Part shown: positions 1 through 64,000 of the stretch, piece after piece
Layout: the number at the start of each line of letters is the position of its first letter
How positions within the stretch are numbered: the first letter of the stretch is position 1
NCBI GenBank assembly: GCA_023823795.1
Contig: CP085711.1
Coordinates: 186,001 to 250,000, forward strand
Reading direction: 5' to 3'
Source: Bacillus sp. F19
GTDB lineage: Bacteria; Bacillota; Bacilli; Bacillales; Bacillaceae
Length of the DNA: 64,000 bases
Notes under the pieces: model-generated
The model's database searches: none
The model's input: only the letters and a program-made list of their open reading frames with translations
What the model was told of the DNA's origin: nothing
Translations under genes and position numbers: made by a program

Positions 1-1632
1 GACCCGGAAGTAGATGCCATGGTTATCAATGGAGATATGACGAATTACGGTACAGATAAGGAATATTCAAAATTAAGAGAACTATTAGAGCAATCTCCTA
101 AACCAGAGAAAACGTATATGACCATTGGGAACCACGAATTTTTTAACAGACAGGGCAACGAAGTGAATATTAAACGGTTTACAGACTTTATAGGTGAAGA
201 TCACGTATATTATGAGAAAATGGTCGAAGGTTATTCTTTTATTTTTCTTGGCTCTGAAACCTGGGGACCAGATGGGCCATTAAAAGACGCAGCAAATTTA
301 AGCGAGGAACAATTGAATTGGCTGGAAGATACTTTGGAAAAACGTAGTAAAAACAAAAAACCTATTTTTGTATTCCTTCACCAACAAATGGAAGAGACTT
401 TTGATTGTCCTTTGCCAATTCTAATAATTCAAAATAAAGAACTGAACGATATTCTCTCGAAATACCCACAGTCCATTTTATTCTCAGGTCATACCCATCA
501 AGATCTACATCGTCCAAGTATAATCCAGAAGGATTTTACAATGATTAATACTGCATCTGTCTATTATACAACTTTTTATGGTCAGGAAAGCCAAGGTTGG
601 CATTTGGAAGTTTACGATGACAAGATCATCGTCAAAGGACGGGATTTCTACCGTAAACAATGGATTCCAGAAGCACAGTACACGATTGATTTTCAAACAA
701 AAATAACCAGCCTCACTGCGCCTGCTGACATAATGGTGGCAATCGGAGCGGCGAAGACAGCGGACGCCCTTGGATTGCCAACGACTGTAGACTTGGTTAC
801 CGTTTCAGGCAGCCACCCCATTCGAGCCAAAGTGACATGGAATGTAGATGCTTCAAACTATGATCCCACTTTAAAGACTGTGCAGACCTTCACTGTAAAT
901 GGAACTGTAACTTTGCCAAATGGGGTGGAAAATCCCAATAACGTGCCTTTGACAACAAGCATTAGAGTAACTGTAAAGCCTGCCGAAATAGTAGCCCACT
1001 GGAAGTTCGATGAAGGCTCCGGTACAACCGTCGGCGATTCTTCAGGCAACGGCAACACCGGAACTCTGGTTAACAACCCGACTTGGACCGATTCGGGCAA
1101 AGGCGGAGCGCTTGCTTTCAGCGGCGGCTCAAGGGCCGAGTTCAACTCTTCGACAACTTTGAATAAAACAGGTGACGAGTCCGTGTCGTTGTGGTTCAAG
1201 ACTTCTCAGCCTGCAACCGGCACCACGAGCATTTTCCGTCACAGTAATCGTTTCACGGCCCTTCAGTTGACAAGCGGGGGTCAAGCTCGCGTGGCCTATT
1301 GGCCCAATGCTTCAGCCGGTTATACAGCGCTGGCATTTCCATGGACCTACAACGATAACAATTGGCATCATTATGTGGCTTCCTACAATCATTCAACTGG
1401 GCTGAAGATTTATGTCGACGGTAACTTAGTGGCAAGCGATACAACGAATCTCGGACCGCTTTCGACTGTGACGAGTAAAATCGTACTGGGAGCCACCGAA
1501 ACCGGCGGAGAAGCTTACAATGGACTGCTGGACGACGTTCGCGTATTTGACCTCCCGTTGACTCAGGACGAGGTAAGGCAATTGAGTGATCAACAAGCTT
1601 CCAAACCATTCACTGTTGGCAGTAAAGAATAG
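1..1632 (+). CDS. Metallophosphoesterase with Ig-like and LamG-like domains (5' end cut by window)
   Basis: The reading frame is open from the first base, so the N-terminus lies outside the window. The visible part starts inside a calcineurin-type metallophosphoesterase domain: GDMTNYG, then GNHE about 40 residues later, then GHTHQD, which are the metal-binding blocks of the family. From about base 710 an Ig-like region follows, then a LamG/concanavalin-type module (VAHWKFDEGSG at its start) that probably binds a carbohydrate. A tatA gene follows after about 95 bases. The protein resembles the Tat-exported metallophosphoesterase at 36451-38283, so I infer that it too is exported by Tat, but the signal cannot be seen. 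Base composition changes sharply near 710, from roughly one third to more than half GC, which suggests the C-terminal modules were acquired separately. The phosphoester substrate is unknown. Confidence 0.85.
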   Translation, partial: DPEVDAMVINGDMTNYGTDKEYSKLRELLEQSPKPEKTYMTIGNHEFFNRQGNEVNIKRFTDFIGEDHVYYEKMVEGYSFIFLGSETWGPDGPLKDAANLSEEQLNWLEDTLEKRSKNKKPIFVFLHQQMEETFDCPLPILIIQNKELNDILSKYPQSILFSGHTHQDLHRPSIIQKDFTMINTASVYYTTFYGQESQGWHLEVYDDKIIVKGRDFYRKQWIPEAQYTIDFQTKITSLTAPADIMVAIGAAKTADALGLPTTVDLVTVSGSHPIRAKVTWNVDASNYDPTLKTVQTFTVNGTVTLPNGVENPNNVPLTTSIRVTVKPAEIVAHWKFDEGSGTTVGDSSGNGNTGTLVNNPTWTDSGKGGALAFSGGSRAEFNSSTTLNKTGDESVSLWFKTSQPATGTTSIFRHSNRFTALQLTSGGQARVAYWPNASAGYTALAFPWTYNDNNWHHYVASYNHSTGLKIYVDGNLVASDTTNLGPLSTVTSKIVLGATETGGEAYNGLLDDVRVFDLPLTQDEVRQLSDQQASKPFTVGSKE

Positions 1633-1728
1633 TATAGCAATATTTTAATCATTTCTTAAAATAGGATCGTATGACAAATTTAGGTTAATAGATCATAAGT
1701 CTACAATCAACAATAGGAGGTCAACTTT

Positions 1729-1929
1729 ATGTTACAAAATATAGGGATTCCCGGTTTGATACTAATCCTTGTTATTGCATTAATCGTTTTCGGTCCATCA
1801 AAATTGCCAGAACTAGGTCGTGCAGTCGGTTCAACATTAAAGGAATTTAAAAAGTCAACACAAGATCTGGTTTCAGATGATGAGCCAGAACAAGAGCAAT
1901 CGAAAATTAAGAACGAAAAAAGTATGTAA
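1729..1929 (+). CDS. tatA: Twin-arginine translocase subunit TatA
   Basis: This 66-residue protein has the TatA layout: a short N-terminus, one hydrophobic helix ([24 protein letters not shown]) split by the conserved FGP hinge, an amphipathic helix, and a charged acidic/basic tail. TatA oligomers form the pore for folded proteins carrying a twin-arginine signal. AGGAGG lies just upstream of the ATG. The gene follows the metallophosphoesterase closely and is followed by a hairpin terminator, so it was probably transferred with its substrate. A near-identical TatA occurs at 38322. No tatC is present in the window, so the partner must be encoded elsewhere. Confidence 0.93.
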
Positions 1930-1944
1930 TAATATAAATCTAGT

Positions 1945-1984
1945 AAGATGTGAGTATATCATTTAACTCGCATCTTCTTTTTTT
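1945..1984 (+). terminator. Rho-independent terminator after tatA
   Basis: AAGATGTGAG pairs with CTCGCATCTT (one G-T pair) across an 11-base loop and is followed by a run of T residues. It ends the metallophosphoesterase-tatA unit. Confidence 0.85.
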
Positions 1985-2197
1985 AACTAGGGGTATTACT
2001 AATGGGCATATATGAAATGAATCTTATTGCCATTTTGATGAGATGTGCAAACGACACATCATTACCTTTGGTTACTTCTTTCTGTACTACCTCATTAGTG
2101 GCCTTTATCGTTTATCCCAACATAAGAAACAAAGCAGATCGAACTCATATAATTAATTTTCATACCGTCTCATTTGCGTCACAGTTTGTGTCAACTC

Positions 2198-2348
2198 GTT
2201 ACTGAGGCTGCCTTTTTCTTATGGTAGGGAATGCCTCATAAATCCTTTATTTATAAGGCGACTCAGTAACTCTTGGTTTCCTGAATAATACCTTAGCGTA
2301 TGTTTTCAGCGTTTTGCTGGTAGGACCCCATGCCCATCAAGCTAAGGT
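2198..2348. other. Two tandem stem-loops in a gene-free stretch (1990-2547)
   Basis: GTTACTGAG at 2198-2206 pairs with CTCAGTAAC at 2262-2270, and the pairing extends imperfectly inward. ACCTTAGC at 2290-2297 pairs with GCTAAGGT at 2341-2348. There is no T tract after either stem. They could be the remaining end of a lost insertion sequence or a structured RNA. The sequence alone does not decide. I see no convincing gene in 1990-2547. Confidence 0.4.
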
Positions 2349-2547
2349 AATTTAATACCCCAATAACGAAAAAAACACGATTCTTTCTGTAATTACGATA
2401 GAAATTATTGACTCATAATAATGTTGATTCATTTCTTATGCAGATAACTGAGCAGGATAGAGAAGGAATATTGGAATCACTAACGAAATGTTCAATGAGT
2501 GGCGAGGGTGTCGGCTATTCAATAATATTTTTCAGGAGATGATTGAT

Positions 2548-2934
2548 TTGAAGTTGTTGCAAATAAGACTTTTGGTCAAAGATTTTAAGAAAAGCGGCAT
2601 GTTTTACCGAGATTTATTGGAGTTTCCAGTAAGTTGGTACGATGAAGACATGGAATATGCGCTATTCAATAATGGGGAAACAAAAATTGAGCTTGTATCT
2701 CGAAAAGTTATGGCCGAATTGGTCAGAGAAGAAAATAAGCCTTTAGAAGCTGAGTCTCAATCAAGATTTTTACTTCAATTTCAAGTAGAAGATGTCGATA
2801 AGACGTATAACCGTTTCAGAGAAAAAGAAATTGAATTTGTTAATGAACCTCATGATCGCAAGGAATGGCAAGCGCGTGTTGCACATTTTCGTGACCCTGA
2901 TGATAACTTAATTGAAATATATAAAATGCTGTAA
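2548..2934 (+). CDS. VOC-family (glyoxalase/bleomycin-resistance-like) protein
   Basis: A small beta-alpha-beta-beta-beta protein of the vicinal-oxygen-chelate superfamily. The start KLLQIRLLVKDFKKSGMFYRD and the end FRDPDDNLIEIYKM are the usual first strand and final metal-ligand strand of the fold. These proteins bind a metal and act as lyases, dioxygenases or drug-binding proteins; the substrate here is unknown. I chose the TTG at 2548 because AGGAG at 2534-2538 sits nine bases before it. Earlier in-frame ATGs lack a usable Shine-Dalgarno site. The gene is isolated, with gene-poor DNA on both sides. Confidence 0.8.
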   Translation: MKLLQIRLLVKDFKKSGMFYRDLLEFPVSWYDEDMEYALFNNGETKIELVSRKVMAELVREENKPLEAESQSRFLLQFQVEDVDKTYNRFREKEIEFVNEPHDRKEWQARVAHFRDPDDNLIEIYKML

Positions 2935-2994
2935 TTGATTGGTCAAAAGATAGGACTAGGCCACAGACTGAGCGGTAAGGATGAATGTTGACGA

Positions 2995-3123
2995 TTAAGG
3001 TTTTATAATCTCACTCAAAAATTGAATGTCATTATAAAGATGCTTTTTTACCTGTATATCCTCGCATCTTTTGAAAGCTTTAATAAACAAATTGATTTCC
3101 TTAATAGAAATATCATTTTTCAT
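2995..3123 (-). CDS. Possible 42-residue small protein, function unknown
   Basis: A short minus-strand frame beginning MKNDISIKEINLF with an AAGGAG about 15 bases upstream. It is predicted to be helical and lysine-rich, and has no motif I recognise. The Shine-Dalgarno spacing is long and the DNA is AT-rich, so this may be chance. Confidence 0.25.
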   Translation of the reverse strand: MKNDISIKEINLFIKAFKRCEDIQVKKHLYNDIQFLSEIIKP

Positions 3124-3781
3124 TAGAAATCATTATTATCTCCTTAGGCCATTATTAGAAAGTACAGAATGGCTATAGGTCACTAGAACCTAGAGAATTT
3201 GGGTATTAACTTTGGAACGAAATTAGAGAAAAAATTCTATTATTTGCTTCAACATATTAACAAAATGAAAAATCAACTTAAATAAACGTTTGTTTAAAAC
3301 TTATAAGTATAAAAATGAGGATTCTTTTTCCCTATGAAGATGCCAGATGGCAGCATAGCCTTTTTTAGTTCTACTTGACAGGGATAAGTCCATAGAGCAA
3401 AGGGGCATAGCCCCTTTGTTTATATAACATTAAAGTGTCGGTTTATGAAATTGATAAACCTATACAGATGGAAGAAAAAACATTCGTTTTGTATTTTATA
3501 TGGCATAACTGCAACATCAACCTTTATCATTCCATTTTTTTGAATAACCTTGATGGTACAACTTCATTTTTTGTTCCCTTCCCATTCTTAATCTCCTTGG
3601 ACATAGGTCAAATATCCTTATTTATCATATTTCATATAGTTCATTTATTATTTTTTTATGCTGCATTTCTTTACGTTAAATTAATGATAGATTAATATTT
3701 TTCTATTATTTTAAAGATATCGTCGAATTTTAAACAAAATCCCCGAAATTTGACGAAATACATTTACGATGGAGACTCAAA
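3124..3781. other. Intergenic stretch with one GC-rich hairpin
   Basis: This AT-rich stretch has no convincing gene. The one clear structure is AAAGGGGC-ATAG-CCCCTTT near 3399-3417, a tight hairpin followed by a short T-rich run, possibly a weak terminator. A hydrophobic frame at 3435-3695 has no Shine-Dalgarno site and irregular composition, so I do not call it. Confidence 0.4.
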
Positions 3782-6700
3782 ATGAGGAAAAATTGGAAAA
3801 AAAGGCTAGTACTCTTTACCCTATCTTTTGTTTTGGCAAGTAGTATCATTTCCCCAAGCTTTGCATTAGCCTTGGGCAATTTCGATTTAAGCTCTGTTGT
3901 TGTACAAACACCTATCAACGAATATCAAGCTGATCTAGCACCGGGTGTAAAAGAAAAGCACTACAGTTTTGAAGGAAAAGACGGAAAAATGATTGAGAGT
4001 TTCGTAGTAGATGTTGATACAGATAATCCGACGGTATCTATAGAAGCAGGCACACCTGATGACGGAGAAGCATTTGGTCTTCAGCCTGTTAGACAGCAAG
4101 CGAATGCAGCCAATGGGGAAAATCATAAAGTCGTAGCAGCTGTGAATGCAGATTTCTATAATATGGCCACAGGTGAACCCGTTGGTGTTGTTTACAAAGA
4201 TGGAAAAGCTGTAAAAGCACAAAGTGGACAAGAGTGGAATTTCTTTGGCATAAAGAAAACCGGGGATGCAGTCATTGGTAACAATGCGGAATATGAAGGA
4301 ATGAAGGACCAATTACAGGAAGCTCTTGGCGGAAATGCAATTCTAGTAAAAGATGGCCAAATCTATCAGACTCCACAAACAGGAGCAGACAAAGAGCCGC
4401 GAACGGCTGTCGGCATTAAAGAAGACGGCGATGTTTTTTTTGTTGTAATTGACGGGAGACAAGAGCCTTATTCAAGTGGAATCTCTATGCCAGATTTGGC
4501 ACAATTGATGATCGATTTAGGAGCAGTAAATGCTTTAAACCTTGACGGTGGAGGCTCTTCTACCTTTACAACTCGTGAACTAGGCGGTGACGATCTCGAG
4601 GTAGATAATAAACCATCCGACCGTAATGAAAGAAGTGTAGCAAACACTTGGCTGATTGTTTCTAAAGAGCCATCAGATCATCTTTTCAAATCGGCTCATA
4701 TCGAACCGTATGATAAATCCTTTACCCCTGGCTCAACCATTCAATTCAGTGCTAAGGGAAGAGACAATTCTATGGCATCTGCTCCTCTGCCTGCATCTGG
4801 TTTAACTTGGGAACTAGCCGATTCTTCATATGGTACAATCGATGAAAATGGAAAATTTATTTCAAACGGGAAAACTGGTCAATTTTATGTTTTATTGAAA
4901 CATGAAGGTAAAGAGGTTGGAAAAAGTATTATTGAAATCGCCAAGCCCGACGAGATGTACTTCACCTCATCTGAATTAACAGTAGCTAGAAATAGTGAGA
5001 CCTCGTTAAATCTAGTAGCAAAATTTCAAAAGAGATTTGTAGACTGGAGTTTACGAGATATTGAATTTGAAATTCCAGAAGGTATGGGAACAATTGATGA
5101 ATCTGGAATCCTGCACACAGGAGATCAAACTGTTTCAGGGACAATCACAGCTCGCTTAAAGGACTCAAATCATACAGCTCAAATGAATGTTTCTGTTGGA
5201 AAGCTTCCTGAAGTTTTATTTGACTTTGAAAAAGAGCTTGGCGGATGGAAGACATCGACTGCAAATCGCGGTGAAAAAGGGACGCTGAGTTTAACTAAAT
5301 ATCCTGCACCAGTAAGATTTGGTGATCAGTCATTAAAAATGGATTTCGATTTTACAAATGCACAAACAGGAACAACACTTGGTGTTTATGCCGGCTCTGG
5401 TACAAATACAGACATTGATGGAGATCCATCAAGTATAGGAATGTGGGTTTATGGAACTCCAGAAGCTCAAGGCTATTGGCTGAGAATGTTAATAGTAGAT
5501 GGAAATGGTAAAAGTCAGACACTTAATCTTACTCAGGAAAAACCAGGTATTGACTGGACTGGATGGAAATACATTGAAGCGGAAATTCCTGAATCGTTTA
5601 CAGGCCCTTACAAATTATCTGGGACCCAAGCGATACGATTGATGTCTACAAAATCTGGAATTACCGGACCTATGACAAAAGGCTCCATTTATTTTGATAA
5701 TATCCGGGCAGTTTATGGAGAAAAAGTGGATGATCTATATCCTCCAGTTATTGAATCCATTAACGTAGACGGAAAAGAATTCACGAGAAATGCTGTCAAT
5801 CTGACTGCAAAGGTTCATGAGTATGAAGACGATCCTTTTAAAACAGGAATTGATTGGGATAAGATTAATATTTTCGTAGATGGGAAAGATTATTCCAAAT
5901 CGGAAGGTCATTTTTCATACGATATGGATGGATCTGTCTCATTAAGTGGTTTCAAATGGGCGGATGGAACACATAAGATCACGCTTATGGTTCCTGATAA
6001 ATTTGGAAACCAAGCGATTAAAACTGGCTATTTTACAGTCAATACAGGTTCAGCAAAGATTGAAGTCATTAAGAAACAAGAGCAAGCATTCCTAGGGGAT
6101 GTATTTGAACTTGCAGTTAAAGCCACGAATCCATCGGAAATCTCGGGGTCTGCTATAAAAATGCACATTGATAAAAACTATCCAGTGGAAGATATCAAGT
6201 TTTCTAATGGATTTAACACAAGTACTTCAAGCTATGAAGCTGAAACAGGCATCCTTACATTGAATCTGGTGAATAACGGTGAAACAGCTGTAACTTCAGA
6301 TGCTGCAACCATTCAGATTAGAATTCCTGAATCGATGAAAGAAGACAGTAAGTTAAGCTATGAAATAATGGAAGCAAACTTAACCTACAAGGATCCTAAA
6401 GAAGAAAACTTTGTCACCACTTATTCAATGGAACCAACTAGCGTGGCAATTGAAAGTGCTTACGACATTATTCCACAGCCTATATTAATCGGGAAGCCAG
6501 TTGTCATAACTGCAAAAAATATCCATAACGAATTAGTAAGTGATATGGAAATCTTCGCAATTATTGAAGGCAGCACAGAACCGGTTTTTCTAGGAAAAAC
6601 GGACAAAGATGGTACCCTTCGTGTTGATTCGATCACTAATGATGTAAAGAAAATCGCTTTATATGGAGTTAAAGATGGGAAGTATTCGTTTAAAGTGAAC

Positions 6701-7900
6701 ACGCAAACTTATCCATCTCTTACAACTGCAACAGAGATAAAAAATGTAATTTCAACTCCTACAGGTGACCCTTATAAGTCAAAAGGCTTCACATGGATGT
6801 CGAGTCCTTTAGGAAAAGAAAATTCATCCTTCATTCAATATGCAAGAAAACAAGACTATTACAATAAAGGTGAGGAGTCCCTTCGAACAGTCGCTGCTTC
6901 CTCAAGTGACCAGGTATTTTCTGGTGAACAGGATATTACGAAAAATGGAATTGTCAGAGTGAATGAAGTGACATTAAAGCTTTTACAGCAAGATACGACA
7001 TATGTTTATCGTGTTGGTGACGGAGTGAACTGGTCACAAATGCAAGAGTTCACCACATTAAAAAGGAAGAATAGCTTTGAGTTTGCAATTTTAGGTGACA
7101 CTCAATCACCTTCTGATTTAAGTCTCTTTCAAACAATACTAGGAGATTTAGATAAAAAAGATTTATCGTTTTTGATTCATGTTGGAGATCTTATTGATGA
7201 ATCCGCTAAATTCAAGCAATGGGATGATACACTAGGTATCATGAGCCAATATACCAATATTCGTTCAACAGATCTTGTTGCGACTCTCGGAAACCATGAA
7301 TACATGGGAGATCCGGATGGACATTTAGCTAAAGCCATTTTTAACTCTCCTGAGAATGGACCAGATGTCGACAAAGGCGGTACGTATTCTGTTGATTACA
7401 ATAATATTCACATTAGCGTTTTAGGGTATACAAGTGATAGCGAGGATCTTGACAAGCAGCTTGAGTGGCTTAAACAAGATGTGAAAAATTCGGACAAGCC
7501 TTGGAAAATACTTGTAACCCACAAGCCGCCTTATTACACAAATCCGTTTGGCGGGAATGAAATTATTAAGGAAAAATTACCGCCAGTCGTCGATGAATTA
7601 GGGATTGACATCGTTTTCTCCGGCCATGATCATGCCTATGGCAGAACGAAGAAACTGAAGGCTGGCAAAGAGGATCCAAACGGAGCTGTTTATGTTCTCG
7701 CTGGTACGAATGGAACTAAACACTATGATGCAGTTGCAGATGAGAAATTTGAATTTGTAAACATGGAAAACATTGCCGTTTCAATAACTGCAAAGGTTGA
7801 CAAAGATCAAATCACCTTTACAACAACGACTTCTGACGGTGTTACAATTGATCAATTTACTGTTGTAAATGAAGATTATGATCTTGAAGAAGTGCAATAA
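3782..7900 (+). CDS. Secreted phosphodiester glycosidase / metallophosphoesterase fusion
   Basis: This 1372-residue protein begins with a basic, hydrophobic signal peptide ending around SPSFALA. Residues about 80-295 form a phosphodiester glycosidase (NAGPA-like) domain with the family hallmark NLDGGGSSTF near residue 253. Such domains remove sugars held by sugar-1-phosphodiester bonds. Ig-like and galactose-binding-like modules follow, then a cohesin-like module near 756-890, then a purple-acid-phosphatase-type fibronectin domain (about 1000-1095) and a metallophosphoesterase domain with GDTQ near 1104, GNHE near 1170 and GHDHAYGR near 1281. GGAG lies seven bases before the ATG. The fusion suggests uncapping followed by phosphate removal on one phosphodiester-rich glycan, perhaps a teichoic-acid-like polymer; that is inference. 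No SLH or sortase anchor is visible. Confidence 0.88.
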   Translation: MRKNWKKRLVLFTLSFVLASSIISPSFALALGNFDLSSVVVQTPINEYQADLAPGVKEKHYSFEGKDGKMIESFVVDVDTDNPTVSIEAGTPDDGEAFGLQPVRQQANAANGENHKVVAAVNADFYNMATGEPVGVVYKDGKAVKAQSGQEWNFFGIKKTGDAVIGNNAEYEGMKDQLQEALGGNAILVKDGQIYQTPQTGADKEPRTAVGIKEDGDVFFVVIDGRQEPYSSGISMPDLAQLMIDLGAVNALNLDGGGSSTFTTRELGGDDLEVDNKPSDRNERSVANTWLIVSKEPSDHLFKSAHIEPYDKSFTPGSTIQFSAKGRDNSMASAPLPASGLTWELADSSYGTIDENGKFISNGKTGQFYVLLKHEGKEVGKSIIEIAKPDEMYFTSSELTVARNSETSLNLVAKFQKRFVDWSLRDIEFEIPEGMGTIDESGILHTGDQTVSGTITARLKDSNHTAQMNVSVGKLPEVLFDFEKELGGWKTSTANRGEKGTLSLTKYPAPVRFGDQSLKMDFDFTNAQTGTTLGVYAGSGTNTDIDGDPSSIGMWVYGTPEAQGYWLRMLIVDGNGKSQTLNLTQEKPGIDWTGWKYIEAEIPESFTGPYKLSGTQAIRLMSTKSGITGPMTKGSIYFDNIRAVYGEKVDDLYPPVIESINVDGKEFTRNAVNLTAKVHEYEDDPFKTGIDWDKINIFVDGKDYSKSEGHFSYDMDGSVSLSGFKWADGTHKITLMVPDKFGNQAIKTGYFTVNTGSAKIEVIKKQEQAFLGDVFELAVKATNPSEISGSAIKMHIDKNYPVEDIKFSNGFNTSTSSYEAETGILTLNLVNNGETAVTSDAATIQIRIPESMKEDSKLSYEIMEANLTYKDPKEENFVTTYSMEPTSVAIESAYDIIPQPILIGKPVVITAKNIHNELVSDMEIFAIIEGSTEPVFLGKTDKDGTLRVDSITNDVKKIALYGVKDGKYSFKVNTQTYPSLTTATEIKNVISTPTGDPYKSKGFTWMSSPLGKENSSFIQYARKQDYYNKGEESLRTVAASSSDQVFSGEQDITKNGIVRVNEVTLKLLQQDTTYVYRVGDGVNWSQMQEFTTLKRKNSFEFAILGDTQSPSDLSLFQTILGDLDKKDLSFLIHVGDLIDESAKFKQWDDTLGIMSQYTNIRSTDLVATLGNHEYMGDPDGHLAKAIFNSPENGPDVDKGGTYSVDYNNIHISVLGYTSDSEDLDKQLEWLKQDVKNSDKPWKILVTHKPPYYTNPFGGNEIIKEKLPPVVDELGIDIVFSGHDHAYGRTKKLKAGKEDPNGAVYVLAGTNGTKHYDAVADEKFEFVNMENIAVSITAKVDKDQITFTTTTSDGVTIDQFTVVNEDYDLEEVQ

Positions 7901-7911
7901 ATAGTGAGTGT

Positions 7912-7958
7912 GTGCGAGGTACCATCTAAAATAATGGGTGGTGCTTTGCACTTTTTTT
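7912..7958 (+). terminator. Terminator after the glycosidase/phosphoesterase gene
   Basis: GTGC plus GGTACCATC pairs with GGGTGGTGC and GCAC, allowing G-T pairs, and is followed by seven T residues. Confidence 0.75.
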
Positions 7959-8228
7959 ATCAATCAATTTTAATCAAAAAATTTGGCTCTGTTAAAGATT
8001 ACTGTTGATTTCTTATTAAACTAACAAGGCAGAGTTTTAGAAGGATTTATAATAGTCTACATAGAATTCCTTTATTCTATTGTTCCAATATTTTAGAAGG
8101 CTCCAAAATGTGTACTAAATACTGTAATCTCTTCAACTTAGAAGAGGTTATTTTTAATGAGCGTAAAAGTGATTCCTTTTAGTTGTCTAAGCTAGTGAGG
8201 CGAAGAGAAATGATAAGGATCCCCTGAA

Positions 8229-8270
8229 CCCCGTTCGCAAAAGTACACTTTTTCGAACGGGGTATTTTTT
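8229..8270 (+). terminator. Strong rho-independent hairpin
   Basis: CCCCGTTCG (8229-8237) pairs perfectly with CGAACGGGG (8254-8262). The stem continues inward with AAAAGT/ACTTTT. TATTTTTT follows. No intact gene lies directly upstream, so it probably outlived a deleted gene. Confidence 0.85.
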
Positions 8271-8274
8271 AGGT

Positions 8275-8467
8275 ATCCACTGGAAAGTATCTTGCCTATG
8301 GTAAGTCTGAACCACGCAATATTGCTTGGAATTGATCATGAAGTCGGCAGACTAGACGTTGGAAAAAAGCAAATATCGTCCTTATTGATAGTCAATTAAA
8401 TGCAACGTTTATCAATGGACATTTAGTTTATATGAATGAGGAAAATATGTGTTGCGAAGAAAGATGA
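8275..8467 (+). pseudogene. C-terminal relic of an amidohydrolase (NagA-like)
   Basis: The frame reads SLNHAILLGIDHEVGRLDVGKK and then, after a one-base shift, ANIVLIDSQLNATFINGHLVY. This is the usual C-terminus of N-acetylglucosamine-6-phosphate deacetylase-type amidohydrolases (LNPA..LG..VG.L..GK.AD..L). The shift falls in a six-A run near 8362-8367, where seven As would restore the frame. The catalytic barrel is missing. If it was nagA, it fits an amino-sugar locus next door, but I cannot exclude another amidohydrolase. Confidence 0.5.
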
Positions 8468-8518
8468 TTGAAAAATAGTTTTTGTATTTAACCTAAAACG
8501 TAGAGTCCCATTTTTTAA

Positions 8519-8551
8519 AAGCCGCCTTTAGGCGTGCTTTTTGTTTTTATC
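8519..8551 (+). terminator. Terminator-like hairpin
   Basis: AAGC-GCCT pairs with AGGC-GCTT with small bulges, followed by TTTTTGTTTTT. Confidence 0.5.
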
Positions 8552-8771
8552 CCTACTGATCTAATATCTTCGTAAAATAATTGGAAGGAAATGTACTATT
8601 CAACTCTAAACAAATACGAAAAAAGTCCTTAACTTATCCTATTTCTATATGTAAAGTGAGGGCATAATGCCTATTCCCATTATCTTGCTATCCAATTACA
8701 GTAAACATATTAAATGAAGCACTTATCATCGTCTTGACAGCATAAAAATCCAATTAAAAGGAGTGGCAGGT

Positions 8772-9219
8772 TTGAAAAGGAAAAAGTTGTTGTACTAGGT
8801 TCTATCGTTGTTATTGATTGGGTTCATAGGACATACGGTGTATGCTACAGGCCAACAGGAGACACTTAAAGCCCAAGAAAATAACGAATTAAAGGGAAAA
8901 TTCCACCTTGATGACGAGGTGAAAATTCATGTGCCTTCCGCCTATAATGTGGACCAGCCTATTGATAATCCCCCCTTATGTAAATCAATCACTCGAGACC
9001 TTCTCGAAGGTATTCGGCGGAGCAACAGCTATTGAAGGAAAAGGGGCCTAGGGAGAAGGTAACGATCAGCTAGTTAAAGAAAAAGTCACTATTGGTGTAT
9101 AGTTTTACCGAAAAGTTAAACAAGAAGAAAATAAACGAAGTAGTAACTTATGCAAAACCCTTAAAAGCAGAAATTAAGCAATCTTCGTGTCACTTGAAGT
9201 GTTATATAGACCGATATAG
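8772..9219 (+). pseudogene. Decayed small secreted protein
   Basis: AAAGGAG precedes a TTG start and a signal-peptide-like segment (LLIGFIGHTVYATG). The frame is broken by TAG at 8796, by an extra C in a six-C run near 8970, by a TAG near 9048 and by an extra base near 9100. Read across the shifts, the protein continues as NQSLETFSKVFGGATAIEG and KLNKKKINEVVTYAK up to a stop at 9217. The pattern is that of a conserved secreted protein of about 140 residues. I do not recognise the function. Several independent lesions argue for real decay. Confidence 0.6.
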
Positions 9220-9281
9220 TAAAATAAGGATAAAAAAAGTCCGAATTTTGCAAAAAGTTTGATGCGATAGGAGGCTGCAAT

Positions 9282-9423
9282 ATGGAAGTGCTGATTGAAG
9301 AGTACATTAAAAGTCTATAGTTAGAAATTTACAGAAAGAAATGATTCCTATGTCGTTTATTACTGGGGGGTTGGTAAAGCTCTCAGAAATGCTTCCGATG
9401 CTTCCGCCATCCGAAAAAAATAG
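9282..9423 (+). pseudogene. Fragment of an unrecognised gene
   Basis: TAGGAGG precedes an ATG that reads MEVLIEEYIKSL and then stops. A shifted frame continues as NDSYVVYYWGVGKALRNASD, which looks protein-like, up to a stop at 9421. It is probably the start of a lost gene; the family is unknown. Confidence 0.3.
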
Positions 9424-9538
9424 CAGCATTATTTTAGAGAGCCGGCGAGAGACCATTAACTTACATTTTATCGTTATTCCAGAGAGAAATACGCTTACTC
9501 GGAAACAGATATGGAGATTTAATTTTGTAATACCTATT

Positions 9539-9552
9539 TGTAAGCGCTCTCT
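9539..9552 (+). promoter_or_regulatory. Candidate CcpA cre site before the AraC-type regulator
   Basis: TGTAAGCGCTCTCT matches the cre consensus TGWAARCGYTWNCW at all but one position. It lies about 220 bases upstream of the regulator start at 9770, consistent with carbon catabolite control of the locus. Confidence 0.45.
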
Positions 9553-9769
9553 TTAAATTCTCATCTGCTTTTAATTTGAATCTTATTACTATTTTGAGGA
9601 AGACTCCAAAAGTATACGTACAATTCCTTATCCTATTTGACTTTGATTCTGCCATTTTCAGTAACCTGATAATATTAACATTATTACTGAGTCATCAGAT
9701 TAAAGAAATTGAAATTCTTTAGACAGAAATAACAGATAAGTTTTTAAACATAATAGGAGGTGAAAGCAC

Positions 9770-11992
9770 TTGAGGAAAGGTAAGTTTTTTTGGAAGCTTT
9801 TTTCATCTTTTATTATTATTATCATTATCTATACTCTTGTTTCAGTGTTTATTTTTAACTTTAAAAATAGTCAGATAGCTGAAAATGAGAGAAGATCAAA
9901 GTATAAGACAATGATCATGCAAACAAAAGAACAAATTGACAGAACAATGGAAATGGCATTGCTTCAGCTTATACAAATAGAATCTAATCATGAATTTATA
10001 CAATATACAAAAAATACAGACGAGAATCCAGATTACTATGATATATCAAGAGTTTACAATCTATTGCAACAAGACATAACCTCTTTTTCAAATTATGAAT
10101 ATAAAATTTCAATTTATAAAAATAAGACAGGCCTTGTCATAACACCGAATGCAACTATGTCGTACCATCAATTCCTTAGTAATTTAAAGCTACCAAATAA
10201 AGAACAAAAGAAATTAGACCAATATCTTGAAAAGACGAAAATAAACTACCGTAATCAGGAAGCATTAGTTCTACCCAATGAGCACCCTAAAGATTCTTTT
10301 ACAATCATAAAAAAAGAATTACTTGATACAAACAAAGATGTGGTGTTTTTTGTAACGTTCAATACCAAAGGATATTTTCCATATTCAGAGTTAAACAATA
10401 ATGATTCCTTTTCCATTTTTTACGATAAGAATCATATATTTAATTCTTCAAATACAACATATCCTAAGAATATATTAAATAAAGTATCGAAAGAACTAGA
10501 GGAATATCAATATATTGAGAATAAAGAAAATCAATACCATTTGATACCCTCGGATACGATAAATGAGATTAATTATGCGATTAAATCTCCCGTTGTAGAA
10601 AATGGTATTATTCATCCTCATTCGATTACTAGTCTGCTATTTTTATTAGTGATTTTATTGACGGTAGGATTTGTTCTATCTTTTATGTTTATTTCTAGAT
10701 CCTATCACCCTATTAAAAAAATAGCAGAGATGTTCTCTTCACATCCTGAAAAAGATGAATTAAGCCATATTGAAAAATCCATCTACAATTTAAAGAATAC
10801 AAATGAAAAGTTAATAGAAATCATACAAACGAATGAACAATCTTTAAGAAATAATTTTATCCGTGAGTTACTAATGGGTATATTAACGTGTCAAAAAGCT
10901 GATTACTTTATTAGGAAGTATGATGTAACGGTTTTAATGAAGCCCTTCAGGATTATTATTTTTGAATTGGATTTCCAAAGAGAGCTCCATGATACTACCT
11001 TCCAAGAACGATATACAGTCTTAAAGGTGAAGGCAATTTCCTATTTAAAGGATTTATATAGCAATCACAGTGATTTTGAAATTGTGGAATTAAGTAATAA
11101 TCGATTTGTTTTACTAATGTGCGATCAAGGTTTATCTGATATGAAAGAATTGATACAATCTTATATTCTTGAAATGGAAAAAACGTTAAAATTACCTGTA
11201 ATCGCTTCGATTGGTACCTCAGTGAATACCATTGAAAAGATTGAAACTGATTTTCAAAATACTTTAGAATTACTGGAATATAAGTTTTCTATTGAGAAGA
11301 AAACGATTATTGCAAAGGAAGATGTTCAGCATCTTGTAGAAAGCAATTATTATTATCCTTTAGATTTGGAAAGGGAATTTATCTATTTTTCAATATCAGC
11401 AAAGGAAAAAGCAGAAAAAATAATCGACTTATTAATAAAAGAGAACTTGTATGAAAGAAAATTACACCAAGACACATTAACTTATTTTGTAGCTGCGCTC
11501 GATTCAACTATTCAGCGGATATTACAATCTAGGAATGAAAGGATTGAGAACCATGATAAACATAAATTATTTATTTCGCATGAATTATCTAGATTAGATA
11601 ATAAGGAAACGTTAGAAATCATCATCAGAGACAAGTTCAACCAATTATTTGATATCATTACGATAGGAAAAGAAAAAGAAAGTTCCACGATGACCGAAAA
11701 ACTTGTTCAGTATATCTATGATAACTACGAAAAAGATATATCTTTAAACGATCTAGCGGAGAATTTTAATTTGTCTTCTAGTTATATTAGTACCTTGTTT
11801 AAAACACATATCGGACAAAACTTTAAAGAATTTTTAAACCGTTACCGAATTGAAAAATCCAAAGAAATGTTCAAAAATCATCATTTCAAAGTACACCAAG
11901 TTTCGGAAATGGTTGGTTTTAATAATGTACAGACATTTATTAGGTTATTTAAAAAATATACAGGGATATCACCTGGACAATATAATGAATAA
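9770..11992 (+). CDS. Membrane-bound AraC-family sensor-regulator (YesS/YtdP-like)
   Basis: The 740-residue protein has a membrane helix near residues 8-30, a long extracellular region of roughly 260 residues, a second helix near 290-312, and a C-terminal AraC DNA-binding domain of about 100 residues (two helix-turn-helix motifs, ending IRLFKKYTGISPGQYNE). This is the layout of single-protein sensors that regulate CUT1 sugar transport loci in Bacillus and Paenibacillus. A full AGGAGG sits before the TTG start. It has its own terminator and directly precedes the permease operon at 12248, which I infer it activates when an oligosaccharide, possibly with the binding lipoprotein, is sensed outside. 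A related protein is encoded at 44182-46443. Confidence 0.88.
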   Translation: MRKGKFFWKLFSSFIIIIIIYTLVSVFIFNFKNSQIAENERRSKYKTMIMQTKEQIDRTMEMALLQLIQIESNHEFIQYTKNTDENPDYYDISRVYNLLQQDITSFSNYEYKISIYKNKTGLVITPNATMSYHQFLSNLKLPNKEQKKLDQYLEKTKINYRNQEALVLPNEHPKDSFTIIKKELLDTNKDVVFFVTFNTKGYFPYSELNNNDSFSIFYDKNHIFNSSNTTYPKNILNKVSKELEEYQYIENKENQYHLIPSDTINEINYAIKSPVVENGIIHPHSITSLLFLLVILLTVGFVLSFMFISRSYHPIKKIAEMFSSHPEKDELSHIEKSIYNLKNTNEKLIEIIQTNEQSLRNNFIRELLMGILTCQKADYFIRKYDVTVLMKPFRIIIFELDFQRELHDTTFQERYTVLKVKAISYLKDLYSNHSDFEIVELSNNRFVLLMCDQGLSDMKELIQSYILEMEKTLKLPVIASIGTSVNTIEKIETDFQNTLELLEYKFSIEKKTIIAKEDVQHLVESNYYYPLDLEREFIYFSISAKEKAEKIIDLLIKENLYERKLHQDTLTYFVAALDSTIQRILQSRNERIENHDKHKLFISHELSRLDNKETLEIIIRDKFNQLFDIITIGKEKESSTMTEKLVQYIYDNYEKDISLNDLAENFNLSSSYISTLFKTHIGQNFKEFLNRYRIEKSKEMFKNHHFKVHQVSEMVGFNNVQTFIRLFKKYTGISPGQYNE

Positions 11993-12005
11993 ATAGAGTA
12001 TGAAT

Positions 12006-12047
12006 CCCAGATTATCAATTGTTGTGATGATAATCCGGGTATTTTTT
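12006..12047 (+). terminator. Terminator after the AraC-type gene
   Basis: CCCAGATTATCA pairs with TGATAATC(C)GGG, one small bulge, then TATTTTTTG. It separates the regulator from the transport operon. Confidence 0.8.
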
Positions 12048-12198
12048 GTTTTGCAAAAGAAAGTTTAGGAAATATTCATATACTAAATATTTATAATTTT
12101 TCGAATTTATATACAAAATTTTAAAAAATGATATTTTTTATCACGGATTTAAAAAAATGAAAGTATTCGCTTTCCATATTCTAATGTAAGGTAGGGAC

Positions 12199-12212
12199 AG
12201 AAAGCGATTACA
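12199..12212 (+). promoter_or_regulatory. Candidate CcpA cre site before the transport operon
   Basis: AGAAAGCGATTACA fits the looser cre pattern TGWNANCGNTNWCA at all but the first position. It lies about 36 bases before the first permease start, a position suited to blocking transcription in the presence of preferred sugars. Confidence 0.45.
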
Positions 12213-12247
12213 AAACAGTTATTTACAAGGAGGGGGGGGGGACATTT

Positions 12248-13225
12248 TTGAAAAGTCCATTGTCTACAACTAGAAAAATAATTCTTAATTTTCAAATGGA
12301 GAAAACAGCAAGTAAATGGTATTTAGTTAGAAGGAAGATTGCAAGAGATAAATATCTCTACTTATTATTGATCCCATTTATTTTATGGTTTTTAGTATTT
12401 GCGTATAAACCGATATTGGGATTGCAGATTGCCTTTAAAGATTATAGCTTGTTCAAAGGTATAAATGAGAGTCCGTGGGTAGGATTTGAAAACTTTGGAC
12501 GATTCTTTGGATCTGAATATTTCATTAGAACATTAAGAAACACAGTACTAATCAGTTTATACAGTTTACTTTTTGCTTTTCCTGCACCTATTATTCTAGC
12601 GCTCACATTAAACGAAGTGAAAAATGAGTTGTTTAAACGATCTGTTCAAACGATTACGTATTTACCTCATTTTATATCAGTTGTAGTCATTGCAGGAATT
12701 GTGACCAACTTCTTATCCCCAACTAGTGGTATCATAAATCATTTCATTGAAATGATTGGGGGCAAGAGCAAGTATTTTCTATCTGAACCTGAATATTTTA
12801 GAACCATTTATATTTCTTCCGTTCAAATTTGGAAAGATGTTGGTTTTAATGCCATTATCTATCTTGCGGCGATTGCTGGTATTAATCCGGCATTATATGA
12901 AGCAGCAAAAATGGATGGGGCAAACAGATGGCAGCAAATGATTCATGTTACGATTCCAAGTATAATTCCAACAATTGTTATCTTGTTCATTATTAATATC
13001 GGCAATTTTTTGGAGGTCGGCTATGAGGCGATCATCTTACTTTACCAACCTTCTACCTATGAAACGGCCGATGTCATTAACACATATGTCTATCGAGCTG
13101 GATTAATGGAAGGTCAATATGAAGTTGCAGCTGCAGCGGGATTGTTTAATTCTGTGGTAGGCCTCATTTTAGTCGTTTTTGCGAACACAATGAGCAGAAG
13201 AATCACAAACAATGGGTTATGGTAG
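12248..13225 (+). CDS. ABC transporter permease, LplB/YteP type
   Basis: This 325-residue inner-membrane permease of the polysaccharide CUT1 class has about six hydrophobic helices and the cytoplasmic EAA loop EAAKMDGANRWQQMIHVTIP, which contacts the ATPase. It starts at a TTG with a Shine-Dalgarno region that runs into ten consecutive G residues, an unusual site that could vary in length. It overlaps the next permease gene by a few bases, so the two are translationally coupled. It should form a heterodimer with that product and use a shared ATPase, as none is encoded here. Confidence 0.92.
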   Translation: MKSPLSTTRKIILNFQMEKTASKWYLVRRKIARDKYLYLLLIPFILWFLVFAYKPILGLQIAFKDYSLFKGINESPWVGFENFGRFFGSEYFIRTLRNTVLISLYSLLFAFPAPIILALTLNEVKNELFKRSVQTITYLPHFISVVVIAGIVTNFLSPTSGIINHFIEMIGGKSKYFLSEPEYFRTIYISSVQIWKDVGFNAIIYLAAIAGINPALYEAAKMDGANRWQQMIHVTIPSIIPTIVILFIINIGNFLEVGYEAIILLYQPSTYETADVINTYVYRAGLMEGQYEVAAAAGLFNSVVGLILVVFANTMSRRITNNGLW

Positions 13226-14112
13226 GTGTTAAGCTATTGAAAAATATCAATATTTTGGGTCGAATAAGCTCAATTTTCATTTATTTAATCCTGGGAATCC
13301 TAGCAGTTGCCTGCTTGTATCCTTTCATTTATGTTTTATCTGCTTCCATTAGTTCAGGAGATGCTGTTAGAACAGGAAAGGTCTTGTTGTTCCCAAAAGA
13401 TATAAATTTTGAATCCTATGTCAGGGTTTTAAGTGAGCCAGGAATTTGGAAAGCATACGGGAACACCATTTTTTATACTTTGGTAGGTACCTTTGTGAAC
13501 CTAGTGCTTACTACTTGCGGTGCTTACCCGCTATCTAAAAAAAGGCTCTCTGGAAAAGCTTTTATTGCTTTTTTCGTAGCGTTTACCATGTGGTTCAATG
13601 CCGGGATTATCCCAACTTATCTAAACTTCCGGGAATTAGGCCTTTTAGATTCTCGGACTGGAATCATTGTCGGTTTTGGGATTTCGGCTTTCTTGGTGTT
13701 TATTTTAAGAACATTTTTCCAGTCTATTCCCGATTCTCTTGAAGAGTCCGCGAAAGTAGACGGAGCAAACGACTTACAAATTTTATGGAAGATATTTTTA
13801 CCTTTATCCAAACCTGCCCTCATTACTGTAGGTTTATACTATGCCGTTAGTAGATGGAACGGGTATTTTTGGGCAATGATACTCTTAAAAAATGATGATC
13901 TTATGCCTTTGCAAGTATTGTTGAAAAAAATGATAGTCGAGTTAAGTGTAAAAGAAGAGTTTATGACAGGCGTGGATTTATCTACGAAATTTTCTACTGA
14001 AACAATTATTTATGCAACAATTGTCATTTCCGTCATACCAATTGTTGCTGTCTATCCCTTCCTTCAAAAGTATTTTGTTAAAGGAACCATGATAGGCGGC
14101 ATTAAAGAGTGA
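13219..14112 (+). CDS. ABC transporter permease, YtcP/AraQ type
   Basis: The second permease subunit, 297 residues, carries six hydrophobic segments and the EAA-loop sequence EESAKVDGANDLQILWKIFLP. The ending KYFVKGTMIGGIKE is typical of the YtcP group. The ATG overlaps the stop of the previous gene. A TTG at 13237 with GGTG eight bases upstream is an alternative start. Together with the LplB-like subunit it forms the membrane channel for an oligosaccharide. Confidence 0.92.
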   Translation: MVGVKLLKNINILGRISSIFIYLILGILAVACLYPFIYVLSASISSGDAVRTGKVLLFPKDINFESYVRVLSEPGIWKAYGNTIFYTLVGTFVNLVLTTCGAYPLSKKRLSGKAFIAFFVAFTMWFNAGIIPTYLNFRELGLLDSRTGIIVGFGISAFLVFILRTFFQSIPDSLEESAKVDGANDLQILWKIFLPLSKPALITVGLYYAVSRWNGYFWAMILLKNDDLMPLQVLLKKMIVELSVKEEFMTGVDLSTKFSTETIIYATIVISVIPIVAVYPFLQKYFVKGTMIGGIKE

Positions 14113-14182
14113 AAATCATTTCTTGAAAAATGGAGTTTGGTTGCCAATAAGCAATCTTCAAATAATTGAGTGGGGGTAGAAC

Positions 14183-15745
14183 ATGAAAGGGAGAAAATTT
14201 ATTATTCCAATCTTACTTACTTCATTGCTGATGACGGGTTGTAACATGATGGCATCAAATGAAAAAAAGAACGAAACAACAGAGGAAAAAGTTGACCCAA
14301 ATAAGCCATATTTAGTGTCCAAGAAACCATCCGAGTTAACGATTCACTACAATTATTTGGATGGGAAATACGTTTTTAATGATGATTGGGCAGCGTTCAA
14401 AAAAATTAGCGAATTAACTAATGTGTCATTAAAAGGGGTTAGTTCTAAAACATCAACGAACAGTCAGGAAGCTTTTAACTTAATGATTGCATCTGGGGAA
14501 ATTCCAAATCTAGTGTATGGGTCAAAAGATGACATTAACAAATATTCAGTTGAAGGCGCTTTTTTACCTCTTGATGGCCTTATAAAAGATCACGCGCCAA
14601 ATATTCAAAAGTATTTTAAAAAATATCCAGAGCTTAAAACACTTGCTGCATCGGATGGGAAGATTTATATGATTCCATTTATCTATAGTGAAGGTACGGC
14701 AGAAGGATATTTTATCCGTCAGGATTGGTTAGATAAACTGGGTTTAAAGATGCCTGAAACCGTTGAGGACTATTATAAAGTTCTTAAAGCATTTAAAGAA
14801 AAAGACCCGAATGGCAATGGGAAAAAAGATGAAATACCATTTTTTATGAGGGAAAACTTTGCATTTAATCAGCTTGTGACTTTATGGGGAGCAAGTGAAG
14901 GGTTGTATATAGATGATGATAAAGTTCGGTTTGGTCCAATGGAAAAGGAATTCGGAGAAGCAATGGAAAACTTAGCTAAATGGTATAAAGAAGGATTGCT
15001 AGACCCTGAGATTTTTACGCGTGGAAGTGCTGCAAGGGACTATATGCTGGGTAATAACATCGGTGGATCCACACGCGATTGGTTCCCGAGTACGTCTGCG
15101 TTTAATGGTAAATTACCTGAAAAGATTCCTGGTTTTCATTTTGTGACGATGGCACCTCCAGAAAATCCAAAAGGGGAACGGGTAGAGCCAACATCTCGCA
15201 GCCCATTAACAACCGAAGGGATTGCTATTGGTTTTAAAACAGAAGACCCAGCTATAGCCATAAAATATCTTGATTTCCTCTTTACAGATGAAGGAAGAAA
15301 AATCATGAATTATGGTATTGAAGGTGTCACATATGACCTCAAGGATGGAAAACCGGTCTTAAAAGAGGAAATATTGAATAGTGAAAGTATCCCTGAATCC
15401 CTAAGGGAATATGGTGTTCAGCACTCATTCGTCTATCATCATGATTCTGAATACGAAAAACAGTTTTTGCATGAGGAAGGAGTTAAGGGTGTCGAGCTAT
15501 ATGAAAAAGGTAAATACATGAGAGAAGCTTTCCCAGTTTTGAATTTTAATAATGAGGAAGAAAAAATTGTTGCTGACAGTGGTGCCCAACTTACAACCTA
15601 TATTGAAGAAACCATGCAAAAATGGGTGCTGGGAAAAGAAAAAGTAGATCATAAAGGCTTTGTGGAAAAGTTAAAAAAACTAGGAGTCGAGAAATATATA
15701 GATGCCAATCAAGACGCTTATAACAAATATAAGAAAAATATGTAG
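14183..15745 (+). CDS. Extracellular solute-binding lipoprotein (LipO/YtcQ-like)
   Basis: The 520-residue protein starts with a lipoprotein signal ending in the lipobox LMTGC, so it should be lipid-anchored outside the membrane. The body is a group-1 sugar-binding protein of the large LipO type, with the EF-hand-like stretch DPNGNGKKDEIP that is common in this group and may bind calcium. A strong GGGGG site precedes the ATG. It lies directly after the two permeases and completes the importer. The exact ligand cannot be read from sequence. The neighbours point to an oligosaccharide with unsaturated or intact uronic acid. Confidence 0.92.
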   Translation: MKGRKFIIPILLTSLLMTGCNMMASNEKKNETTEEKVDPNKPYLVSKKPSELTIHYNYLDGKYVFNDDWAAFKKISELTNVSLKGVSSKTSTNSQEAFNLMIASGEIPNLVYGSKDDINKYSVEGAFLPLDGLIKDHAPNIQKYFKKYPELKTLAASDGKIYMIPFIYSEGTAEGYFIRQDWLDKLGLKMPETVEDYYKVLKAFKEKDPNGNGKKDEIPFFMRENFAFNQLVTLWGASEGLYIDDDKVRFGPMEKEFGEAMENLAKWYKEGLLDPEIFTRGSAARDYMLGNNIGGSTRDWFPSTSAFNGKLPEKIPGFHFVTMAPPENPKGERVEPTSRSPLTTEGIAIGFKTEDPAIAIKYLDFLFTDEGRKIMNYGIEGVTYDLKDGKPVLKEEILNSESIPESLREYGVQHSFVYHHDSEYEKQFLHEEGVKGVELYEKGKYMREAFPVLNFNNEEEKIVADSGAQLTTYIEETMQKWVLGKEKVDHKGFVEKLKKLGVEKYIDANQDAYNKYKKNM

Positions 15746-15812
15746 AGAATCACCACATCCTTGTGTGTAGTATTATATGTCTACTTTTCATCAGTTTAAA
15801 ATCAATCTAATA

Positions 15813-15870
15813 AGATGCCTGAAACAGGGATTCCCGAAAGGGTCAGTTCTTTTGAGGCATCTCTGTTTCA
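15813..15870 (+). promoter_or_regulatory. Interlocked inverted repeats in the DUF2264 leader
   Basis: AGATGCCT (15813-15820) is complementary to AGGCATCT (15855-15862), and TGAAACAG (15820-15827) is complementary to CTGTTTCA (15863-15870). The arms come in the order A-B-A'-B', which allows either of two hairpins or a pseudoknot. The structure ends 16 bases before the start codon and could control translation or attenuate transcription. No known riboswitch is recognised. Confidence 0.4.
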
Positions 15871-15886
15871 TAGAAAGGGATACAAA

Positions 15887-17755
15887 ATGACAAATGCTTT
15901 ACAAGAGCTTCATTCCAACCCTTTAAAAACAAAACAAGATGTACAAAGAATTCTTTTGACCCTTATCAAACCTTTTGAAAAGCATTATTCAAGCGGTCAT
16001 ACCCGCATTCATTTAGGCGAAACTGGAGCAGTCCATTCAAGGGAAATAGCAGGTATGGAAGCTTTTATAAGACCATTGTTGGGAATCGTTCCCTATCTTG
16101 CAGGCGGTGGGGAGCCCCCTAATTCCCTAAGTGGGATACTAAGAGGGATTGCCAATGGAACGGATCCAAATCATTGCGAATATTGGGGGGACCCAAAAGA
16201 TTATGATCAGCGTGTAGCGGAGATGCCCATTATTGCATTGGCATTAGCCTATCTTTCAAAAAAAGAGTTGAAGGAGCTTTCCGAAGGGGATAAACAAAAT
16301 ATTTATCGATGGTTATATAAAGCCAATCAAGTAAAAGTCGTTAATAACAATTGGAACTTCTTTAAAGTTGTTATTAATTTAAGTTTAAAAGAATCTGGAT
16401 TTCCATTTGACCAAAATGTGATGGAAAAAAGCCTCGAAAACATTGAAGAGTTTTATTTGGGTGACGGGTGGTATTCTGATGGCCTAACGGAGCAAAAAGA
16501 TTTTTATGTTCCGTTTGCGATCCATTTTTACAGCTTGATCTATGCAAAGTTCATGGAAAAAAGCGATCCTCAAAGGACACTGCTTTTTAAAGAAAGAGCG
16601 TTACAATTTTCAAAGGATTTTATATATTGGTTTTCAGAAGATGGTTCAACATTTCCATTTGGCAGAAGTATGACATACAGGTTTGCGCAAGGTGCTTTTT
16701 GGAGTGCACTTGCATTTGCAGAAATTGAAGAATTCAATTGGGGTATGTTGAAAGGAATGATATTGAGAAATTTGCGTTGGTGGTTCGAACGCCCGATATT
16801 TACTAGAGATGGATTGTTATCCATTGGTTACGGATACCCGAATTTAGCCATGGCGGAAAACTACAATGCCCCAGGATCTCCCTATTGGGCTTTTAAAATT
16901 TTTTTAATATTAGCTCTTCCCGATGATCATCCTTTTTGGACTTCACAAGAGGAGAAGATGCCTGATTTAAATGAAAAGTCCGTACAAAAGCATCCTGGTA
17001 TGATCATTTGCCGTGATTCAAAGCATAAACACGTATTTGCCTTAACCTCTGGGCAATATGCCGATTTTGAACCTCATCATTCTGCAGAGAAATATTCGAA
17101 ATTTGCGTATTCCAATGTTTATGGTTTCAACATTTCCAAAGGTGCTTATGGAATAACGAATACAGCACTTGATTCAATGCTTTTACTCAGTGAAAACGAT
17201 GACAATTATAGGATGAGAAGAAAATGCGAAAAAGCTGAAATATACGAAGATGTGTTATTTTCAGTGTGGAAACCTTGGCGTGATGTTTGGATAAGCACTT
17301 GGTTAATTCCGGTCTCTCATTGGCATGTCCGGGTTCATCATATTTCCACCAGACGGATTCTGAACTCAATGGAAGGCGGTTTCGCCATACCTAATGATGA
17401 AATTGAAATTTTTAAAGATAAGAATAGCTTATATGTAAATACACAACTTGGTGCTAGCGGAGTTTTGAGTCTATATGGAGATCGGAAGCCTATCGAAAAA
17501 CATGGCCAGCCTAATGCTAATTTAATAGATCCACGAATAACTTTAATACCGACACTGACAGGTAATATAACAAGTGGTGAAGCAACACTTTCTATGGCTG
17601 TCCTAGCCAATCCAGATAATGCCCTTTTCGATCATTATTGGGTGAGACCACCGAAATTTATAGAAACAAATGATCATTTCTACATTCATAATGCAGAGGA
17701 TGATCTTGTATATAAAATTGGAAAAAAGGAGCTGGGTTTATGTCACAACTTATGA
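15887..17755 (+). CDS. DUF2264 protein, candidate glycan lyase or hydrolase
   Basis: This 622-residue protein has no signal peptide, so it should act in the cytoplasm. It shows the DUF2264 pattern: NNNWNFFKVVINLSL, DGWYSDGLTEQKDFYVPFAI, and the block GRSMTYRFAQGAFWSALAFA. The N-terminal two thirds look like an alpha-helical toroid and the rest a beta-sandwich, a layout shared with several polysaccharide lyases. I chose ATG 15887 with AAAGGGA before it. The upstream in-frame ATG at 15815 lies in a hairpin arm. The stop overlaps the GH88 start, so the two are translationally coupled. I infer that it makes the unsaturated oligosaccharides that GH88 cleaves. This is not proven; DUF2264 was long a family of unknown function. 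Confidence 0.85.
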   Translation: MTNALQELHSNPLKTKQDVQRILLTLIKPFEKHYSSGHTRIHLGETGAVHSREIAGMEAFIRPLLGIVPYLAGGGEPPNSLSGILRGIANGTDPNHCEYWGDPKDYDQRVAEMPIIALALAYLSKKELKELSEGDKQNIYRWLYKANQVKVVNNNWNFFKVVINLSLKESGFPFDQNVMEKSLENIEEFYLGDGWYSDGLTEQKDFYVPFAIHFYSLIYAKFMEKSDPQRTLLFKERALQFSKDFIYWFSEDGSTFPFGRSMTYRFAQGAFWSALAFAEIEEFNWGMLKGMILRNLRWWFERPIFTRDGLLSIGYGYPNLAMAENYNAPGSPYWAFKIFLILALPDDHPFWTSQEEKMPDLNEKSVQKHPGMIICRDSKHKHVFALTSGQYADFEPHHSAEKYSKFAYSNVYGFNISKGAYGITNTALDSMLLLSENDDNYRMRRKCEKAEIYEDVLFSVWKPWRDVWISTWLIPVSHWHVRVHHISTRRILNSMEGGFAIPNDEIEIFKDKNSLYVNTQLGASGVLSLYGDRKPIEKHGQPNANLIDPRITLIPTLTGNITSGEATLSMAVLANPDNALFDHYWVRPPKFIETNDHFYIHNAEDDLVYKIGKKELGLCHNL

Positions 17756-18951
17756 ATGAATCCTTATTTAAAAAAATCCAGGATGAAGGGATTCAAAATA
17801 AAGGGCTTTTAGAAAGGCAATCAAATTTATCCCAAAAACAAGTTGAAGAAGCAATTCGATATGTCTTAAAAAAGATTGATGAAAATCTTTCTACATTCAC
17901 ACACAAATTCCCTTCATCATCTAGTGAACATTTGAACTACCGGGCAATTGAAAACATTGATTGGACGGGAAGCTTTTGGACTGGAATGCTGTGGTTGGCT
18001 TATGAGGTGACAGGAGACAATAAATATCGTGATGTTGCAGAGATCCAACTTGAGAGTTTCAGAGAGAGACTCGATAAAAAAATCCATTTGAATCATCATG
18101 ATGTTGGCTTTTTATATACCTTATCTGTTGTAAGTGCTTATAAACTCACTGGGAACAAAGAGGCAAAACAAATAGCACTAGATGCCGCTGATTTACTTAT
18201 GACCCGATATTATGATGAGGCGGGGATTATTCAAGCTTGGGGTGATTTAAATGACCCGAAACAACGAGGAAGGATCATTATTGATTGCAATATGAACCTC
18301 CCTTTACTTTATTGGGCATTTGAAGAAACAGGCAACCCAAAATATTACGATGCGGCATATAGTCATATTCAAAAAGCGGCAAATTATATCGTTCGTGATG
18401 ACGCCTCTACGTACCATACCTTTTATATGTGCCCTGAGACTGGAAAACCATTAAAAGGAGATACGAAACAAGGTTATTCTGACGAATCTTGTTGGTCGAG
18501 AGGACAGGCATGGGCTATGTACGGCTTCCCGCTAAGCTATCATTATACCAAGGATTGGCGTTTAATCGAAACGGCAAAAAAAAATACCAACTATTTTTTA
18601 AATCGTTTACCAGATGACCTTGTTTGTTATTGGGATCTAATTTTTACAGAAGGAACAGAAGAGCGGGATAGTTCTGCAGCGGCAATTGCAGCATGCGGCC
18701 TGCTTGAATTATCTAAATATTTGCCATTATCAGATGATAATAAAAGGGTTTATGAAAATTCTGCATTAGGAATTATGAGTTCATTAATGGATCGGTATAC
18801 AACAAAGGATAAACAATCAAACGGGATTTTATTACATGCTGTGTATCACAAAGGTGGAAACCTTGGCGTTGATGAGTGCTGCATTTGGGGCGACTATTTC
18901 TATTTTGAAGCATTAGTACGTCTTTCAAAAGATTGGAATTTATATTGGTAA
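17740..18951 (+). CDS. GH88 unsaturated glucuronyl hydrolase
   Basis: The 403-residue cytoplasmic enzyme removes 4,5-unsaturated uronic acid from the non-reducing end of oligosaccharides made by lyases. The two catalytic aspartates are recognisable: Asp121 in HHDVGF and Asp182 in IIIDCNMNLPLLYWA. Their 61-residue spacing matches that of the studied Bacillus enzyme (Asp88 and Asp149). SCWSRGQAWAMYG is also typical. GGAGC precedes the ATG inside the DUF2264 gene, an overlap of 16 bases. The product enters the pathway served by KduI and KduD at 24095-25778. The presence of GH88 rather than GH105 favours a glycosaminoglycan-like substrate over pectin, but this is not certain. Confidence 0.92.
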   Translation: MSQLMNESLFKKIQDEGIQNKGLLERQSNLSQKQVEEAIRYVLKKIDENLSTFTHKFPSSSSEHLNYRAIENIDWTGSFWTGMLWLAYEVTGDNKYRDVAEIQLESFRERLDKKIHLNHHDVGFLYTLSVVSAYKLTGNKEAKQIALDAADLLMTRYYDEAGIIQAWGDLNDPKQRGRIIIDCNMNLPLLYWAFEETGNPKYYDAAYSHIQKAANYIVRDDASTYHTFYMCPETGKPLKGDTKQGYSDESCWSRGQAWAMYGFPLSYHYTKDWRLIETAKKNTNYFLNRLPDDLVCYWDLIFTEGTEERDSSAAAIAACGLLELSKYLPLSDDNKRVYENSALGIMSSLMDRYTTKDKQSNGILLHAVYHKGGNLGVDECCIWGDYFYFEALVRLSKDWNLYW

Positions 18952-18979
18952 GATCAATACTTTAAAGAGGGTGATAGAT

Positions 18980-21900
18980 TTGAAAAAAATAAAAATTCCT
19001 GTTTTGGTATTAATAATCAATTTACTTTTCTTACAGTGTATATTTTCGATGGATCTTTCTTTTCCAAATAAGGTAAGTGCAGTTGAGAACTCCAGCTTCT
19101 TTTCAATATCATCAAAGGATTTAAAAGTAACATTGGATTCGGAGTTTCCGAGGGTCATAGAATATGAATGGCTAGCAAATGGAGCGAAGCTTTATGGTCA
19201 AAGTGAGAAATTATCGACTGTAAAAATAAATGGGGAAGAATATGACCCTGAAGTAAAAGTAAGGAAAAAGAAAAACCAAGCAGAGTATACGCTCTATTTT
19301 GAACCATTAAAAGTCGAAATAAATATGATCGTCCAAGTAAAAAATAATGTATTAGAAATAAAAGCACAAAAAATAAAAGAAAAAGGGTCCTTCAAAGTAG
19401 AGACTATAGAGATTCCTAACCACCGTCTATTATCGATTCGCAGCAACCAAGAAGAAGCGAAGGCGGCTACTGTTGACATAAAGTCATGGAATGGAACAGA
19501 TGAAAAGTTTTTTGATTTGAAAGATTATAATCCAGATCCATCACCTGTTCCAAAAACATATATCATTTTAAATACATCAGAACTATCGGCTTCCATTTAT
19601 AACAATGCATTTGACTTGCTTCCGGAAGATAACAAAGAGGCTTCAAATATATATGAGAAGCGATATTACTATCAAGTTTTACAAAAGGACAACTATAAGG
19701 AACTTGGGGTTTGGAATTATCCGTGGACGTATCGTGAAGTCCACAATGATAAGGAAGAAAAGATAGAACTTCCCTATTCCCGGATCGTCATTACAGCAGA
19801 TCAAAATAAAGATGGAGATGTTTCTTGGCAAGATGGAGCCATTGGATACAGAGATATTATGGAAAAGCCTAAAGGAGCCGATGTAATCAGAAATACAATC
19901 CCTCATATTGCCTATACTCGTGCAAGTCTTGCACAATGGCCATTTACAAGAACATTAGATATGGTCAAAAAGCAATATCTATACACAGATGGCTTCGGTC
20001 AATTGCTTCAATATAAAGGGCACCAAGCGGAAGGACATGACTCTAACCACCCAGATTATGGGGTTAATATTAACCCTAAAGCAGGTGGATTAAAAGATTT
20101 TAATACTTTAGTAAATGTCGCTGAAAAGTACAATACTTATGTTGGTGTCCATTTAAATCACACTGAAATATATCCGGAAGCGAAGTATTTTTCATATGAC
20201 TTAGCACGTCCGGTGGATGGTTGGAATTCACTTGATCTCTCTAAGAAAATTAATCGTTATAACGATGCTCTTGATTCAGGACCAACTGGTTTTGCCGCAA
20301 GAGTAAAAGAATTGAAAGATAATGTTCCAAACTTAAAATGGATTTATTGGGACGTCTACGATGGTGTAGGATACTCCCAATGGAAACTGGCAAAAGAGGT
20401 CATGGACAATGGACTGTTTATGGGAAGTGAGTTTGGCGGCGCCCTTGAGCGATACAGTATTTGGTATCATGTTCCGAAACAAACTAGTAAAGTTACTCGG
20501 TTTATAAAAAATCATGTAACAGATTCGTATTTCTACGATCCTATGCTATTGGAATCTAGACATGCAGGATCAATGGGATATGGGGATGACAAGAATGAGG
20601 ACCAAGGGGTAACAGGACAAACAATAAATGAACAAATAGCTATGTTCTATACAAATAACTTAATTTTTAAATATATGCAGCATCATGAGATTGAGAAGTG
20701 GACCGAAAATCAAGAAGTTCTCTTTAATGAAGGACTACAGGCAACGGTCGTTGATAAAGGTCAACCAGAAGAAACAAAAGAATATCAAATGATAAATCCG
20801 ATTGTTGAATTAAAGAAAGACGGCAAACTGATTGCAAAGTACCAAAAACAATTTAAGCGCTTTAAAGACAATAAGGGTGCCTTAACTTTGAATAAGGAAA
20901 CCATACCTCAGTTCACACAAATTTTCATCCCTTGGAGCCCAGAGGAAGAAAATAAAATTTACCATTGGAATTCGGAAGGTGGAACAACGACATGGGAACT
21001 TCCTGAGAGCTGGAAGAAAGAGAAAAAGGTTACGCTGTATCAATTAACAGATACGGGTAAAAGGTCAGTGACTAAGATTGATGTAAAAGACCAAAAGGTA
21101 ACAATTGTTGCGCAAAAGAATACACCATATGTTCTTTATAAAGAAAAATCTAATGACCCTATTCGGTCTTTAGAAAAAACTAATTTTGGCGAAGGTGGCC
21201 TTGTTAAAGACCCAGGGTTTGACAGTAGAACATTCGATAATTGGAAAGTGACTTCAACAAATGATAAGAAAGACCATGTACAAATCAAGACAAACGCAGC
21301 CGGAGATGCTTATCTTGAAGTGAAGGGGAATAATGGAGAGGGTGCAGTATTGGAACAAAAAATAAAAGGGTTAAAAGGAGGGAAAACATATCAGGCATCC
21401 GTTTGGGCTGAAGTGGAAAATGGAAGAACGGCGACTATTGGTGTAAAAGATTACGGTGATAAAGAAGTTTATAATGTAATGGAAAAATCAGATATTCCGA
21501 ATGGGTACTATAATACGTTAATGTATTCTGCGAAAACAAAGCTGCAACGATTAAAAGTCGAGTTCACAGTTCCAAAAGGTCATGGTTCTGCTTACCTTTA
21601 TTTAAAGGCTAATGCAGTAGGTGATTCCAATAGTGCATCAGCCAGCTTTGATAATATCAGAATAATCGAAATTGACAGGACGGCTAAAGGAGAACACTAT
21701 TTCTTTGAGGACTTCGAAAGTAATGAAGAAGGATGGGGTCCATTCGTACCTGTGAAGTATGTGAATAGAGCGCATCTATCTGAGACGCACACAGGCTTCA
21801 CATCGGATACGATCAATGGAAAGTATTCGTTTAAATTCCGTGAGACAAATGCGAATCCTGAGACAAGTGAAGCGGTTCGAACATTGCCAATCAATGTAAA

Positions 21901-23269
21901 GCTTGAACCAAATACAACGTATACGGTCTCATTCCCATATTGGCTAAAGACGGACAAATCTTATAGTATCGCTGTTACAAGCGGTTTTGGCAAAGAAGCC
22001 AAAGACTTATTTGAAGATAAATTAGATTACTCAAAATTTTATTATCATAAAACATTTACGACAGGACCTGAAGGTGACTATGTTTTCAGGATATTAAAGA
22101 ATGTAACAGGAATGCATGATTTTGTCTTAGATGACTTCACAGTAGATAAAGGTTCTGTAGAACTGCCTAAGGAAACAGTACCTGATCAAGACTTTAACGA
22201 TGGAGATCTCAAAGAGTGGACTGTTGCATATGGAAATGGAGATATTGAACCAGAAAATAATAAAATGCTGGTGAAGACAGACCGATATCAGACCGTTGCA
22301 TTAGATGCCAATACAAATGATATTGCAGATGGGGAGGTTGATTTTACCCTCTCGCCAAAAAATAAGAGTATGTCGGGTGTCATTATCCGGTACACCTCCC
22401 CTGAAAGTTATACCCGAATCGGATACGATTCTGAATCTGATGGATGGAGATACTGGGATGCACAAGGTCATACAGGAATATTGAATATGCCTGGTATCCC
22501 GCTCAAATATGGGATTGAGCATAAAATTAAGCTTAAATATACTGGTAGCCATTACAAATTAGTCGTGGATGGAATTACCTTGTTTGATGGCGAGATTCCT
22601 GAGTTAAAAACCACACCTGGACGGTCAGGGTTTGAAGTGCGCAACAAGTCAGAAGTCTATATAGATAATGTCACGATAAAAAATATAGGCGAAGACACAG
22701 GGAAAGCAACCCCAATTACGCATGTTCCGATCGAGATCATCGATGAAGATGGTAAAATCAATATCGATTCAAGTGATGATGCTTTTGTCCGTGACGGGGG
22801 ATTTGCCAGTATCAACTTTGGTTCAGACAGTAAAATGGAATCGAAGCTAGATAGCCCAGGTTATGTTAGAGAATCATTCGTAAAGTTTAATATTAGTCAA
22901 TTAGAAGCAAAAAAAGATCGTATACTATCGATAAAATTAAAACTTTACATGACGATTGTCGGACAGAATTCGCCAAATCAACAAATAATGCTATTAAATA
23001 GTGATCAATGGGACGAAAGCACGTTAACATGGAGCAATAAACCGGAATCTATGGGTACTACCATTGCCCAGCTTATTCCGAAACAGGGAATACATGAAAT
23101 TGATATAACACAACAAGTAAATGAGGCTATTCAACAAAATGATAAGGAATTGTCTTTCCGTTTATCTGGAACTGAGACAAGAGGAGGAGAGTCCTTCGTA
23201 TTTTATGGTACTTTTGAAAACTCTAACAAAGAATTTAGGCCTGTGATAGAAGTGAAATTGAAAGAGTAA
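18980..23269 (+). CDS. Secreted GH101-type endo-alpha-N-acetylgalactosaminidase-like enzyme
   Basis: The protein has an N-terminal signal peptide and about 1429 residues. After a beta-rich N-terminal part the barrel shows GFGQLLQYKGHQAEGHDSN, HLNHTEIYPEAKYF, and the predicted nucleophile Asp458 (WIYWDVYDG) and acid/base Glu484 (MGSEFGG). GH101 enzymes release Gal-GalNAc from O-glycans. Two galactose-binding-like modules, a LamG-like module and a C-terminal DNRLRE/CBM96-like module follow. There is no wall anchor. I chose TTG 18980 because AGAGGG is eight bases upstream; a GTG at 18971 is the alternative. It closes the operon beginning at 12248 and has a hairpin after it. It shares the catalytic spacing with the second GH101 at 54634 but has diverged. 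Its natural substrate may be a bacterial or plant glycan rather than mucin. Confidence 0.85.
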   Translation: MKKIKIPVLVLIINLLFLQCIFSMDLSFPNKVSAVENSSFFSISSKDLKVTLDSEFPRVIEYEWLANGAKLYGQSEKLSTVKINGEEYDPEVKVRKKKNQAEYTLYFEPLKVEINMIVQVKNNVLEIKAQKIKEKGSFKVETIEIPNHRLLSIRSNQEEAKAATVDIKSWNGTDEKFFDLKDYNPDPSPVPKTYIILNTSELSASIYNNAFDLLPEDNKEASNIYEKRYYYQVLQKDNYKELGVWNYPWTYREVHNDKEEKIELPYSRIVITADQNKDGDVSWQDGAIGYRDIMEKPKGADVIRNTIPHIAYTRASLAQWPFTRTLDMVKKQYLYTDGFGQLLQYKGHQAEGHDSNHPDYGVNINPKAGGLKDFNTLVNVAEKYNTYVGVHLNHTEIYPEAKYFSYDLARPVDGWNSLDLSKKINRYNDALDSGPTGFAARVKELKDNVPNLKWIYWDVYDGVGYSQWKLAKEVMDNGLFMGSEFGGALERYSIWYHVPKQTSKVTRFIKNHVTDSYFYDPMLLESRHAGSMGYGDDKNEDQGVTGQTINEQIAMFYTNNLIFKYMQHHEIEKWTENQEVLFNEGLQATVVDKGQPEETKEYQMINPIVELKKDGKLIAKYQKQFKRFKDNKGALTLNKETIPQFTQIFIPWSPEEENKIYHWNSEGGTTTWELPESWKKEKKVTLYQLTDTGKRSVTKIDVKDQKVTIVAQKNTPYVLYKEKSNDPIRSLEKTNFGEGGLVKDPGFDSRTFDNWKVTSTNDKKDHVQIKTNAAGDAYLEVKGNNGEGAVLEQKIKGLKGGKTYQASVWAEVENGRTATIGVKDYGDKEVYNVMEKSDIPNGYYNTLMYSAKTKLQRLKVEFTVPKGHGSAYLYLKANAVGDSNSASASFDNIRIIEIDRTAKGEHYFFEDFESNEEGWGPFVPVKYVNRAHLSETHTGFTSDTINGKYSFKFRETNANPETSEAVRTLPINVKLEPNTTYTVSFPYWLKTDKSYSIAVTSGFGKEAKDLFEDKLDYSKFYYHKTFTTGPEGDYVFRILKNVTGMHDFVLDDFTVDKGSVELPKETVPDQDFNDGDLKEWTVAYGNGDIEPENNKMLVKTDRYQTVALDANTNDIADGEVDFTLSPKNKSMSGVIIRYTSPESYTRIGYDSESDGWRYWDAQGHTGILNMPGIPLKYGIEHKIKLKYTGSHYKLVVDGITLFDGEIPELKTTPGRSGFEVRNKSEVYIDNVTIKNIGEDTGKATPITHVPIEIIDEDGKINIDSSDDAFVRDGGFASINFGSDSKMESKLDSPGYVRESFVKFNISQLEAKKDRILSIKLKLYMTIVGQNSPNQQIMLLNSDQWDESTLTWSNKPESMGTTIAQLIPKQGIHEIDITQQVNEAIQQNDKELSFRLSGTETRGGESFVFYGTFENSNKEFRPVIEVKLKE

Positions 23270-23278
23270 TAGCTTAGA

Positions 23279-23308
23279 AGGAGGCAACATTATCTTTGTT
23301 TGCCTCCT
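23279..23308 (+). terminator. Hairpin between the GH101 and YesL-like genes
   Basis: AGGAGGCAA pairs with TTGCCTCCT. Only short T runs follow, so termination may be partial and allow read-through to the next gene. Confidence 0.6.
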
Positions 23309-23339
23309 CTCTATTAGATAAAACGCGGAGGAACATTTT

Positions 23340-23969
23340 ATGGAAGAACAGAAAGTTTTAGGTGGTCTTTATATAATAATGAACTGGATTTCAAAGTTAT
23401 TTATTCTACAGGTCTGCTGGCTTTTGTTCATTTTAATTGGTTTGGGTATATTTGGTATTTTTCCTGCGACTGCAGCCATGTTTGCTATTAGTAGAAAATG
23501 GATTCAAGGCGAACGAGATATCCCCATTTTTTATACCTTTAAAAAGTATTATTTTAATGATTTTTCCCATGCGAATTTTTCAGGTTGGAGCATGGTAACA
23601 GTAGGGTTTATTCTATTTTTTTATCTAAGGCTATTCAAGGGGTTAGATGGAGTGATCTTTGATTTATTATTTTTCAGTATAGTTATTCTGTCGAATATTT
23701 ACATCTTCATGTGGTTACTTTGGGCACCTGTGTTTGTCCATTTTCAATTGTCAATTATCCAAATGTTTAAAACATGTTTTCTGCTTACGTTAGGAAACCC
23801 ATTCCATGCAATCGCAATGTTATCAAGCTGCGGACTATTTTACCTTTTGGTGAAGATGATACCTGGTTTAATTCCTTTCTTGAGTTTTAGTGTACTCGCT
23901 TTTGTACTCATGTGGTTTTCCTTTCAAATATTTAATAGAACGAGACACAGCGGAGAAGGAATAACGTAA
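23340..23969 (+). CDS. YesL-like DUF624 membrane protein
   Basis: A 209-residue protein with about five hydrophobic helices and the opening pattern of DUF624 (IGLGIFGIFPATAAMFAISRKWIQGE). Such genes travel with CUT1 importers and AraC-type regulators in Bacillus; their molecular role is not established, though accessory transport or sensing is often proposed. It follows the GH101 gene after a weak hairpin and probably ends the operon. AGGAG lies shortly before the ATG. Confidence 0.88.
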   Translation: MEEQKVLGGLYIIMNWISKLFILQVCWLLFILIGLGIFGIFPATAAMFAISRKWIQGERDIPIFYTFKKYYFNDFSHANFSGWSMVTVGFILFFYLRLFKGLDGVIFDLLFFSIVILSNIYIFMWLLWAPVFVHFQLSIIQMFKTCFLLTLGNPFHAIAMLSSCGLFYLLVKMIPGLIPFLSFSVLAFVLMWFSFQIFNRTRHSGEGIT

Positions 23970-24094
23970 TATGCCGGAGGAGATAGATTTACTGTTGAAT
24001 AATCAGTGGTTATTAAAATAGAACCTATTCTAGGACTGAGCTAGGGAAAATTTATAGGACCATTAATATTTATCAAAAAAGGAGGATACAAATA

Positions 24095-24925
24095 ATGGAA
24101 AGACGTTATTCGGTTCATCCAGAACATGCAAGAACTTTTAATACAGAGGAGCTTCGAAAACACTTCCTCGTCGAAGATTTATTCATCTCAGGTGAAATTA
24201 AGCTAACTTATTCAATGGAAGATCGCGTGATTATTGGTGGAATCACACCTTCTACTGAAGCACTTTATTTAAAGGGAAATGATGAGATTAAGGCTACTTA
24301 TTTCCTGGAAAGACGTGAAGTTGGAATAATAAATGTGGGTGGAAGAGGTTCTATCAAGGTAGATGGAGAAGAATACGTTCTTGAAAAAAAAGATTGCTTG
24401 TATATCGGCCTTGGGAAAAAGGAATTGGTTTTCTCCAGTGATTCAGAGGATCAGGTCGCGAAATTTTACATAATATCTGCTCCAGCACACAAAGAATATC
24501 CAGTTCAAAAAGCATCCTTTAAAGAAAACCATGGAGATGAGTTAGGTACGAGAAAAAATGCCAATGAGAGAGTCATCCGTCGTATGATTCATCACGAAGG
24601 TATTCAAAGCTGTCAAGTGGTAATGGGTCTAACGCAACTGAGTGAGGGGAGTGTTTGGAACTCGATGCCGACACATGTTCATGACCGTCGTATGGAAGTG
24701 TACTTATATATTGATCTTGATAAAGAATCAAGAATGTTCCACTTCATGGGAGAGCCAGATCAAACACGTCATATTGTGATGAAAAATGAACAGGCTGTGA
24801 TTTCTCCACCATGGTCGATTCATTGTGGAAGTGCCACTAGTAACTATGCGTTCATCTGGGGAATGGCTGGTGAAAACAAAACATACACCGATATGGACCT
24901 GGTGAAAATGGATGACATCCGTTAA
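24095..24925 (+). CDS. kduI: 5-dehydro-4-deoxy-D-glucuronate isomerase
   Basis: This 276-residue cupin enzyme converts 4-deoxy-L-threo-5-hexosulose uronate, the spontaneous product of unsaturated uronic acid, to 3-deoxy-D-glycero-2,5-hexodiulosonate. The zinc ligands of KduI are visible in MPTHVHDRRMEVYLYIDL, with a later His in PPWSIHCGSATSNYAFIWGM. The length matches the family. AAAGGAGG precedes the ATG. KduD follows directly. Its location after the GH88 operon links the two and explains how the unsaturated uronate is used. KdgK and KdgA, needed to finish the route, are not in the window. Confidence 0.95.
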   Translation: MERRYSVHPEHARTFNTEELRKHFLVEDLFISGEIKLTYSMEDRVIIGGITPSTEALYLKGNDEIKATYFLERREVGIINVGGRGSIKVDGEEYVLEKKDCLYIGLGKKELVFSSDSEDQVAKFYIISAPAHKEYPVQKASFKENHGDELGTRKNANERVIRRMIHHEGIQSCQVVMGLTQLSEGSVWNSMPTHVHDRRMEVYLYIDLDKESRMFHFMGEPDQTRHIVMKNEQAVISPPWSIHCGSATSNYAFIWGMAGENKTYTDMDLVKMDDIR

Positions 24926-25001
24926 ATGATACTCTCCCTTAAACGAGAATAAGTTTGATTAAAAAAATGAAATCCGATCCTAATTTAGGAGGAGTTAAAG
25001 T

Positions 25002-25778
25002 ATGGACTTAACAGAGTTTTCGTTAGACTTATTTAAATTAGATGGTAAAGTAGCCATTGTAACTGGTGGAGGGACAGGACTCGGTCAAGGATTTGCAGTT
25101 GCACTAGCAAAAGCTGGTGCCGATCTTTTTATCGTAACACATAAACACGAATGGGAAGAAACAAAGAGATTAATAGAATATGAGGGTTGTAAAGTAGAAT
25201 TCCACCAAACGGACTTAAGTAAAAAAGAAAATATTGATGTTGTTGTGAAGCATTGTATGGATGTATATGGGAGGGTAGATATACTCGTTAATAATGCTGG
25301 AACGATTCGTCGCGCTCCTTTGCTAGAATACCAAGATGAGGATTGGAACGCTGTCATGGATCTTAACTTAAATGCTGTATATTATTTAAGTCAAAGAATC
25401 GCGAAAATCATGAAAGAGCAAGGTGGCGGAAAGATAATTAACATTGCCTCTATGCTGACGTTTCAAGGTGGGAAATTTGTGCCCCCTTACACGGCGAGTA
25501 AACATGGTGTAGCTGGATTAACCAAGGCCTTTGCGAATGAATTAGCGGAACATAATATTCAAACTAATGCAATTGCGCCAGGATACATTGCCACATCGAA
25601 CACAGAACCTATTCGTCAAGATGAATCTCGTAATAAAGAAATTCTCTCTAGAATTCCAGCAGCGAAATGGGGTAATCCATTTGATTTATTGGGAGCTGTT
25701 GTTTTCTTATCTAGCCGTGCTTCAGATTATATGAATGGTCACATACTAGTTGTTGACGGTGGCTGGTTAGCGAGATAG
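25002..25778 (+). CDS. kduD: 2-dehydro-3-deoxy-D-gluconate 5-dehydrogenase (KduD)
   Basis: A 258-residue short-chain dehydrogenase with the cofactor motif TGGGTGLGQG, NNAG, and the catalytic YTASKH. The ending GHILVVDGGWLAR is typical of KduD. It reduces the KduI product to 2-keto-3-deoxygluconate with NAD(P)H in the cytoplasm. It lies 76 bases after kduI with an AGGAGG site, so the two form an operon. The DNA after the stop holds a relic of an iron alcohol dehydrogenase and then a strong terminator. Confidence 0.94.
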   Translation: MDLTEFSLDLFKLDGKVAIVTGGGTGLGQGFAVALAKAGADLFIVTHKHEWEETKRLIEYEGCKVEFHQTDLSKKENIDVVVKHCMDVYGRVDILVNNAGTIRRAPLLEYQDEDWNAVMDLNLNAVYYLSQRIAKIMKEQGGGKIINIASMLTFQGGKFVPPYTASKHGVAGLTKAFANELAEHNIQTNAIAPGYIATSNTEPIRQDESRNKEILSRIPAAKWGNPFDLLGAVVFLSSRASDYMNGHILVVDGGWLAR

Positions 25779-25809
25779 TGAAATTGATGACCAGTGTAAC
25801 GCTGCCTAA

Positions 25810-25992
25810 ATCTATTCTGCTGCTATAGGAATGGATGCATTAACACATGCTATAGAAGCTTATACTTGCAAAGTTTCTCAACCTATCACAGATGCACTCA
25901 GTCTTTATGCAATTGAATTAATTGCTAAGTACCTTCCTTTAGCTGAAGAAAACGGTAATGACCTAGAGGCTAGGAAAAATAATGTTATTTAG
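25810..25992 (+). pseudogene. Relic of an iron-containing alcohol dehydrogenase
   Basis: The frame reads SAAIGMDALTHAIEAYTCK, then PITDALSLYAIELIAKYLPLA, then NGNDLEARKNN before a stop. GMDALTHAIEAY is the signature region of group III Fe-dependent alcohol dehydrogenases such as lactaldehyde reductase. Both ends are missing. It may mark a deleted sugar-acid catabolic gene after kduD. Confidence 0.8.
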
Positions 25993-25995
25993 TGT

Positions 25996-26037
25996 AAAAA
26001 TACTCTGGGGATGAGATATTCTCCAGAGTATTTTTTC
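25996..26037 (+). terminator. Terminator after the kduID region
   Basis: ATACTCTGG pairs perfectly with CCAGAGTAT, the stem being extended by one C-G pair, and TTTTTTCTTT follows. Confidence 0.88.
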
Positions 26038-26067
26038 TTTATGGAAAGTTATAGGTTTTCACATAGG

Positions 26068-26400
26068 CTAATTACTATTGTTCTTGACGTAAACAATATG
26101 AAAAAAGTTGAGAGTAAGTTCCGAATCCAATTCATCTTGAATGAAGAATTTCTTTTCGTAGGGATCAAATTTAGTAATCAATCCGAATCTTGAAGTAAAA
26201 AATCCATCTTTCCATATAGTAGTGTTTTCCCACTAGGATTTCGGATAAAAGTCGTTCAAAGTCTTCAATTTGTGTTTCGTCCAGTTGAGGTTTAGCAGTT
26301 TTTACTCTTGGCCAGCATCCTTCAGCATTTTTATGTATTCCGGGCATGAAGGACCCTTGCCATTTCATCTTCCCACGGTCACGAAGAAAGCATCCATTCT
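26068..26400 (-). pseudogene. YolD-like gene, broken
   Basis: Read on the minus strand across frameshifts, the sequence gives RDRGKMKWQGSFMP, KTAKPQLDETQIEDFERLLS, then TSRFGLITKFDPYEKKFF and a final stop. MKW..FMPE and the KP.LDE..IE.FERLL block are features of the YolD-like family, found next to UV-damage polymerases. At least three frameshifts separate these pieces, so no protein can be made. No polymerase partner is present. Confidence 0.65.
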
Positions 26401-26469
26401 ATACTTATTTATCGATTGTCAGCCTCTTGGATAATAAGTGTCATAGAGGCCATGCATATTATGAAAAAA

Positions 26470-26499
26470 GGGCAAGTTCACCAATGGGTGAACTTGCCC
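26470..26499 (-). terminator. Perfect 13-bp hairpin, terminator for minus-strand transcripts
   Basis: GGGCAAGTTCACC (26470-26482) pairs with GGTGAACTTGCCC (26487-26499). A run of six A residues on the left becomes a T tract on the minus strand, so it would stop transcripts from the DUF1904 gene on the right. Confidence 0.7.
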
Positions 26500-26584
26500 A
26501 AAATGAAGTAGAATTCATACATAAGTTGTTTGGAATGGCATCATAACTCACAATTCAGCAGGTAATATAGGTTCTATTTTCTTA

Positions 26585-26738
26585 TCAAATTATTTCCGCA
26601 CCAGAACCCTTATCATATCCACCTGGCATTCCATATTGGAAAGGATTAATTAATGAGATTAAAGATATCTACGTGGATATGGGGCTAAAAAACGCTATTG
26701 ATTTTAGTCTAAAACAGCATGACTTTCGGTTATTATAA
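26585..26738 (+). pseudogene. Short protein-like fragment, unrecognised
   Basis: One frame reads SAPEPLSYPPGIPYWKGLIN and continues for about 25 residues to a stop. YPPGIP resembles the C-terminal block of Orn/Lys/Arg decarboxylases, but the match is too short to trust. It has no start and overlaps the end of the DUF1904 gene on the other strand. Confidence 0.2.
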
Positions 26739-27040
26739 TAGGTTGATTCGGAGAAAACCGTAAATACAACCTCTACTTCAGGAAGATCAAAATTCATTAT
26801 ATATGCAGTAAGTGTTTGAGCAAATTGATCACGAATTTCCTGTCCACGCTCGAACCATTTAACCTCAATAGGAGGAAAGGCCTCTGTTTCTTCTCCATTA
26901 AATACAAATGTAGAGTTTGGTAGTTCCAATGTAATATTATCCGTTCCACATTCGCAAATCTTTGCGAGATCTTCTACTAATGGTTTGCTTATATTCTTTA
27001 ATTGTTCGATAGTAATTGCAAGAAATACAATATGCGGTAA
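26669..27040 (-). pseudogene. DUF1904 protein gene, probably inactive
   Basis: The minus-strand frame reads LPHIVFLAITIEQLKNISKP, DLAKICECGTDNITLELPNS and EVKWFERGQEIRDQFAQTLT. These match DUF1904, a small tautomerase-like family that normally begins MPHI. Here the first codon is TTA rather than ATG, and the C-terminus after YYNNRKSCCF runs into extra residues, so both ends look damaged. It may still be translated from an unusual start. Function unknown. Confidence 0.6.
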
Positions 27041-27105
27041 GTAAATCCCCTTCGTAATCTTCCTTCTAATTTTTATTTAATAATTGGGTGAACTAGGAAT
27101 ATTGA

Positions 27106-27780
27106 TTACTTTATTTTATTTAAATATCTATAAATAGTAGCTTCTGATGCATCTAAATATTTTGCAACCTCACATACCCCGCCTTTAAGTAAAAAAGCTC
27201 CTCTTTCATTCAGTTTTTTTACCACATCTATTTTTTCTTGTGGAGACATCCGTTCAGGTGGAATATCATACTCAGATAAAACCCCTTTAATGAGAGATCG
27301 TAGAAGCTCTTCAATATTTTCTTCAAAATTCTCAAGAAGATTTGGGTGAAAAGCAGAATTTGATTGCTCAACATGATCATTTTTTTGATGATCAATCATG
27401 ATAACATTATCCAAAATGTCTCGCGCTTTTATAAAATCAGTGATATCAATATTAACACAAATCATTCCGATAATTTCATTATTTTCATCTTTTATGAAAT
27501 AACTGGAAGAGCGGAAGGTATTATTCGTTTTTGAGCTGCTTTTATAATTGCAGATGTAATTTCTATCTTGATAGCTTTTTTCTTTTAATATTTTCAAAGC
27601 AAGATCGGTTATTGGACTATTAATCTTTCTTCCGCTAATATGTCCGTTTACGATTTCAATAACTGAATTGTCAGGGGTTGTTACATCGTGCAAAACAACC
27701 TCACAATTTTCCCCTAATATATCAGCAATAAAATGCACCATAGGAACATACTTTTTTAGTTTTTCCATATTTTTCATCAT
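27106..27780 (-). CDS. YheO-type PAS/HTH transcriptional regulator
   Basis: The 224-residue protein has an N-terminal YheO/PAS-like domain (residues about 10-120, with NCEVVLHDV and FIKDENNEIIGMICVNIDIT) and a C-terminal helix-turn-helix (GGVCEVAKYLDASEATIYRYLNKIK). Proteins of this kind often sit divergent to ridA-family genes and respond to small ligands such as amino acids. Here ridA, an MFS transporter and a sugar isomerase gene lie in the opposite direction, 158 bases away, and are its likely targets. An ATGATA/TATCAT inverted repeat in the shared promoter region is a candidate binding site. Confidence 0.87.
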   Translation of the reverse strand: MMKNMEKLKKYVPMVHFIADILGENCEVVLHDVTTPDNSVIEIVNGHISGRKINSPITDLALKILKEKSYQDRNYICNYKSSSKTNNTFRSSSYFIKDENNEIIGMICVNIDITDFIKARDILDNVIMIDHQKNDHVEQSNSAFHPNLLENFEENIEELLRSLIKGVLSEYDIPPERMSPQEKIDVVKKLNERGAFLLKGGVCEVAKYLDASEATIYRYLNKIK

Positions 27781-27865
27781 TAAATCACACCTTTTTCCAT
27801 TTTTTTCTTTAGTTTAACAACGATTCTTCAAAATTCAACAATTTTCTGAATTTTTAGTTGATGTT

Positions 27866-27886
27866 ATGATAATTATATTGTATCAT
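27866..27886. promoter_or_regulatory. Inverted repeat between the YheO-type gene and ridA
   Basis: ATGATA (27866-27871) and TATCAT (27881-27886) are separated by nine bases and lie in the divergent promoter region, about 52 bases before ridA. It is a candidate operator for the YheO-type regulator; this is inference. Confidence 0.35.
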
Positions 27887-27937
27887 GAATAAAAAATATC
27901 ATCATAATAATTTTTTATTAACAGGAGGTTATATACT

Positions 27938-28315
27938 ATGTACTGCACGATTTCAACAAAAAATGCCCCAAGTGCAATTGGTCCTTATTCTCAAGCTGTA
28001 AAAATGGGAAACTTTCTTTTTGTATCTGGACAACTCCCGATTCATCTAGAAACAAATAAAATACCTGAAACAATTGAAGAACAAACGAAACAATCATTGG
28101 AAAATGTAAAAGCAATTCTAGAAGCTGCTGGAAGTGATTTAGATCATGTAGTGAAAACACTCGTCTTTATAAAAGATATGAATACTTTTTCGACAGTAAA
28201 CGAAGTGTATCAAACCTACTTTACAAAAAATTATCCTGCAAGGAGTGCAGTAGAGGTCGCACGTTTACCAAAGGACGCTTTAATTGAAATCGAAGTTATT
28301 GCATCTGTTAAGTAA
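27938..28315 (+). CDS. ridA: RidA-family reactive intermediate deaminase
   Basis: A 125-residue protein of the YjgF/RidA family: [25 protein letters not shown] at the start and the conserved Arg in [21 protein letters not shown] at the end. RidA hydrolyses enamines and imines made by PLP enzymes; homologues also act as specific deaminases in catabolic operons. AGGAGG precedes the ATG. Its place between a YheO-type regulator and a transporter suggests a pathway-specific role, perhaps in breakdown of an amino compound. Confidence 0.93.
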
Positions 28316-28389
28316 TTGGGCAGCTGCTAAGTTGCTTAATATCTTCTATCTATTTATTAGGGGGTGAAAAAGTTTTTTTAAACGATTTA

Positions 28390-28403
28390 TGAAAGCACTT
28401 TCA
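28390..28403. promoter_or_regulatory. Palindrome similar to a cre site before the MFS gene
   Basis: TGAAAGCACTTTCA is a perfect palindrome that differs from the cre consensus only at the central G. It lies about 38 bases before the MFS start and may bind CcpA or a related LacI-type protein. Confidence 0.45.
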
Positions 28404-28440
28404 TCTTATCTTTTGACAATTTAATAAGGAGGGGTTTAAA

Positions 28441-29739
28441 TTGAAAAATCGAAATAGCAACACGAAGAAATGGTTTACCCTTGCTGTACTAATACTCGGT
28501 GGAGGAACGGTTTTTAAGCTGCCTTGGTTAAAAGATGCTTTCTATATCCCAATGATGGATTATTTTCATTTAACACACACACAAATCGGTTTTACACTGA
28601 CTGTTTACGCTTTTATCCAAACCTTTGGCTACATCATATCTATGTATGTAGCTGACAGGTTTTCCAAGAAGAAATTAATGCCGGTATCTTTAATCGGGAT
28701 TGGATTAACGGGATTTTACTTGACAACATTCCCAAGTTATTACGAAATCTTAGTCATTTGGGGACTTTTTGCTTTATTCGCAGAAATTGCTTTTTGGCCA
28801 GTATTAATCAAATCTGTAAGATTACTGGGAGATTCGGATGAACAGGGAAGAATGTTTGGAATCCTAGAAGCAGGAAGAGGAATCGTAGATACGGTAATCG
28901 CATTTACTGCTCTTGGAATCTTTAAATGGCTGGGAGAAGGAGCTGCAGGGTTAAGAGGTGCAATCATCTTCTTTTCTATAACAATGATTGTTATTGCGAT
29001 TATATTATATTTTCTTCTTGAAGATGATGAAATTAAAACGGTTGATGAGGAAGGCAATAAAATCAACAAAAATAAGGTCGCATTGGAAGGTGCTTTAAAA
29101 GCAATAAAAATGCCAGAAATATGGGTAGTTGCATTTACTATTTTTTCAGTATACTCCGTCTACATCGGCTTAACGTACTTTATTCCATTCTTAAAAGAAA
29201 TCTATGGAATTCCTGTTGCTTTAGTTGGAGTATATGGGATTATTAACCAATATGGTTTGAAAATGTTAGGCGGACCGATAGGCGGATTCCTGGCAGATAA
29301 AAAGTTTAAATCTTCATCTAAATATTTGAGAGTGGCGTTTGCAGCATCGATTATAGGGATGATTATATTTATTCTCCTGCCGCATCAAACACTTAATGTA
29401 TATGTGGGCGTAACCTTTACTCTTGCTTACGGTGCGATCATCTTTTCTCAAAGGGCTGTCTTCTTCGCTCCTATTGAAGAAGTAGGAATCCCGCGAGAAA
29501 TCAGTGGAGCAGCAGTTTCAATAGCCTGTCTAGTAGGATATGCTCCTTCTATGTTTGCATTTACTCTATATGGAAGTATGTTAGATCGATCACCAGGAAT
29601 GGAAGGTTACAGACATGTATTTTTGACAATGATTGCGTTCGCGGTTATCGGTTTCATTATTAGCAGTTATTTAGTTAAAATCGTAAACAAGAAAAAACAA
29701 AGTCAAGAAAATTTAGAAGCCAATGATATCAATACTTAA
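28441..29739 (+). CDS. MFS transporter
   Basis: The 432-residue protein has about twelve hydrophobic helices and the loop motif VADRFSKKKLMP between helices 2 and 3, as in major facilitator proteins. A second loop (GGFLADKKFKSS) marks the second half. The central loop ends EDDEIKTVDEEGNKINKN. It starts at TTG with AAGGAGG upstream. The sugar isomerase-like gene follows after 18 bases, so the pair probably imports and converts one substrate. The substrate is unknown; the neighbour suggests a sugar or polyol. Confidence 0.88.
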   Translation: MKNRNSNTKKWFTLAVLILGGGTVFKLPWLKDAFYIPMMDYFHLTHTQIGFTLTVYAFIQTFGYIISMYVADRFSKKKLMPVSLIGIGLTGFYLTTFPSYYEILVIWGLFALFAEIAFWPVLIKSVRLLGDSDEQGRMFGILEAGRGIVDTVIAFTALGIFKWLGEGAAGLRGAIIFFSITMIVIAIILYFLLEDDEIKTVDEEGNKINKNKVALEGALKAIKMPEIWVVAFTIFSVYSVYIGLTYFIPFLKEIYGIPVALVGVYGIINQYGLKMLGGPIGGFLADKKFKSSSKYLRVAFAASIIGMIIFILLPHQTLNVYVGVTFTLAYGAIIFSQRAVFFAPIEEVGIPREISGAAVSIACLVGYAPSMFAFTLYGSMLDRSPGMEGYRHVFLTMIAFAVIGFIISSYLVKIVNKKKQSQENLEANDINT

Positions 29740-29757
29740 TTAAAGGTGGGTAAAAAA

Positions 29758-30708
29758 ATGAAAATTGGATTAGAAACAGAAAGCTTTCACTTGCAGTTTA
29801 TTTCAGGCCGAATGGATATTTTCGGTTTTATCAGAAAAACAGCTGAATTAGGATTAGATGGGGTCATGATCAATATTGTTCCATGGCCTGGATTGCCAGG
29901 ATGGGGCACGTTAGAATCTTTTGAACCGGAGTATTTAGAGAGAGTAAGAAAAGAAATTCAAAAGTATGGATTTTTCGCTGAAATCGACACAAATGGAACA
30001 GATCCAGAACATCTAAAAAAAGTAATTTATGCAGCCCATAGAATAGGAGCAGATGTGATTCGCACATATGCATGTATGGGGGAGTATGATCCTGAAAAAC
30101 TGAAAAGAGCACCTGAAGATATCAAACAAATTGTACCTTTATTAGAGAAATACAGAATAAAGCTCGCTGTAGAAAATCATGAGGAAGAGTTAACAGATGA
30201 AGTTATTCAAGTGATTGAGGAAGTCAACAGCCCTTGGGTAGGTGCTCATTGTGATGTAGGAAACGGAATGATGGCATGGGAGGATCCGGTTGAAGCGGTA
30301 AGAAAATTAGCGCCTTATGCATTTACAACCCATTTTAAAGATCATATTATCGTTCATGATGGTGAGGAATACAGGGTATGCGGCGTACCTGTAGGGACAG
30401 GCAATATCAATACGGAAGAAAGTTTTAAAATACTGGTTGAGAAATCTACTTTAACTAGAATCAACGTTGAAATGTGCTTCCCATACGCTATCAATTTTAA
30501 GAGAGAGCTTGGTGCGGGCGGAGTCTTTACGGTTGGTGAAGGAGCTTTCAAAGTTGAACAACCTCCTTATGATTTAAATGTCATTAAACCATTGGATTAC
30601 TACTATCCTCCAAAAGAACTGTTAGAACAAATGATTGAAGATCAAGAAAAAGGTACAGAACAATCGGTTAAGTATACACTGGCTTTACGCGATAAATATT
30701 GCCGATAA
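29758..30708 (+). CDS. Sugar phosphate isomerase/epimerase-like TIM-barrel protein
   Basis: The 316-residue protein belongs to the AP-endonuclease-2-type barrel. Likely metal-binding residues are in KLAVENHEE, GAHCDVGN and TTHFKDH. Enzymes of this fold isomerise or epimerise sugars, act as dehydratases, or decarboxylate keto-sugar acids. I chose ATG 29758 with AAAGGTGGG before it; the GTG at 29746 is inside that site. It ends the ridA-MFS unit; its terminator has been split by an IS3 element. Confidence 0.85.
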   Translation: MKIGLETESFHLQFISGRMDIFGFIRKTAELGLDGVMINIVPWPGLPGWGTLESFEPEYLERVRKEIQKYGFFAEIDTNGTDPEHLKKVIYAAHRIGADVIRTYACMGEYDPEKLKRAPEDIKQIVPLLEKYRIKLAVENHEEELTDEVIQVIEEVNSPWVGAHCDVGNGMMAWEDPVEAVRKLAPYAFTTHFKDHIIVHDGEEYRVCGVPVGTGNINTEESFKILVEKSTLTRINVEMCFPYAINFKRELGAGGVFTVGEGAFKVEQPPYDLNVIKPLDYYYPPKELLEQMIEDQEKGTEQSVKYTLALRDKYCR

Positions 30709-30940
30709 TAAAACTAGGATGTTTTTGCAAACTTTGTTACTTTTAATACCCTAAAAATATTAGTTATACACCAAACTTACGAGCTTATGTGCCAAAATAA
30801 ATAATATATGCTAAATTTTGATTTTATGCGTCAAATCCTATAATGTTCACAAATTTATGCGTATTTGTAATTAGAGGTGAAAAAACAATAATCTTCTATA
30901 ATAAGCATAAAATTCTGTATCTTAACTTTCTTATCAATTA

Positions 30941-30971
30941 GGACAAAACAAAAGGCTGCCTGCAAATGATG
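30941..30971 (+). terminator. Left arm of a terminator split by an IS element
   Basis: AACAAAAGGCTGCC here is complementary (one G-T pair) to GGTAGCCTTTTGTTT at 32448-32462 on the far side of the IS3-family element. Without the insertion this would form a hairpin with a 15-bp stem ending in a T-rich arm, the expected terminator of the ridA operon. Confidence 0.65.
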
Positions 30972-30997
30972 TGACCCCCAAAAGTTAAAGTTTTATA

Positions 30998-31768
30998 TTA
31001 TGCTGCTAATTGGCTGGTGTGGATACGGTATTGAACCGGACTCATGCCTGCCAATTTCTGCTTTATACGTTTGTTATTATAATAAATAATATATTCTTCA
31101 ATCTTCTTTTTTAAATCTTCAAATGAACATCGTACCTCACCGTGATACATCTCTTGTTTCAACAGGCCAAAAAAGTTCTCCATAGGTGAATTATCAATAC
31201 AGTTTCCTTTTCTCGACATACTCTGAAATACCTTGTTTTCTCTCAGTGTCTTTACCCATTTTATATGTTGATAGTGCCAACCCTGATCAGAATGTATAGT
31301 TGTCCTGTATTTTGAGTCTTTTACGATTTCAAGGGCTTCCTCGAGAGGTTTTAACGCAAGTTCTAAGCTTGGGCGCATACTAATCCCATACGAAAGAATT
31401 TCACCATTAAACATATTCATGATTGGATTTAGATACAATTTCACACTATATAAACACTTAAATTCTGTGATATCTGTTGTTAATTTTTGATGGCTTACAT
31501 TTGTGTGAAAACGACGATTAATACGATTCTTCGCAATTGCTCCAACCGTTCCTTTATATGAACTATATTTGCGTGATTTTCGCCTGAACTTTTCACCTTT
31601 GAGTCCAAGTTTCTTCATTATACGTTGAACCTTTTTATGATTTACCTTTAAACCTCGGTTTCCTAATTCCAAATGGACACGACGATAACCATAATTGCCG
31701 TGGTTTTCTTCAAAAATTAATTGAATGCATGCTTCTAGTTCTTCATCAGGATTCTTCTTCTTCATCAT
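30998..31768 (-). CDS. IS3-family transposase orfB (DDE integrase)
   Basis: The 256-residue integrase part shows an HTH_21-like start (HGNYGYRRVHLELGNRGLKVNHKKVQRIMKKLGL spans it) followed by the rve domain with DITEF (first Asp), IHSDQGWHYQ (second Asp) and NSPMENFFGLLKQE (Glu). The frame is open further upstream to about 31862 in the minus-one register relative to orfA, as expected for a product made by programmed frameshifting. The stand-alone start at 31768 may not be used. Confidence 0.88.
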   Translation of the reverse strand: MMKKKNPDEELEACIQLIFEENHGNYGYRRVHLELGNRGLKVNHKKVQRIMKKLGLKGEKFRRKSRKYSSYKGTVGAIAKNRINRRFHTNVSHQKLTTDITEFKCLYSVKLYLNPIMNMFNGEILSYGISMRPSLELALKPLEEALEIVKDSKYRTTIHSDQGWHYQHIKWVKTLRENKVFQSMSRKGNCIDNSPMENFFGLLKQEMYHGEVRCSFEDLKKKIEEYIIYYNNKRIKQKLAGMSPVQYRIHTSQLAA

Positions 31769-31824
31769 TTTTATGTGATAGTGAAAAGTAGATTCTGGAA
31801 TACCAACTATTTGTAAAACATCTT

Positions 31825-32388
31825 TTAATTGGAATTTTTCTTTGAGTTCGAATGATAGCGCTGCTTGTGCTTTTCGAGATAGCCTTCCGGATCCATCTGA
31901 AAAGCCCGCAACTTTTTTAAGTAATCTACCTCTAAACGAAGAAGTTCATTTTCTCTTTCCAACTTTTGTTCATAAGTCATTTTCGTTTCTTCTGTTGGTT
32001 TGTTCTGTCTTTTCTTAGTCTTATCAGACATAGGTGGCCGTCCTTTTGGTCTTTCCAGAAATTCAGCACCACCCTCCAGAAAAGCTTTTTTCCAAGAAGC
32101 GATCATAGGAGGATTTGTTAACCCGAATTGAAGAGCTGTTTCCGTTTCTGAAGAACCTGTTCATTTCATAAAGCTTAATACATCAAGTTTGAATTGAACA
32201 GAATAAGTTTCTCTATGCTGCTTTTTTGTCAATCCCTTTGCTCCAAACTTCTCGTATATATCTATCCATCTCTGAACTTGTGAATATGACTTTATACCAT
32301 GTTTCTTAGCTAAAAGCTTGTGTCCAAGTTTTCCTTCTTGATACTCTCTTACAACCATAAGTTTGAATTCATCACTATACTTAGCCAT
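31825..32388 (-). pseudogene. IS3-family orfA with an in-frame stop
   Basis: The gene starts MAKYSDEFKLMVVREYQEG with an HTH_Tnp/helix-turn-helix region, and continues after a TGA at about 32161 as TGSSETETALQFGLTNPP and then WKKAFLEGGAEFLERPKGRP with a leucine-zipper-like end. The TGA likely replaced CGA. Without orfA the OrfAB transposase cannot be made. Confidence 0.8.
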
Positions 32389-32657
32389 AAAATAAAAACA
32401 CCCCAAAGTCAGATTTTACTCTAACTTTTGGGGTGCAGTACCAAAGGTAGCCTTTTGTTTAAAAAGTAGTGCCAGCTTGATGACATGTTTGACGGGAATC
32501 CGTAAAAATCATCCCCCTTTGGGGAACATCAGCGCTTCGGCTTCAAAAGGGACAACCCAAGATTAAAAAGAAGAGGAGGAAAGGAAACAACCTAAAAAAC
32601 ACTCAAGAAAGAAGGAAAAGCAAAATCCAAAATCAAAATAACAAAGGGGAATGAAGA

Positions 32658-32795
32658 ATGACTTTAGAATCTATTTTTGAAGTGGTACGAATCAGACAGG
32701 AAATCAGGGAAGCAAAAGAAGTTTTTGCCGCTTACAAAATAACTTCCCCAATGGATACAGAGAAGCTTGCGGCAAATGAGGACAGAGATGTATGA
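32658..32795 (+). pseudogene. radC: N-terminal relic of a RadC/JAB-domain protein
   Basis: AGGGGAATGA precedes an ATG reading MTLESIFEVVRIRQEIREAK, then ITSPMDTEKLAANEDRDV and a stop. MSLES.YEVVRI.Q.VRE and the ...P.D...LA....EDREV pattern are the start of RadC-like proteins carried on Bacillus plasmids and elements. The JAB catalytic domain is absent, and about 10 residues before EDRDV are deleted. I see nothing else in 32463-32657. Confidence 0.6.
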
Positions 32796-32810
32796 TTGTG
32801 TCGAAAAATT

Positions 32811-32841
32811 TTATTACAATATAAGTAATATATTGTAATAA
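32811..32841. promoter_or_regulatory. Perfect 12-bp inverted repeat before the wall-binding gene
   Basis: TTATTACAATAT (32811-32822) and ATATTGTAATAA (32830-32841) are perfect inverted copies with a seven-base spacer. They end six bases before a sigma-A type -35 box, a place suited to an activator or repressor. Confidence 0.5.
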
Positions 32842-32846
32842 ATCTA

Positions 32847-32875
32847 TTACATTTTATCCGGTAAAAAAGTATAAT
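32847..32875 (+). promoter_or_regulatory. Sigma-A promoter of the wall-binding gene
   Basis: TTACAT, 17 bases, then TATAAT, about 40 bases before the ATG at 32913. Confidence 0.6.
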
Positions 32876-32912
32876 ATAGAAGTTTGCTAGATTACATACA
32901 GGGGGATCTTTT

Positions 32913-33881
32913 ATGAAAAAAACAATTGTATTATCAGCTCTATTTGCTTTGAGCCTTCCTTTTGCTCAGGTAAGCGCAGCTGAAACAGCGCCTACTTACC
33001 GTTATGCAGGAGAGGACCGCTTTAAAACATCAGTTGCTCTTGCTGATGAATGGGATGAGTCAGATGTTGCTGTACTTGCTACTGGAAGAAACTACCCGGA
33101 TGCCTTGAGTGCTACTCCGCTTGCAGCAAAGCACGAAGCTCCATTGCTTTTAACAGATACGAATGCTGTTCCAGGCAGCGTAATCACAAAATTAAAAGAA
33201 CTTGGTGTGACAAAGGTTTACCTGATCGGCGGAACTGGCGTCATCTCAACTGCTGTTGAGACTCAGCTGAAAAATGCAGGAGTAAAAACCATTACACGTA
33301 TTGCCGGGACTGACAGATACGATACGTCTGTCAAAGTGGCGAAGGAGGTAGGAATGGAATCAGGAGGTCTTGTGGTAGCTTCAGGTGAAAATTACCCGGA
33401 TGCCCTATCCATTGCTCCGCTTGCCGGGATTATTCAATCCCCGATTCTGTTAACTCGAAGCACAGATCTTCCGGGTGCCGTTAAGAATTATGTCAAAGCA
33501 GCAGATGCAGATTTCGCCATTGTTGCAGGAGGATCAGCAGTCGTATCAGAGAAGGCTACAGAAACGTTACCGGAAACAATCAGATTGGGCGGAAGCAACC
33601 GTTATGCGACGAATAGCCAGATTGTAGATTTTGCTGTTGATGCAGGTATCTATGATATGGATTATCCTTTCATTGCGACAGGCACTAACTTCCCGGATGC
33701 TCTTTCTGCCTCTGCAGTTGCAGCAGGCTGGTTCAATGGTGTGATTCTGACAGATCCAAACGAGCCTAAAGCGACAACAAAACAGACTGTACAGAAATAT
33801 GCAGACCTTGCTGAAGAATATGAAATCGTCGGTGGCGTACAAGCATTGCCTGACAGCACGATTGCAAAACTATTCCAATAA
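32913..33881 (+). CDS. Secreted protein of three cell-wall-binding (CWB2) repeats
   Basis: After a signal peptide ending AQVSA the 322-residue protein is made of three CWB2 (PF04122-type) repeats, each with R.AG.DR..TS and GRNYPDALSA or its equivalent GENYPDALSI and GTNFPDALSA. Such repeats hold surface proteins to wall polymers in clostridia and bacilli. No catalytic domain is attached, so it may be a coat or adhesin. It has its own promoter and terminator. GC content is higher than in nearby genes, and a radC relic and a resolvase flank it, which fits acquisition with mobile DNA. Confidence 0.9.
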   Translation: MKKTIVLSALFALSLPFAQVSAAETAPTYRYAGEDRFKTSVALADEWDESDVAVLATGRNYPDALSATPLAAKHEAPLLLTDTNAVPGSVITKLKELGVTKVYLIGGTGVISTAVETQLKNAGVKTITRIAGTDRYDTSVKVAKEVGMESGGLVVASGENYPDALSIAPLAGIIQSPILLTRSTDLPGAVKNYVKAADADFAIVAGGSAVVSEKATETLPETIRLGGSNRYATNSQIVDFAVDAGIYDMDYPFIATGTNFPDALSASAVAAGWFNGVILTDPNEPKATTKQTVQKYADLAEEYEIVGGVQALPDSTIAKLFQ

Positions 33882-33889
33882 TCTCGCTT

Positions 33890-33919
33890 AAAAAGCCCTG
33901 ATTCTTATCAGGGCTTTTT
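33890..33919 (+). terminator. Terminator after the CWB2 gene
   Basis: AAAAAGCCCTGA pairs perfectly with TCAGGGCTTTTT across a six-base loop. Confidence 0.92.
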
Positions 33920-34049
33920 ATCTTTTGTTTCGATAAAAATACCTTTCCAGATAAAATGACTAATCGAATAAATTCATATTTTCTAGTAATAATTACATAA
34001 CCTCACCTTATCCTATTACAATTGTGTTGTATAAAAAACGGTCATTTTT

Positions 34050-34137
34050 GTTACAAACTTATATACTTGTAACCTACAGCTTAAAAATCTAATAAAACGT
34101 GTAACAAAAATGTGTAACAATATAAAATGTAACTTTT
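34050..34137. repeat. Resolution-site-like TGTAAC repeats before the resolvase
   Basis: GTTACAA (34050) and TTGTAAC (34067-34073) form an inverted pair. Two close direct copies of GTGTAACA occur near 34099-34120 and a further TGTAAC near 34129. Serine resolvases bind several short inverted sites just upstream of their own gene; this cluster has that form. Confidence 0.5.
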
Positions 34138-34164
34138 TGATGTTTTGAGTATTTTTGATACAAT
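34137..34164 (+). promoter_or_regulatory. Promoter of the resolvase gene
   Basis: TTGATG, 16 bases, then TACAAT, about 26 bases before the GTG start and overlapping the end of the repeat cluster, which suggests autoregulation. Confidence 0.45.
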
Positions 34165-34189
34165 ATAAATAAAAAGGAGACACTAACTG

Positions 34190-34747
34190 GTGAAATTTGG
34201 ATATATGCGTGTTTCTACAATGGATCAAAATCTTGACAGGCAAAAGAATCAATTGGAAGAGTTTGGATGCAAGAGAATCTTCTTCGAAAAAATCACTGGC
34301 ACTAAACGGGACAGACCAGAACTGAATCGGATGCTGGAATTTTTGAGATCAGGTGATGAAGTGGTCGTTACAGATTTAACCCGTTTATCGAGATCAACAA
34401 AAGATCTGATTGAAATTACCGAAAAGATTTCAAACAGAGGAGCTCATCTAAAAAGCTTAAAGGAATCATGGCTGGATACAACGACTGCACATGGAAAAAT
34501 GTTGTTCACTATTTTCGCTGGTATTGCCCAGTTCGAAAGGGACTTGACGTCAGAGCGGACAAAAGAGGGAATACTTGCAGCCAGAAAAAGAGGAAAACAT
34601 CCTGGAAGACCCAAAGCAGATAACGAGAAAATACAATATGCGTTATATCTCATTTCTCAAGGCCACACCCACACTGATGCTGCAGAAAAAGCTGGCATTT
34701 CCCGAATGACATTGTACAGAAAATTACAGGAAAAACAGTTAAAATAA
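34190..34747 (+). CDS. Serine recombinase, resolvase/invertase family
   Basis: The 185-residue protein has the catalytic Ser in YMRVSTMDQN, Arg in DLTRLSRSTKDL, and the E-helix segment FAGIAQFERDLTSERTKEG. A C-terminal helix-turn-helix (TDAAEKAGISRMTLYRKL) binds DNA. It would resolve plasmid or transposon multimers at the repeats directly upstream. AAAAGGAGA precedes the GTG start. It appears intact. Its company (radC relic, CWB2 protein, Rpn nuclease) suggests a plasmid or transposon origin for this part. Confidence 0.93.
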   Translation: MKFGYMRVSTMDQNLDRQKNQLEEFGCKRIFFEKITGTKRDRPELNRMLEFLRSGDEVVVTDLTRLSRSTKDLIEITEKISNRGAHLKSLKESWLDTTTAHGKMLFTIFAGIAQFERDLTSERTKEGILAARKRGKHPGRPKADNEKIQYALYLISQGHTHTDAAEKAGISRMTLYRKLQEKQLK

Positions 34748-34842
34748 TTTTATATTATAATAGTAGAAACACGTCACAAATCGAATTGATAAATGTTATT
34801 TCAATATGCAATTTGATGTATAATAAGCTTAAGGAGCACGAT

Positions 34843-35667
34843 ATGAAGAGACTTAGACCTTTAAATGATTTTATCTTTAAGAAGTTATTTGGTGACAATC
34901 AAGATAAAGAGCTATTAATAGGATTTCTTAACGCCATATTAGATGATGAGGTAAAAGATCTTTACATTGTGGAAGAGAAATTAACAAAAGAAAAGATTGA
35001 TGACAAACAAGGAATTTTGGACATAAAGGCCATCTGTTACTCAGGAGAAAAAATCAATATAGAAGTTCAATTAGCCAATGAATACAATATGAAAGAAAGA
35101 ACCTTATTTTATTGGTCAAAGTTGTATACAGAGAATTTTAAGGCATCTGAAAAGTATTCGGATCTAAATAAAACAATTACCATTAACATTCTTGGGTTTA
35201 AATTGCTGGATGAGGTTGAATCTTTTCATTCAAGTTACCACATATATGAGGATCATACTAAAAAACTTCTTTCTGATTTACTTGAAATTCATTTCATTGA
35301 GATGCCAAAATTTAATGAAGAAGAAGTTGACTTGCATAATCCACTCCATAGATGGTTATTATTTCTAAGAGGAGATACGGTTAAGCAGCCAAATTTAGAG
35401 GAGGTGTTTATCTTGGATCAGTTAGTAGCAAAAGCAGAAGATAAACTACGCCGTTTAAGTGCTGATGAGGAAACCATCAGGATGTATCAGCTAAGGGAAA
35501 AATTTATTGCGGACCAAAAAACACAAATTGATGGAGCAAAGAATGAAAAGGCGATTGAGATTGCTAAGAGCTTACTGAAAGTTCCTAGTATGTCGCTATT
35601 AGATGTTGCAAATCATACAGGCCTTCCTTTTGATATTGTGAAGGAAATTGCTAAAGATATAAGATAA
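34843..35667 (+). CDS. Rpn-family PD-(D/E)XK nuclease (transposase-like)
   Basis: The 274-residue protein has the Rpn start (LRPLNDFIFKKLFGD) and nuclease residues in GILDIKAICYSGEKINIEVQ, where Asp, Glu and Gln fit the D...ExQ pattern. The last 20 residues (ANHTGLPFDIVKEIAKDIR) form a small helical motif common to this group. Rpn proteins promote recA-independent recombination in E. coli; the role in bacilli is unclear. I chose ATG 34843 with AAGGAG nine bases upstream. A strong terminator follows. Confidence 0.88.
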   Translation: MKRLRPLNDFIFKKLFGDNQDKELLIGFLNAILDDEVKDLYIVEEKLTKEKIDDKQGILDIKAICYSGEKINIEVQLANEYNMKERTLFYWSKLYTENFKASEKYSDLNKTITINILGFKLLDEVESFHSSYHIYEDHTKKLLSDLLEIHFIEMPKFNEEEVDLHNPLHRWLLFLRGDTVKQPNLEEVFILDQLVAKAEDKLRRLSADEETIRMYQLREKFIADQKTQIDGAKNEKAIEIAKSLLKVPSMSLLDVANHTGLPFDIVKEIAKDIR

Positions 35668-35684
35668 CGATAGCTATTATACTG

Positions 35685-35710
35685 ACCAATCTTAAATGAT
35701 TGGTTTTTTT
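35685..35710 (+). terminator. Terminator after the Rpn gene
   Basis: ACCAATC pairs with GATTGGT over a six-base loop, then seven T residues. Confidence 0.9.
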
Positions 35711-36450
35711 GTGCTAAGAAATATTATATATGTTAAAATTGACATTATTTTTAATGTTAACATATATGTTGTAATATAGTTAACGCTGTATTTTAATAAG
35801 AAACAAAAATCATATTTTTTTTGCAAATCAAGGTAGAATAATGAATATTTATGTTAAATTGGAAATAATAGTTATTCCATTAAAGGGCAGTTTAACGGAG
35901 TAAGTGGATTCTGAAGTTCTTCTACAAAAGGGCCATTTAATGGAATAAGGGTTTACCTACGAAAAATCGAATATTCCCTTACAGAGCTCGGAAAATCTCT
36001 AGAACCCATTTTATCGGAGCTTTATAAAAGGGGTGGTAACTACTCGAAACTATTACTAGTTTTGTATAGGAATACAAGAATAGAAGAGAATTTGATCGCT
36101 ATATATATCCATCAAATTCTTATAAAACTGTTTATCATAAAAAAACTTAAAAATCCCCTCAATCAAATTTCTTTTCTCAAATCCAACTTAAACAATATAA
36201 AATGTTTTGTTTGTTTTGTTTGTTTTACTTTTTTTAAGTGGGATTTACATATGATTTATATTTCATTAACATTTCCCATTTACAATTAGGTACGTACCAA
36301 TAAAGTCTCATTAAATTAGGAGGATAAATTATTGTTATAAACATCAAGTTTTAACTTAAAATTATTTTCTGAACATCGACGAAATGAAACTGATGTATCT
36401 TCCTGCAGTTGAAATGGTTAAGAATTTATGATGAAAAGAGGATTAACATT
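35711..36450. other. Gene-free AT-rich stretch with short repeated elements
   Basis: No convincing gene. Two imperfect direct copies, AAAGGGCAGTTTAACGGAGT near 35883 and AAAGGGCCATTTAATGGAAT near 35927, resemble short intergenic repeats seen elsewhere in the window (39740, 60740). An AGGAGGAT near 36318 is followed by a TTG that stops almost at once. GGTACGTACC near 36290 is a ten-base palindrome. Confidence 0.35.
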
Positions 36451-38283
36451 ATGAAAAACGACAAATCACAGAAAAAAATTAATAATAGTGGTGTTTTTGA
36501 AAAAGAAATGAATCGACGAGATTTTTTACAGGGGACAACGAAAACAGCTGGACTTGCCCTCGGCTTCTCGCTTCTCCCGTTTGGTGGTCTTCAATTGAAT
36601 GGAGGGCAAACAGCCCTTGCTGCAGCCAATAGTAATGTCATCACGATAACGAATCTTGAACAAGGGACAGGCTTGTTCAAAGTTAACTTCCAAGGTACAG
36701 GATGGGAACATTGGTCCTCGCACTCTGTTAACAATAAAACAGGCGCCTACTTTGAATTTGAATTTATAGGAGATCAATTCCGTCTACTGGGAGAATTAGA
36801 TGCCGGAGACGGGATTGCCGCTATCTCTATTGACGGGGGACCGGAACAAAAAGCAGACTTGTATGCACCTAGTAGACAAACAGGTGTTTATTATGAAAGC
36901 CCTGAACTTGAAGCGGGGAAACATAAAGTAAAAGTAACTGTTACCGGGGAGAAGAACGCAGTGGCAAGCAATGCGTTTGTCAGCTTAAGTCAAATTGAAG
37001 TGGACATTCCTGCGGATATTTCTTTCATCCACTTAGTCCAAGCCGATGTTCAGCATGCTGGATTTATTGAGGAGGGTACCCATACTCCTGTCATGATTCG
37101 ATTGAATGAAGTATACAGCGATTTTGTACCGAAAAGCATGAACATTCATTTTGATACATCCATTCTCGAGGTTACCGATGTGACAGGAATGCAAGAGGGA
37201 TTGCAAGCACAGATGACGGAAGTCTCCAAAAATAAAGTCGTAGTCAACTTCACAACTGGAAATCCTTTAAAACAACGAAAGACGGTCAATCTTGCGAAAC
37301 TAAACGTACAAGCGAAAGGTAAAGTAGGTAAAACTGGCAGCATCACGATTAAAGACCTTGTCGTAGCGGATGCCAATGGTCGGGAAACTGTTATTTCGGA
37401 ATTGAAAGTGGACATTTCCATCACGAGAAAATCCATCATGACTTTCAACGTCATTAGCGATACTCAAGGGGATACCGTTGATTTTGATACCGCATTGAAG
37501 CAAATGAATATCATCAACCCTTATTCCAAAGCGCTGGTTATTAACGGTGATATTACAAACTACGGCGATCCCAAAGAATTTGACGCGGTACGCAATATAA
37601 TAAATAACAATGCAGTTCCTTTCAATATCATTCCTGCCATGGGAAATCATGATTTGTACAGAAGACAGGATAGCGTAGAGGTCAGGTTTCAGCGTTTTTA
37701 TGATTTTGCTGGAGTGGACAAGCCATACTATGAGCGCAAAGTTCGAGGTATTCCATTTTTAGTGTTGGGTAACGAAAACCATGCAAATTTCAGCACAGAC
37801 CAAGTATATTTTAGCGATGATCAATTGAATTGGTTGCGCGATCGATTGGAAAAGTATTCGAAAGAAGCCAAACCGGTTTTTATCGCGACCCACCATGTCC
37901 TTCGCGACACCGTCTCGGGCTCGTACAAAACGTATTTGGGAGACTATCTGCGGCAAGCAGAGTTTATGGATATTATCGGGGATTACCCGAATGTATTCGT
38001 GTTTACGGGCCATTCACACTGGTCTTTGGAATTGCCAGATTGGGCGGTAAATGTTAAAGTACCGGGCGGTAATAAGAAAGGCATTACAGTCGTTAACGCC
38101 GGTGCCATTCAAACCGGATGGATGCCGAAGAATCCGGAACCTGGAGAAATGATACACCCAGAAGGCGGCGCTTTTAGTCAAGGCTTGCAAGTACATGTAT
38201 TTGAGGATGAAGTTGTCATCAAAGGCCGGAATTTTAGAACCAACAGTTGGATGCAGGAGTACATTGTGCAAATCGATAAATAA
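36451..38283 (+). CDS. Tat-exported metallophosphoesterase with cohesin-like module
   Basis: The 610-residue protein starts with a twin-arginine signal, NRRDFLQGTTKTAGLALGF, ending near TALAA. A beta-sandwich, carbohydrate-binding-like module comes first (about 55-175), then a cohesin-like module (about 180-320), then a metallophosphoesterase domain: SDTQGD, NGDITNYGD, MGNHDLYRR and GHSHWS supply the metal ligands. I chose ATG 36451, preceded by AGAGGA. A tatA gene starts 38 bases after the stop. The enzyme must fold in the cytoplasm, probably to load its metal centre, and then pass through Tat. The phosphoester substrate is unknown; it is related to the truncated protein at 1-1632. Confidence 0.92.
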   Translation: MKNDKSQKKINNSGVFEKEMNRRDFLQGTTKTAGLALGFSLLPFGGLQLNGGQTALAAANSNVITITNLEQGTGLFKVNFQGTGWEHWSSHSVNNKTGAYFEFEFIGDQFRLLGELDAGDGIAAISIDGGPEQKADLYAPSRQTGVYYESPELEAGKHKVKVTVTGEKNAVASNAFVSLSQIEVDIPADISFIHLVQADVQHAGFIEEGTHTPVMIRLNEVYSDFVPKSMNIHFDTSILEVTDVTGMQEGLQAQMTEVSKNKVVVNFTTGNPLKQRKTVNLAKLNVQAKGKVGKTGSITIKDLVVADANGRETVISELKVDISITRKSIMTFNVISDTQGDTVDFDTALKQMNIINPYSKALVINGDITNYGDPKEFDAVRNIINNNAVPFNIIPAMGNHDLYRRQDSVEVRFQRFYDFAGVDKPYYERKVRGIPFLVLGNENHANFSTDQVYFSDDQLNWLRDRLEKYSKEAKPVFIATHHVLRDTVSGSYKTYLGDYLRQAEFMDIIGDYPNVFVFTGHSHWSLELPDWAVNVKVPGGNKKGITVVNAGAIQTGWMPKNPEPGEMIHPEGGAFSQGLQVHVFEDEVVIKGRNFRTNSWMQEYIVQIDK

Positions 38284-38321
38284 CAGTTTGAAAAATGTTA
38301 TATAAATAGGAGGAAATTAGA

Positions 38322-38558
38322 ATGTTACAAAACATAGGGGTTCCTGGTTTGATTTTAATACTTGTGATAGCGTTGATTATTTTCGGACCTTCCAAGCTGC
38401 CGGAAGTCGGACGGGCTTTTGGACGCACGTTAACTGAATTCAAGAGTGCAGCCAAGGGGTTAGTATCTGATGAAGATAAAGAGGAAGAGAAAAAGGAAGA
38501 AAAAAAGCCTGAATTAACGGCTGTTGAAAAGAAGCAGGAGAAATCAGCAGTTTCATAA
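38322..38558 (+). CDS. tatA: Twin-arginine translocase subunit TatA
   Basis: The 78-residue protein is nearly the same as the TatA at 1729 through the membrane helix and hinge ([21 protein letters not shown]) and differs in a longer, highly charged tail. AGGAGG precedes the ATG. It follows a Tat substrate gene and is closed by a terminator. B. subtilis has a comparable arrangement, phoD-tatAd-tatCd, but here tatC is missing, so the subunit must work with a TatC made elsewhere. Confidence 0.94.
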
Positions 38559-38566
38559 TCAATATG

Positions 38567-38597
38567 TAGACGAGGCAACTCGTCTATTTCTTTTTTT
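38567..38597 (+). terminator. Terminator after the second tatA
   Basis: TAGACGAG pairs with CTCGTCTA over GCAA, then TTTCTTTTTTT. Confidence 0.92.
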
Positions 38598-38740
38598 CAA
38601 GATTGTTTATAAGAAAAAGCTTATAAGTAATTACTTCAATATAGGATATATCCCAATGAACTAAGAAAATATATAATAAAGCATTTTAATAATGAAAAGT
38701 CTCCAGTTTATTTAGGGGATATTAATTGAGACCTTGTTCA

Positions 38741-38926
38741 ACAATCGGGCGCTATTCTTCGATAAGACAATATAAATGATATTCAACAATCGGGGGCGAT
38801 TGCTTAACAAAGTGTCGCCTCTTCTTATTAAGGTAAAGGACAGGATTGTGGAGGATTCGATTTTCTATCTTCTTTAGTTAATGGACCAGATTGTTGAGGA
38901 ACGTTTTTAATGAAATTAAATTTTCA
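38741..38926. repeat. Dispersed intergenic repeat, copy 1
   Basis: Bases 38809-38926 match 60721-60831 closely: both run AAGTGTCGCCTCTT, then GGATTGTGGAGGATTC or its variant, then TATCTTCTTTAGTTAA and TTTTAATGAAATT. Just upstream, TTCAACAATCGGG occurs twice about 40 bases apart. It has no gene and looks like a species-level interspersed element. The stretch 38598-38740 shows only an AT-rich TTATAAG/CTTATAA hairpin. Confidence 0.6.
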
Positions 38927-39016
38927 TCACTGAAATATATGGCTGACAAATATGAAGAAATATACAAAAAACTGCTGAAAAAAGCAATGTTTTCAGGATT
39001 AAAGGGAGGAAAAACT

Positions 39017-39622
39017 ATGTCCAATAATGAAAGTCCAAGAAGAATAATTTTAGATTTAGCAGTTACTTTAGATGGATTTATTGAAGGGCAAAAAGGAGAA
39101 GTTGATTGGTGCATCATGGACTCTGATATGGAGTTCATTAATTTCTTAAATCATATTGATACTATTTTATATGGAAGAAAAAGCTATGATTTATGGGGAC
39201 AATATACTCCAAAAAATGATGACTCTAATACCGAAAAAGAAATTTGGGAATTAGTTCATAGTAAAGAAAAATATGTTTTTTCCAGAACACAAAAAAGGAC
39301 TGATAATAAAGTAACATTAATAAATGATAATATTTTTGAAGAAGTAAATAAATTAAAGAATAAGCCTGGTAAGGACGTCTGGCTTTATGGAGGAGCAAGT
39401 CTTATTACAACTTTTATAAACTTAGGACTTGTTGATGAGTTTAGATTATCTGTTCACCCTGTTATTTTGGGAGAAGGAAAACCCTTGTTTATTGACATAA
39501 AGCAAAGGTTGAATCTAAATCTGGTTAATACAAAAAGGTTTTCCTCTGGCGTTGTTCAACTATGCTATCACCTTAATGAGAAGAATCATAAGCATAATGA
39601 TATACAAAATCCAAGGATATAG
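39017..39622 (+). CDS. Dihydrofolate reductase-like (RibD C-terminal domain) protein
   Basis: The 201-residue protein matches the YyaP/YwjB-type reductase fold: RRIILDLAVTLDGFIEG at the start, FLNHIDTILYGRKSYD, the nucleotide-binding KDVWLYGGASLITTFINLGLVDE and HPVILGEGKPLF. These are NADPH-dependent reductases of unknown substrate. GGGAGGA precedes ATG 39017. The frame is open upstream, but no better start is present. It stands alone after an intergenic repeat. Confidence 0.87.
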   Translation: MSNNESPRRIILDLAVTLDGFIEGQKGEVDWCIMDSDMEFINFLNHIDTILYGRKSYDLWGQYTPKNDDSNTEKEIWELVHSKEKYVFSRTQKRTDNKVTLINDNIFEEVNKLKNKPGKDVWLYGGASLITTFINLGLVDEFRLSVHPVILGEGKPLFIDIKQRLNLNLVNTKRFSSGVVQLCYHLNEKNHKHNDIQNPRI

Positions 39623-39788
39623 AAAAAAAGTAATATTAATTGTGAGATTGTTATATTGCATATATAAAAATTAAAAAAGGTGTAATTGCATTTCATATTT
39701 AACGGTTTCATTAAAATTTTTAAATGTCTTGTTAAACTAAAGGGCAGATGTTATTAGCACCACGCCAATTAAAGGGAGGAGTTGGAAT

Positions 39789-40250
39789 ATGTCTGATTGT
39801 TGTACTATACATGAACAAGTTCCTGAAAGTAGTGGTTCTGAGTTATGTCCGTCTTGCAATGTAAAAGGGAAAATAGTAAAAATAATTACGTTGAAATCAA
39901 TGCTAAAACCATCTTCATTTGAAACATTTAATGCTAAAGAAAATCACTATTTTTGTTCAACCAAAGATTGTGATGTAGTTTATTTTAATACGAATAATAA
40001 AACGTACCTTGTATCTGATATAAAAGTACCTGTTCATCAAAAAGATGACTCAGCAACTACACCGATTTGTTATTGTTTTGATTGGACTAAAGAAAAAATT
40101 AAAAAATATGTAAAAATAGGAGTTACTCCAAATCCAGTAGAACATATTCGTGAAAACATAAAAGAAAACCGATGTGGTTGCGAGGTAAACAATCCTCAAG
40201 GTAGTTGTTGTCTAGGAAATGTTACAAAGTTTATTAATCAATTATCATAG
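39789..40250 (+). CDS. CopZ-like iron-sulfur/zinc metallochaperone-type protein
   Basis: The 153-residue protein starts with a cysteine pair region (CPSCN, CSTKDCDVVYF) and ends with a BFD-like [2Fe-2S] segment (ICYCFDWTKEKIKKYV, then CGCEVNNPQGSCCLGNV). This matches the N-terminal part of Archaeoglobus CopZ-type proteins, which occur with or without a heavy-metal domain; the latter is absent here. A role in copper or iron handling is likely. GGGAGGAG lies before the ATG, and the broken NUDIX gene begins ten bases after the stop. Confidence 0.8.
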   Translation: MSDCCTIHEQVPESSGSELCPSCNVKGKIVKIITLKSMLKPSSFETFNAKENHYFCSTKDCDVVYFNTNNKTYLVSDIKVPVHQKDDSATTPICYCFDWTKEKIKKYVKIGVTPNPVEHIRENIKENRCGCEVNNPQGSCCLGNVTKFINQLS

Positions 40251-40259
40251 GAGGGTTTT

Positions 40260-40717
40260 ATGGGTTATTGTGAAGATATAAGAGAAATGATTGGAAATTC
40301 CCCACTGATAATAGTCAGACCAAGTGTAGCTATTATTAATAATAAGAGAGAAATTTTATTATGTAGATTTTCAGGTGCAACTTGGGGATACCTGGTGGAA
40401 TATTACAATTAAATGAGTCAGTTGAAGATTGTATTAAAAGAAATGTTCAAGAAGAATTAGGATTAACGTTAAATTCATTACAATTATTTGGTGTTTATTC
40501 TGGTCTTGAATTATATAGGAAGCCAGAGAATGATGAAGATGAATATCACATCGTTGCAATAGGATATTTATGTACTGACTTTGAAGGAAAAGTAGCGCCT
40601 GATGAGAATCAAGCGATTGAAGCTGGATTTTTCAAATTAGACCAATTACCTGAAGAAACAGATTCTTTTATAAAGAAAAAGTTAGTTGAATTAAAAGTGC
40701 AACTTGAAAAATATTGA
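40260..40717 (+). pseudogene. NUDIX hydrolase gene with one frameshift
   Basis: AGGAGGG lies before the ATG, and the frame reads to FSGATWG at about 40388, where one base is missing. The next frame continues IPGGILQLNESVEDCIKRNV and QEELGL, the NUDIX box, to a normal end. The box has Asn where REUxEE usually has Glu (RNVQEE). Restoring a G in the TTGGGG run would give a 153-residue protein. It may be a real lesion or a sequencing error. Confidence 0.8.
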
Positions 40718-40789
40718 TTTTAAAGGTCGATACTTTATGGGTAACGACACAACTCTTTTCATATTGGATAAATTTTGGTGGTAGCCTTA

Positions 40790-42110
40790 TTAGGCTAAAG
40801 CAGCTAATAGAAGTTCCTCTGTTATTCAATTATAGGGGGCTTTTCTTGAATATCAGCTGGCCAAAAAAGTGGGTTTTGTTCAAAGGACGAGTAAGTATCA
40901 AGCCAAAGATTTAATAGCGTTGTGCGTGTGGGTAAGTCAAAAAGTAGCGAGTACTTCCTTGACTCAGCTATGTAGTTCTTTAGAATCTTCAACGGGTGTC
41001 TTGATAAGTCCTGAAGGACTCAATCAACGATTTAATTCTTCGGCTGTCAAGCTTCTACGACATGTATTCACTTCCTTGCTTACTCAAAAGCTATATACCT
41101 CTCAGGTTCTTCCTTATCGTTATGCTTCTCAGTTTCAGCGTATACGAATCTTGGATTCTACGACCTTTCAACTTCCAGATGTGTTTGCCTCAACTTATCA
41201 AGGATCTGGAGGGAGTAGCCATACGGTTGGCGTAAAGATTCAATTAGAATATGATCTTCTCAGTGGCCAATTCATGCATGTTCACTCAGGACCAGGTAAA
41301 CAAAATGATCGAACCTACGGTTCTACTTGCTTACAAACAGTACAAACAGGTGATTTATGTATACGTGATTTAGGTTATTTCGACCTGAAAGATCTCCATC
41401 AAATGGATGAGAAAGGAGCCTATTATATCTCTCGCTTAAAATTAAACACTCGGATTTATTTAAGGAATCCTGCTCCCGAATACTTTAAAAACGGAACAGT
41501 CAAAAAGCAAACCGAGTATACTCAATTAGATTTGGAAGAGATCATGCATCAATTAAAGCCGGGGCAAACCTATGAGATCTCTGAAGTTTACATTGGTCAT
41601 CAAAAGTTGCCGGCTAGAGTTATTATCCACCGACTTAAGGAAGAACAAACCCGAAAACGTTAGAAAAATCAAGAGCTAAAGGAGAAAAAGAAAGGGGTTG
41701 TTATGAAGGAACGGAGTAAACGATTGAGTGCTATGAATATATACATAACTAATGCGTCATCCAAAGATGTTCCAACGGAACACGTTCATGATTTTTACTC
41801 ATTACGTTGGCAAATCGAATTACTCTTTAAAACATGGAAATCCTTCTTTGAAATCGATCAATGTAAGGAGATCAAAAAAGAGCGATTAGAATGTCATCTC
41901 TATGGCCAACTAATTGCCATCCTCCTTTGTTCTTCTACCATGTTTCAAATACGGCAGCTACTCCTCACCAAGAAAAAACAAGAACTCAGCGGTCTCGCCT
42001 GTACTTTCTTCCAGATTTACGCCTCTGCTTTTGACGGTTTTCTTCCTTATTATATAAAGAAGGTTTTCAAACTCATCTTCTGTTAGCACGTAAGGGTAGA
42101 GGGAGTACTT
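40790..42110 (+). mobile_element. IS4-family insertion sequence, inactive
   Basis: The element is identified by its transposase relic. Its outer ends are not clear: no good terminal inverted repeat is visible near 40790 or 42110, so the limits are approximate. The left part seems to have lost the start of the gene. Confidence 0.55.
40845..42086 (+). pseudogene. IS4-family transposase, interrupted and truncated
   Basis: The protein reads KKVGFVQRTSKYQAKDLIAL, then IRILDSTTFQLPD (first Asp), GDLCIRDLGYFDLKDL (second Asp), and [16 protein letters not shown], the Y-R-E-K signature with the catalytic Glu. A TAG at 41661 breaks it in frame, and the frame continues without shift from 41664. The last part (KVFKLIFC) departs from the expected ending, and the start is missing. 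It cannot encode an active enzyme. Confidence 0.85.
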
Positions 42111-42265
42111 TAGTCTCTTTTCGGGAAAATTCACTAATTTTTGAAAATAAGCAAAAAAGTGAAAAAATGAATTGATTAGTGATTGACCTAGTAACATTTC
42201 TTTTTTTTAATAGATAACAAGAATTCATAATCTAAAGAATTCATAATCTAAGGAGGGAATGGACT

Positions 42266-44014
42266 ATGCATTCATTCAAATATAATACGGAAAGTTTTAT
42301 TTATGATGGAAAACCAATTACCATTATTTCTGGGGCGATTCATTATTTCCGCGTTGTACCGCAATACTGGAAAGACAGGCTTTTAAAGCTGAAAGCGTGT
42401 GGTTTTAATACAGTTGAAACGTATATTGCTTGGAATATCCATGAACCTAAAGAAGGGGAATTTCATTTTGAAGGAATCGCTGATCTTGTAAAGTTTATTA
42501 AGACAGCAGAAGAGGTTGGATTATTTGTTATTGTCAGACCAAGTCCATATATTTGTGCGGAATGGGAATTTGGAGGATTGCCGGCTTGGCTCCTAGCCGA
42601 TCCTGGAATGCGTCTGAGATGTTTTCATAAGCCTTTTTTGAACAAAGTTGACGCTTACTATGATGTATTGCTGCCGAAATTACAGCCCTTGTTGTGCACA
42701 AATGGAGGGCCGATCATCGCCATGCAAATTGAAAACGAATACGGCAGTTATGGGAATGATACGAAGTACACTGAATATTTAAAAGATAGTATGCTTAAAA
42801 GAGGCATTGATGTACTTTTGTTTACTTCAGATGGCCCGACAGATTCTATGCTTCAAGGAGGTATGGTCCCAGGGGTGCTGGCGACTTTGAATTTTGGTTC
42901 AAGACCTCAAGAATTTTTTGGAAAATTGGATGAGTATCAAAAAAATGCACCCCGAATGTGTATGGAGTTTTGGAATGGATGGTTTGATCATTGGGGGAAC
43001 GAGCATCATACTAGAGAAGCCGACGATGTTGCCCAAGTTTTCAACAAAATGCTTGCAGCTCAGGCATCGGTTAATTTTTATATGTTTCACGGTGGAACGA
43101 ATTTCGGCTTTTATAATGGGGCAAACTACTCCGACAAATATGGGCCAACGATTACAAGCTACGACTATGATTGTCTCTTGGATGAGTCAGGAGAACCAAC
43201 TGATAAATATTTTAAGGTTCGGGATGTCATATCGAAATATAAAGATTTAGAAGAATTAAATTTACCAGAGCCTATCCGTAAAAAGAGCTATGGAAAGGTT
43301 AGGATAACAAATCAAGTACAGCTCTTTGAAGCACTTGATTCATTATCTGTACCTGTTGAAAGGACTTGTCCCGAACCAATGGAGCAGCTTGGGCAGAGTT
43401 ATGGATTTATTCTCTACACAACAAGAGTATCAGGACCGAGATTTGAATCAAAACTTACTTTACAGGATGTGCATGACCGTGCGCTGATTTACCTTAATGG
43501 TGAGTACAAAGGAGTTATTGAACGCTGGAACAAGAATGATCAGATTATTTTAACGATCCCTGAAGAAGGAGCGGAATTACAAATACTCGTAGAAAATATG
43601 GGCAGAGTAAATTACGGGCATATGCTGAGGGACCCTAAAGGTATTACAGAAGGAGTTCGTTTAGGAGGGCAATTTTTATTCCACTGGACGATTCGTTCTC
43701 TTCCTTTAGATGATCTTTCGAGACTCTCATATAAATCTATTAATGATATCGGTAGTAATCGGCCAGTATTTTATAAAGGTGTTTTCCATGCCGAAGAGCT
43801 GGCTGACACATTTTTGCAGTTTGATGGCTGGAAGAAAGGGGTGGCCTATATAAATGGTTTTAACCTTGGTCGCTATTGGGAAGTTGGGCCACAGCAAACC
43901 TTATATATACCAGCTCCGCTTTTAAAAGAAGGAGAAAATGAAATTGTTTTATTTGAATTGCATGGAACAAAAAAACAGGAGGTATTGCTAATAGATTCAC
44001 CTAAGCTAGGGTAA
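42266..44014 (+). CDS. GH35 beta-galactosidase, intracellular
   Basis: The 582-residue protein lacks a signal peptide. The barrel carries GAIHYFRVVPQYWKDRL, TYIAWNIHEP, the acid/base Glu158 in IENEYGSYG and the nucleophile Glu234 in MEFWNGWFDHWG; two jelly-roll modules follow, ending with GFNLGRYWEVGPQQTLY. GH35 enzymes of this short bacterial type remove terminal beta-1,3- or 1,4-galactose. With a GH101 in the same locus, an attractive role is cleavage of imported Gal-beta-1,3-GalNAc; that is inference. GGAGGG precedes the ATG. The sensor and importer genes follow. A relic of a second, similar enzyme lies at 50330-50634. Confidence 0.93.
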   Translation: MHSFKYNTESFIYDGKPITIISGAIHYFRVVPQYWKDRLLKLKACGFNTVETYIAWNIHEPKEGEFHFEGIADLVKFIKTAEEVGLFVIVRPSPYICAEWEFGGLPAWLLADPGMRLRCFHKPFLNKVDAYYDVLLPKLQPLLCTNGGPIIAMQIENEYGSYGNDTKYTEYLKDSMLKRGIDVLLFTSDGPTDSMLQGGMVPGVLATLNFGSRPQEFFGKLDEYQKNAPRMCMEFWNGWFDHWGNEHHTREADDVAQVFNKMLAAQASVNFYMFHGGTNFGFYNGANYSDKYGPTITSYDYDCLLDESGEPTDKYFKVRDVISKYKDLEELNLPEPIRKKSYGKVRITNQVQLFEALDSLSVPVERTCPEPMEQLGQSYGFILYTTRVSGPRFESKLTLQDVHDRALIYLNGEYKGVIERWNKNDQIILTIPEEGAELQILVENMGRVNYGHMLRDPKGITEGVRLGGQFLFHWTIRSLPLDDLSRLSYKSINDIGSNRPVFYKGVFHAEELADTFLQFDGWKKGVAYINGFNLGRYWEVGPQQTLYIPAPLLKEGENEIVLFELHGTKKQEVLLIDSPKLG

Positions 44015-44053
44015 ATTCATATGAATTTAAAACGGGAGGGAAGCTAGTGAACT

Positions 44054-44099
44054 AAAACCCGAATAATAGATAAATAAAAATAGTCCTTATCGGGTTTTT
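44054..44099 (+). terminator. Terminator after the GH35 gene
   Basis: AAAACCCGA pairs with TCGGGTTTTT across a long AT-rich loop, and the right arm runs into the T tract. A second tight hairpin, ACTCCGG-CTAA-CCGGAGT, lies at 44117-44134 between the converging genes. Confidence 0.75.
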
Positions 44100-44181
44100 G
44101 TATGTTCATAAAGAACACTCCGGCTAACCGGAGTCACCTTCTTATACAGTAACAAAAAATTTTAATGTGTTTAAAAGAGGG

Positions 44182-46443
44182 TTATAGCTCATAACCTTCT
44201 TTCTCGTTTTTTTCTTTAACATGAATGCTTAACTTCTGCTTTATCCTATACTGACTAGGAGTAACACCAGAGTACTTCTTAAACATGCGGTTAAATGAAT
44301 TTAAATTGAGATATCCTACTGCTCCGGCAATTTCATTAATTTTCATTTGTGTATCAAGTAATAGCTCTTTCGCTTTGTTAATCCGCACCTGATTCACATA
44401 ATCCAAAAAGTTGGATCCCGTTTTTTCTTTAAAGTAGGTAGATAAATAACCTCCTGTAATATTAATTTTCTCAGCTAATAGATCAAGAGTGATTTCATTT
44501 GAGTAATGGTTTTCAATATAATTCTTTACAAATCCTATGAGATCATCTTTATTTTCGGTAGTTTTTCTTATTTGGGTGCAAGCGTTGGTTAACAGCGTCT
44601 CAATAAATTGCTCCAATTCATCAACTGTATATAAGCTAAAGCTTTCAGACTTAGGTAATTGATCATAATCAAGGTTTAATGAGTGAAACTGTTTTTTTAT
44701 CTTGTTTTCGATTTCCTCCTTAAATTGGTTAAAGCTTATCGAACTTAGATTTTTTTTCTCCATTTGGCCCACTATCCGCCTTAAAAGCTGCAAAAGTTCA
44801 TTTAGGTTTCCTTCTTTTAGGTTTAGATCCAATTCCTTTTCATAATTATAAGGCAGCACATAGCTTGTCTTGATTGGAGCTTCTTCAAAGCAAATAACTG
44901 TATTTTCATTAAATGGACGATACTTTGAAAACTCAAGCACTTGTTCATAGGCAACTGTTAGCTCAGAGGAGTTTGCATGCAGAGAACTGACAGTAATCGT
45001 AAAGAAATAAAAGTCTGAATCTCTTTCAAGCACATTTTTAATTTCTGCCAATGTTTGTTCAAGTTGTTTAACATTATCATCCATGTAGATAAGTGATAAA
45101 ATTTCCCTTCTTTCAATTTGGAGGGTATGAGAATCTCGAAACTCCTTTCCTATAACATGCTTAATGTATTCTTTAAAATATTGTAAAGCTTTATCTTCTT
45201 CCCCATTCATGTCAATTTTAAATCTCCTTTTAAAGGAAGGCTTAAAAAGGACGATAAGAAACGGTTGATTTTTTTCCTCTAGCTCCTGAAGCTCTTGAAA
45301 ATCTGCTCTCACCTTTTTTAAGAGATTCATGTAAGCATAATAACGTAAAAGGACTTTTTTTTCTTTTAAGTCATCGTGTACTTCTTGATTTGTTTTTAGT
45401 ATTAATTCAATGTTATCGCGAATTAAATCAAATTCATTTATATGATGTAAGGGCAATTCACTATCATTCAAAGGCTTCATAGATTTCACAATTCTTTTTA
45501 TAGGGTTATTGAATCGTGAAGTAAAGAAGATGGATGTAGCAATCCCTAAGCCTAGAGATAAAATGAGAATAATAGCTAAAATAATGTTTAGGTGAGAAAT
45601 TTGTGAGGAAATTGCTATATCTGGAACGATATTGATATAGGTGAAATTCGATTTGTTCCCATGATTATAAAAGTAATATTTCTCATCGTTTTTTACCCAG
45701 CCATCTTCAGCCTTAAAGGACAGAAGCTGATTTTCCTCGATTGAGCCTGATGAATAGAGAGGATCCCCTAGTTTGTTCAAAATGTAAAAATTATTATTTA
45801 TTGACTGATGAAAATCATGAAAGATTCTTTCAGCATCAAGGAAAGCAACCATAACAAAATCTGGGTACAACTTGCTTTTTATTATTAATGGCAGCACTTT
45901 TGTTTTTGACTGGCTATTCTCTTTTGAAAAATAGGCTGCAGGATAAGCTCTTGTAAATTTACTATCAGTGATTTCCTTATCCCAAAATTCATGGGAGTAT
46001 TTGGAGCTGTGGTAATGTTGGGTAAATACTTCCTTTATGTTTGTACCCCTGCCTTGTCCAAGGACAATCTGATGTCTCTTATCATATAAAAAAAGATTAT
46101 CAAGATAAAATGATTGGTCGGAAGAAATTTCTCCTAAATCATTGATAATTTGATTTACTGCAGCATAGTCCAAAGGGGTCTTTTTTAAATTTTGAAGTTC
46201 ATCATGAAGAAAAAAGCGAACGGCCATATTATATGTTAATTGGAACTGGTTCTCAAAATCGCGAGAAGTCCGTTCAACATTCATTTTATTGTATTTAATG
46301 ATTTCATTTTGAATGTTGCTTTTGAAAAAGGAAAAGGAAAATAGATTAAATGAAACAACAACTAAAATTAAAACAAAAAAGCTGGAAAGCAATTTAACAA
46401 AAGTAGATTGATAATTAAATTTATGCTTTAGAAAATTCCTCAT
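44182..46443 (-). CDS. Membrane-bound AraC-family sensor-regulator
   Basis: The 753-residue protein has the same layout as the one at 9770: a membrane helix near residues 18-40, an extracellular sensor of about 240 residues, a second helix near 285-305 with a HAMP-like stretch (FFTSRFNNPIKRIVKSM), and a C-terminal AraC domain (LDLLAEKINITGGYLSTYFK, MFKKYSGVTPSQYRIKQK). AGGAGG precedes the ATG. It is divergent from the permease operon at 46770 and faces the GH35 gene. The shared intergenic region carries a cre-like site. It most likely activates the importer when its sugar is present. Confidence 0.9.
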   Translation of the reverse strand: MRNFLKHKFNYQSTFVKLLSSFFVLILVVVSFNLFSFSFFKSNIQNEIIKYNKMNVERTSRDFENQFQLTYNMAVRFFLHDELQNLKKTPLDYAAVNQIINDLGEISSDQSFYLDNLFLYDKRHQIVLGQGRGTNIKEVFTQHYHSSKYSHEFWDKEITDSKFTRAYPAAYFSKENSQSKTKVLPLIIKSKLYPDFVMVAFLDAERIFHDFHQSINNNFYILNKLGDPLYSSGSIEENQLLSFKAEDGWVKNDEKYYFYNHGNKSNFTYINIVPDIAISSQISHLNIILAIILILSLGLGIATSIFFTSRFNNPIKRIVKSMKPLNDSELPLHHINEFDLIRDNIELILKTNQEVHDDLKEKKVLLRYYAYMNLLKKVRADFQELQELEEKNQPFLIVLFKPSFKRRFKIDMNGEEDKALQYFKEYIKHVIGKEFRDSHTLQIERREILSLIYMDDNVKQLEQTLAEIKNVLERDSDFYFFTITVSSLHANSSELTVAYEQVLEFSKYRPFNENTVICFEEAPIKTSYVLPYNYEKELDLNLKEGNLNELLQLLRRIVGQMEKKNLSSISFNQFKEEIENKIKKQFHSLNLDYDQLPKSESFSLYTVDELEQFIETLLTNACTQIRKTTENKDDLIGFVKNYIENHYSNEITLDLLAEKINITGGYLSTYFKEKTGSNFLDYVNQVRINKAKELLLDTQMKINEIAGAVGYLNLNSFNRMFKKYSGVTPSQYRIKQKLSIHVKEKNEKEGYEL

Positions 46444-46539
46444 AATCGGCCTCCTTTATTGGATAGTCTACTTTATGAAACTTTCACAATTCTTCGGAAA
46501 TATGAAAATCACTGGAGTAGTGAAACTATTGACGATTGA

Positions 46540-46553
46540 TTAAAACGTTTACA
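46540..46553. promoter_or_regulatory. Candidate cre site between the sensor and importer genes
   Basis: TTAAAACGTTTACA fits TGWAARCGYTWNCW except for the G at position 2. Its place in the divergent promoter region allows control of both directions. Confidence 0.5.
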
Positions 46554-46662
46554 TTTATTTAAATATTCATAATAGTAACAATTTTAATCATAAGGGATTA
46601 ATAATTTATTTCCAAGCCTTGACTTATACAACAACAACACCATTTTTTTAGGAGGTGATCAA

Positions 46663-46704
46663 GTGGAACCAATTGATAAGAAGATGCTTCTCTATGATAT
46701 ATGA
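46663..46704 (+). CDS. Possible 13-residue leader peptide
   Basis: A GTG start is preceded by AGGAGGTGATC, a nearly full complement of the 16S rRNA tail, far stronger than the site of the permease gene itself. The peptide VEPIDKKMLLYDI ends at a TGA that overlaps an inverted repeat (46700-46717). Sixty-five bases separate it from the permease start. It could be a regulatory leader or the start of a lost gene. Confidence 0.35.
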   Translation: MEPIDKKMLLYDI

Positions 46705-46717
46705 AAATTCTTTCATA
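46700..46717. promoter_or_regulatory. Inverted repeat after the leader frame
   Basis: TATGAAA-ATTC-TTTCATA is perfect with seven-base arms. It lies about 53 bases before the permease start and overlaps the leader stop. It could be an operator, or a weak RNA hairpin. Confidence 0.4.
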
Positions 46718-46769
46718 AAAGAAATCGTATTTGAGAAAGAATTTCAGATAATAGGAAGTGAACAATAAT

Positions 46770-47747
46770 ATGGAGGATTTACAAAGAAACTTAGAACCGA
46801 ACGCTAGTTTTCAGGAAAAACCAATTTTACTTATTAAAAGAAAGAACAAAATATTGAAGAGGTTATGGAAAGAGCGTTATCTCTATCTATTGCTATTGCC
46901 GGGACTTCTTTATTTTATTATCTATCGATATATCCCTATGGCTGGGAACATTATTGCTTTTCAAGATTTTAGTGCTTTTCAAGGGTTTTTCCACAGTGAA
47001 TGGGTTGGACTTAAGCACTTTAAAACCATTTTTGATGATCGAGAAGTAATTCGGGTCTTATGGAATACATTATTTTTATCTTTTCTCCAAATTTTATTCG
47101 CTTTCCCAATTTCTATTATTCTCTCGATTATGCTGAATGAAGTAAGAAGCAGTTTATACAAGAGAGTAATTCAGTCGATTGTATATTTACCTCACTTTTT
47201 ATCATGGGTAGTAGTAATCGGGATTGTCACGATTTTAATGAAATCAGATGGAATCGTTAATAAAATAATTGGAAGCGTTTTTGGAATGGATTCGATTGCT
47301 TTTTTACAAGACCCTAATTGGTTTACGCCACTGGTTGTTCTAGAAGTAATTTGGAAGGAATCCGGTTGGGGAACAATCATTTTTCTTGCTGCTCTTTCAG
47401 GTATTAACCCAAGTTTATATGAAGCAGCAGCTGTTGATGGTGCCAATCGCTGGCAGCAAATTTGGCATATTACATTGCCTGCTCTAAAAAGTACAATTAT
47501 TATCTTATTAATATTAAGATTAGGAAGTGTTTTGGACGTTGGCTTCGAACAAATTTACTTAATGTTAACTCCTTTCACGATGGAGGTTGGTAACGTGCTT
47601 GATACTTTCGTCTACTTTAAGGGGATTCAAAACTCAGATTTTAGTTTTGCAACAGCGGTTGGATTATTCAAGTCTGTGATAGGACTTATATTAATTGTTG
47701 CTGCTAATCGTTTAGCAAAACGGTTCGGCGATGAAGGTGTCTATTAG
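46770..47747 (+). CDS. ABC transporter permease, LplB type (second importer)
   Basis: The 325-residue permease has about six membrane helices and the EAA loop YEAAAVDGANRWQQIWHITLP. It resembles the 12248 product in length and order of motifs. I chose ATG 46770 with AGGAAG before it; GTG 46758 overlaps that site. The YtcP-type partner and lipoprotein genes follow. No ATPase gene is present. Confidence 0.92.
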   Translation: MEDLQRNLEPNASFQEKPILLIKRKNKILKRLWKERYLYLLLLPGLLYFIIYRYIPMAGNIIAFQDFSAFQGFFHSEWVGLKHFKTIFDDREVIRVLWNTLFLSFLQILFAFPISIILSIMLNEVRSSLYKRVIQSIVYLPHFLSWVVVIGIVTILMKSDGIVNKIIGSVFGMDSIAFLQDPNWFTPLVVLEVIWKESGWGTIIFLAALSGINPSLYEAAAVDGANRWQQIWHITLPALKSTIIILLILRLGSVLDVGFEQIYLMLTPFTMEVGNVLDTFVYFKGIQNSDFSFATAVGLFKSVIGLILIVAANRLAKRFGDEGVY

Positions 47748-47764
47748 AAAAGGAGGGAGCATGT

Positions 47765-48643
47765 GTGCTAAAAAATAGGAAACCATCGGAGAAAATATTT
47801 GATATTACCAATATTATCCTGCTTGGTCTGATCGCATTAACTATGCTGTTCCCATTTTATTATATGTTTGTTGTTTCTTTTGCAACCTATGAAGAATTTG
47901 TAAAGACGGATTTACTGCTTTTTCCAAAAACGTGGGCGCTGGATGCTTATGGATATATTTTAGGTTCTAAGGAGTTCATTCGTTCTCTTGGAGTAACCGC
48001 CTATGTAACAGTGGTAGGTACCTTGGTTAGCTTGTTGTTGACTGCCATGATGGCCTATTCATTATCTAGAAAAATTCTTGGACAAAAAATATTCGTTTTT
48101 CTAGTTTTATTCACATTTGTGTTTGGAGCTGGGATGATTCCAACTTACATGATTGTTCAAGCAACGGGGTTGATGGACTCCCTTTGGTCACTCATTATAC
48201 CTGGAGCCATCAGCTCGTTTAATCTTATTGTCATGAGACAATTTTTCATGGGCTTGCCAATGGATTTAACGGAAGCTGCCATTATCGATGGAGCAAATGA
48301 TTTGCAAATTTTCACAAAAATTATCCTCCCATTATCGAAGCCAGCGCTAGCAGCCTTTGGATTGTTTTATGCGGTTGGAATATGGAACTCGTATTTTACG
48401 GCTCTTCTTTATTTAAGTGATCCAGCTAAATGGACAGTCCAAGTTGTACTTAGGCAGCTTGTTATATTAAATCAAGGAAATCTGCTAGATGCTGGGATGC
48501 AGGTAGGGATGGAAAATCCGCCACCGGCAGAAACAGTTGGTATGGCCGCAATCCTAATCGCAACAATTCCTATACTGATTGTTTATCCATTCCTTCAAAA
48601 GCATTTCGCGAAAGGTGTGATGCTTGGATCAGTAAAAGAGTAG
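47765..48643 (+). CDS. ABC transporter permease, YtcP type (second importer)
   Basis: The 292-residue partner subunit carries the EAA loop TEAAIIDGANDLQIFTKIILP and ends KHFAKGVMLGSVKE, like the one at 13219. It starts at GTG with AAGGAGGG upstream, 17 bases after the previous stop. It forms the second half of the channel. Confidence 0.92.
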   Translation: MLKNRKPSEKIFDITNIILLGLIALTMLFPFYYMFVVSFATYEEFVKTDLLLFPKTWALDAYGYILGSKEFIRSLGVTAYVTVVGTLVSLLLTAMMAYSLSRKILGQKIFVFLVLFTFVFGAGMIPTYMIVQATGLMDSLWSLIIPGAISSFNLIVMRQFFMGLPMDLTEAAIIDGANDLQIFTKIILPLSKPALAAFGLFYAVGIWNSYFTALLYLSDPAKWTVQVVLRQLVILNQGNLLDAGMQVGMENPPPAETVGMAAILIATIPILIVYPFLQKHFAKGVMLGSVKE

Positions 48644-48707
48644 GCATTCATTCAGATTGTAGATTTCTTTAACGAAAAGAAAAATTGCACAAGGGGGAAG
48701 GGTTTTG

Positions 48708-50297
48708 ATGAAACGTTTTTTGTCCATGACATTATCGACTGCCCTTTTAGCGGGAGCGCTTGCTGCCTGTTCGCCAAAGGGTGAGAAAGCCTCTTCAGAT
48801 GAACAAGATAGTAAAAATGGGAAAATGTCAATCACATGGTTTAATGGTACTTGGGAGCAGCCTGTTCCAGAACCTGCAAGTGAAGCAGTCAAAAAATTAA
48901 ATGAAAAATTTAACATTAATTTTCAGCCACAATTCATTCCATTTGACTTATATGAGGATAAGCTAACGGTAAAAATGGCTTCTGGCGATATCCCTGATGT
49001 GACTGGGATGGAAGGTGTAGATTCTAACTATGTAAAGTGGGCCGAACAGGGTGCATTTTTACCATTAAACGATTATGTTAAAAAGTTTGAAACATTTAAA
49101 GCTATACCGCAATCCGTTTGGGATGTTGTGAGTGTAGACGAAAAAAAATATGCGATACCGCTTTATTTTCCAGCAAGAGGCGGAAAAAAGCCGGTTATTC
49201 GTCAAGACTGGCTTGATAAGCTAGGGTTAAAGGTACCAACGAATTATGAAGAATTAAAAGAGGTAGCGATTGCATTTGCAACAAAGGATCCTGATGGTAA
49301 TGGTAAAAACGACACAGTAGGTTTAGGACTTGCAAAAGGGATGGTATACGACCCGGCATTTGGAGCGTATTGGAGCAGCGCTTGGTACCACAAAAATAAA
49401 GATGGACAATTAATACCTGGTACGATTTCCGATGCCAATAAAGAAAAAATTCGCTTCCTAAATGAAATGTATGAGGCAGGTGCCCTTGACAAAGACTGGG
49501 CCATTAAACCTTATAATGATGTCTTTAAAGATTTTAATGCGGGGAAAGTCGGGATTTGGTATGAACAGCCTGGTATAGATAAGGGGGCTCAACCACAAAA
49601 TCTTGATTTAGCAACCTTAAGAAAATCTGCACCGGATACAAAAATTACCGCGATTCCTCCATTTGTGGCTCCAGACAATTCAAAAGGGTACGTGTCAGGC
49701 GATGGGTATTATACAATTTTGACGCTAAGTTCCAAATTAAAGGATGACCCGAAAAAAGTCGAGAAAATATTAGAAATGATCGATTATATGATGAAGTATG
49801 TACCAGCCGATCAACAAACGCCGGATAACGAATATTTTGACTGGACGATGGGCGGATCTGGTAAAGGTTATAACATCGTTGATGGAGCACCGGAATTAAC
49901 AAAAGAATATAGTAAATATGCTCCACTTGCTCTCTTTACACAAAAACAAGGCGGATGGGCAGAGGGAGATCAATCCATGGAGGATTATGCAAAACAATCC
50001 AAGGCACCAGAATCGAAAGAATTTAATACAATCATGGTATCTATGCTATCCAAATCCGATTTCTACTTAAGTCCTGTCAGCCGGATCCATTCACAGGTAT
50101 ATAATGATAAGATGTCTGCATTAAATGAATTTGCTACGAATGAGTTAACGAAAATGGTGGTAGGACAACGGCCAATTTCCGATTGGGATAAATTTGTTGA
50201 TGAGTATTTGGACAGAGACGGAAAAGATGTCATTGAGGATGTTAACAAGCTGATAAAAGAAAATAAAATTAAAGGTGAATGGGTGGAAGCGAAATAA
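48708..50297 (+). CDS. Extracellular solute-binding lipoprotein (second importer)
   Basis: The 529-residue lipoprotein has a lipobox LAAC and a serine-rich linker, then a LipO-type binding domain with the calcium-loop-like DPDGNGKNDTVG. It is preceded by GGGGGAAGG and a TTG-ATG pair; ATG 48708 is the likely start. It completes the second importer. The ligand is probably an oligosaccharide released by the secreted GH43 or GH101 enzymes encoded next, but the sequence does not show which. Confidence 0.92.
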   Translation: MKRFLSMTLSTALLAGALAACSPKGEKASSDEQDSKNGKMSITWFNGTWEQPVPEPASEAVKKLNEKFNINFQPQFIPFDLYEDKLTVKMASGDIPDVTGMEGVDSNYVKWAEQGAFLPLNDYVKKFETFKAIPQSVWDVVSVDEKKYAIPLYFPARGGKKPVIRQDWLDKLGLKVPTNYEELKEVAIAFATKDPDGNGKNDTVGLGLAKGMVYDPAFGAYWSSAWYHKNKDGQLIPGTISDANKEKIRFLNEMYEAGALDKDWAIKPYNDVFKDFNAGKVGIWYEQPGIDKGAQPQNLDLATLRKSAPDTKITAIPPFVAPDNSKGYVSGDGYYTILTLSSKLKDDPKKVEKILEMIDYMMKYVPADQQTPDNEYFDWTMGGSGKGYNIVDGAPELTKEYSKYAPLALFTQKQGGWAEGDQSMEDYAKQSKAPESKEFNTIMVSMLSKSDFYLSPVSRIHSQVYNDKMSALNEFATNELTKMVVGQRPISDWDKFVDEYLDRDGKDVIEDVNKLIKENKIKGEWVEAK

Positions 50298-50329
50298 GAT
50301 ATTAAATAATGGCCCCCTGATATCGCTGG

Positions 50330-50634
50330 TATAAAAGTCGTTTTGAATGGAACCCAGAAAATGGTCCGATTGTAAAGGTTCGTTTTGATCTTATGAGTAA
50401 AGGGTGTTTTTGGGTCAATGGCCACTGTTTAGGACGGTACTGGAATATTGGACCGCAGGAGGAATATAAGATACCAGCCTCGTTGTTAAGAGCACAAAAT
50501 GAAATTGTAATTTTTGATGAAGAGGGCTTGAAGCCGGATAATATTGTGATTCATTCCTACCATCCTATATTACAACAGAAAAAAAGCAGATTGTCACGAG
50601 TTGACCATCAACGGAAACTTCAAAAATCTTTCTG
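50330..50634 (+). pseudogene. C-terminal relic of a second beta-galactosidase
   Basis: The frame reads WYKSRFEWNPENGPIVKVRF and GCFWVNGHCLGRYWNIGPQE before EIVIFDEEG. This is the C-terminal jelly-roll of GH35-like beta-galactosidases, close to the ending of the 42266 enzyme. The catalytic barrel is gone. It lies between the importer and the sulfatase relic. Confidence 0.75.
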
Positions 50635-50663
50635 AGCAACCATAAAAGCAGATGGCATAATAG

Positions 50664-50867
50664 GTGAAGACAAATTTATTGTTAATAATGGTTGCTCAAA
50701 TGCGTGGTGATTGTTTAAGCATTTTAGATCATCCTGTCGTTGACACACCTAACCTTGATCAACTAGCCCGAAACGGGGTTCTTTTTAAGAATGCCTATAC
50801 CGCACCCCCCTCCTGCGTTCCCAAATGGAAAGCACCTTTAAAGAACATAAACAAAACCAAGGAATAG
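50664..50867 (+). pseudogene. N-terminal relic of a sulfatase
   Basis: The sequence NLLLIMVAQMRGDCLSILDH, VVDTPNLDQLARNGVLFKNA and YTAPPSC is the start of a type I sulfatase, although the metal-binding Asp after IMV is changed to Ala (MVAQ for MVDQ). The catalytic block CxPxR reads CVPKW and the frame breaks directly after it, so the Cys-to-formylglycine site is destroyed. A sulfatase-maturing enzyme relic is at 59101. Confidence 0.8.
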
Positions 50868-51010
50868 TTCAATGTCCATCTTGTGAAGGTATGATCGTAG
50901 AGAAGAAAGCGAAGAAAGGGAGTAGCTTTTAGGGTTGTTCCAATTATAAAGAAGGCTGCAAGGTAACTTATCTAAGTAAATTAGCAGGAAAGTCACTCAC
51001 TTATGAATGA
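50825..51010 (+). pseudogene. Relic of a topoisomerase-type zinc finger
   Basis: In another frame the sequence gives GIVQCPSCEGMIVEKKAKKG, then a TAG in place of an aromatic residue, then GCSNYKEGCKVTYLSKLAGK and a stop. CP.C.G......GCSNY..GC is the C-terminal zinc finger of type IA topoisomerases (TopB) and related proteins. It is joined directly to the sulfatase relic, marking a deletion or recombination junction. Confidence 0.65.
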
Positions 51011-51072
51011 CGCCAAACAAAGTGATTATAGTTCTTATAATCATATATTTAGTTTGCAGGAGGTAATTTAAA

Positions 51073-54000
51073 TTGTTCAGTTACAGATCAAAAGCAAGAA
51101 AAGCAATGGTACTGGGGGTTCTAATTGCGATGTTTGTTAATTTTGCGCCTTATGCTAGGGCTGCAGACAATGGAAATGGTACATACACCAATCCAATTAT
51201 GTGGGGAGATTATCCGGACAATGACGTGATCAGGGTGGGTGACACATTTTATATGTCATCAACGAGTATGCACTTATTTCCCGGCAGTCCAATCATGAGT
51301 TCCAAAGATTTAGTGAATTGGACATATGAGAGCTATGCTGTGGACAGAATGGAAGGAGACATGTACGACCTAAAGAATGGACTGAGTGCTTATGATGAAG
51401 GTCCATGGGCAACAAGCTTAAGGTATCATAACGGTAAATTCTACTTGATGTACAACATCAATGGAGATGCTGCATACGTAAGTATTGCAAATAACGCAAA
51501 AGGCCCTTGGACGATTTACAAGTTAGAAGATGAACTATACGATCCCGGACTATTTTTTGATGACAATGGAAAAGTCTATGTTGTACATGGTCAAGGTCAA
51601 CTTTATCTAAGTGAGTTGGAAATTGTGAATGAAGAAACAGGCGAACTTTCTATAATTTCTAAGAGAGAGCCTGGAGCATCAAGAAATGGAAAGATGATAT
51701 ACCATTATAAGGGTGGCTATTTTAATGAAGGATCACATGTATACAAAATTGGAGAATACTATTACATCCTAAGTACTCCGACCTGGGATAAAGGTTCAAA
51801 GAAGGAAATAGCGATCAGAACAAAAGACTTGGCTAATGGTCCTTACGAAGTACAGGATATCATGACAAGCTTTATGAATTTTACAGGCAATGGTATACAC
51901 CAGGGTGGTATTGTAGATGTTCCTCAGGGTGAAGGAAAGGAATCAGAATGGTGGGCGGTCATATTCCAGGATCGAGGAAAGCTGGGACGTGTTCCAACTT
52001 TGCAGCCAGTGTACTGGAAAGATGGATGGCCATATATGGGAGAGCTGGATGGAGAAAAAGCGGTTGTTACTTTAAAGAAACCCAATATACCAGGTTTGGG
52101 TTCAACGGAGCCAAAAGCACCTGAAACATCAGATGATTTCAGCAGCAGCGAGTTAGGTCTGCAATGGCAGTGGAATCACAATCCAGATAATGATAAGTGG
52201 AGTCTTACGGAAAGACCAGGATATATAAGACTTAAGACATCTAGTGTATCAAATTCTTTAGCATATGCAAGAAATACACTTACGCAGAGAATCATTGGTC
52301 CGGACTGCATAGGAACTGTGAAGATGGATATAAGCCATATGGCTGACGGTGATCAGGCTGGATTATCTGTCATACAAAAAGATTCAAACTTCATTGGAAT
52401 AAAGAATGAAGATGGAAAGAAGAGAATCGTTGTTCAGGACTTATGGACAGAAGAGGCATCCATTGATCTCCCGGAAGGTACAACTAATATTTGGTTTAGA
52501 GCTGAAACCCCAAGATTTGAATATAGAACAGAGTTTTCATACAGCCTAGATGGAGTGAACTTTACTAGATTAGGCGGAAGATATGAGATGCGTTACGGAA
52601 CATACGTCGGTATGCGGTTTGGTATTTTTAATTATGCAACAAAAGCCCTTGGCGGATATATTGATGTTGATTCATTTGAACTGACTACGACTGAAAATCA
52701 AGGGAATTTATTTAATGTAAATAAGAAGATTGATGCTGAACGTTATGATGATCAAAACTATGTTACAGATAAAAATCTTACGATAAACGCTAAAACGGTG
52801 TGGACAAATGATGATGTATACGACGGATATGACCAAAGTATGGCGAATATCAAAAATGGCGACTGGCTGCGTTATGATCAAGTTGATTTTGGTAATGGAG
52901 AGGCAAAATGGTTTAACGCAAGAGTAGCAAGTGATAAACCAAACGGTACTATTGAGGTTAAACTAGCTGATGCAGAAGGAAATCCAGCTGAAACGATAGC
53001 CATACTACAAATTCCAAATACAAGTGATTTGAATGAGTATGTAAATGCCAAAGCAGAGCTTACAAAAGAAGTTACAGGTAAGCAAAAGATATTCTTAGTA
53101 TTTAACGGCGCTGATACGGAAATATGCAAGCTAAACTGGTTTATGTTTGGTTCTGGTGTTTATCCGGAGATTGCAGAAGCTCCAGCTAATGTTCAAGTGG
53201 ATTCACCAAACAGCTCAACGATTGATATCGCATGGGATGCTGTATCCGGAGCATTACAGTATGATATCAAGATTGACAATAAGATCATAAGCAACGCAAC
53301 AAGCCCATTTTCAGAAACAGGGTTACTCGCTGGATCCACTCATACAGTACAGGTTAGATCAAAGAACTTTGCTGGTTTCAGTGAATGGAGTGAAGGTGTA
53401 ACTATAACAACAGAAGCCGACCCTGAAATGATTCCTTCAAGTGGCTTGACGGTAACTGCTTCAAGTGAAGAAACGCAAGCCGAAGATAATAAAGCTGCAA
53501 ATGTCATAGATGGAAACATAGATACAATATGGCATACAAAATGGAATGGTGGAAATACGCCTCCTCACACATTGGATTTCAACTTAGGTGAAACCTATGA
53601 CGTTTATAAGCTTAAATATATTCCAAGACAGTCAGGTGGAGATAACGGTATTGTAACCGAGTACAACATCTACACAAGCATGGATGGTGTAAACTACACC
53701 TTGGTCAAGGAAAAAGGAACATTTGTAAGCGATTCCATGCCAAAAACAGTTACATTTAGACCTACGCAGGCTAATTACCTAAGATTCGAAGTATTGGCTG
53801 GTAAAAATGGATTCGGATCCGCCGCTGAAATTAACATTTACCAAAATGCAGATCCAGCAGAAGAATATGAAGTAGTCGTAGAAAATGGTTCAGGCAGTGG
53901 AAATTATGCTAAAGGAGCCACTGTTGCAATAACAGCAAATGAAGCACCAGAAGGCCAAGAATTTGACAAATGGATTACGGATAACAGTAGCGTAATATTC

Positions 54001-54462
54001 GAGGATGCAAGTACAAAAACTACTACATTTGTAATGCCTGATGAAGCTGTTAAAGTAACAGCAACTTATAAGGACGTAACACCAGCAGACGAAACTGCAC
54101 CAACATGGTCAGAAGATAAAGCATTAATGACTTCAAATGTTGGTAGAACTAAACTTACACTTTCTTGGACAGCAGCAGCAGATGATACAGGTGTAACAAG
54201 CTACAAAATTTACAAGAATGGAAGTGAACTAGTTACATTAGCAGGTGATATCACTAGCTATAAAGTCAAAGGCCTGTCATCTGACACGAAATATACCTTT
54301 AAAGTTGAAGCAGGCGATACAGCAGGAAACTGGAGCATGAATGGTCCTAGTGTAGAGGTGACGACTAAAGCTAAATCTCCGGGTGGTGGCTGGACACCAT
54401 CACCAGATCCAAAACCAATACCGATCCAAAGCGCCTACACCAATACCAAAACCAGGAGATGA
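51073..54462 (+). CDS. Secreted GH43 enzyme with CBM6, FN3 and CBM32 modules
   Basis: The 1129-residue protein has a signal peptide ending AYARA. The five-bladed GH43 domain shows the base Asp in GDYPDNDVIRVGDTFYM, the modulating Asp in YDPGLFFDDNGKVY and the acid Glu in FNEGSHVYKIGEYYYI; a beta-sandwich of the beta-xylosidase C2 type follows. Then come CBM6-like (about 555-700), FN3, F5/8 type C (CBM32-like, about 795-930), an InlB-like B repeat and a second FN3. GH43 enzymes release arabinose, xylose or galactose. The end is a proline-rich linker (SPGGGWTPSPDPKP) and stops. A one-base shift would give PTPIPKPGDDNKK, so a frameshift near 54430 is likely, and a wall-anchoring end may be lost. 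AGGAGG lies before the TTG start. Confidence 0.87.
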   Translation: MFSYRSKARKAMVLGVLIAMFVNFAPYARAADNGNGTYTNPIMWGDYPDNDVIRVGDTFYMSSTSMHLFPGSPIMSSKDLVNWTYESYAVDRMEGDMYDLKNGLSAYDEGPWATSLRYHNGKFYLMYNINGDAAYVSIANNAKGPWTIYKLEDELYDPGLFFDDNGKVYVVHGQGQLYLSELEIVNEETGELSIISKREPGASRNGKMIYHYKGGYFNEGSHVYKIGEYYYILSTPTWDKGSKKEIAIRTKDLANGPYEVQDIMTSFMNFTGNGIHQGGIVDVPQGEGKESEWWAVIFQDRGKLGRVPTLQPVYWKDGWPYMGELDGEKAVVTLKKPNIPGLGSTEPKAPETSDDFSSSELGLQWQWNHNPDNDKWSLTERPGYIRLKTSSVSNSLAYARNTLTQRIIGPDCIGTVKMDISHMADGDQAGLSVIQKDSNFIGIKNEDGKKRIVVQDLWTEEASIDLPEGTTNIWFRAETPRFEYRTEFSYSLDGVNFTRLGGRYEMRYGTYVGMRFGIFNYATKALGGYIDVDSFELTTTENQGNLFNVNKKIDAERYDDQNYVTDKNLTINAKTVWTNDDVYDGYDQSMANIKNGDWLRYDQVDFGNGEAKWFNARVASDKPNGTIEVKLADAEGNPAETIAILQIPNTSDLNEYVNAKAELTKEVTGKQKIFLVFNGADTEICKLNWFMFGSGVYPEIAEAPANVQVDSPNSSTIDIAWDAVSGALQYDIKIDNKIISNATSPFSETGLLAGSTHTVQVRSKNFAGFSEWSEGVTITTEADPEMIPSSGLTVTASSEETQAEDNKAANVIDGNIDTIWHTKWNGGNTPPHTLDFNLGETYDVYKLKYIPRQSGGDNGIVTEYNIYTSMDGVNYTLVKEKGTFVSDSMPKTVTFRPTQANYLRFEVLAGKNGFGSAAEINIYQNADPAEEYEVVVENGSGSGNYAKGATVAITANEAPEGQEFDKWITDNSSVIFEDASTKTTTFVMPDEAVKVTATYKDVTPADETAPTWSEDKALMTSNVGRTKLTLSWTAAADDTGVTSYKIYKNGSELVTLAGDITSYKVKGLSSDTKYTFKVEAGDTAGNWSMNGPSVEVTTKAKSPGGGWTPSPDPKPIPIQSAYTNTKTRR

Positions 54463-54633
54463 TAATAAGAAATGAAATAACCAGAATGAATTAGTCGTTA
54501 TTATCGTTCGTGACTGGGTCTTGAAGTAATTTCATTGAACACAAAAGAGGTGATGCTGACTTAATGGCAATTGCACTAAAGATTAATTAAAAGCAATTGA
54601 AAAGTAATGGATTAAACCTAGAGGAGGTAAATC

Positions 54634-57600
54634 ATGTCACTGTCAAAGATAATTAAAAACTTAGCAATTGTGGTAGCATCTGCACAGATGATTAGCATTA
54701 CAATTCCAGCATTTTCAGGAACTGCAGATGCTGCAGCTTATGATGGAATAATAGCATCAAATCAAATGAAAGTTGAGGTAGATCAGAATTTTCCAAGAGT
54801 AATAAAGTATGAGTTAAACAGCAAAGTATTAAATGGCTCAGAAGATGTATTAAACACAATAAGAATTAACGGAACAGACTATGTACCGAAAGTAACCTAC
54901 ACAGAAGCAGCAGATAATAAAGCTGACTATGTTCTAACCGTTGATGAGTTAAATGTAGTAATATTTCTATCCATAACAGTAGAAGAGAATACACTTGATT
55001 TTGAAGTAACAAAAGTAGAAGAAAATGGTACAACAAGAATACACACCATTGAAATTCCAAACCATAGCTTGGCATCTGTAAGAAGTACAGAAGCGGGCGC
55101 AGAATTTGCCGGTTCCAGAATGGAAAACGCTGTTTATAAAAAAGGTGATGTGTATCAACCTGTATCAGGTACTCCTACGGTAGATCTTACACCAAAAAAC
55201 TATATGTACGCGTTCATTAACAATGATGAATTGGCAGCAGGTGTTTGGTCAAATGCATTTGGTGATTCAAATAAAGATGCAGACAATGACAACCACCGTA
55301 TTGTTAAGCAGACTACAGAGAAAACGGGTTACTCTCGTACAGCTTTGTGGAGTGCTTCATGGGTATATCGTGGAAATGAAATGCCTGATGATATAACGGA
55401 GCCATTACCACACGCTAAAGTAGTGATCACAGAAGATGCAAATGGTGATTATCAAATGGACTGGCAGGATGCAGCTATTGCATACCGTAATATTATGAAC
55501 AATCCTGTTGGCAGCGACAGAATGTCCGAACTTGTTGTTCACCGTATACCAATGAACTTTGGTAGCCAGGCAACAAACCCATTCTTAAAAACATTAGATG
55601 AAACAAAAAAAATATATTTATCAACTGACGGGCTTGGACAGTTTGTGGAACTAAAGGGTTACCAAGCAGAAGGTCATGACTCGGCACATCCGGATTATGG
55701 CGGACATATAGGTGTACGTCAGGGCGGACAGAAGGATATGGATACACTTGTAAGAGAAGCACAGAGCTATAATGCTTTCATGGGTGTACATATTAGTGGT
55801 ACAGGCGCTCACCCAGAAGCAAAGGCTTTTGATGATCAATTAGTTAATCTCAACAAAGGCGGTTGGGACTGGCTTGACCAATCATATGACTTTGATGACC
55901 CAACATACCGTAGAGAAGTTTATACTGGCAACAGAATGAACCGTTTACAGATGTTAAAGGACGATGCACCAACACTTGACTTTATTTATGCTGATGCATG
56001 GTATGAACAGGGCTTTAATGGAAGAAGATTTGCAAGAGAAGTGAATTCTTTGGGATGGACCCTTACTACTGAGTTTCCAAATGTATTAGAAGATGAAGCC
56101 GTTTGGAATCACTGGTCAGTTGACTATGATTACGGTGGAAAAAACATAAAGGGCTACAGCAGTGACATCGCAAGATTTGTAAGAAATAACCAGAAGGATA
56201 CTTGGATAGCTCGTCACCCAATCCTCGGTGGTACTGAGGCAAATGATGCTGAAGGATGGCAGGGTAGAGTAAATTATGATGAAATGATCGATGTTGTATT
56301 CAAAACAAATCTACCAACCAAATATCTGCAAAGCTTCCCAATGACGAAGTACGATGTAACCAATAATGTGGGACGAGCTGAATTTGAAGGAAATGTTGTC
56401 GCTGAAAGGACAGAAGACGGAAAAAGAGTATTCACAAAAGATGGAAAGAAACTTCTTGAAGAAGATGTAACAATACAACAAGGAACAAGTAATGGTAACG
56501 TTTATGATGATGTAAGATTCAATAACCTCCAATATTTGTTACCATGGTCGCCCAATGCCGATATTACAGAAAGCGAATTGGCTGGTGCTGAAGAAAAACT
56601 ATATCACTATAATGAAGTTGGCGGATCATCTACTTGGGAACTTCCAAATAGCTGGAACAATGTATCAACAGTTAAGTTATACACATTAACAGATACCGGT
56701 AAGAAAGATGAAAAAGTATTAAACGTAGTTGATGGCAAAATCACGATTGATGCAGAACCAAAACAAGCTTACGTTGTATACAAAGGTGATGTTTCTGTAA
56801 CTGCTGAAGATATGGAGTGGGGATTTGGAATGCCTACAAAGGATCCAAGCTTCAACAGCGGAACATTAGATCACTGGAAAGTAAAGAGCGGTGCTGCAAC
56901 AGTAGAACGTAACAATCGTGGACAATATGAATTAGTAGTAAAAGAAAACAATGAAGAGACTGTATTAGAAACTAAATTATCAGGATTGAAGCCAGGAACA
57001 TACTCAGCTTCAATATATGTTCAGGTTGGCAATACACCAAACCGTACAAATGCTAGCGATCCAAACACTGCAGGAAATGCAAAACGTAAAACGACTATTG
57101 GTGTTAAAAATTTCGGCGGAGCAAACATAACTAACTATACTGAAAGTTCACCGCTTAAAAACTATATCTCAGCTGACTCAAAGCACAGCACAAATATGCA
57201 GAGAATGAGAGTAGTATTTGATGTAGCAGAAGGACAGGAAACTGCAAAATTATACTTGCAAGTAGCTCCAGGGACAGCGACTGTAACATTTGACGATGTA
57301 CGCTCTGTACCTACAAAGAGAGTTGTTCCAAAATCTTCAGATGTAGTATTAGCTGAAGATTTTGAAAATGTTGACCAAGGTTTGACTCCATTTGTTATAG
57401 CAGATGCTGACGGAGTAAGTGATCCACGTACTCATTTATCAGAATTACACGCTCCATACACTCAAAAAGGTTGGAATGGAAAAGCAGTTGATGACGTATT
57501 AAATGGCAAATGGTCCATTAAGTCCCATAAAACTGGTAGCGGTCTCATTATGAGAACATTACCGCAGACTTTAAGATTCGATAAAGGAACAACTTACGAA

Positions 57601-58797
57601 GTATCATTCAAATATGAAAGTCAGTTTGATAAGAAGATTAATTTCGTTGTTGGTAAGGGTACTAAGGAAGTGATGAATGTACCAATGCCACAGGCAACCG
57701 TTCCTACACAGTTCACTGTTAAATTTACAGCAAGTACGGAAGATTTCTGGATCGGAGCAAGAAATACGGCCGGAAGTTCAGCAGGAGACTTTATCCTTGA
57801 TAATCTAGTGGTTAAGGAAGCAAAGGATGCTACAATTGAACCGCTGCCAATTACACCTGTTGACTTATCTGTTATTCCTGTAGATGGTATCAAAGCAAGT
57901 GCAACTGGTTATCAAGAAGGTGATAACCCTGAAAATGTTCTTGATGGAAACACAGGTTCATTGTGGCACACAGCTTGGGATGGAAGCGATACATTACCAC
58001 AATCTATTACTCTTGATTTAGGTAAAGCTTACAATGTAAACAGATTAGATGTAACGCCAAGACAGGAGACTAATAGTAGAGGAGAAGCAAGTGGTAATGG
58101 CTTCATTACAAAATATGACCTATATGTTAAGTATGCAGATGCTGAAGACTTTGCTAAAGTTGTTTCAAGTGGAACATGGGAAAGAACAGTTGCTACAAAA
58201 CAAGTAGCTATTGACAGTTCAAAGCCTATTACTCACGTTAAGTTAACTGCATTAGAAGGAATCAACCGATATGCTTCTGTAGCTGAGATGAGAATTGCTC
58301 AAGAAGCTCCATCCATAACTGGACCAGATACCGTTGAGGTCAGCACATCAGTGGGAATGCACCCGGAAATGCCTTCAACAGTAAAGGCAACATTGAGCAA
58401 TAACACAGAAATGGAATTGCCAGTTCAATGGCCAGCAATTGCCCCTTCAAAATATGCTGAAGAAGGATCATTTGAAGTAGTAGGACACATTAATGGTGTT
58501 GAAGCTGCAGCTATTACAGCTACTGTAACTGTAACGGCTAGTGAAGAAGTTGATATAGTAGATGCAAAAGTGATGAATGTTTACACTACAGTAGGAACTG
58601 CACCTGTTATGCCAGAAACTGCGAAGATGATCACATCAAATGGTACAGTTATAAATGTACCTGTAACTTGGGATGAAATAGCTGAAGATAGCTATAAGAA
58701 TGTTGGATCATTCAGCGTAAAGGGTAGGGTAACAGGAACTAAAATAAAAGCTCAGGCTATTGTTATAGTTACAGATCCAAGGGCTACAATCCACTGA
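54634..58797 (+). CDS. Secreted GH101-type endo-alpha-N-acetylgalactosaminidase-like enzyme (second copy)
   Basis: The 1387-residue protein has a signal peptide (to about SGTADAA) and the same plan as the 18980 product. The barrel shows GLGQFVELKGYQAEGHDSAH, HISGTGAHPEAKAF, predicted nucleophile Asp454 (FIYADAWYE) and acid/base Glu480 (LTTEFPN), the same 26-residue spacing as in the other copy. Galactose-binding-like modules, a CBM32-like module (KASATGYQEGDNPENVLDGN) and two Ig-like (Big_4) repeats follow. The frame ends at DPRATIH, but another frame continues TEIPEVKVSTVIGKTPILPS for about 45 residues, so a third Ig repeat and any anchor were lost by frameshift. AGAGGAGG precedes the ATG. 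A terminator follows at 58993. Confidence 0.87.
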   Translation: MSLSKIIKNLAIVVASAQMISITIPAFSGTADAAAYDGIIASNQMKVEVDQNFPRVIKYELNSKVLNGSEDVLNTIRINGTDYVPKVTYTEAADNKADYVLTVDELNVVIFLSITVEENTLDFEVTKVEENGTTRIHTIEIPNHSLASVRSTEAGAEFAGSRMENAVYKKGDVYQPVSGTPTVDLTPKNYMYAFINNDELAAGVWSNAFGDSNKDADNDNHRIVKQTTEKTGYSRTALWSASWVYRGNEMPDDITEPLPHAKVVITEDANGDYQMDWQDAAIAYRNIMNNPVGSDRMSELVVHRIPMNFGSQATNPFLKTLDETKKIYLSTDGLGQFVELKGYQAEGHDSAHPDYGGHIGVRQGGQKDMDTLVREAQSYNAFMGVHISGTGAHPEAKAFDDQLVNLNKGGWDWLDQSYDFDDPTYRREVYTGNRMNRLQMLKDDAPTLDFIYADAWYEQGFNGRRFAREVNSLGWTLTTEFPNVLEDEAVWNHWSVDYDYGGKNIKGYSSDIARFVRNNQKDTWIARHPILGGTEANDAEGWQGRVNYDEMIDVVFKTNLPTKYLQSFPMTKYDVTNNVGRAEFEGNVVAERTEDGKRVFTKDGKKLLEEDVTIQQGTSNGNVYDDVRFNNLQYLLPWSPNADITESELAGAEEKLYHYNEVGGSSTWELPNSWNNVSTVKLYTLTDTGKKDEKVLNVVDGKITIDAEPKQAYVVYKGDVSVTAEDMEWGFGMPTKDPSFNSGTLDHWKVKSGAATVERNNRGQYELVVKENNEETVLETKLSGLKPGTYSASIYVQVGNTPNRTNASDPNTAGNAKRKTTIGVKNFGGANITNYTESSPLKNYISADSKHSTNMQRMRVVFDVAEGQETAKLYLQVAPGTATVTFDDVRSVPTKRVVPKSSDVVLAEDFENVDQGLTPFVIADADGVSDPRTHLSELHAPYTQKGWNGKAVDDVLNGKWSIKSHKTGSGLIMRTLPQTLRFDKGTTYEVSFKYESQFDKKINFVVGKGTKEVMNVPMPQATVPTQFTVKFTASTEDFWIGARNTAGSSAGDFILDNLVVKEAKDATIEPLPITPVDLSVIPVDGIKASATGYQEGDNPENVLDGNTGSLWHTAWDGSDTLPQSITLDLGKAYNVNRLDVTPRQETNSRGEASGNGFITKYDLYVKYADAEDFAKVVSSGTWERTVATKQVAIDSSKPITHVKLTALEGINRYASVAEMRIAQEAPSITGPDTVEVSTSVGMHPEMPSTVKATLSNNTEMELPVQWPAIAPSKYAEEGSFEVVGHINGVEAAAITATVTVTASEEVDIVDAKVMNVYTTVGTAPVMPETAKMITSNGTVINVPVTWDEIAEDSYKNVGSFSVKGRVTGTKIKAQAIVIVTDPRATIH

Positions 58798-58930
58798 AAT
58801 TCCTGAAGTAAAAGTAAGTACAGTAATTGGTAAAACACCAATACTCCCAAGCATGCTTGAAGTAAAATTAAGTGATAATACAAAGACTTTTGTATCTGTT
58901 ACATGGGGCAGCATTTCTTACAAAGGGTGA
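58798..58930 (+). pseudogene. Out-of-frame tail of the second GH101 gene
   Basis: After a one-base shift near 58788 the sequence reads TEIPEVKVSTVIGKTPILPS, MLEVKLSDNTKTFVSVTWGS and ISYKG before a stop. This is a third Big_4-like repeat in the same series as the two in the intact part. It shows the gene was once longer. Confidence 0.8.
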
Positions 58931-58992
58931 TGATTTAATTACTTAGGGAAATGTAAGGTACGAGGAAATTTCTGTCGCTCATATCATCTTTT

Positions 58993-59024
58993 AAACTCAT
59001 AGAATTTTGTCTATGAGTTTTTTT
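58993..59024 (+). terminator. Terminator after the second GH101 gene
   Basis: AAACTCATAGA pairs with TCTATGAGTTT across a six-base loop, then a T tract. Confidence 0.92.
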
Positions 59025-59041
59025 AAAAACTAACTTATACC

Positions 59042-59078
59042 AACCACCCATCTATACATGGGTGGTTACATCTTCATT
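59042..59078 (+). terminator. Hairpin upstream of the radical SAM relic
   Basis: AACCACCCAT (59042-59051) pairs perfectly with ATGGGTGGTT (59058-59067), then ACATCTTCATTTTTTT. It may be a second terminator or an attenuator of the gene that follows. Confidence 0.65.
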
Positions 59079-59100
59079 TTTTTAAAGGAGAAGATTGAAA

Positions 59101-59373
59101 ATGGTGCAGGGATGTTTAACTTCCGAGAAGCATGGCCAGATCGGCGTAATGTGGAAAACTGTTTCTGAGGCTTGTAATCTCGCATGCGACTATTGTTATT
59201 ATAGCAGCTACGGCGGGCAGCCGGGAAAAATAGACAAAATTGATTCGGCCGTTCTTGAAAAATTTATCAAAGAATACACGGCCCTTTCCAGTGAAGTTGC
59301 ATCCTTTGCTTGGCAAGGCGGGGAGCCTTTACTATCAGTACGTCTACCAGGGGGCTATATGCATGTCATTTAA
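59101..59373 (+). pseudogene. N-terminal relic of an anaerobic sulfatase-maturing radical SAM enzyme
   Basis: The frame reads GVMWKTVSEACNLACDYCYY, which contains the CxxxCxxC iron-sulfur motif of radical SAM proteins, and later ASFAWQGGEPLL, the GGEP block. Both are placed as in sulfatase-maturing enzymes. The protein then leaves the family sequence and stops after about 90 residues. AAAGGAGA precedes the start. Such enzymes convert a Cys or Ser in sulfatases to formylglycine. The sulfatase relic at 50664 is its likely former partner. Confidence 0.85.
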
Positions 59374-59450
59374 TTTTTTGACATATCCAGATGCAGCAAA
59401 AATATTTAGGACAATTATTTACAATAACAATTAATAAGGTGTTGGAAAGA

Positions 59451-59818
59451 ATGACAATTAGGTATGAGGAAAGTGCCAAAATATTTCATTTGAAAACGAG
59501 ATCTTCTTCCTATCTATTTGGGTTAAATCGAAAAAAAGGCTACATCACCTGTATTGGGGAAAAAATAAGAAGTGAAGATTGTGAATTTTTACTAAAGACA
59601 TATGCTCATTCTTCCTTCGACCCTGAAGTGAAGAGGGAACGAGAAGAATTCAGTCCGTGGGGCGGTTTTTGTTATATAGAACCAACTCTAAAAGTTAAAT
59701 TCCACGACAATGTAAGAGATTTACAATTGGATTTCGAATACTTTGAAATAAGACAAGAAAATGAAGTAGACATACTCAGCATTCATCTGATTCTGAAATC
59801 GTATATAACATTATGAAT
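59451..59818 (+). pseudogene. N-terminal relic of a GH36 alpha-galactosidase
   Basis: The frame reads MTIRYEESAKIFHLKTRSSS and YLFGLNRKKGYITCIGEKIR, then FSPWGGFCYIEPTLKVKF. These are N-terminal beta-sandwich features of GH36 alpha-galactosidases as I know them. The frame shifts near 59785 and ends. The catalytic barrel is missing. It fuses at its left with the radical SAM relic, so a deletion or rearrangement is likely there. Confidence 0.6.
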
Positions 59819-59850
59819 TATCTTTATTGATTAATTTTAAGCAGAAGTAT

Positions 59851-59868
59851 AATAAACGAATGTTTATT
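59851..59868. promoter_or_regulatory. Inverted repeat of TetR-operator type
   Basis: AATAAAC-GAAT-GTTTATT is a perfect inverted repeat with seven-base arms, about 155 bases before the membrane protein gene. Its length and AT-rich arms fit a TetR-family operator; no tetR gene is nearby. Confidence 0.35.
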
Positions 59869-60023
59869 AAAATGCAGGTGAAACCCTAACCGAAAGGGGA
59901 GATTCATTTAATATAGGAAGATCTGTTGATTTCTATTAATTTGAAATAAAAGCTAAATGTTCTTTAGAGGGTTATATGAATCTAACATTGCTCCCATCCA
60001 ATCTTGTTAAGAAAGGTGATACT

Positions 60024-60644
60024 ATGACCATCGAAGAACTAATAAAAAAACTAGATAATATTTGGTACCACTATAAAATTCATATTATATACGGGCTCTT
60101 TATTTTAATGGCTATAATACCTCTCATCTTTTTTAATGAGGGAGAAAAGCCATCAGCCTTAAATGTAGCTGTCATCGGAAATACAATAGATATAAAAGAG
60201 CAGCAAGCTCTTCAAGATAAGGCTACTTCTGCGGTATTAGAGGGTCAGTCAAAATCAGAAATTAAGCTGAACATATGGCCAATGAACGGAAGTCTCACGT
60301 CATCTTCTAACAATTCAATATATCAAAAGCTTCTTACACAAATAGGAGCTAAAGACATTGATATTGTAGTGCTGGATAAGAATGATTTTCTTTTAATGGC
60401 ACAGCAGGATGCTTTTTTTAGAATGGATAATAACAAAGAAATCTCTAATTTGTTAAATAATAAAGAGATTGATACAGTAAGCCTAAATAGGGAAAATTCC
60501 ATTATTGGTATTGATTTTACTGACAACCTTTTACTTTCAAATGCAGGATTTATAACGGAAAATAAAATAATCGGCATTCTCACAAATTCAGAAAATAAAG
60601 AAACAGCAATTAAATTTGTTAAATGGCTTGTGAACAAGGGTTAG
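60024..60644 (+). CDS. Single-pass membrane protein with extracytoplasmic domain, function unknown
   Basis: The 206-residue protein has a cytoplasmic N-terminus of about 20 residues (MTIEELIKKLDNIWYHYKIH), one membrane helix (IIYGLFILMAIIPLIFF) and an outer domain that resembles a small solute-binding fold (DIDIVVLDKNDFLLMAQQDAFFRM). AAAGGTG precedes ATG 60024. Such proteins are seen in bacilli and paenibacilli near sugar loci. I do not recognise a function. Confidence 0.7.
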   Translation: MTIEELIKKLDNIWYHYKIHIIYGLFILMAIIPLIFFNEGEKPSALNVAVIGNTIDIKEQQALQDKATSAVLEGQSKSEIKLNIWPMNGSLTSSSNNSIYQKLLTQIGAKDIDIVVLDKNDFLLMAQQDAFFRMDNNKEISNLLNNKEIDTVSLNRENSIIGIDFTDNLLLSNAGFITENKIIGILTNSENKETAIKFVKWLVNKG

Positions 60645-60720
60645 GAGCTGGATTCCCTTAAACTATAGTGTTAAAGGATTGCTTGCCGGCTCTGTGAAAG
60701 GTTAAGAACACATAATATAA

Positions 60721-60831
60721 AAGTGTCGCCTCTTTTTATTGAAGTAAAGGGCAGGAATGTGGAGGATTCAATTTTTTATCTTCTTTAGTTAAAGGACTTT
60801 GAGGAACTATTTTAATGAAATTGGATTTTTA
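60721..60831. repeat. Dispersed intergenic repeat, copy 2
   Basis: It matches 38809-38926 over about 110 bases with scattered changes and a small deletion. The flanking stretch 60832-61020 holds no gene. CTAACTTAACATGTTAGTTT near 60875 forms a short hairpin. Confidence 0.6.
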
Positions 60832-61022
60832 TGAAAAATTACATCGTGGAATTTGTGAAGGTTTTTACTTAAACTAACTTAACATGTTAGTTTAAGTAGG
60901 ATTGTTGAATCTAGTTGCCGAATTGTTTAATTTACCCGATCTTGCTGTTCGAGTTACTCCAGACTGTGTGTGGTGTCCATCTTAGCCGCAAAACGACTGA
61001 GGTAAAAAATAAATAAAAAAAT

Positions 61023-61040
61023 TGATCGAACGTTCGATCA
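61023..61040. promoter_or_regulatory. 18-bp palindrome, likely TetR-family operator
   Basis: TGATCGAACGTTCGATCA is perfectly self-complementary and lies 38 bases before the MBL-fold gene. The GAACGTTC core in an 18-base palindrome is typical of TetR-type operators. The regulator gene is not in the window. Confidence 0.65.
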
Positions 61041-61077
61041 TAATTGTTTAGTCTTTGAATTTAAGGAGGTAGAGCTT

Positions 61078-62061
61078 ATGAAAAAATCCAGTATTATTTT
61101 CTTTGAAAGAAAATTTCCAAGTGCAAACATGATCCTTATTAAGGCTCAGCTACCGATCCTTATTGATACTGGTTTTGGGAGTGATGCGAAAGATACAGAG
61201 CAATTAATTCTAGATGTAGGAGTTTCACCAGAAGAATTACACCTTATTGTGAACACGCACTATCATAGTGACCATGTAGGAGGCAATTTTCATTTTCAAA
61301 AAAATTATGGGGTTACGATTGCTGCTCATAAATGGGAAGCCGATTTAATTAATTCTTGTGACCCTGAAGCCTGTAGTGCAGAATGGTTAGATCAGCCAGT
61401 AGACCCTTATCGAGTGGATACAATGCTCTCAGATAACGATGAAATTAGTACAGGAAGTAGAACCTTGAAAGTCTTGTACACACCGGGGCATACATTAGGG
61501 CATATTTCTTTATATGAACCAGAAGATGAGATATTAATTTGCGGGGATCTCTTTCACAAAAATGATATCGGATGGTTAAACATCTTTCGAGAGGGTGTTA
61601 CATCTATCCAACGATCTATAGAAAGTTTGGATCGATTGTCCATGCTCCGGATTAAACAGGCATATTCAGGACATGGACCTCAAATGGAGAATCCTCTGGC
61701 TGCCATTGATGCAGCAAGGGAGCGGTTTGAAAAGTGGCTCAAGATGCCAGAAAAAGTTTCATGGCATGCCTGCAAGAGGATTTTTTCATTCACATTAATC
61801 ATTAAAAACGGATTGGCAAAAGAAGAAATCGATAACTACCTACTAACGTGTGGCTGGTTCCAAGATTTTGCACGCTACTCTTTCCAGCTTCAGCCTGAAG
61901 AATTTATTCAAATCTTGCTCGATGAAATGATTCGTTCCAGAGCAGCAATTTGGCACAATAATTATTTAATCGCCACAACCCCATACCAATCACCACAAAA
62001 GAAATGGATTAGTAAGAACATTAAGCCGAAAGATTGGAAACCTCAAGATTTTCTCACATAA
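61078..62061 (+). CDS. MBL-fold metallohydrolase
   Basis: The 327-residue protein has the metallo-beta-lactamase signature HYHSDHVGG, a later metal His in TPGHTLGHISLYEP and Asp in ICGDLFH. A C-terminal helical region of about 110 residues follows, as in lactonase- and glyoxalase-like MBL proteins with an added domain. AAGGAGG precedes the ATG. The 18-bp palindrome just upstream suggests induction by a small molecule. The substrate cannot be told. Confidence 0.88.
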   Translation: MKKSSIIFFERKFPSANMILIKAQLPILIDTGFGSDAKDTEQLILDVGVSPEELHLIVNTHYHSDHVGGNFHFQKNYGVTIAAHKWEADLINSCDPEACSAEWLDQPVDPYRVDTMLSDNDEISTGSRTLKVLYTPGHTLGHISLYEPEDEILICGDLFHKNDIGWLNIFREGVTSIQRSIESLDRLSMLRIKQAYSGHGPQMENPLAAIDAARERFEKWLKMPEKVSWHACKRIFSFTLIIKNGLAKEEIDNYLLTCGWFQDFARYSFQLQPEEFIQILLDEMIRSRAAIWHNNYLIATTPYQSPQKKWISKNIKPKDWKPQDFLT

Positions 62062-62209
62062 CTAAAAGGAGGGGGAAGTGAATGGAAAACTGTTGAATCC
62101 CGCCTGATAACAATAGGAGAAGCTTTATATAATCCTGCAATAATATACTATATGCCATGTAATCTTAAGATGTACAATTTATGAGAATACCTTGAAAGGA
62201 GTTTTCCTC

Positions 62210-62332
62210 ATGAATATTACATCTTTTTTAATTTACTGTTTTAGTATTACTTTTACATCAGTACCTACTAATATCGTCATATTATCCACAGTGCATAATT
62301 TGGGGACAAAAGGCAATGGAATATACATTTAG
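62210..62332 (+). pseudogene. N-terminal relic of a LysE-family exporter
   Basis: AAAGGAG precedes an ATG. The frame reads MNITSFLIYCFSITFTSVPT and NIVILSTVHNLGTK before shifting and stopping. FTPGPTNI(V)ILST is the first helix of LysE/RhtB amino-acid exporters, here altered to FTSVPTNI. The other helices are missing. Confidence 0.7.
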
Positions 62333-62344
62333 CAGGGCTTGATT

Positions 62345-62863
62345 ATGTTATATATTGAGCCACAACTTCTTTTAGAGGTTATGGAGAAAAAGGATATAGT
62401 GCGTTTTTCCACCCCTATTGTGTATGATTATAGACTTGAATAAAGAATATTAAGTCTTTCGAATGCAATTTTAGGCGGAAAAGATGAAGCGTTGTGCAGT
62501 GAATTACTGTTATCACTCGCAGACAGCCTTATGCATTCCAATCTTTCTACAGACTATAAAAAAGATGACGCTCTAATTAGAAAAGCAAAGGATATGCTTC
62601 ATACCAATTTAGAAAATGTAATGAAACTTGACGAGAGATGCAAAGAGCTTCATTTATCAAAATTTCAGTTTATCAGATTATTCAAGGCTCATACTGGAAT
62701 TTCCCCATACCAATACTTTCTTAACTGCAAGATAGAACGTGCAAAGAAGTTGTTAGAGAAAAATGGAGATATTTATTCAGCAGTAGCTGAATGTGGTTTT
62801 GTTGATTTAACTCATTTAAATAAACATTTTAAAAGCGTATATGGAACAACAGCATATGAATAG
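62345..62863 (+). pseudogene. AraC-family regulator, interrupted
   Basis: The frame starts MLYIEPQLLLEVMEKKDIVR and meets a TAA at about 62441. It then continues in the same frame to a full AraC DNA-binding domain (LDERCKELHLSKFQFIRLFK, AECGFVDLTHLNKHFKSVYG). The N-terminal ligand-binding cupin is mostly gone. AraC genes often flank lysE, so the two relics are probably one decayed unit fused by a deletion. A shorter protein could start at 62492 and keep DNA binding. Confidence 0.75.
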
Positions 62864-62942
62864 ATGTCGCATTTAAATTGAGGCGGGATTTTTACTACTA
62901 AGTTTTAAATGGATTTAAAATAAAATATAGGGGGGGATAAAA

Positions 62943-63317
62943 TTGTCTTTAAAAATAGGTGATATTATTACATTTGAACGCACTTTCACAGCAGAAGATG
63001 TGGCATTGTTCATCAAGATTTCAGGTGATGAAGGCTCTCACCATGTTACTCCTGATGAACGGGGAAGACTTGTAATACAGGGATTACTAACCGCTACATT
63101 GCCGACAAAAATAGGTGGCGATAACAATGTACTCGCTCGTACAATGAATTTTGAGTTTTTAAGACCAGTATTTACTGGTGATACAATAATTTGTGAAGTA
63201 ACAATTGAGCAATTCGAAAAGCAAAATAATCGAACACATATTACTGCCTCCTTTTTATGCAAAAATCAAAATGAGAAGGAAGTGCTGAGAGGGGATTTTT
63301 CAGGAGTGATCCTATGA
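62943..63317 (+). CDS. MaoC-like hotdog-fold protein
   Basis: The 124-residue protein has the MaoC dehydratase pattern: IGDIITFERTFTAEDVALFIKISGD, LVIQGLLTATLP, and NFEFLRPVFTGDTIICEVTI. The usual catalytic Asp-His pair of DxNPxH is not in its normal form (GDEGSHHVTPDE), so the activity is uncertain. It starts at TTG after a GGGGGGG run that acts as the Shine-Dalgarno site. Possible roles are in acyl-CoA hydration or binding. It ends in a terminator. Confidence 0.85.
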   Translation: MSLKIGDIITFERTFTAEDVALFIKISGDEGSHHVTPDERGRLVIQGLLTATLPTKIGGDNNVLARTMNFEFLRPVFTGDTIICEVTIEQFEKQNNRTHITASFLCKNQNEKEVLRGDFSGVIL

Positions 63318-63364
63318 AATCTTCTTGAACTTATCCTGCACTAACTTATACAACGAACGATAGA

Positions 63365-63393
63365 GAACTTGGAAAATCTCCAAGTTCTTTTTA
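63365..63393 (+). terminator. Terminator after the MaoC-like gene
   Basis: GAACTTGGA pairs with TCCAAGTTC over a five-base loop, then TTTTT. Confidence 0.88.
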
Positions 63394-63601
63394 TTTAAAT
63401 TTTGTCTAGCCTGTAAGGTTATAAAGCCATTCCATTATGTACCGAATAATTGTGAACAGTTTCACTTAAACTAACTGGTACGCTAGCTCAATAAGAAAGG
63501 AGAGTCCCAAAAAACTGTTTTTAAGATAAAAATCTAAAGATATATAAATGTGATTCTTAGCCATACTAATAAAGATTAAAATTTCGTTAGGAGGCAATAT
63601 T

Positions 63602-63754
63602 ATGGGAAGATCAAACAATCAAAAACCATCAAGCAGTAAAAATTCATTACCTCAAACTCCCAAAAACTTAAAAATAGAACCGGATCGTGTGGATGAAGAG
63701 TTTTCTCGTGAGCTAGGTGAAAGTGGGGAAATAAGAGCTACAAGACCTAAATGA
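63602..63754 (+). CDS. YfhD-like small protein
   Basis: The 50-residue hydrophilic protein reads MGRSNNQKPSSSKNSLPQTP, then KIEPDRVDEEFSRELGESGE. A start MGR, LPQTPK and the D.EFSREL block fit the YfhD-like family of Bacillus; the function is unknown. The last residues (IRATRPK) depart from the usual ending, so the C-terminus may be shortened. AGGAGGC precedes the ATG. Confidence 0.6.
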   Translation: MGRSNNQKPSSSKNSLPQTPKNLKIEPDRVDEEFSRELGESGEIRATRPK

Positions 63755-63828
63755 AACTACAAAAAAGTACATATTGATTCTTTTTAATTTTTTGTAAAAC
63801 AGATACAAAAGAGGCCACCCATAAGTCA

Positions 63829-63991
63829 TTCTGGTTTAGAACCAAATGAAAAAACGGAAAAGGCCATCCAGCAGCTGCTGAAATCGGAATGTCCTGTCAT
63901 AATTGATGCAGGAGCGCTATCTCAGCGTACGTATGATGAAAGACAGGCACCTGTTATTCTGACTCCTCACCCAGGTGAATTTTCAAAATAA
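63829..63991 (+). pseudogene. nnrD: Relic of an NAD(P)HX dehydratase (YxkO-like)
   Basis: The frame reads SGLEPNEKTEKAIQQLLKSE, then PVIIDAGALSQR, and PVILTPHPGEFSK. The last is the conserved block of ADP-dependent NAD(P)H-hydrate dehydratases, which repair damaged cofactors. The N-terminal half is missing. TAA at 63989 ends the frame; one more A in the AAAA run would continue it as ITGA. It may extend beyond the right edge as a broken gene. Confidence 0.75.
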
Positions 63992-64000
63992 CGGGGGCAG

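Follow-up and report, generated by a model that had tools for sequence, protein, structure and literature searches.

The locus analysed here raises the question of how a GH88 unsaturated glucuronyl hydrolase obtains its substrate when no lyase gene lies beside it, and of what this enzyme has to do with the GH101 enzyme encoded next to it. The locus belongs to Bacillus sp. F19 and is contained in a stretch of 64,000 nucleotides, referred to below as the window. Its best explanation, at a probability of roughly 0.6 on sequence evidence, is an operon for breaking down an acidic, alpha-GalNAc-joined glycan that would end in glucuronic acid (GlcA). The suggestion of an earlier note on this DNA, that the glycan contains both GalNAc and uronic acid, is retained as the best reading of the operon. 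The features concerned are the following, in window positions:

9770..11992, + strand: AraC-family regulator, 740 aa, the likely operon regulator (Pfam HTH_18, 66 bits)
12248..13225, + strand: ABC permease 1 (Pfam BPD_transp_1)
13219..14112, + strand: ABC permease 2, overlapping permease 1 by 7 nt (Pfam BPD_transp_1)
14183..15745, + strand: solute-binding protein of the AlgQ1/AlgQ2 and Smon0123 kind (phmmer against the PDB)
15887..17755, + strand: DUF2264 protein, 622 aa (Pfam PF10022 and PF20938), with an ORF readable from 15815
17740..18951, + strand: GH88 unsaturated glucuronyl hydrolase (Pfam GH88)
18971..23269, + strand: divergent GH101 enzyme, probably secreted, 1432 aa, with a C-terminal CBM96/DNRLRE module
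23340..23969, + strand: DUF624 protein, 209 aa (Pfam DUF624, 79 bits)
24095..24925, + strand: KduI, 5-dehydro-4-deoxy-D-glucuronate isomerase (NCBIfam equivalog above cut-off)
25002..25778, + strand: KduD, 2-dehydro-3-deoxy-D-gluconate 5-dehydrogenase (NCBIfam equivalogs above cut-off)
25996..26035, + strand: terminator-like stem-loop of 16 pairs with a T tail, a possible operon end (consensus match only)

Layout of the locus

Pfam and NCBIfam bore out the ORFs and families previously given for DUF2264, GH88, GH101, KduI and KduD. The DUF2264 and DUF2264_C domains score 412 and 158 bits, GH88 scores 78 bits, and GH101 scores 230 bits and is accompanied by other GH101 domains; for the Kdu route, both NCBIfam equivalogs exceed their cut-offs (KduI, PRK00924, 431 bits against 250; KduD, PRK06935, 452 bits against 369). 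The 16-base overlap of DUF2264 with GH88 is exact (17740–17755). KduI and KduD, said to come directly after GH101, do both lie downstream of it, but the DUF624 gene (23340–23969) stands between GH101 and KduI.

Upstream of DUF2264 stand the AraC regulator, the two permeases, and the binding protein (9770–15745). Intergenic gaps from permease 1 to KduD run from −16 to +125 nt; with a DUF2264 start at 15887, the gap in front of that gene widens to +141 nt. We can only infer that the genes from permease 1 to KduD are co-transcribed; terminator-like hairpin matches number 10, with a shuffled mean of 9.9. The absence of a classical lyase holds for the ten operon proteins, in which Pfam and NCBIfam (E 0.001) detected no classical PL domain, but the genome does encode one PL8 lyase on its other contig (C1:1547260). 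No galactosidase for a Gal-GalNAc core was found among the operon proteins with Pfam and NCBIfam, which counts against the best explanation.

DUF2264 as the probable source of the GH88 substrate

Although the DUF2264 ORF can also open at 15815, the start at 15887 given in the earlier note is preferred, because an RBS-like AAAGGG lies just 5′ of its ATG and because two-domain relatives align from residue 15–48 of the long ORF. PDB matches of the protein include 9o4u and 9nwf (E 5.9e-22 and 4.2e-21), which are BcGDH, the 'GH154' beta-D-glucuronate dehydratase of Bacteroides caccae and a PF10022 member (JBC 2025; PMC12269599). The PF10022 profile that gives 412 bits with the window protein gives 373 bits with a 320-aa BcGDH stretch (cut-off 25). 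A single-sequence structure model reached a pLDDT of 37.3, too poor for fold comparison, and homology is therefore argued from sequence alone.

BcGDH is described as acting on a terminal, saturated GlcA to produce the unsaturated sugar on which GH88 depends, by a beta-elimination that gives the 232-nm signal of a lyase reaction but in which water is lost from C4 and the glycosidic bond stays intact (PMC12269599). Its ten active-site residues (E74, R78, N176, N177, W178, F181, Y229, R285, Y289, and Y354) are all kept in the DUF2264 protein, and nine of these columns are invariant across 30 sequences; in BcGDH, the corresponding Ala mutants had no detectable activity (PMC12269599). Substrates differ within the family, BcGDH acting on chondrosine and BT_3677 on methyl glucuronate only (PMC12269599), which counts against the best explanation. 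The DUF2264 protein is most likely a beta-D-glucuronate dehydratase of the 'GH154' type, predicted to be cytoplasmic, rather than a chain-cutting lyase, and a GH88 without a lyase would be explained, since the dehydratase would supply the unsaturated terminal residue.

The earlier view of DUF2264 as a lyase feeding GH88 survives in so far as the protein is still the best source of the GH88 substrate. That it is a true lyase is very unlikely: it does have a second domain, as is also reported for BT_3677, and the chemistry proposed for BcGDH resembles that of alginate lyase Alg17C, but the two dehydrating family members act on terminal GlcA, from which only water can leave (PMC12269599), and the window protein keeps the dehydratase pocket. 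A beta-glucuronidase or beta-galactosidase, as in the first 'GH154' annotation, is extremely unlikely, even though the best PDB match, 8oi4, was deposited as a beta-galactosidase and, like BT_3677, had been described as a glycosidase. According to the BcGDH study, such activity of BcGDH was traced to likely contaminants, for example LacZ, and was gone once the host lacked LacZ and the protein was purified further; BcGDH released no free GlcA from chondrosine, and its pocket has no glycosidase-like acid/base pair (PMC12269599).

The B. caccae system (PUL25) and the window share the PF10022 domain, the ten active-site residues, and a GH88-linked gene, whereas the window protein adds a DUF2264_C domain and its operon has ABC import in place of a PUL and no PL35 (PMC12269599). 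The window protein is only 28% identical to BcGDH (93 of 327 columns), which counts against the best explanation. A more distant parallel is the ulvan dehydratase P29_PDnc with its GH105 partner: it likewise prepares a terminal uronate for attack by an unsaturated uronyl hydrolase, but is from an unrelated protein family and acts on a different glycan (PMC8511951, as described in PMC12269599).

Across 398 sampled genomes of class Bacilli, a GH88 gene was located no more than 5 kb from at least 25 of the 35 DUF2264 genes outside the window (counts are lower bounds, with at most 3–4 candidates scored per genome), and all 25 are on the same strand as their GH88; chance placement would give roughly 0.14. 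The window GH88 matches UGL entries in the PDB (3anj and 2zzr, E 6e-121 to 7e-121; 1vd5, E 5.5e-107), and alignment with them gives Asp121 and Asp182 as its catalytic pair. This pair corresponds to D115/D175 of the streptococcal enzyme, and the streptococcal GH88 subtype for 6-sulfated GAGs has the sulfate motif R-//-SXX(S)XK. This motif is absent, the aligned residues being K and H-K-G-G-N-L, and a non-sulfated substrate is therefore likelier. The GH88 might instead serve the PL8 lyase encoded elsewhere in the genome, which counts against the best explanation.

Binding-protein matches (AlgQ2, 4tqu, E 2.8e-124; 5xs8, E 7.9e-107; 5gub, E 1.7e-106) include Smon0123 (5GUB), a binder of unsaturated chondroitin disaccharide. 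The GAG clusters described for Streptococcus and Streptobacillus (lyase, UGL, isomerase, reductase) have GH88, KduI, and KduD in common with the window, and that of Streptobacillus also encodes an ABC importer whose binding protein is homologous; the window operon differs in lacking a lyase and having a dehydratase and GH101 instead (PMC5430744).

The GH101 enzyme and its clade

The GH101 enzyme belongs to a four-member clade with three Paenibacillus proteins (49–52% identity; FastTree support 1.0). Equivalents of SpGH101 D764, E796, and D658 and the multi-domain fold are all present, as expected of a GH101 member. In SpGH101 numbering, the second Trp of the lid pair is W726, and D658 is a further position with an assigned role. 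The relevant residues, placed by alignment, are:

19913..19921, + strand: Tyr315 and Arg317, equivalent to SpGH101 M616 and F618, putative −3 subsite (subsite after PMC12550630)
20039..20041, + strand: Asp357, equivalent to D658
20222..20230, + strand: Trp418, kept, and Ser420 in place of the second lid Trp (W726)
20351..20353, + strand: Asp461, catalytic nucleophile (D764)
20429..20431, + strand: Glu487, catalytic acid/base (E796), followed by a shortened lid loop (motif 2)

All four clade members have Tyr616, Arg618, and Ser726 (SpGH101 numbering); in a set of 107 other distinct cores, these residues are present in 1, 0, and 1, respectively. The canonical core-1 (T-antigen) lid, with two Trp residues and the motif-2 W...Y loop, is not kept in the window enzyme; the short lid loop is also found in 10 of 48 other GH101s in a smaller alignment and so is not special to the clade. 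Gly868 is seen in 8 of those 48 and in 2 of 107 in the larger alignment. The SpGH101 −2 Gal contacts K1156, E1253, and D1254 are replaced by T or Y, Y or a gap, and V, according to the alignment used. Loss of these contacts is not peculiar to the clade: they are often missing elsewhere (Asp1254 is present in only 53 and Glu1253 in only 11 of 107 other distinct cores), and the member at locus L138 keeps Asp1254. On these alignments, the clade has an altered sugar-binding site.

Compared with the core-1 O-glycanases SpGH101 and EngBF, the window enzyme differs in the Trp-to-Ser change, the shortened loop, M616Y, F618R, the lost Gal contacts, and CBM96. Substitutions introduced into SpGH101 in the laboratory, at these positions and others close by, moved activity from the T-antigen to the acidic sialyl-T-antigen, and D1254N alone also lowers sialyl-T activity (PMC12550630). 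The broad O-glycanase POGase AS, which cleaves sialyl core 1, is likewise a natural GH101 with −3-site changes, but POGases are described as keeping both lid Trp residues (AWGWMNQ) and the second motif, whereas in the window clade the second Trp is gone and the loop is partly missing (PMC11861894). The window enzyme is probably secreted, on a hydrophobic N terminus judged by eye.

GH101 and GH88 were thought not to be a standard pairing, and a tblastn survey of 79 GH101 loci (up to 10 kb each side, some shorter where contigs end) agrees: DUF2264 is near none, GH88 near one (L159), and KduI near one (L167). As the three closest relatives have neither DUF2264 nor GH88 within 10 kb of GH101, the link between GH101 and dehydration has this window as its single basis. 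In two of these genomes, the closest GH88 proteins are 67% (Soil787) and 63% (P. aceris) identical; one is encoded about 64 kb from GH101 on the same contig, the other next to a gene with a heparinase domain and a similar pair of permease genes. The GH101 loci of the relatives (L136–L138) contain permeases 45–47% identical to permease 1 and an AraC-like gene, but the binding protein there is only about 26% identical to that of the window, which counts against the best explanation. Aldolase and kinase genes are counted among the support for the best explanation.

All three relatives carry a uronate-lyase gene less than 7 kb from GH101: PL33 in L137 and L138 (E 3.7e-125 and 9.1e-136 to 8r73; 60% identical to each other), and in L136 a heparinase III-like gene (4mmi, E 1.8e-41) and a PL8. 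A PL8 gene is likewise present at 4 of 76 control GH101 loci, a further point against the best explanation. These PL33, PL8, and heparinase-like genes, the PL8 in the window's own genome, and the likeness of the importer to a GAG-disaccharide binder would fit two substrates on one proteoglycan, with DUF2264, GH88, and Kdu acting on GAG oligosaccharides (e.g., chondroitin) and GH101 on separate mucin-type O-glycans of the same core protein. Such a division was proposed for BcGDH, GH88, and putative O-glycopeptidases of B. caccae PUL25 acting on aggrecan (PMC12269599). It is nevertheless unlikely here, as it leaves the clade-specific Arg618 and Ser726 unexplained: an ordinary core-1 enzyme would be enough, and the window already encodes another GH101, whose lid residues are the usual ones, 31 kb away (54634–58797).

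The CBM96 module of the clade, a family founded on an alginate binder, was detected in none of 69 other GH101 ORFs. This module would suit a polysaccharide of bacterial, plant, or algal origin that contains alpha-GalNAc and GlcA and is cut internally by GH101, and PL33 members also cleave gellan (PMC11848413); this is quite unlikely, however, because the GH101 enzymes described in the sources cited act on O-glycans.

A proposed route for glucuronylated O-glycans

In the preferred explanation, the secreted GH101 would cut an alpha-GalNAc bond and free an acidic oligosaccharide, its altered site (a lid Trp changed to Ser, and an added Arg close to the putative −3 subsite) presumably accepting a uronate-bearing glycan. 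The AlgQ/Smon0123-type ABC importer would, judging by its family, take the oligosaccharide in. In the cytoplasm, DUF2264 would dehydrate the terminal saturated GlcA across C4–C5 to delta-4,5-GlcA, as shown for BcGDH (PMC12269599), leaving the chain unbroken; by homology, this would be a two-tyrosine beta-elimination with Tyr231 as base, Tyr288 as acid, and Arg284 assisting. GH88 would then hydrolyse delta-4,5-GlcA off.

The most likely substrate is the glucuronyl core-1 O-glycan GlcA-beta1,3-Gal-beta1,3-GalNAc-alpha-Ser/Thr, with GlcA-beta1,3-GalNAc-alpha as a close alternative; glucuronyl-T antigen is reported on Drosophila O-glycans (PMC4808802). Tentatively, and at somewhat less than even odds, the GH101 clade releases GlcA-bearing O-glycans (GlcA-Gal-GalNAc or GlcA-GalNAc) whose carboxylate would be read by Arg618, and lyase-free GlcA removal through dehydratase, GH88, and Kdu would here complete a route for foraging glucuronylated (e.g., insect) O-glycans. 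Among the matches listed in the literature, no O-glycanase releases glucuronylated O-glycans intact.

A GH88 gene need not, on this account, imply a lyase, and PF10022, which the Pfam version consulted still lists as 'uncharacterized DUF2264', gains a testable function in class Bacilli. If the GH101 prediction is true, the clade would provide an enzyme that frees intact glucuronylated O-glycans, and would parallel in nature the −3-subsite changes that allowed SpGH101 to accept sialyl-T after directed evolution.

Organisation of the operon

The operon lies in the window (bases 186001–250000 of contig C2, which is 507,307 bp of a two-contig, 5.59-Mb genome) and is laid out as follows.

9770–11992, + strand, AraC regulator
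12248–14112, + strand, two ABC permeases
14183–15745, + strand, binding protein
15887–17755, + strand, DUF2264 protein
17740–18951, + strand, GH88
18971–23269, + strand, GH101
23340–23969, + strand, DUF624 protein
24095–24925, + strand, KduI
25002–25778, + strand, KduD
25996–26035, terminator-like hairpin of 16 pairs

Open reading frames (ORFs) and family searches agree with the earlier note on coordinates, gene names, and the 16-base overlap of DUF2264 and GH88; its observation is real. The AraC gene is separated from the first permease by 255 nt, and from there on intergenic gaps range from −16 to +125 nt, with +141 nt before DUF2264 if the start at 15887 is used. The operon is presumably co-transcribed and the GH101 enzyme is predicted to be secreted. 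Established directly are the genes present, the families they belong to, their linkage, the clade, and which residues are conserved or altered.

A second GH101 (54634–58797) lies within 42266–58797 together with GH43, ABC transporter, AraC regulator, and GH35 genes. It shares 85–86% identity with the GH101 of two genomes from another family, which points to horizontal transfer. Also present in the window are the following.

1–1632, calcineurin-like phosphoesterase protein
3782–7900, calcineurin-like phosphoesterase protein
36409–38283, calcineurin-like phosphoesterase protein
30998–31768, transposase (rve)
34190–34747, serine resolvase
34786–35667, PDDEXK-type transposase

One of the three phosphoesterases carries an NAGPA phosphodiester-glycosidase domain and a purple-acid-phosphatase N-domain, and one carries DUF4073. 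Both transposases and the resolvase are situated between the two GH101 loci of the 507-kb contig.

DUF2264 as a candidate dehydratase linked to GH88

Searched with phmmer against the PDB, DUF2264 matched three entries significantly: 8oi4, deposited as a beta-galactosidase (E 1.3e-24), 9o4u (E 5.9e-22), and 9nwf (E 4.2e-21). The latter two are BcGDH, a beta-D-glucuronate dehydratase of Bacteroides caccae (PF10022), and its R285A complex. According to the available text of PMC12269599, BcGDH (once called 'GH154') had no glycosidase activity after purification from a LacZ-free host, raised 232 nm absorbance and yielded a dehydrated mass on chondrosine, and formed a product that GH88 accepts as substrate; BT_3677, the founding GH154 member, dehydrated methyl glucuronate but not chondrosine. 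Words starting with DUF are absent from that text and a literature search on the name DUF2264 found no publication, so the connection between DUF2264 and BcGDH rests on sequence.

A 320-aa stretch of BcGDH scores 373 bits on PF10022 and shares 28% identity (93/327 columns) with the window DUF2264. All ten BcGDH residues without detectable activity as alanine mutants are conserved in the window protein (E82, R86, N178, N179, W180, F183, Y231, R284, Y288, and Y350 in the numbering of the 646-aa ORF), with the caveat that chondrosine is a poor BcGDH substrate according to its authors, and thus small effects may pass for dead mutants (PMC12269599, available text). Nine of these ten active-site columns are invariant across 30 DUF2264 sequences, the N178 column being the one that varies. 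The single-sequence AlphaFold model reached a mean pLDDT of 37.3, and the fold of DUF2264 is predicted from homology.

Among 398 sampled genomes of the window's class, Bacilli, at least 35 DUF2264 matches occur in 29 genomes besides that of the window, which was excluded from the adjacency count. A GH88 match lies within 5 kb of at least 25 of the 35, on the same strand in 25/25, against a rough chance expectation of ~0.14 neighbours for 6-Mb genomes; the remaining ten have no GH88 within 5 kb among the matches listed. These counts are lower bounds, since at most three to four candidates were scored per genome. DUF2264 matches weaker than E 1e-20 and GH88 matches weaker than 1e-30 were left out. 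Linkage of DUF2264-type and GH88 genes had already been observed with STRING by the JBC authors of the BcGDH work (PMC12269599, available text), and is now seen in Bacilli.

No DUF2264 was found in the viral contigs searched. COG4289 is presumably the DUF2264 family; a gene table of Vibrio vulnificus places the COG4289 protein VV2_1105 next to genes for arylsulfatases, a setting that would suit a role in uronate or sulfated-glycan use. In its available part, that table (PMC3091676) lists COG4289 with no function given. A literature match for the DUF2264 family identifiers (PMC3085309) proved to be an unrelated Plasmodium gene number.

The best matches of the window GH88 are UGL entries from streptococci (E 6e-121 and up) and 1vd5, the Bacillus sp. 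GL1 enzyme (E 5.5e-107). It possesses both catalytic Asp residues and lacks the motif by which the streptococcal enzyme recognises sulfate. Within the genome it is the sole GH88 match at E 1e-30 or better among the matches listed. The binding protein belongs with AlgQ and Smon0123 (E 2.8e-124 and 1.7e-106), the latter of which binds unsaturated chondroitin disaccharides (PMC5430744, available text). Terminal GlcA dehydration, UGL activity, and the isomerase and reductase steps are known for relatives in the literature. On the other contig, C1, a gene for KDPG aldolase is accompanied by MFS, PfkB-kinase, and LacI genes. A genome search for heparinase II/III gave no match, and one for PL8 gave a single lyase, on C1. 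A pectate-lyase-like (RHGA/epimerase) gene adjoins this PL8 gene (L215:7210-10843).

The GH101 sugar site and a proposed acidic target glycan

A single-sequence GH101 query of genome contigs found no relative, while an alignment-based query confirmed at least 506, of which 79 loci were kept. Seven of these had no usable GH101 ORF and were left out of the alignment, and the CBM96 count further omitted the three relatives in the window clade (Paenibacillus loci L136, L137, and L138), leaving 69 GH101 ORFs, some incomplete. The residue comparison used 122 rows less 11 whose catalytic cores were duplicates, and included the window GH101 as L031.

Numbering follows SpGH101, the reference endo-alpha-N-acetylgalactosaminidase, with D764 of a streptococcus-like row as its fixed point; D658, W724, and W726 are further SpGH101 residues referred to. 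Row residues 616, 618, 796, 868, 1156, 1253, and 1254 agree with those named in the available text of PMC12550630 or in PDB titles. In that text, K1156, E1253, and D1254 bind the −2 Gal through its C3 and C4 hydroxyls, and M616, F618, K1156, and D1254 were selected for their position near the putative −3 subsite. Combining Q868G with substitutions at E1253, K1156, M616, and D1254 shifted SpGH101 from T-antigen towards sialyl-T-antigen, while D1254N alone lowered both activities (PMC12550630, available text). POGases are natural GH101 enzymes that take sialyl core 1 as a substrate, and they too have an altered −3 site (PMC11861894, available text).

The window clade has an extra arginine at the putative −3 site, with Arg317 of the window enzyme aligning to position 618 and probably placed there. 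Loss of the Gal contacts and a short lid loop also occur outside the clade and are not specific to it. L111, a GH101 outside the clade, shares two residues with it, Ser at position 726 of the lid and Gly868. In the GH101s of L115–L120, position 1254 is I/V and position 797 is E. In these six loci, from two genera, a conserved protein of ~800 aa (L115:6081-8489 and homologues in L116–L120; 64–88% identity) lies between the binding protein and GH101, and that of L115 gave no Pfam match and no convincing PDB match. In L117:13159-19494, KduI and KduD lie downstream of GH101 at a distance of ~5–7 kb, separated from it by a sulfatase gene and an MFS gene.

The glycan that can be named here is the Drosophila glucuronyl-T-antigen, whose short chain is rooted in alpha-GalNAc and ends in GlcA (PMC4808802, available text); others are possible. 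The operon has no galactosidase, which favours GlcA-GalNAc, or else sharing with other genes. The activity and substrate of every window enzyme, like the identity of the glycan, are put forward as predictions.

Uronate lyases near related GH101 genes

All three clade relatives have a similar permease pair and an AraC-like gene near GH101, and uronate lyases within 7 kb of it. In L137 and L138 the lyase is a PL33 (E 3.7e-125 and 9.1e-136 to 8r73, a structure from the PL33 study PMC11848413, whose available text gives GAGs or gellan as PL33 substrates); L136 has a heparinase III-like protein (E 1.8e-41 to 4mmi) and a PL8.

PL8 occurs in 4/76 control GH101 loci (L171, L196, L198, and L210), and this contrast with uronate lyases in 3/3 relatives is suggestive only, given the post-hoc choice of the clade, the kinship of its members, and a length under 15 kb for 15 of the 76 control loci. 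The PL8 count comes from a single search with the catalytic part, as an iterated HMM drifted onto shared carbohydrate-binding domains. Heparinase HMMs found no member in the 76 control loci, a search that was insensitive since these HMMs missed some of one another. Pfam control scans covered the last 55% of 176 ORFs (480–950 aa) from 67/76 loci; given the 25 families listed, the first half can include no more than two heparinase members and the second no more than one.

DUF2264 and GH88 are absent within 10 kb of GH101 in 3/3 relatives. Each of these genomes has one DUF2264 (388–405 aa) away from the GH101 locus, directly adjoined by GH88 in two of the three. In two of these genomes, the GH88 most similar to that of the window is 67% (Soil787) and 63% (P. 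aceris) identical to it: one shares a contig with GH101 at a distance of ~64 kb, and the other adjoins a heparinase-domain gene and a similar transporter. In the window, DUF2264 with GH88 would thus take the place that a lyase has in the relatives. DUF2264 probably carries out a type of chemistry that is already known, here in a new setting.
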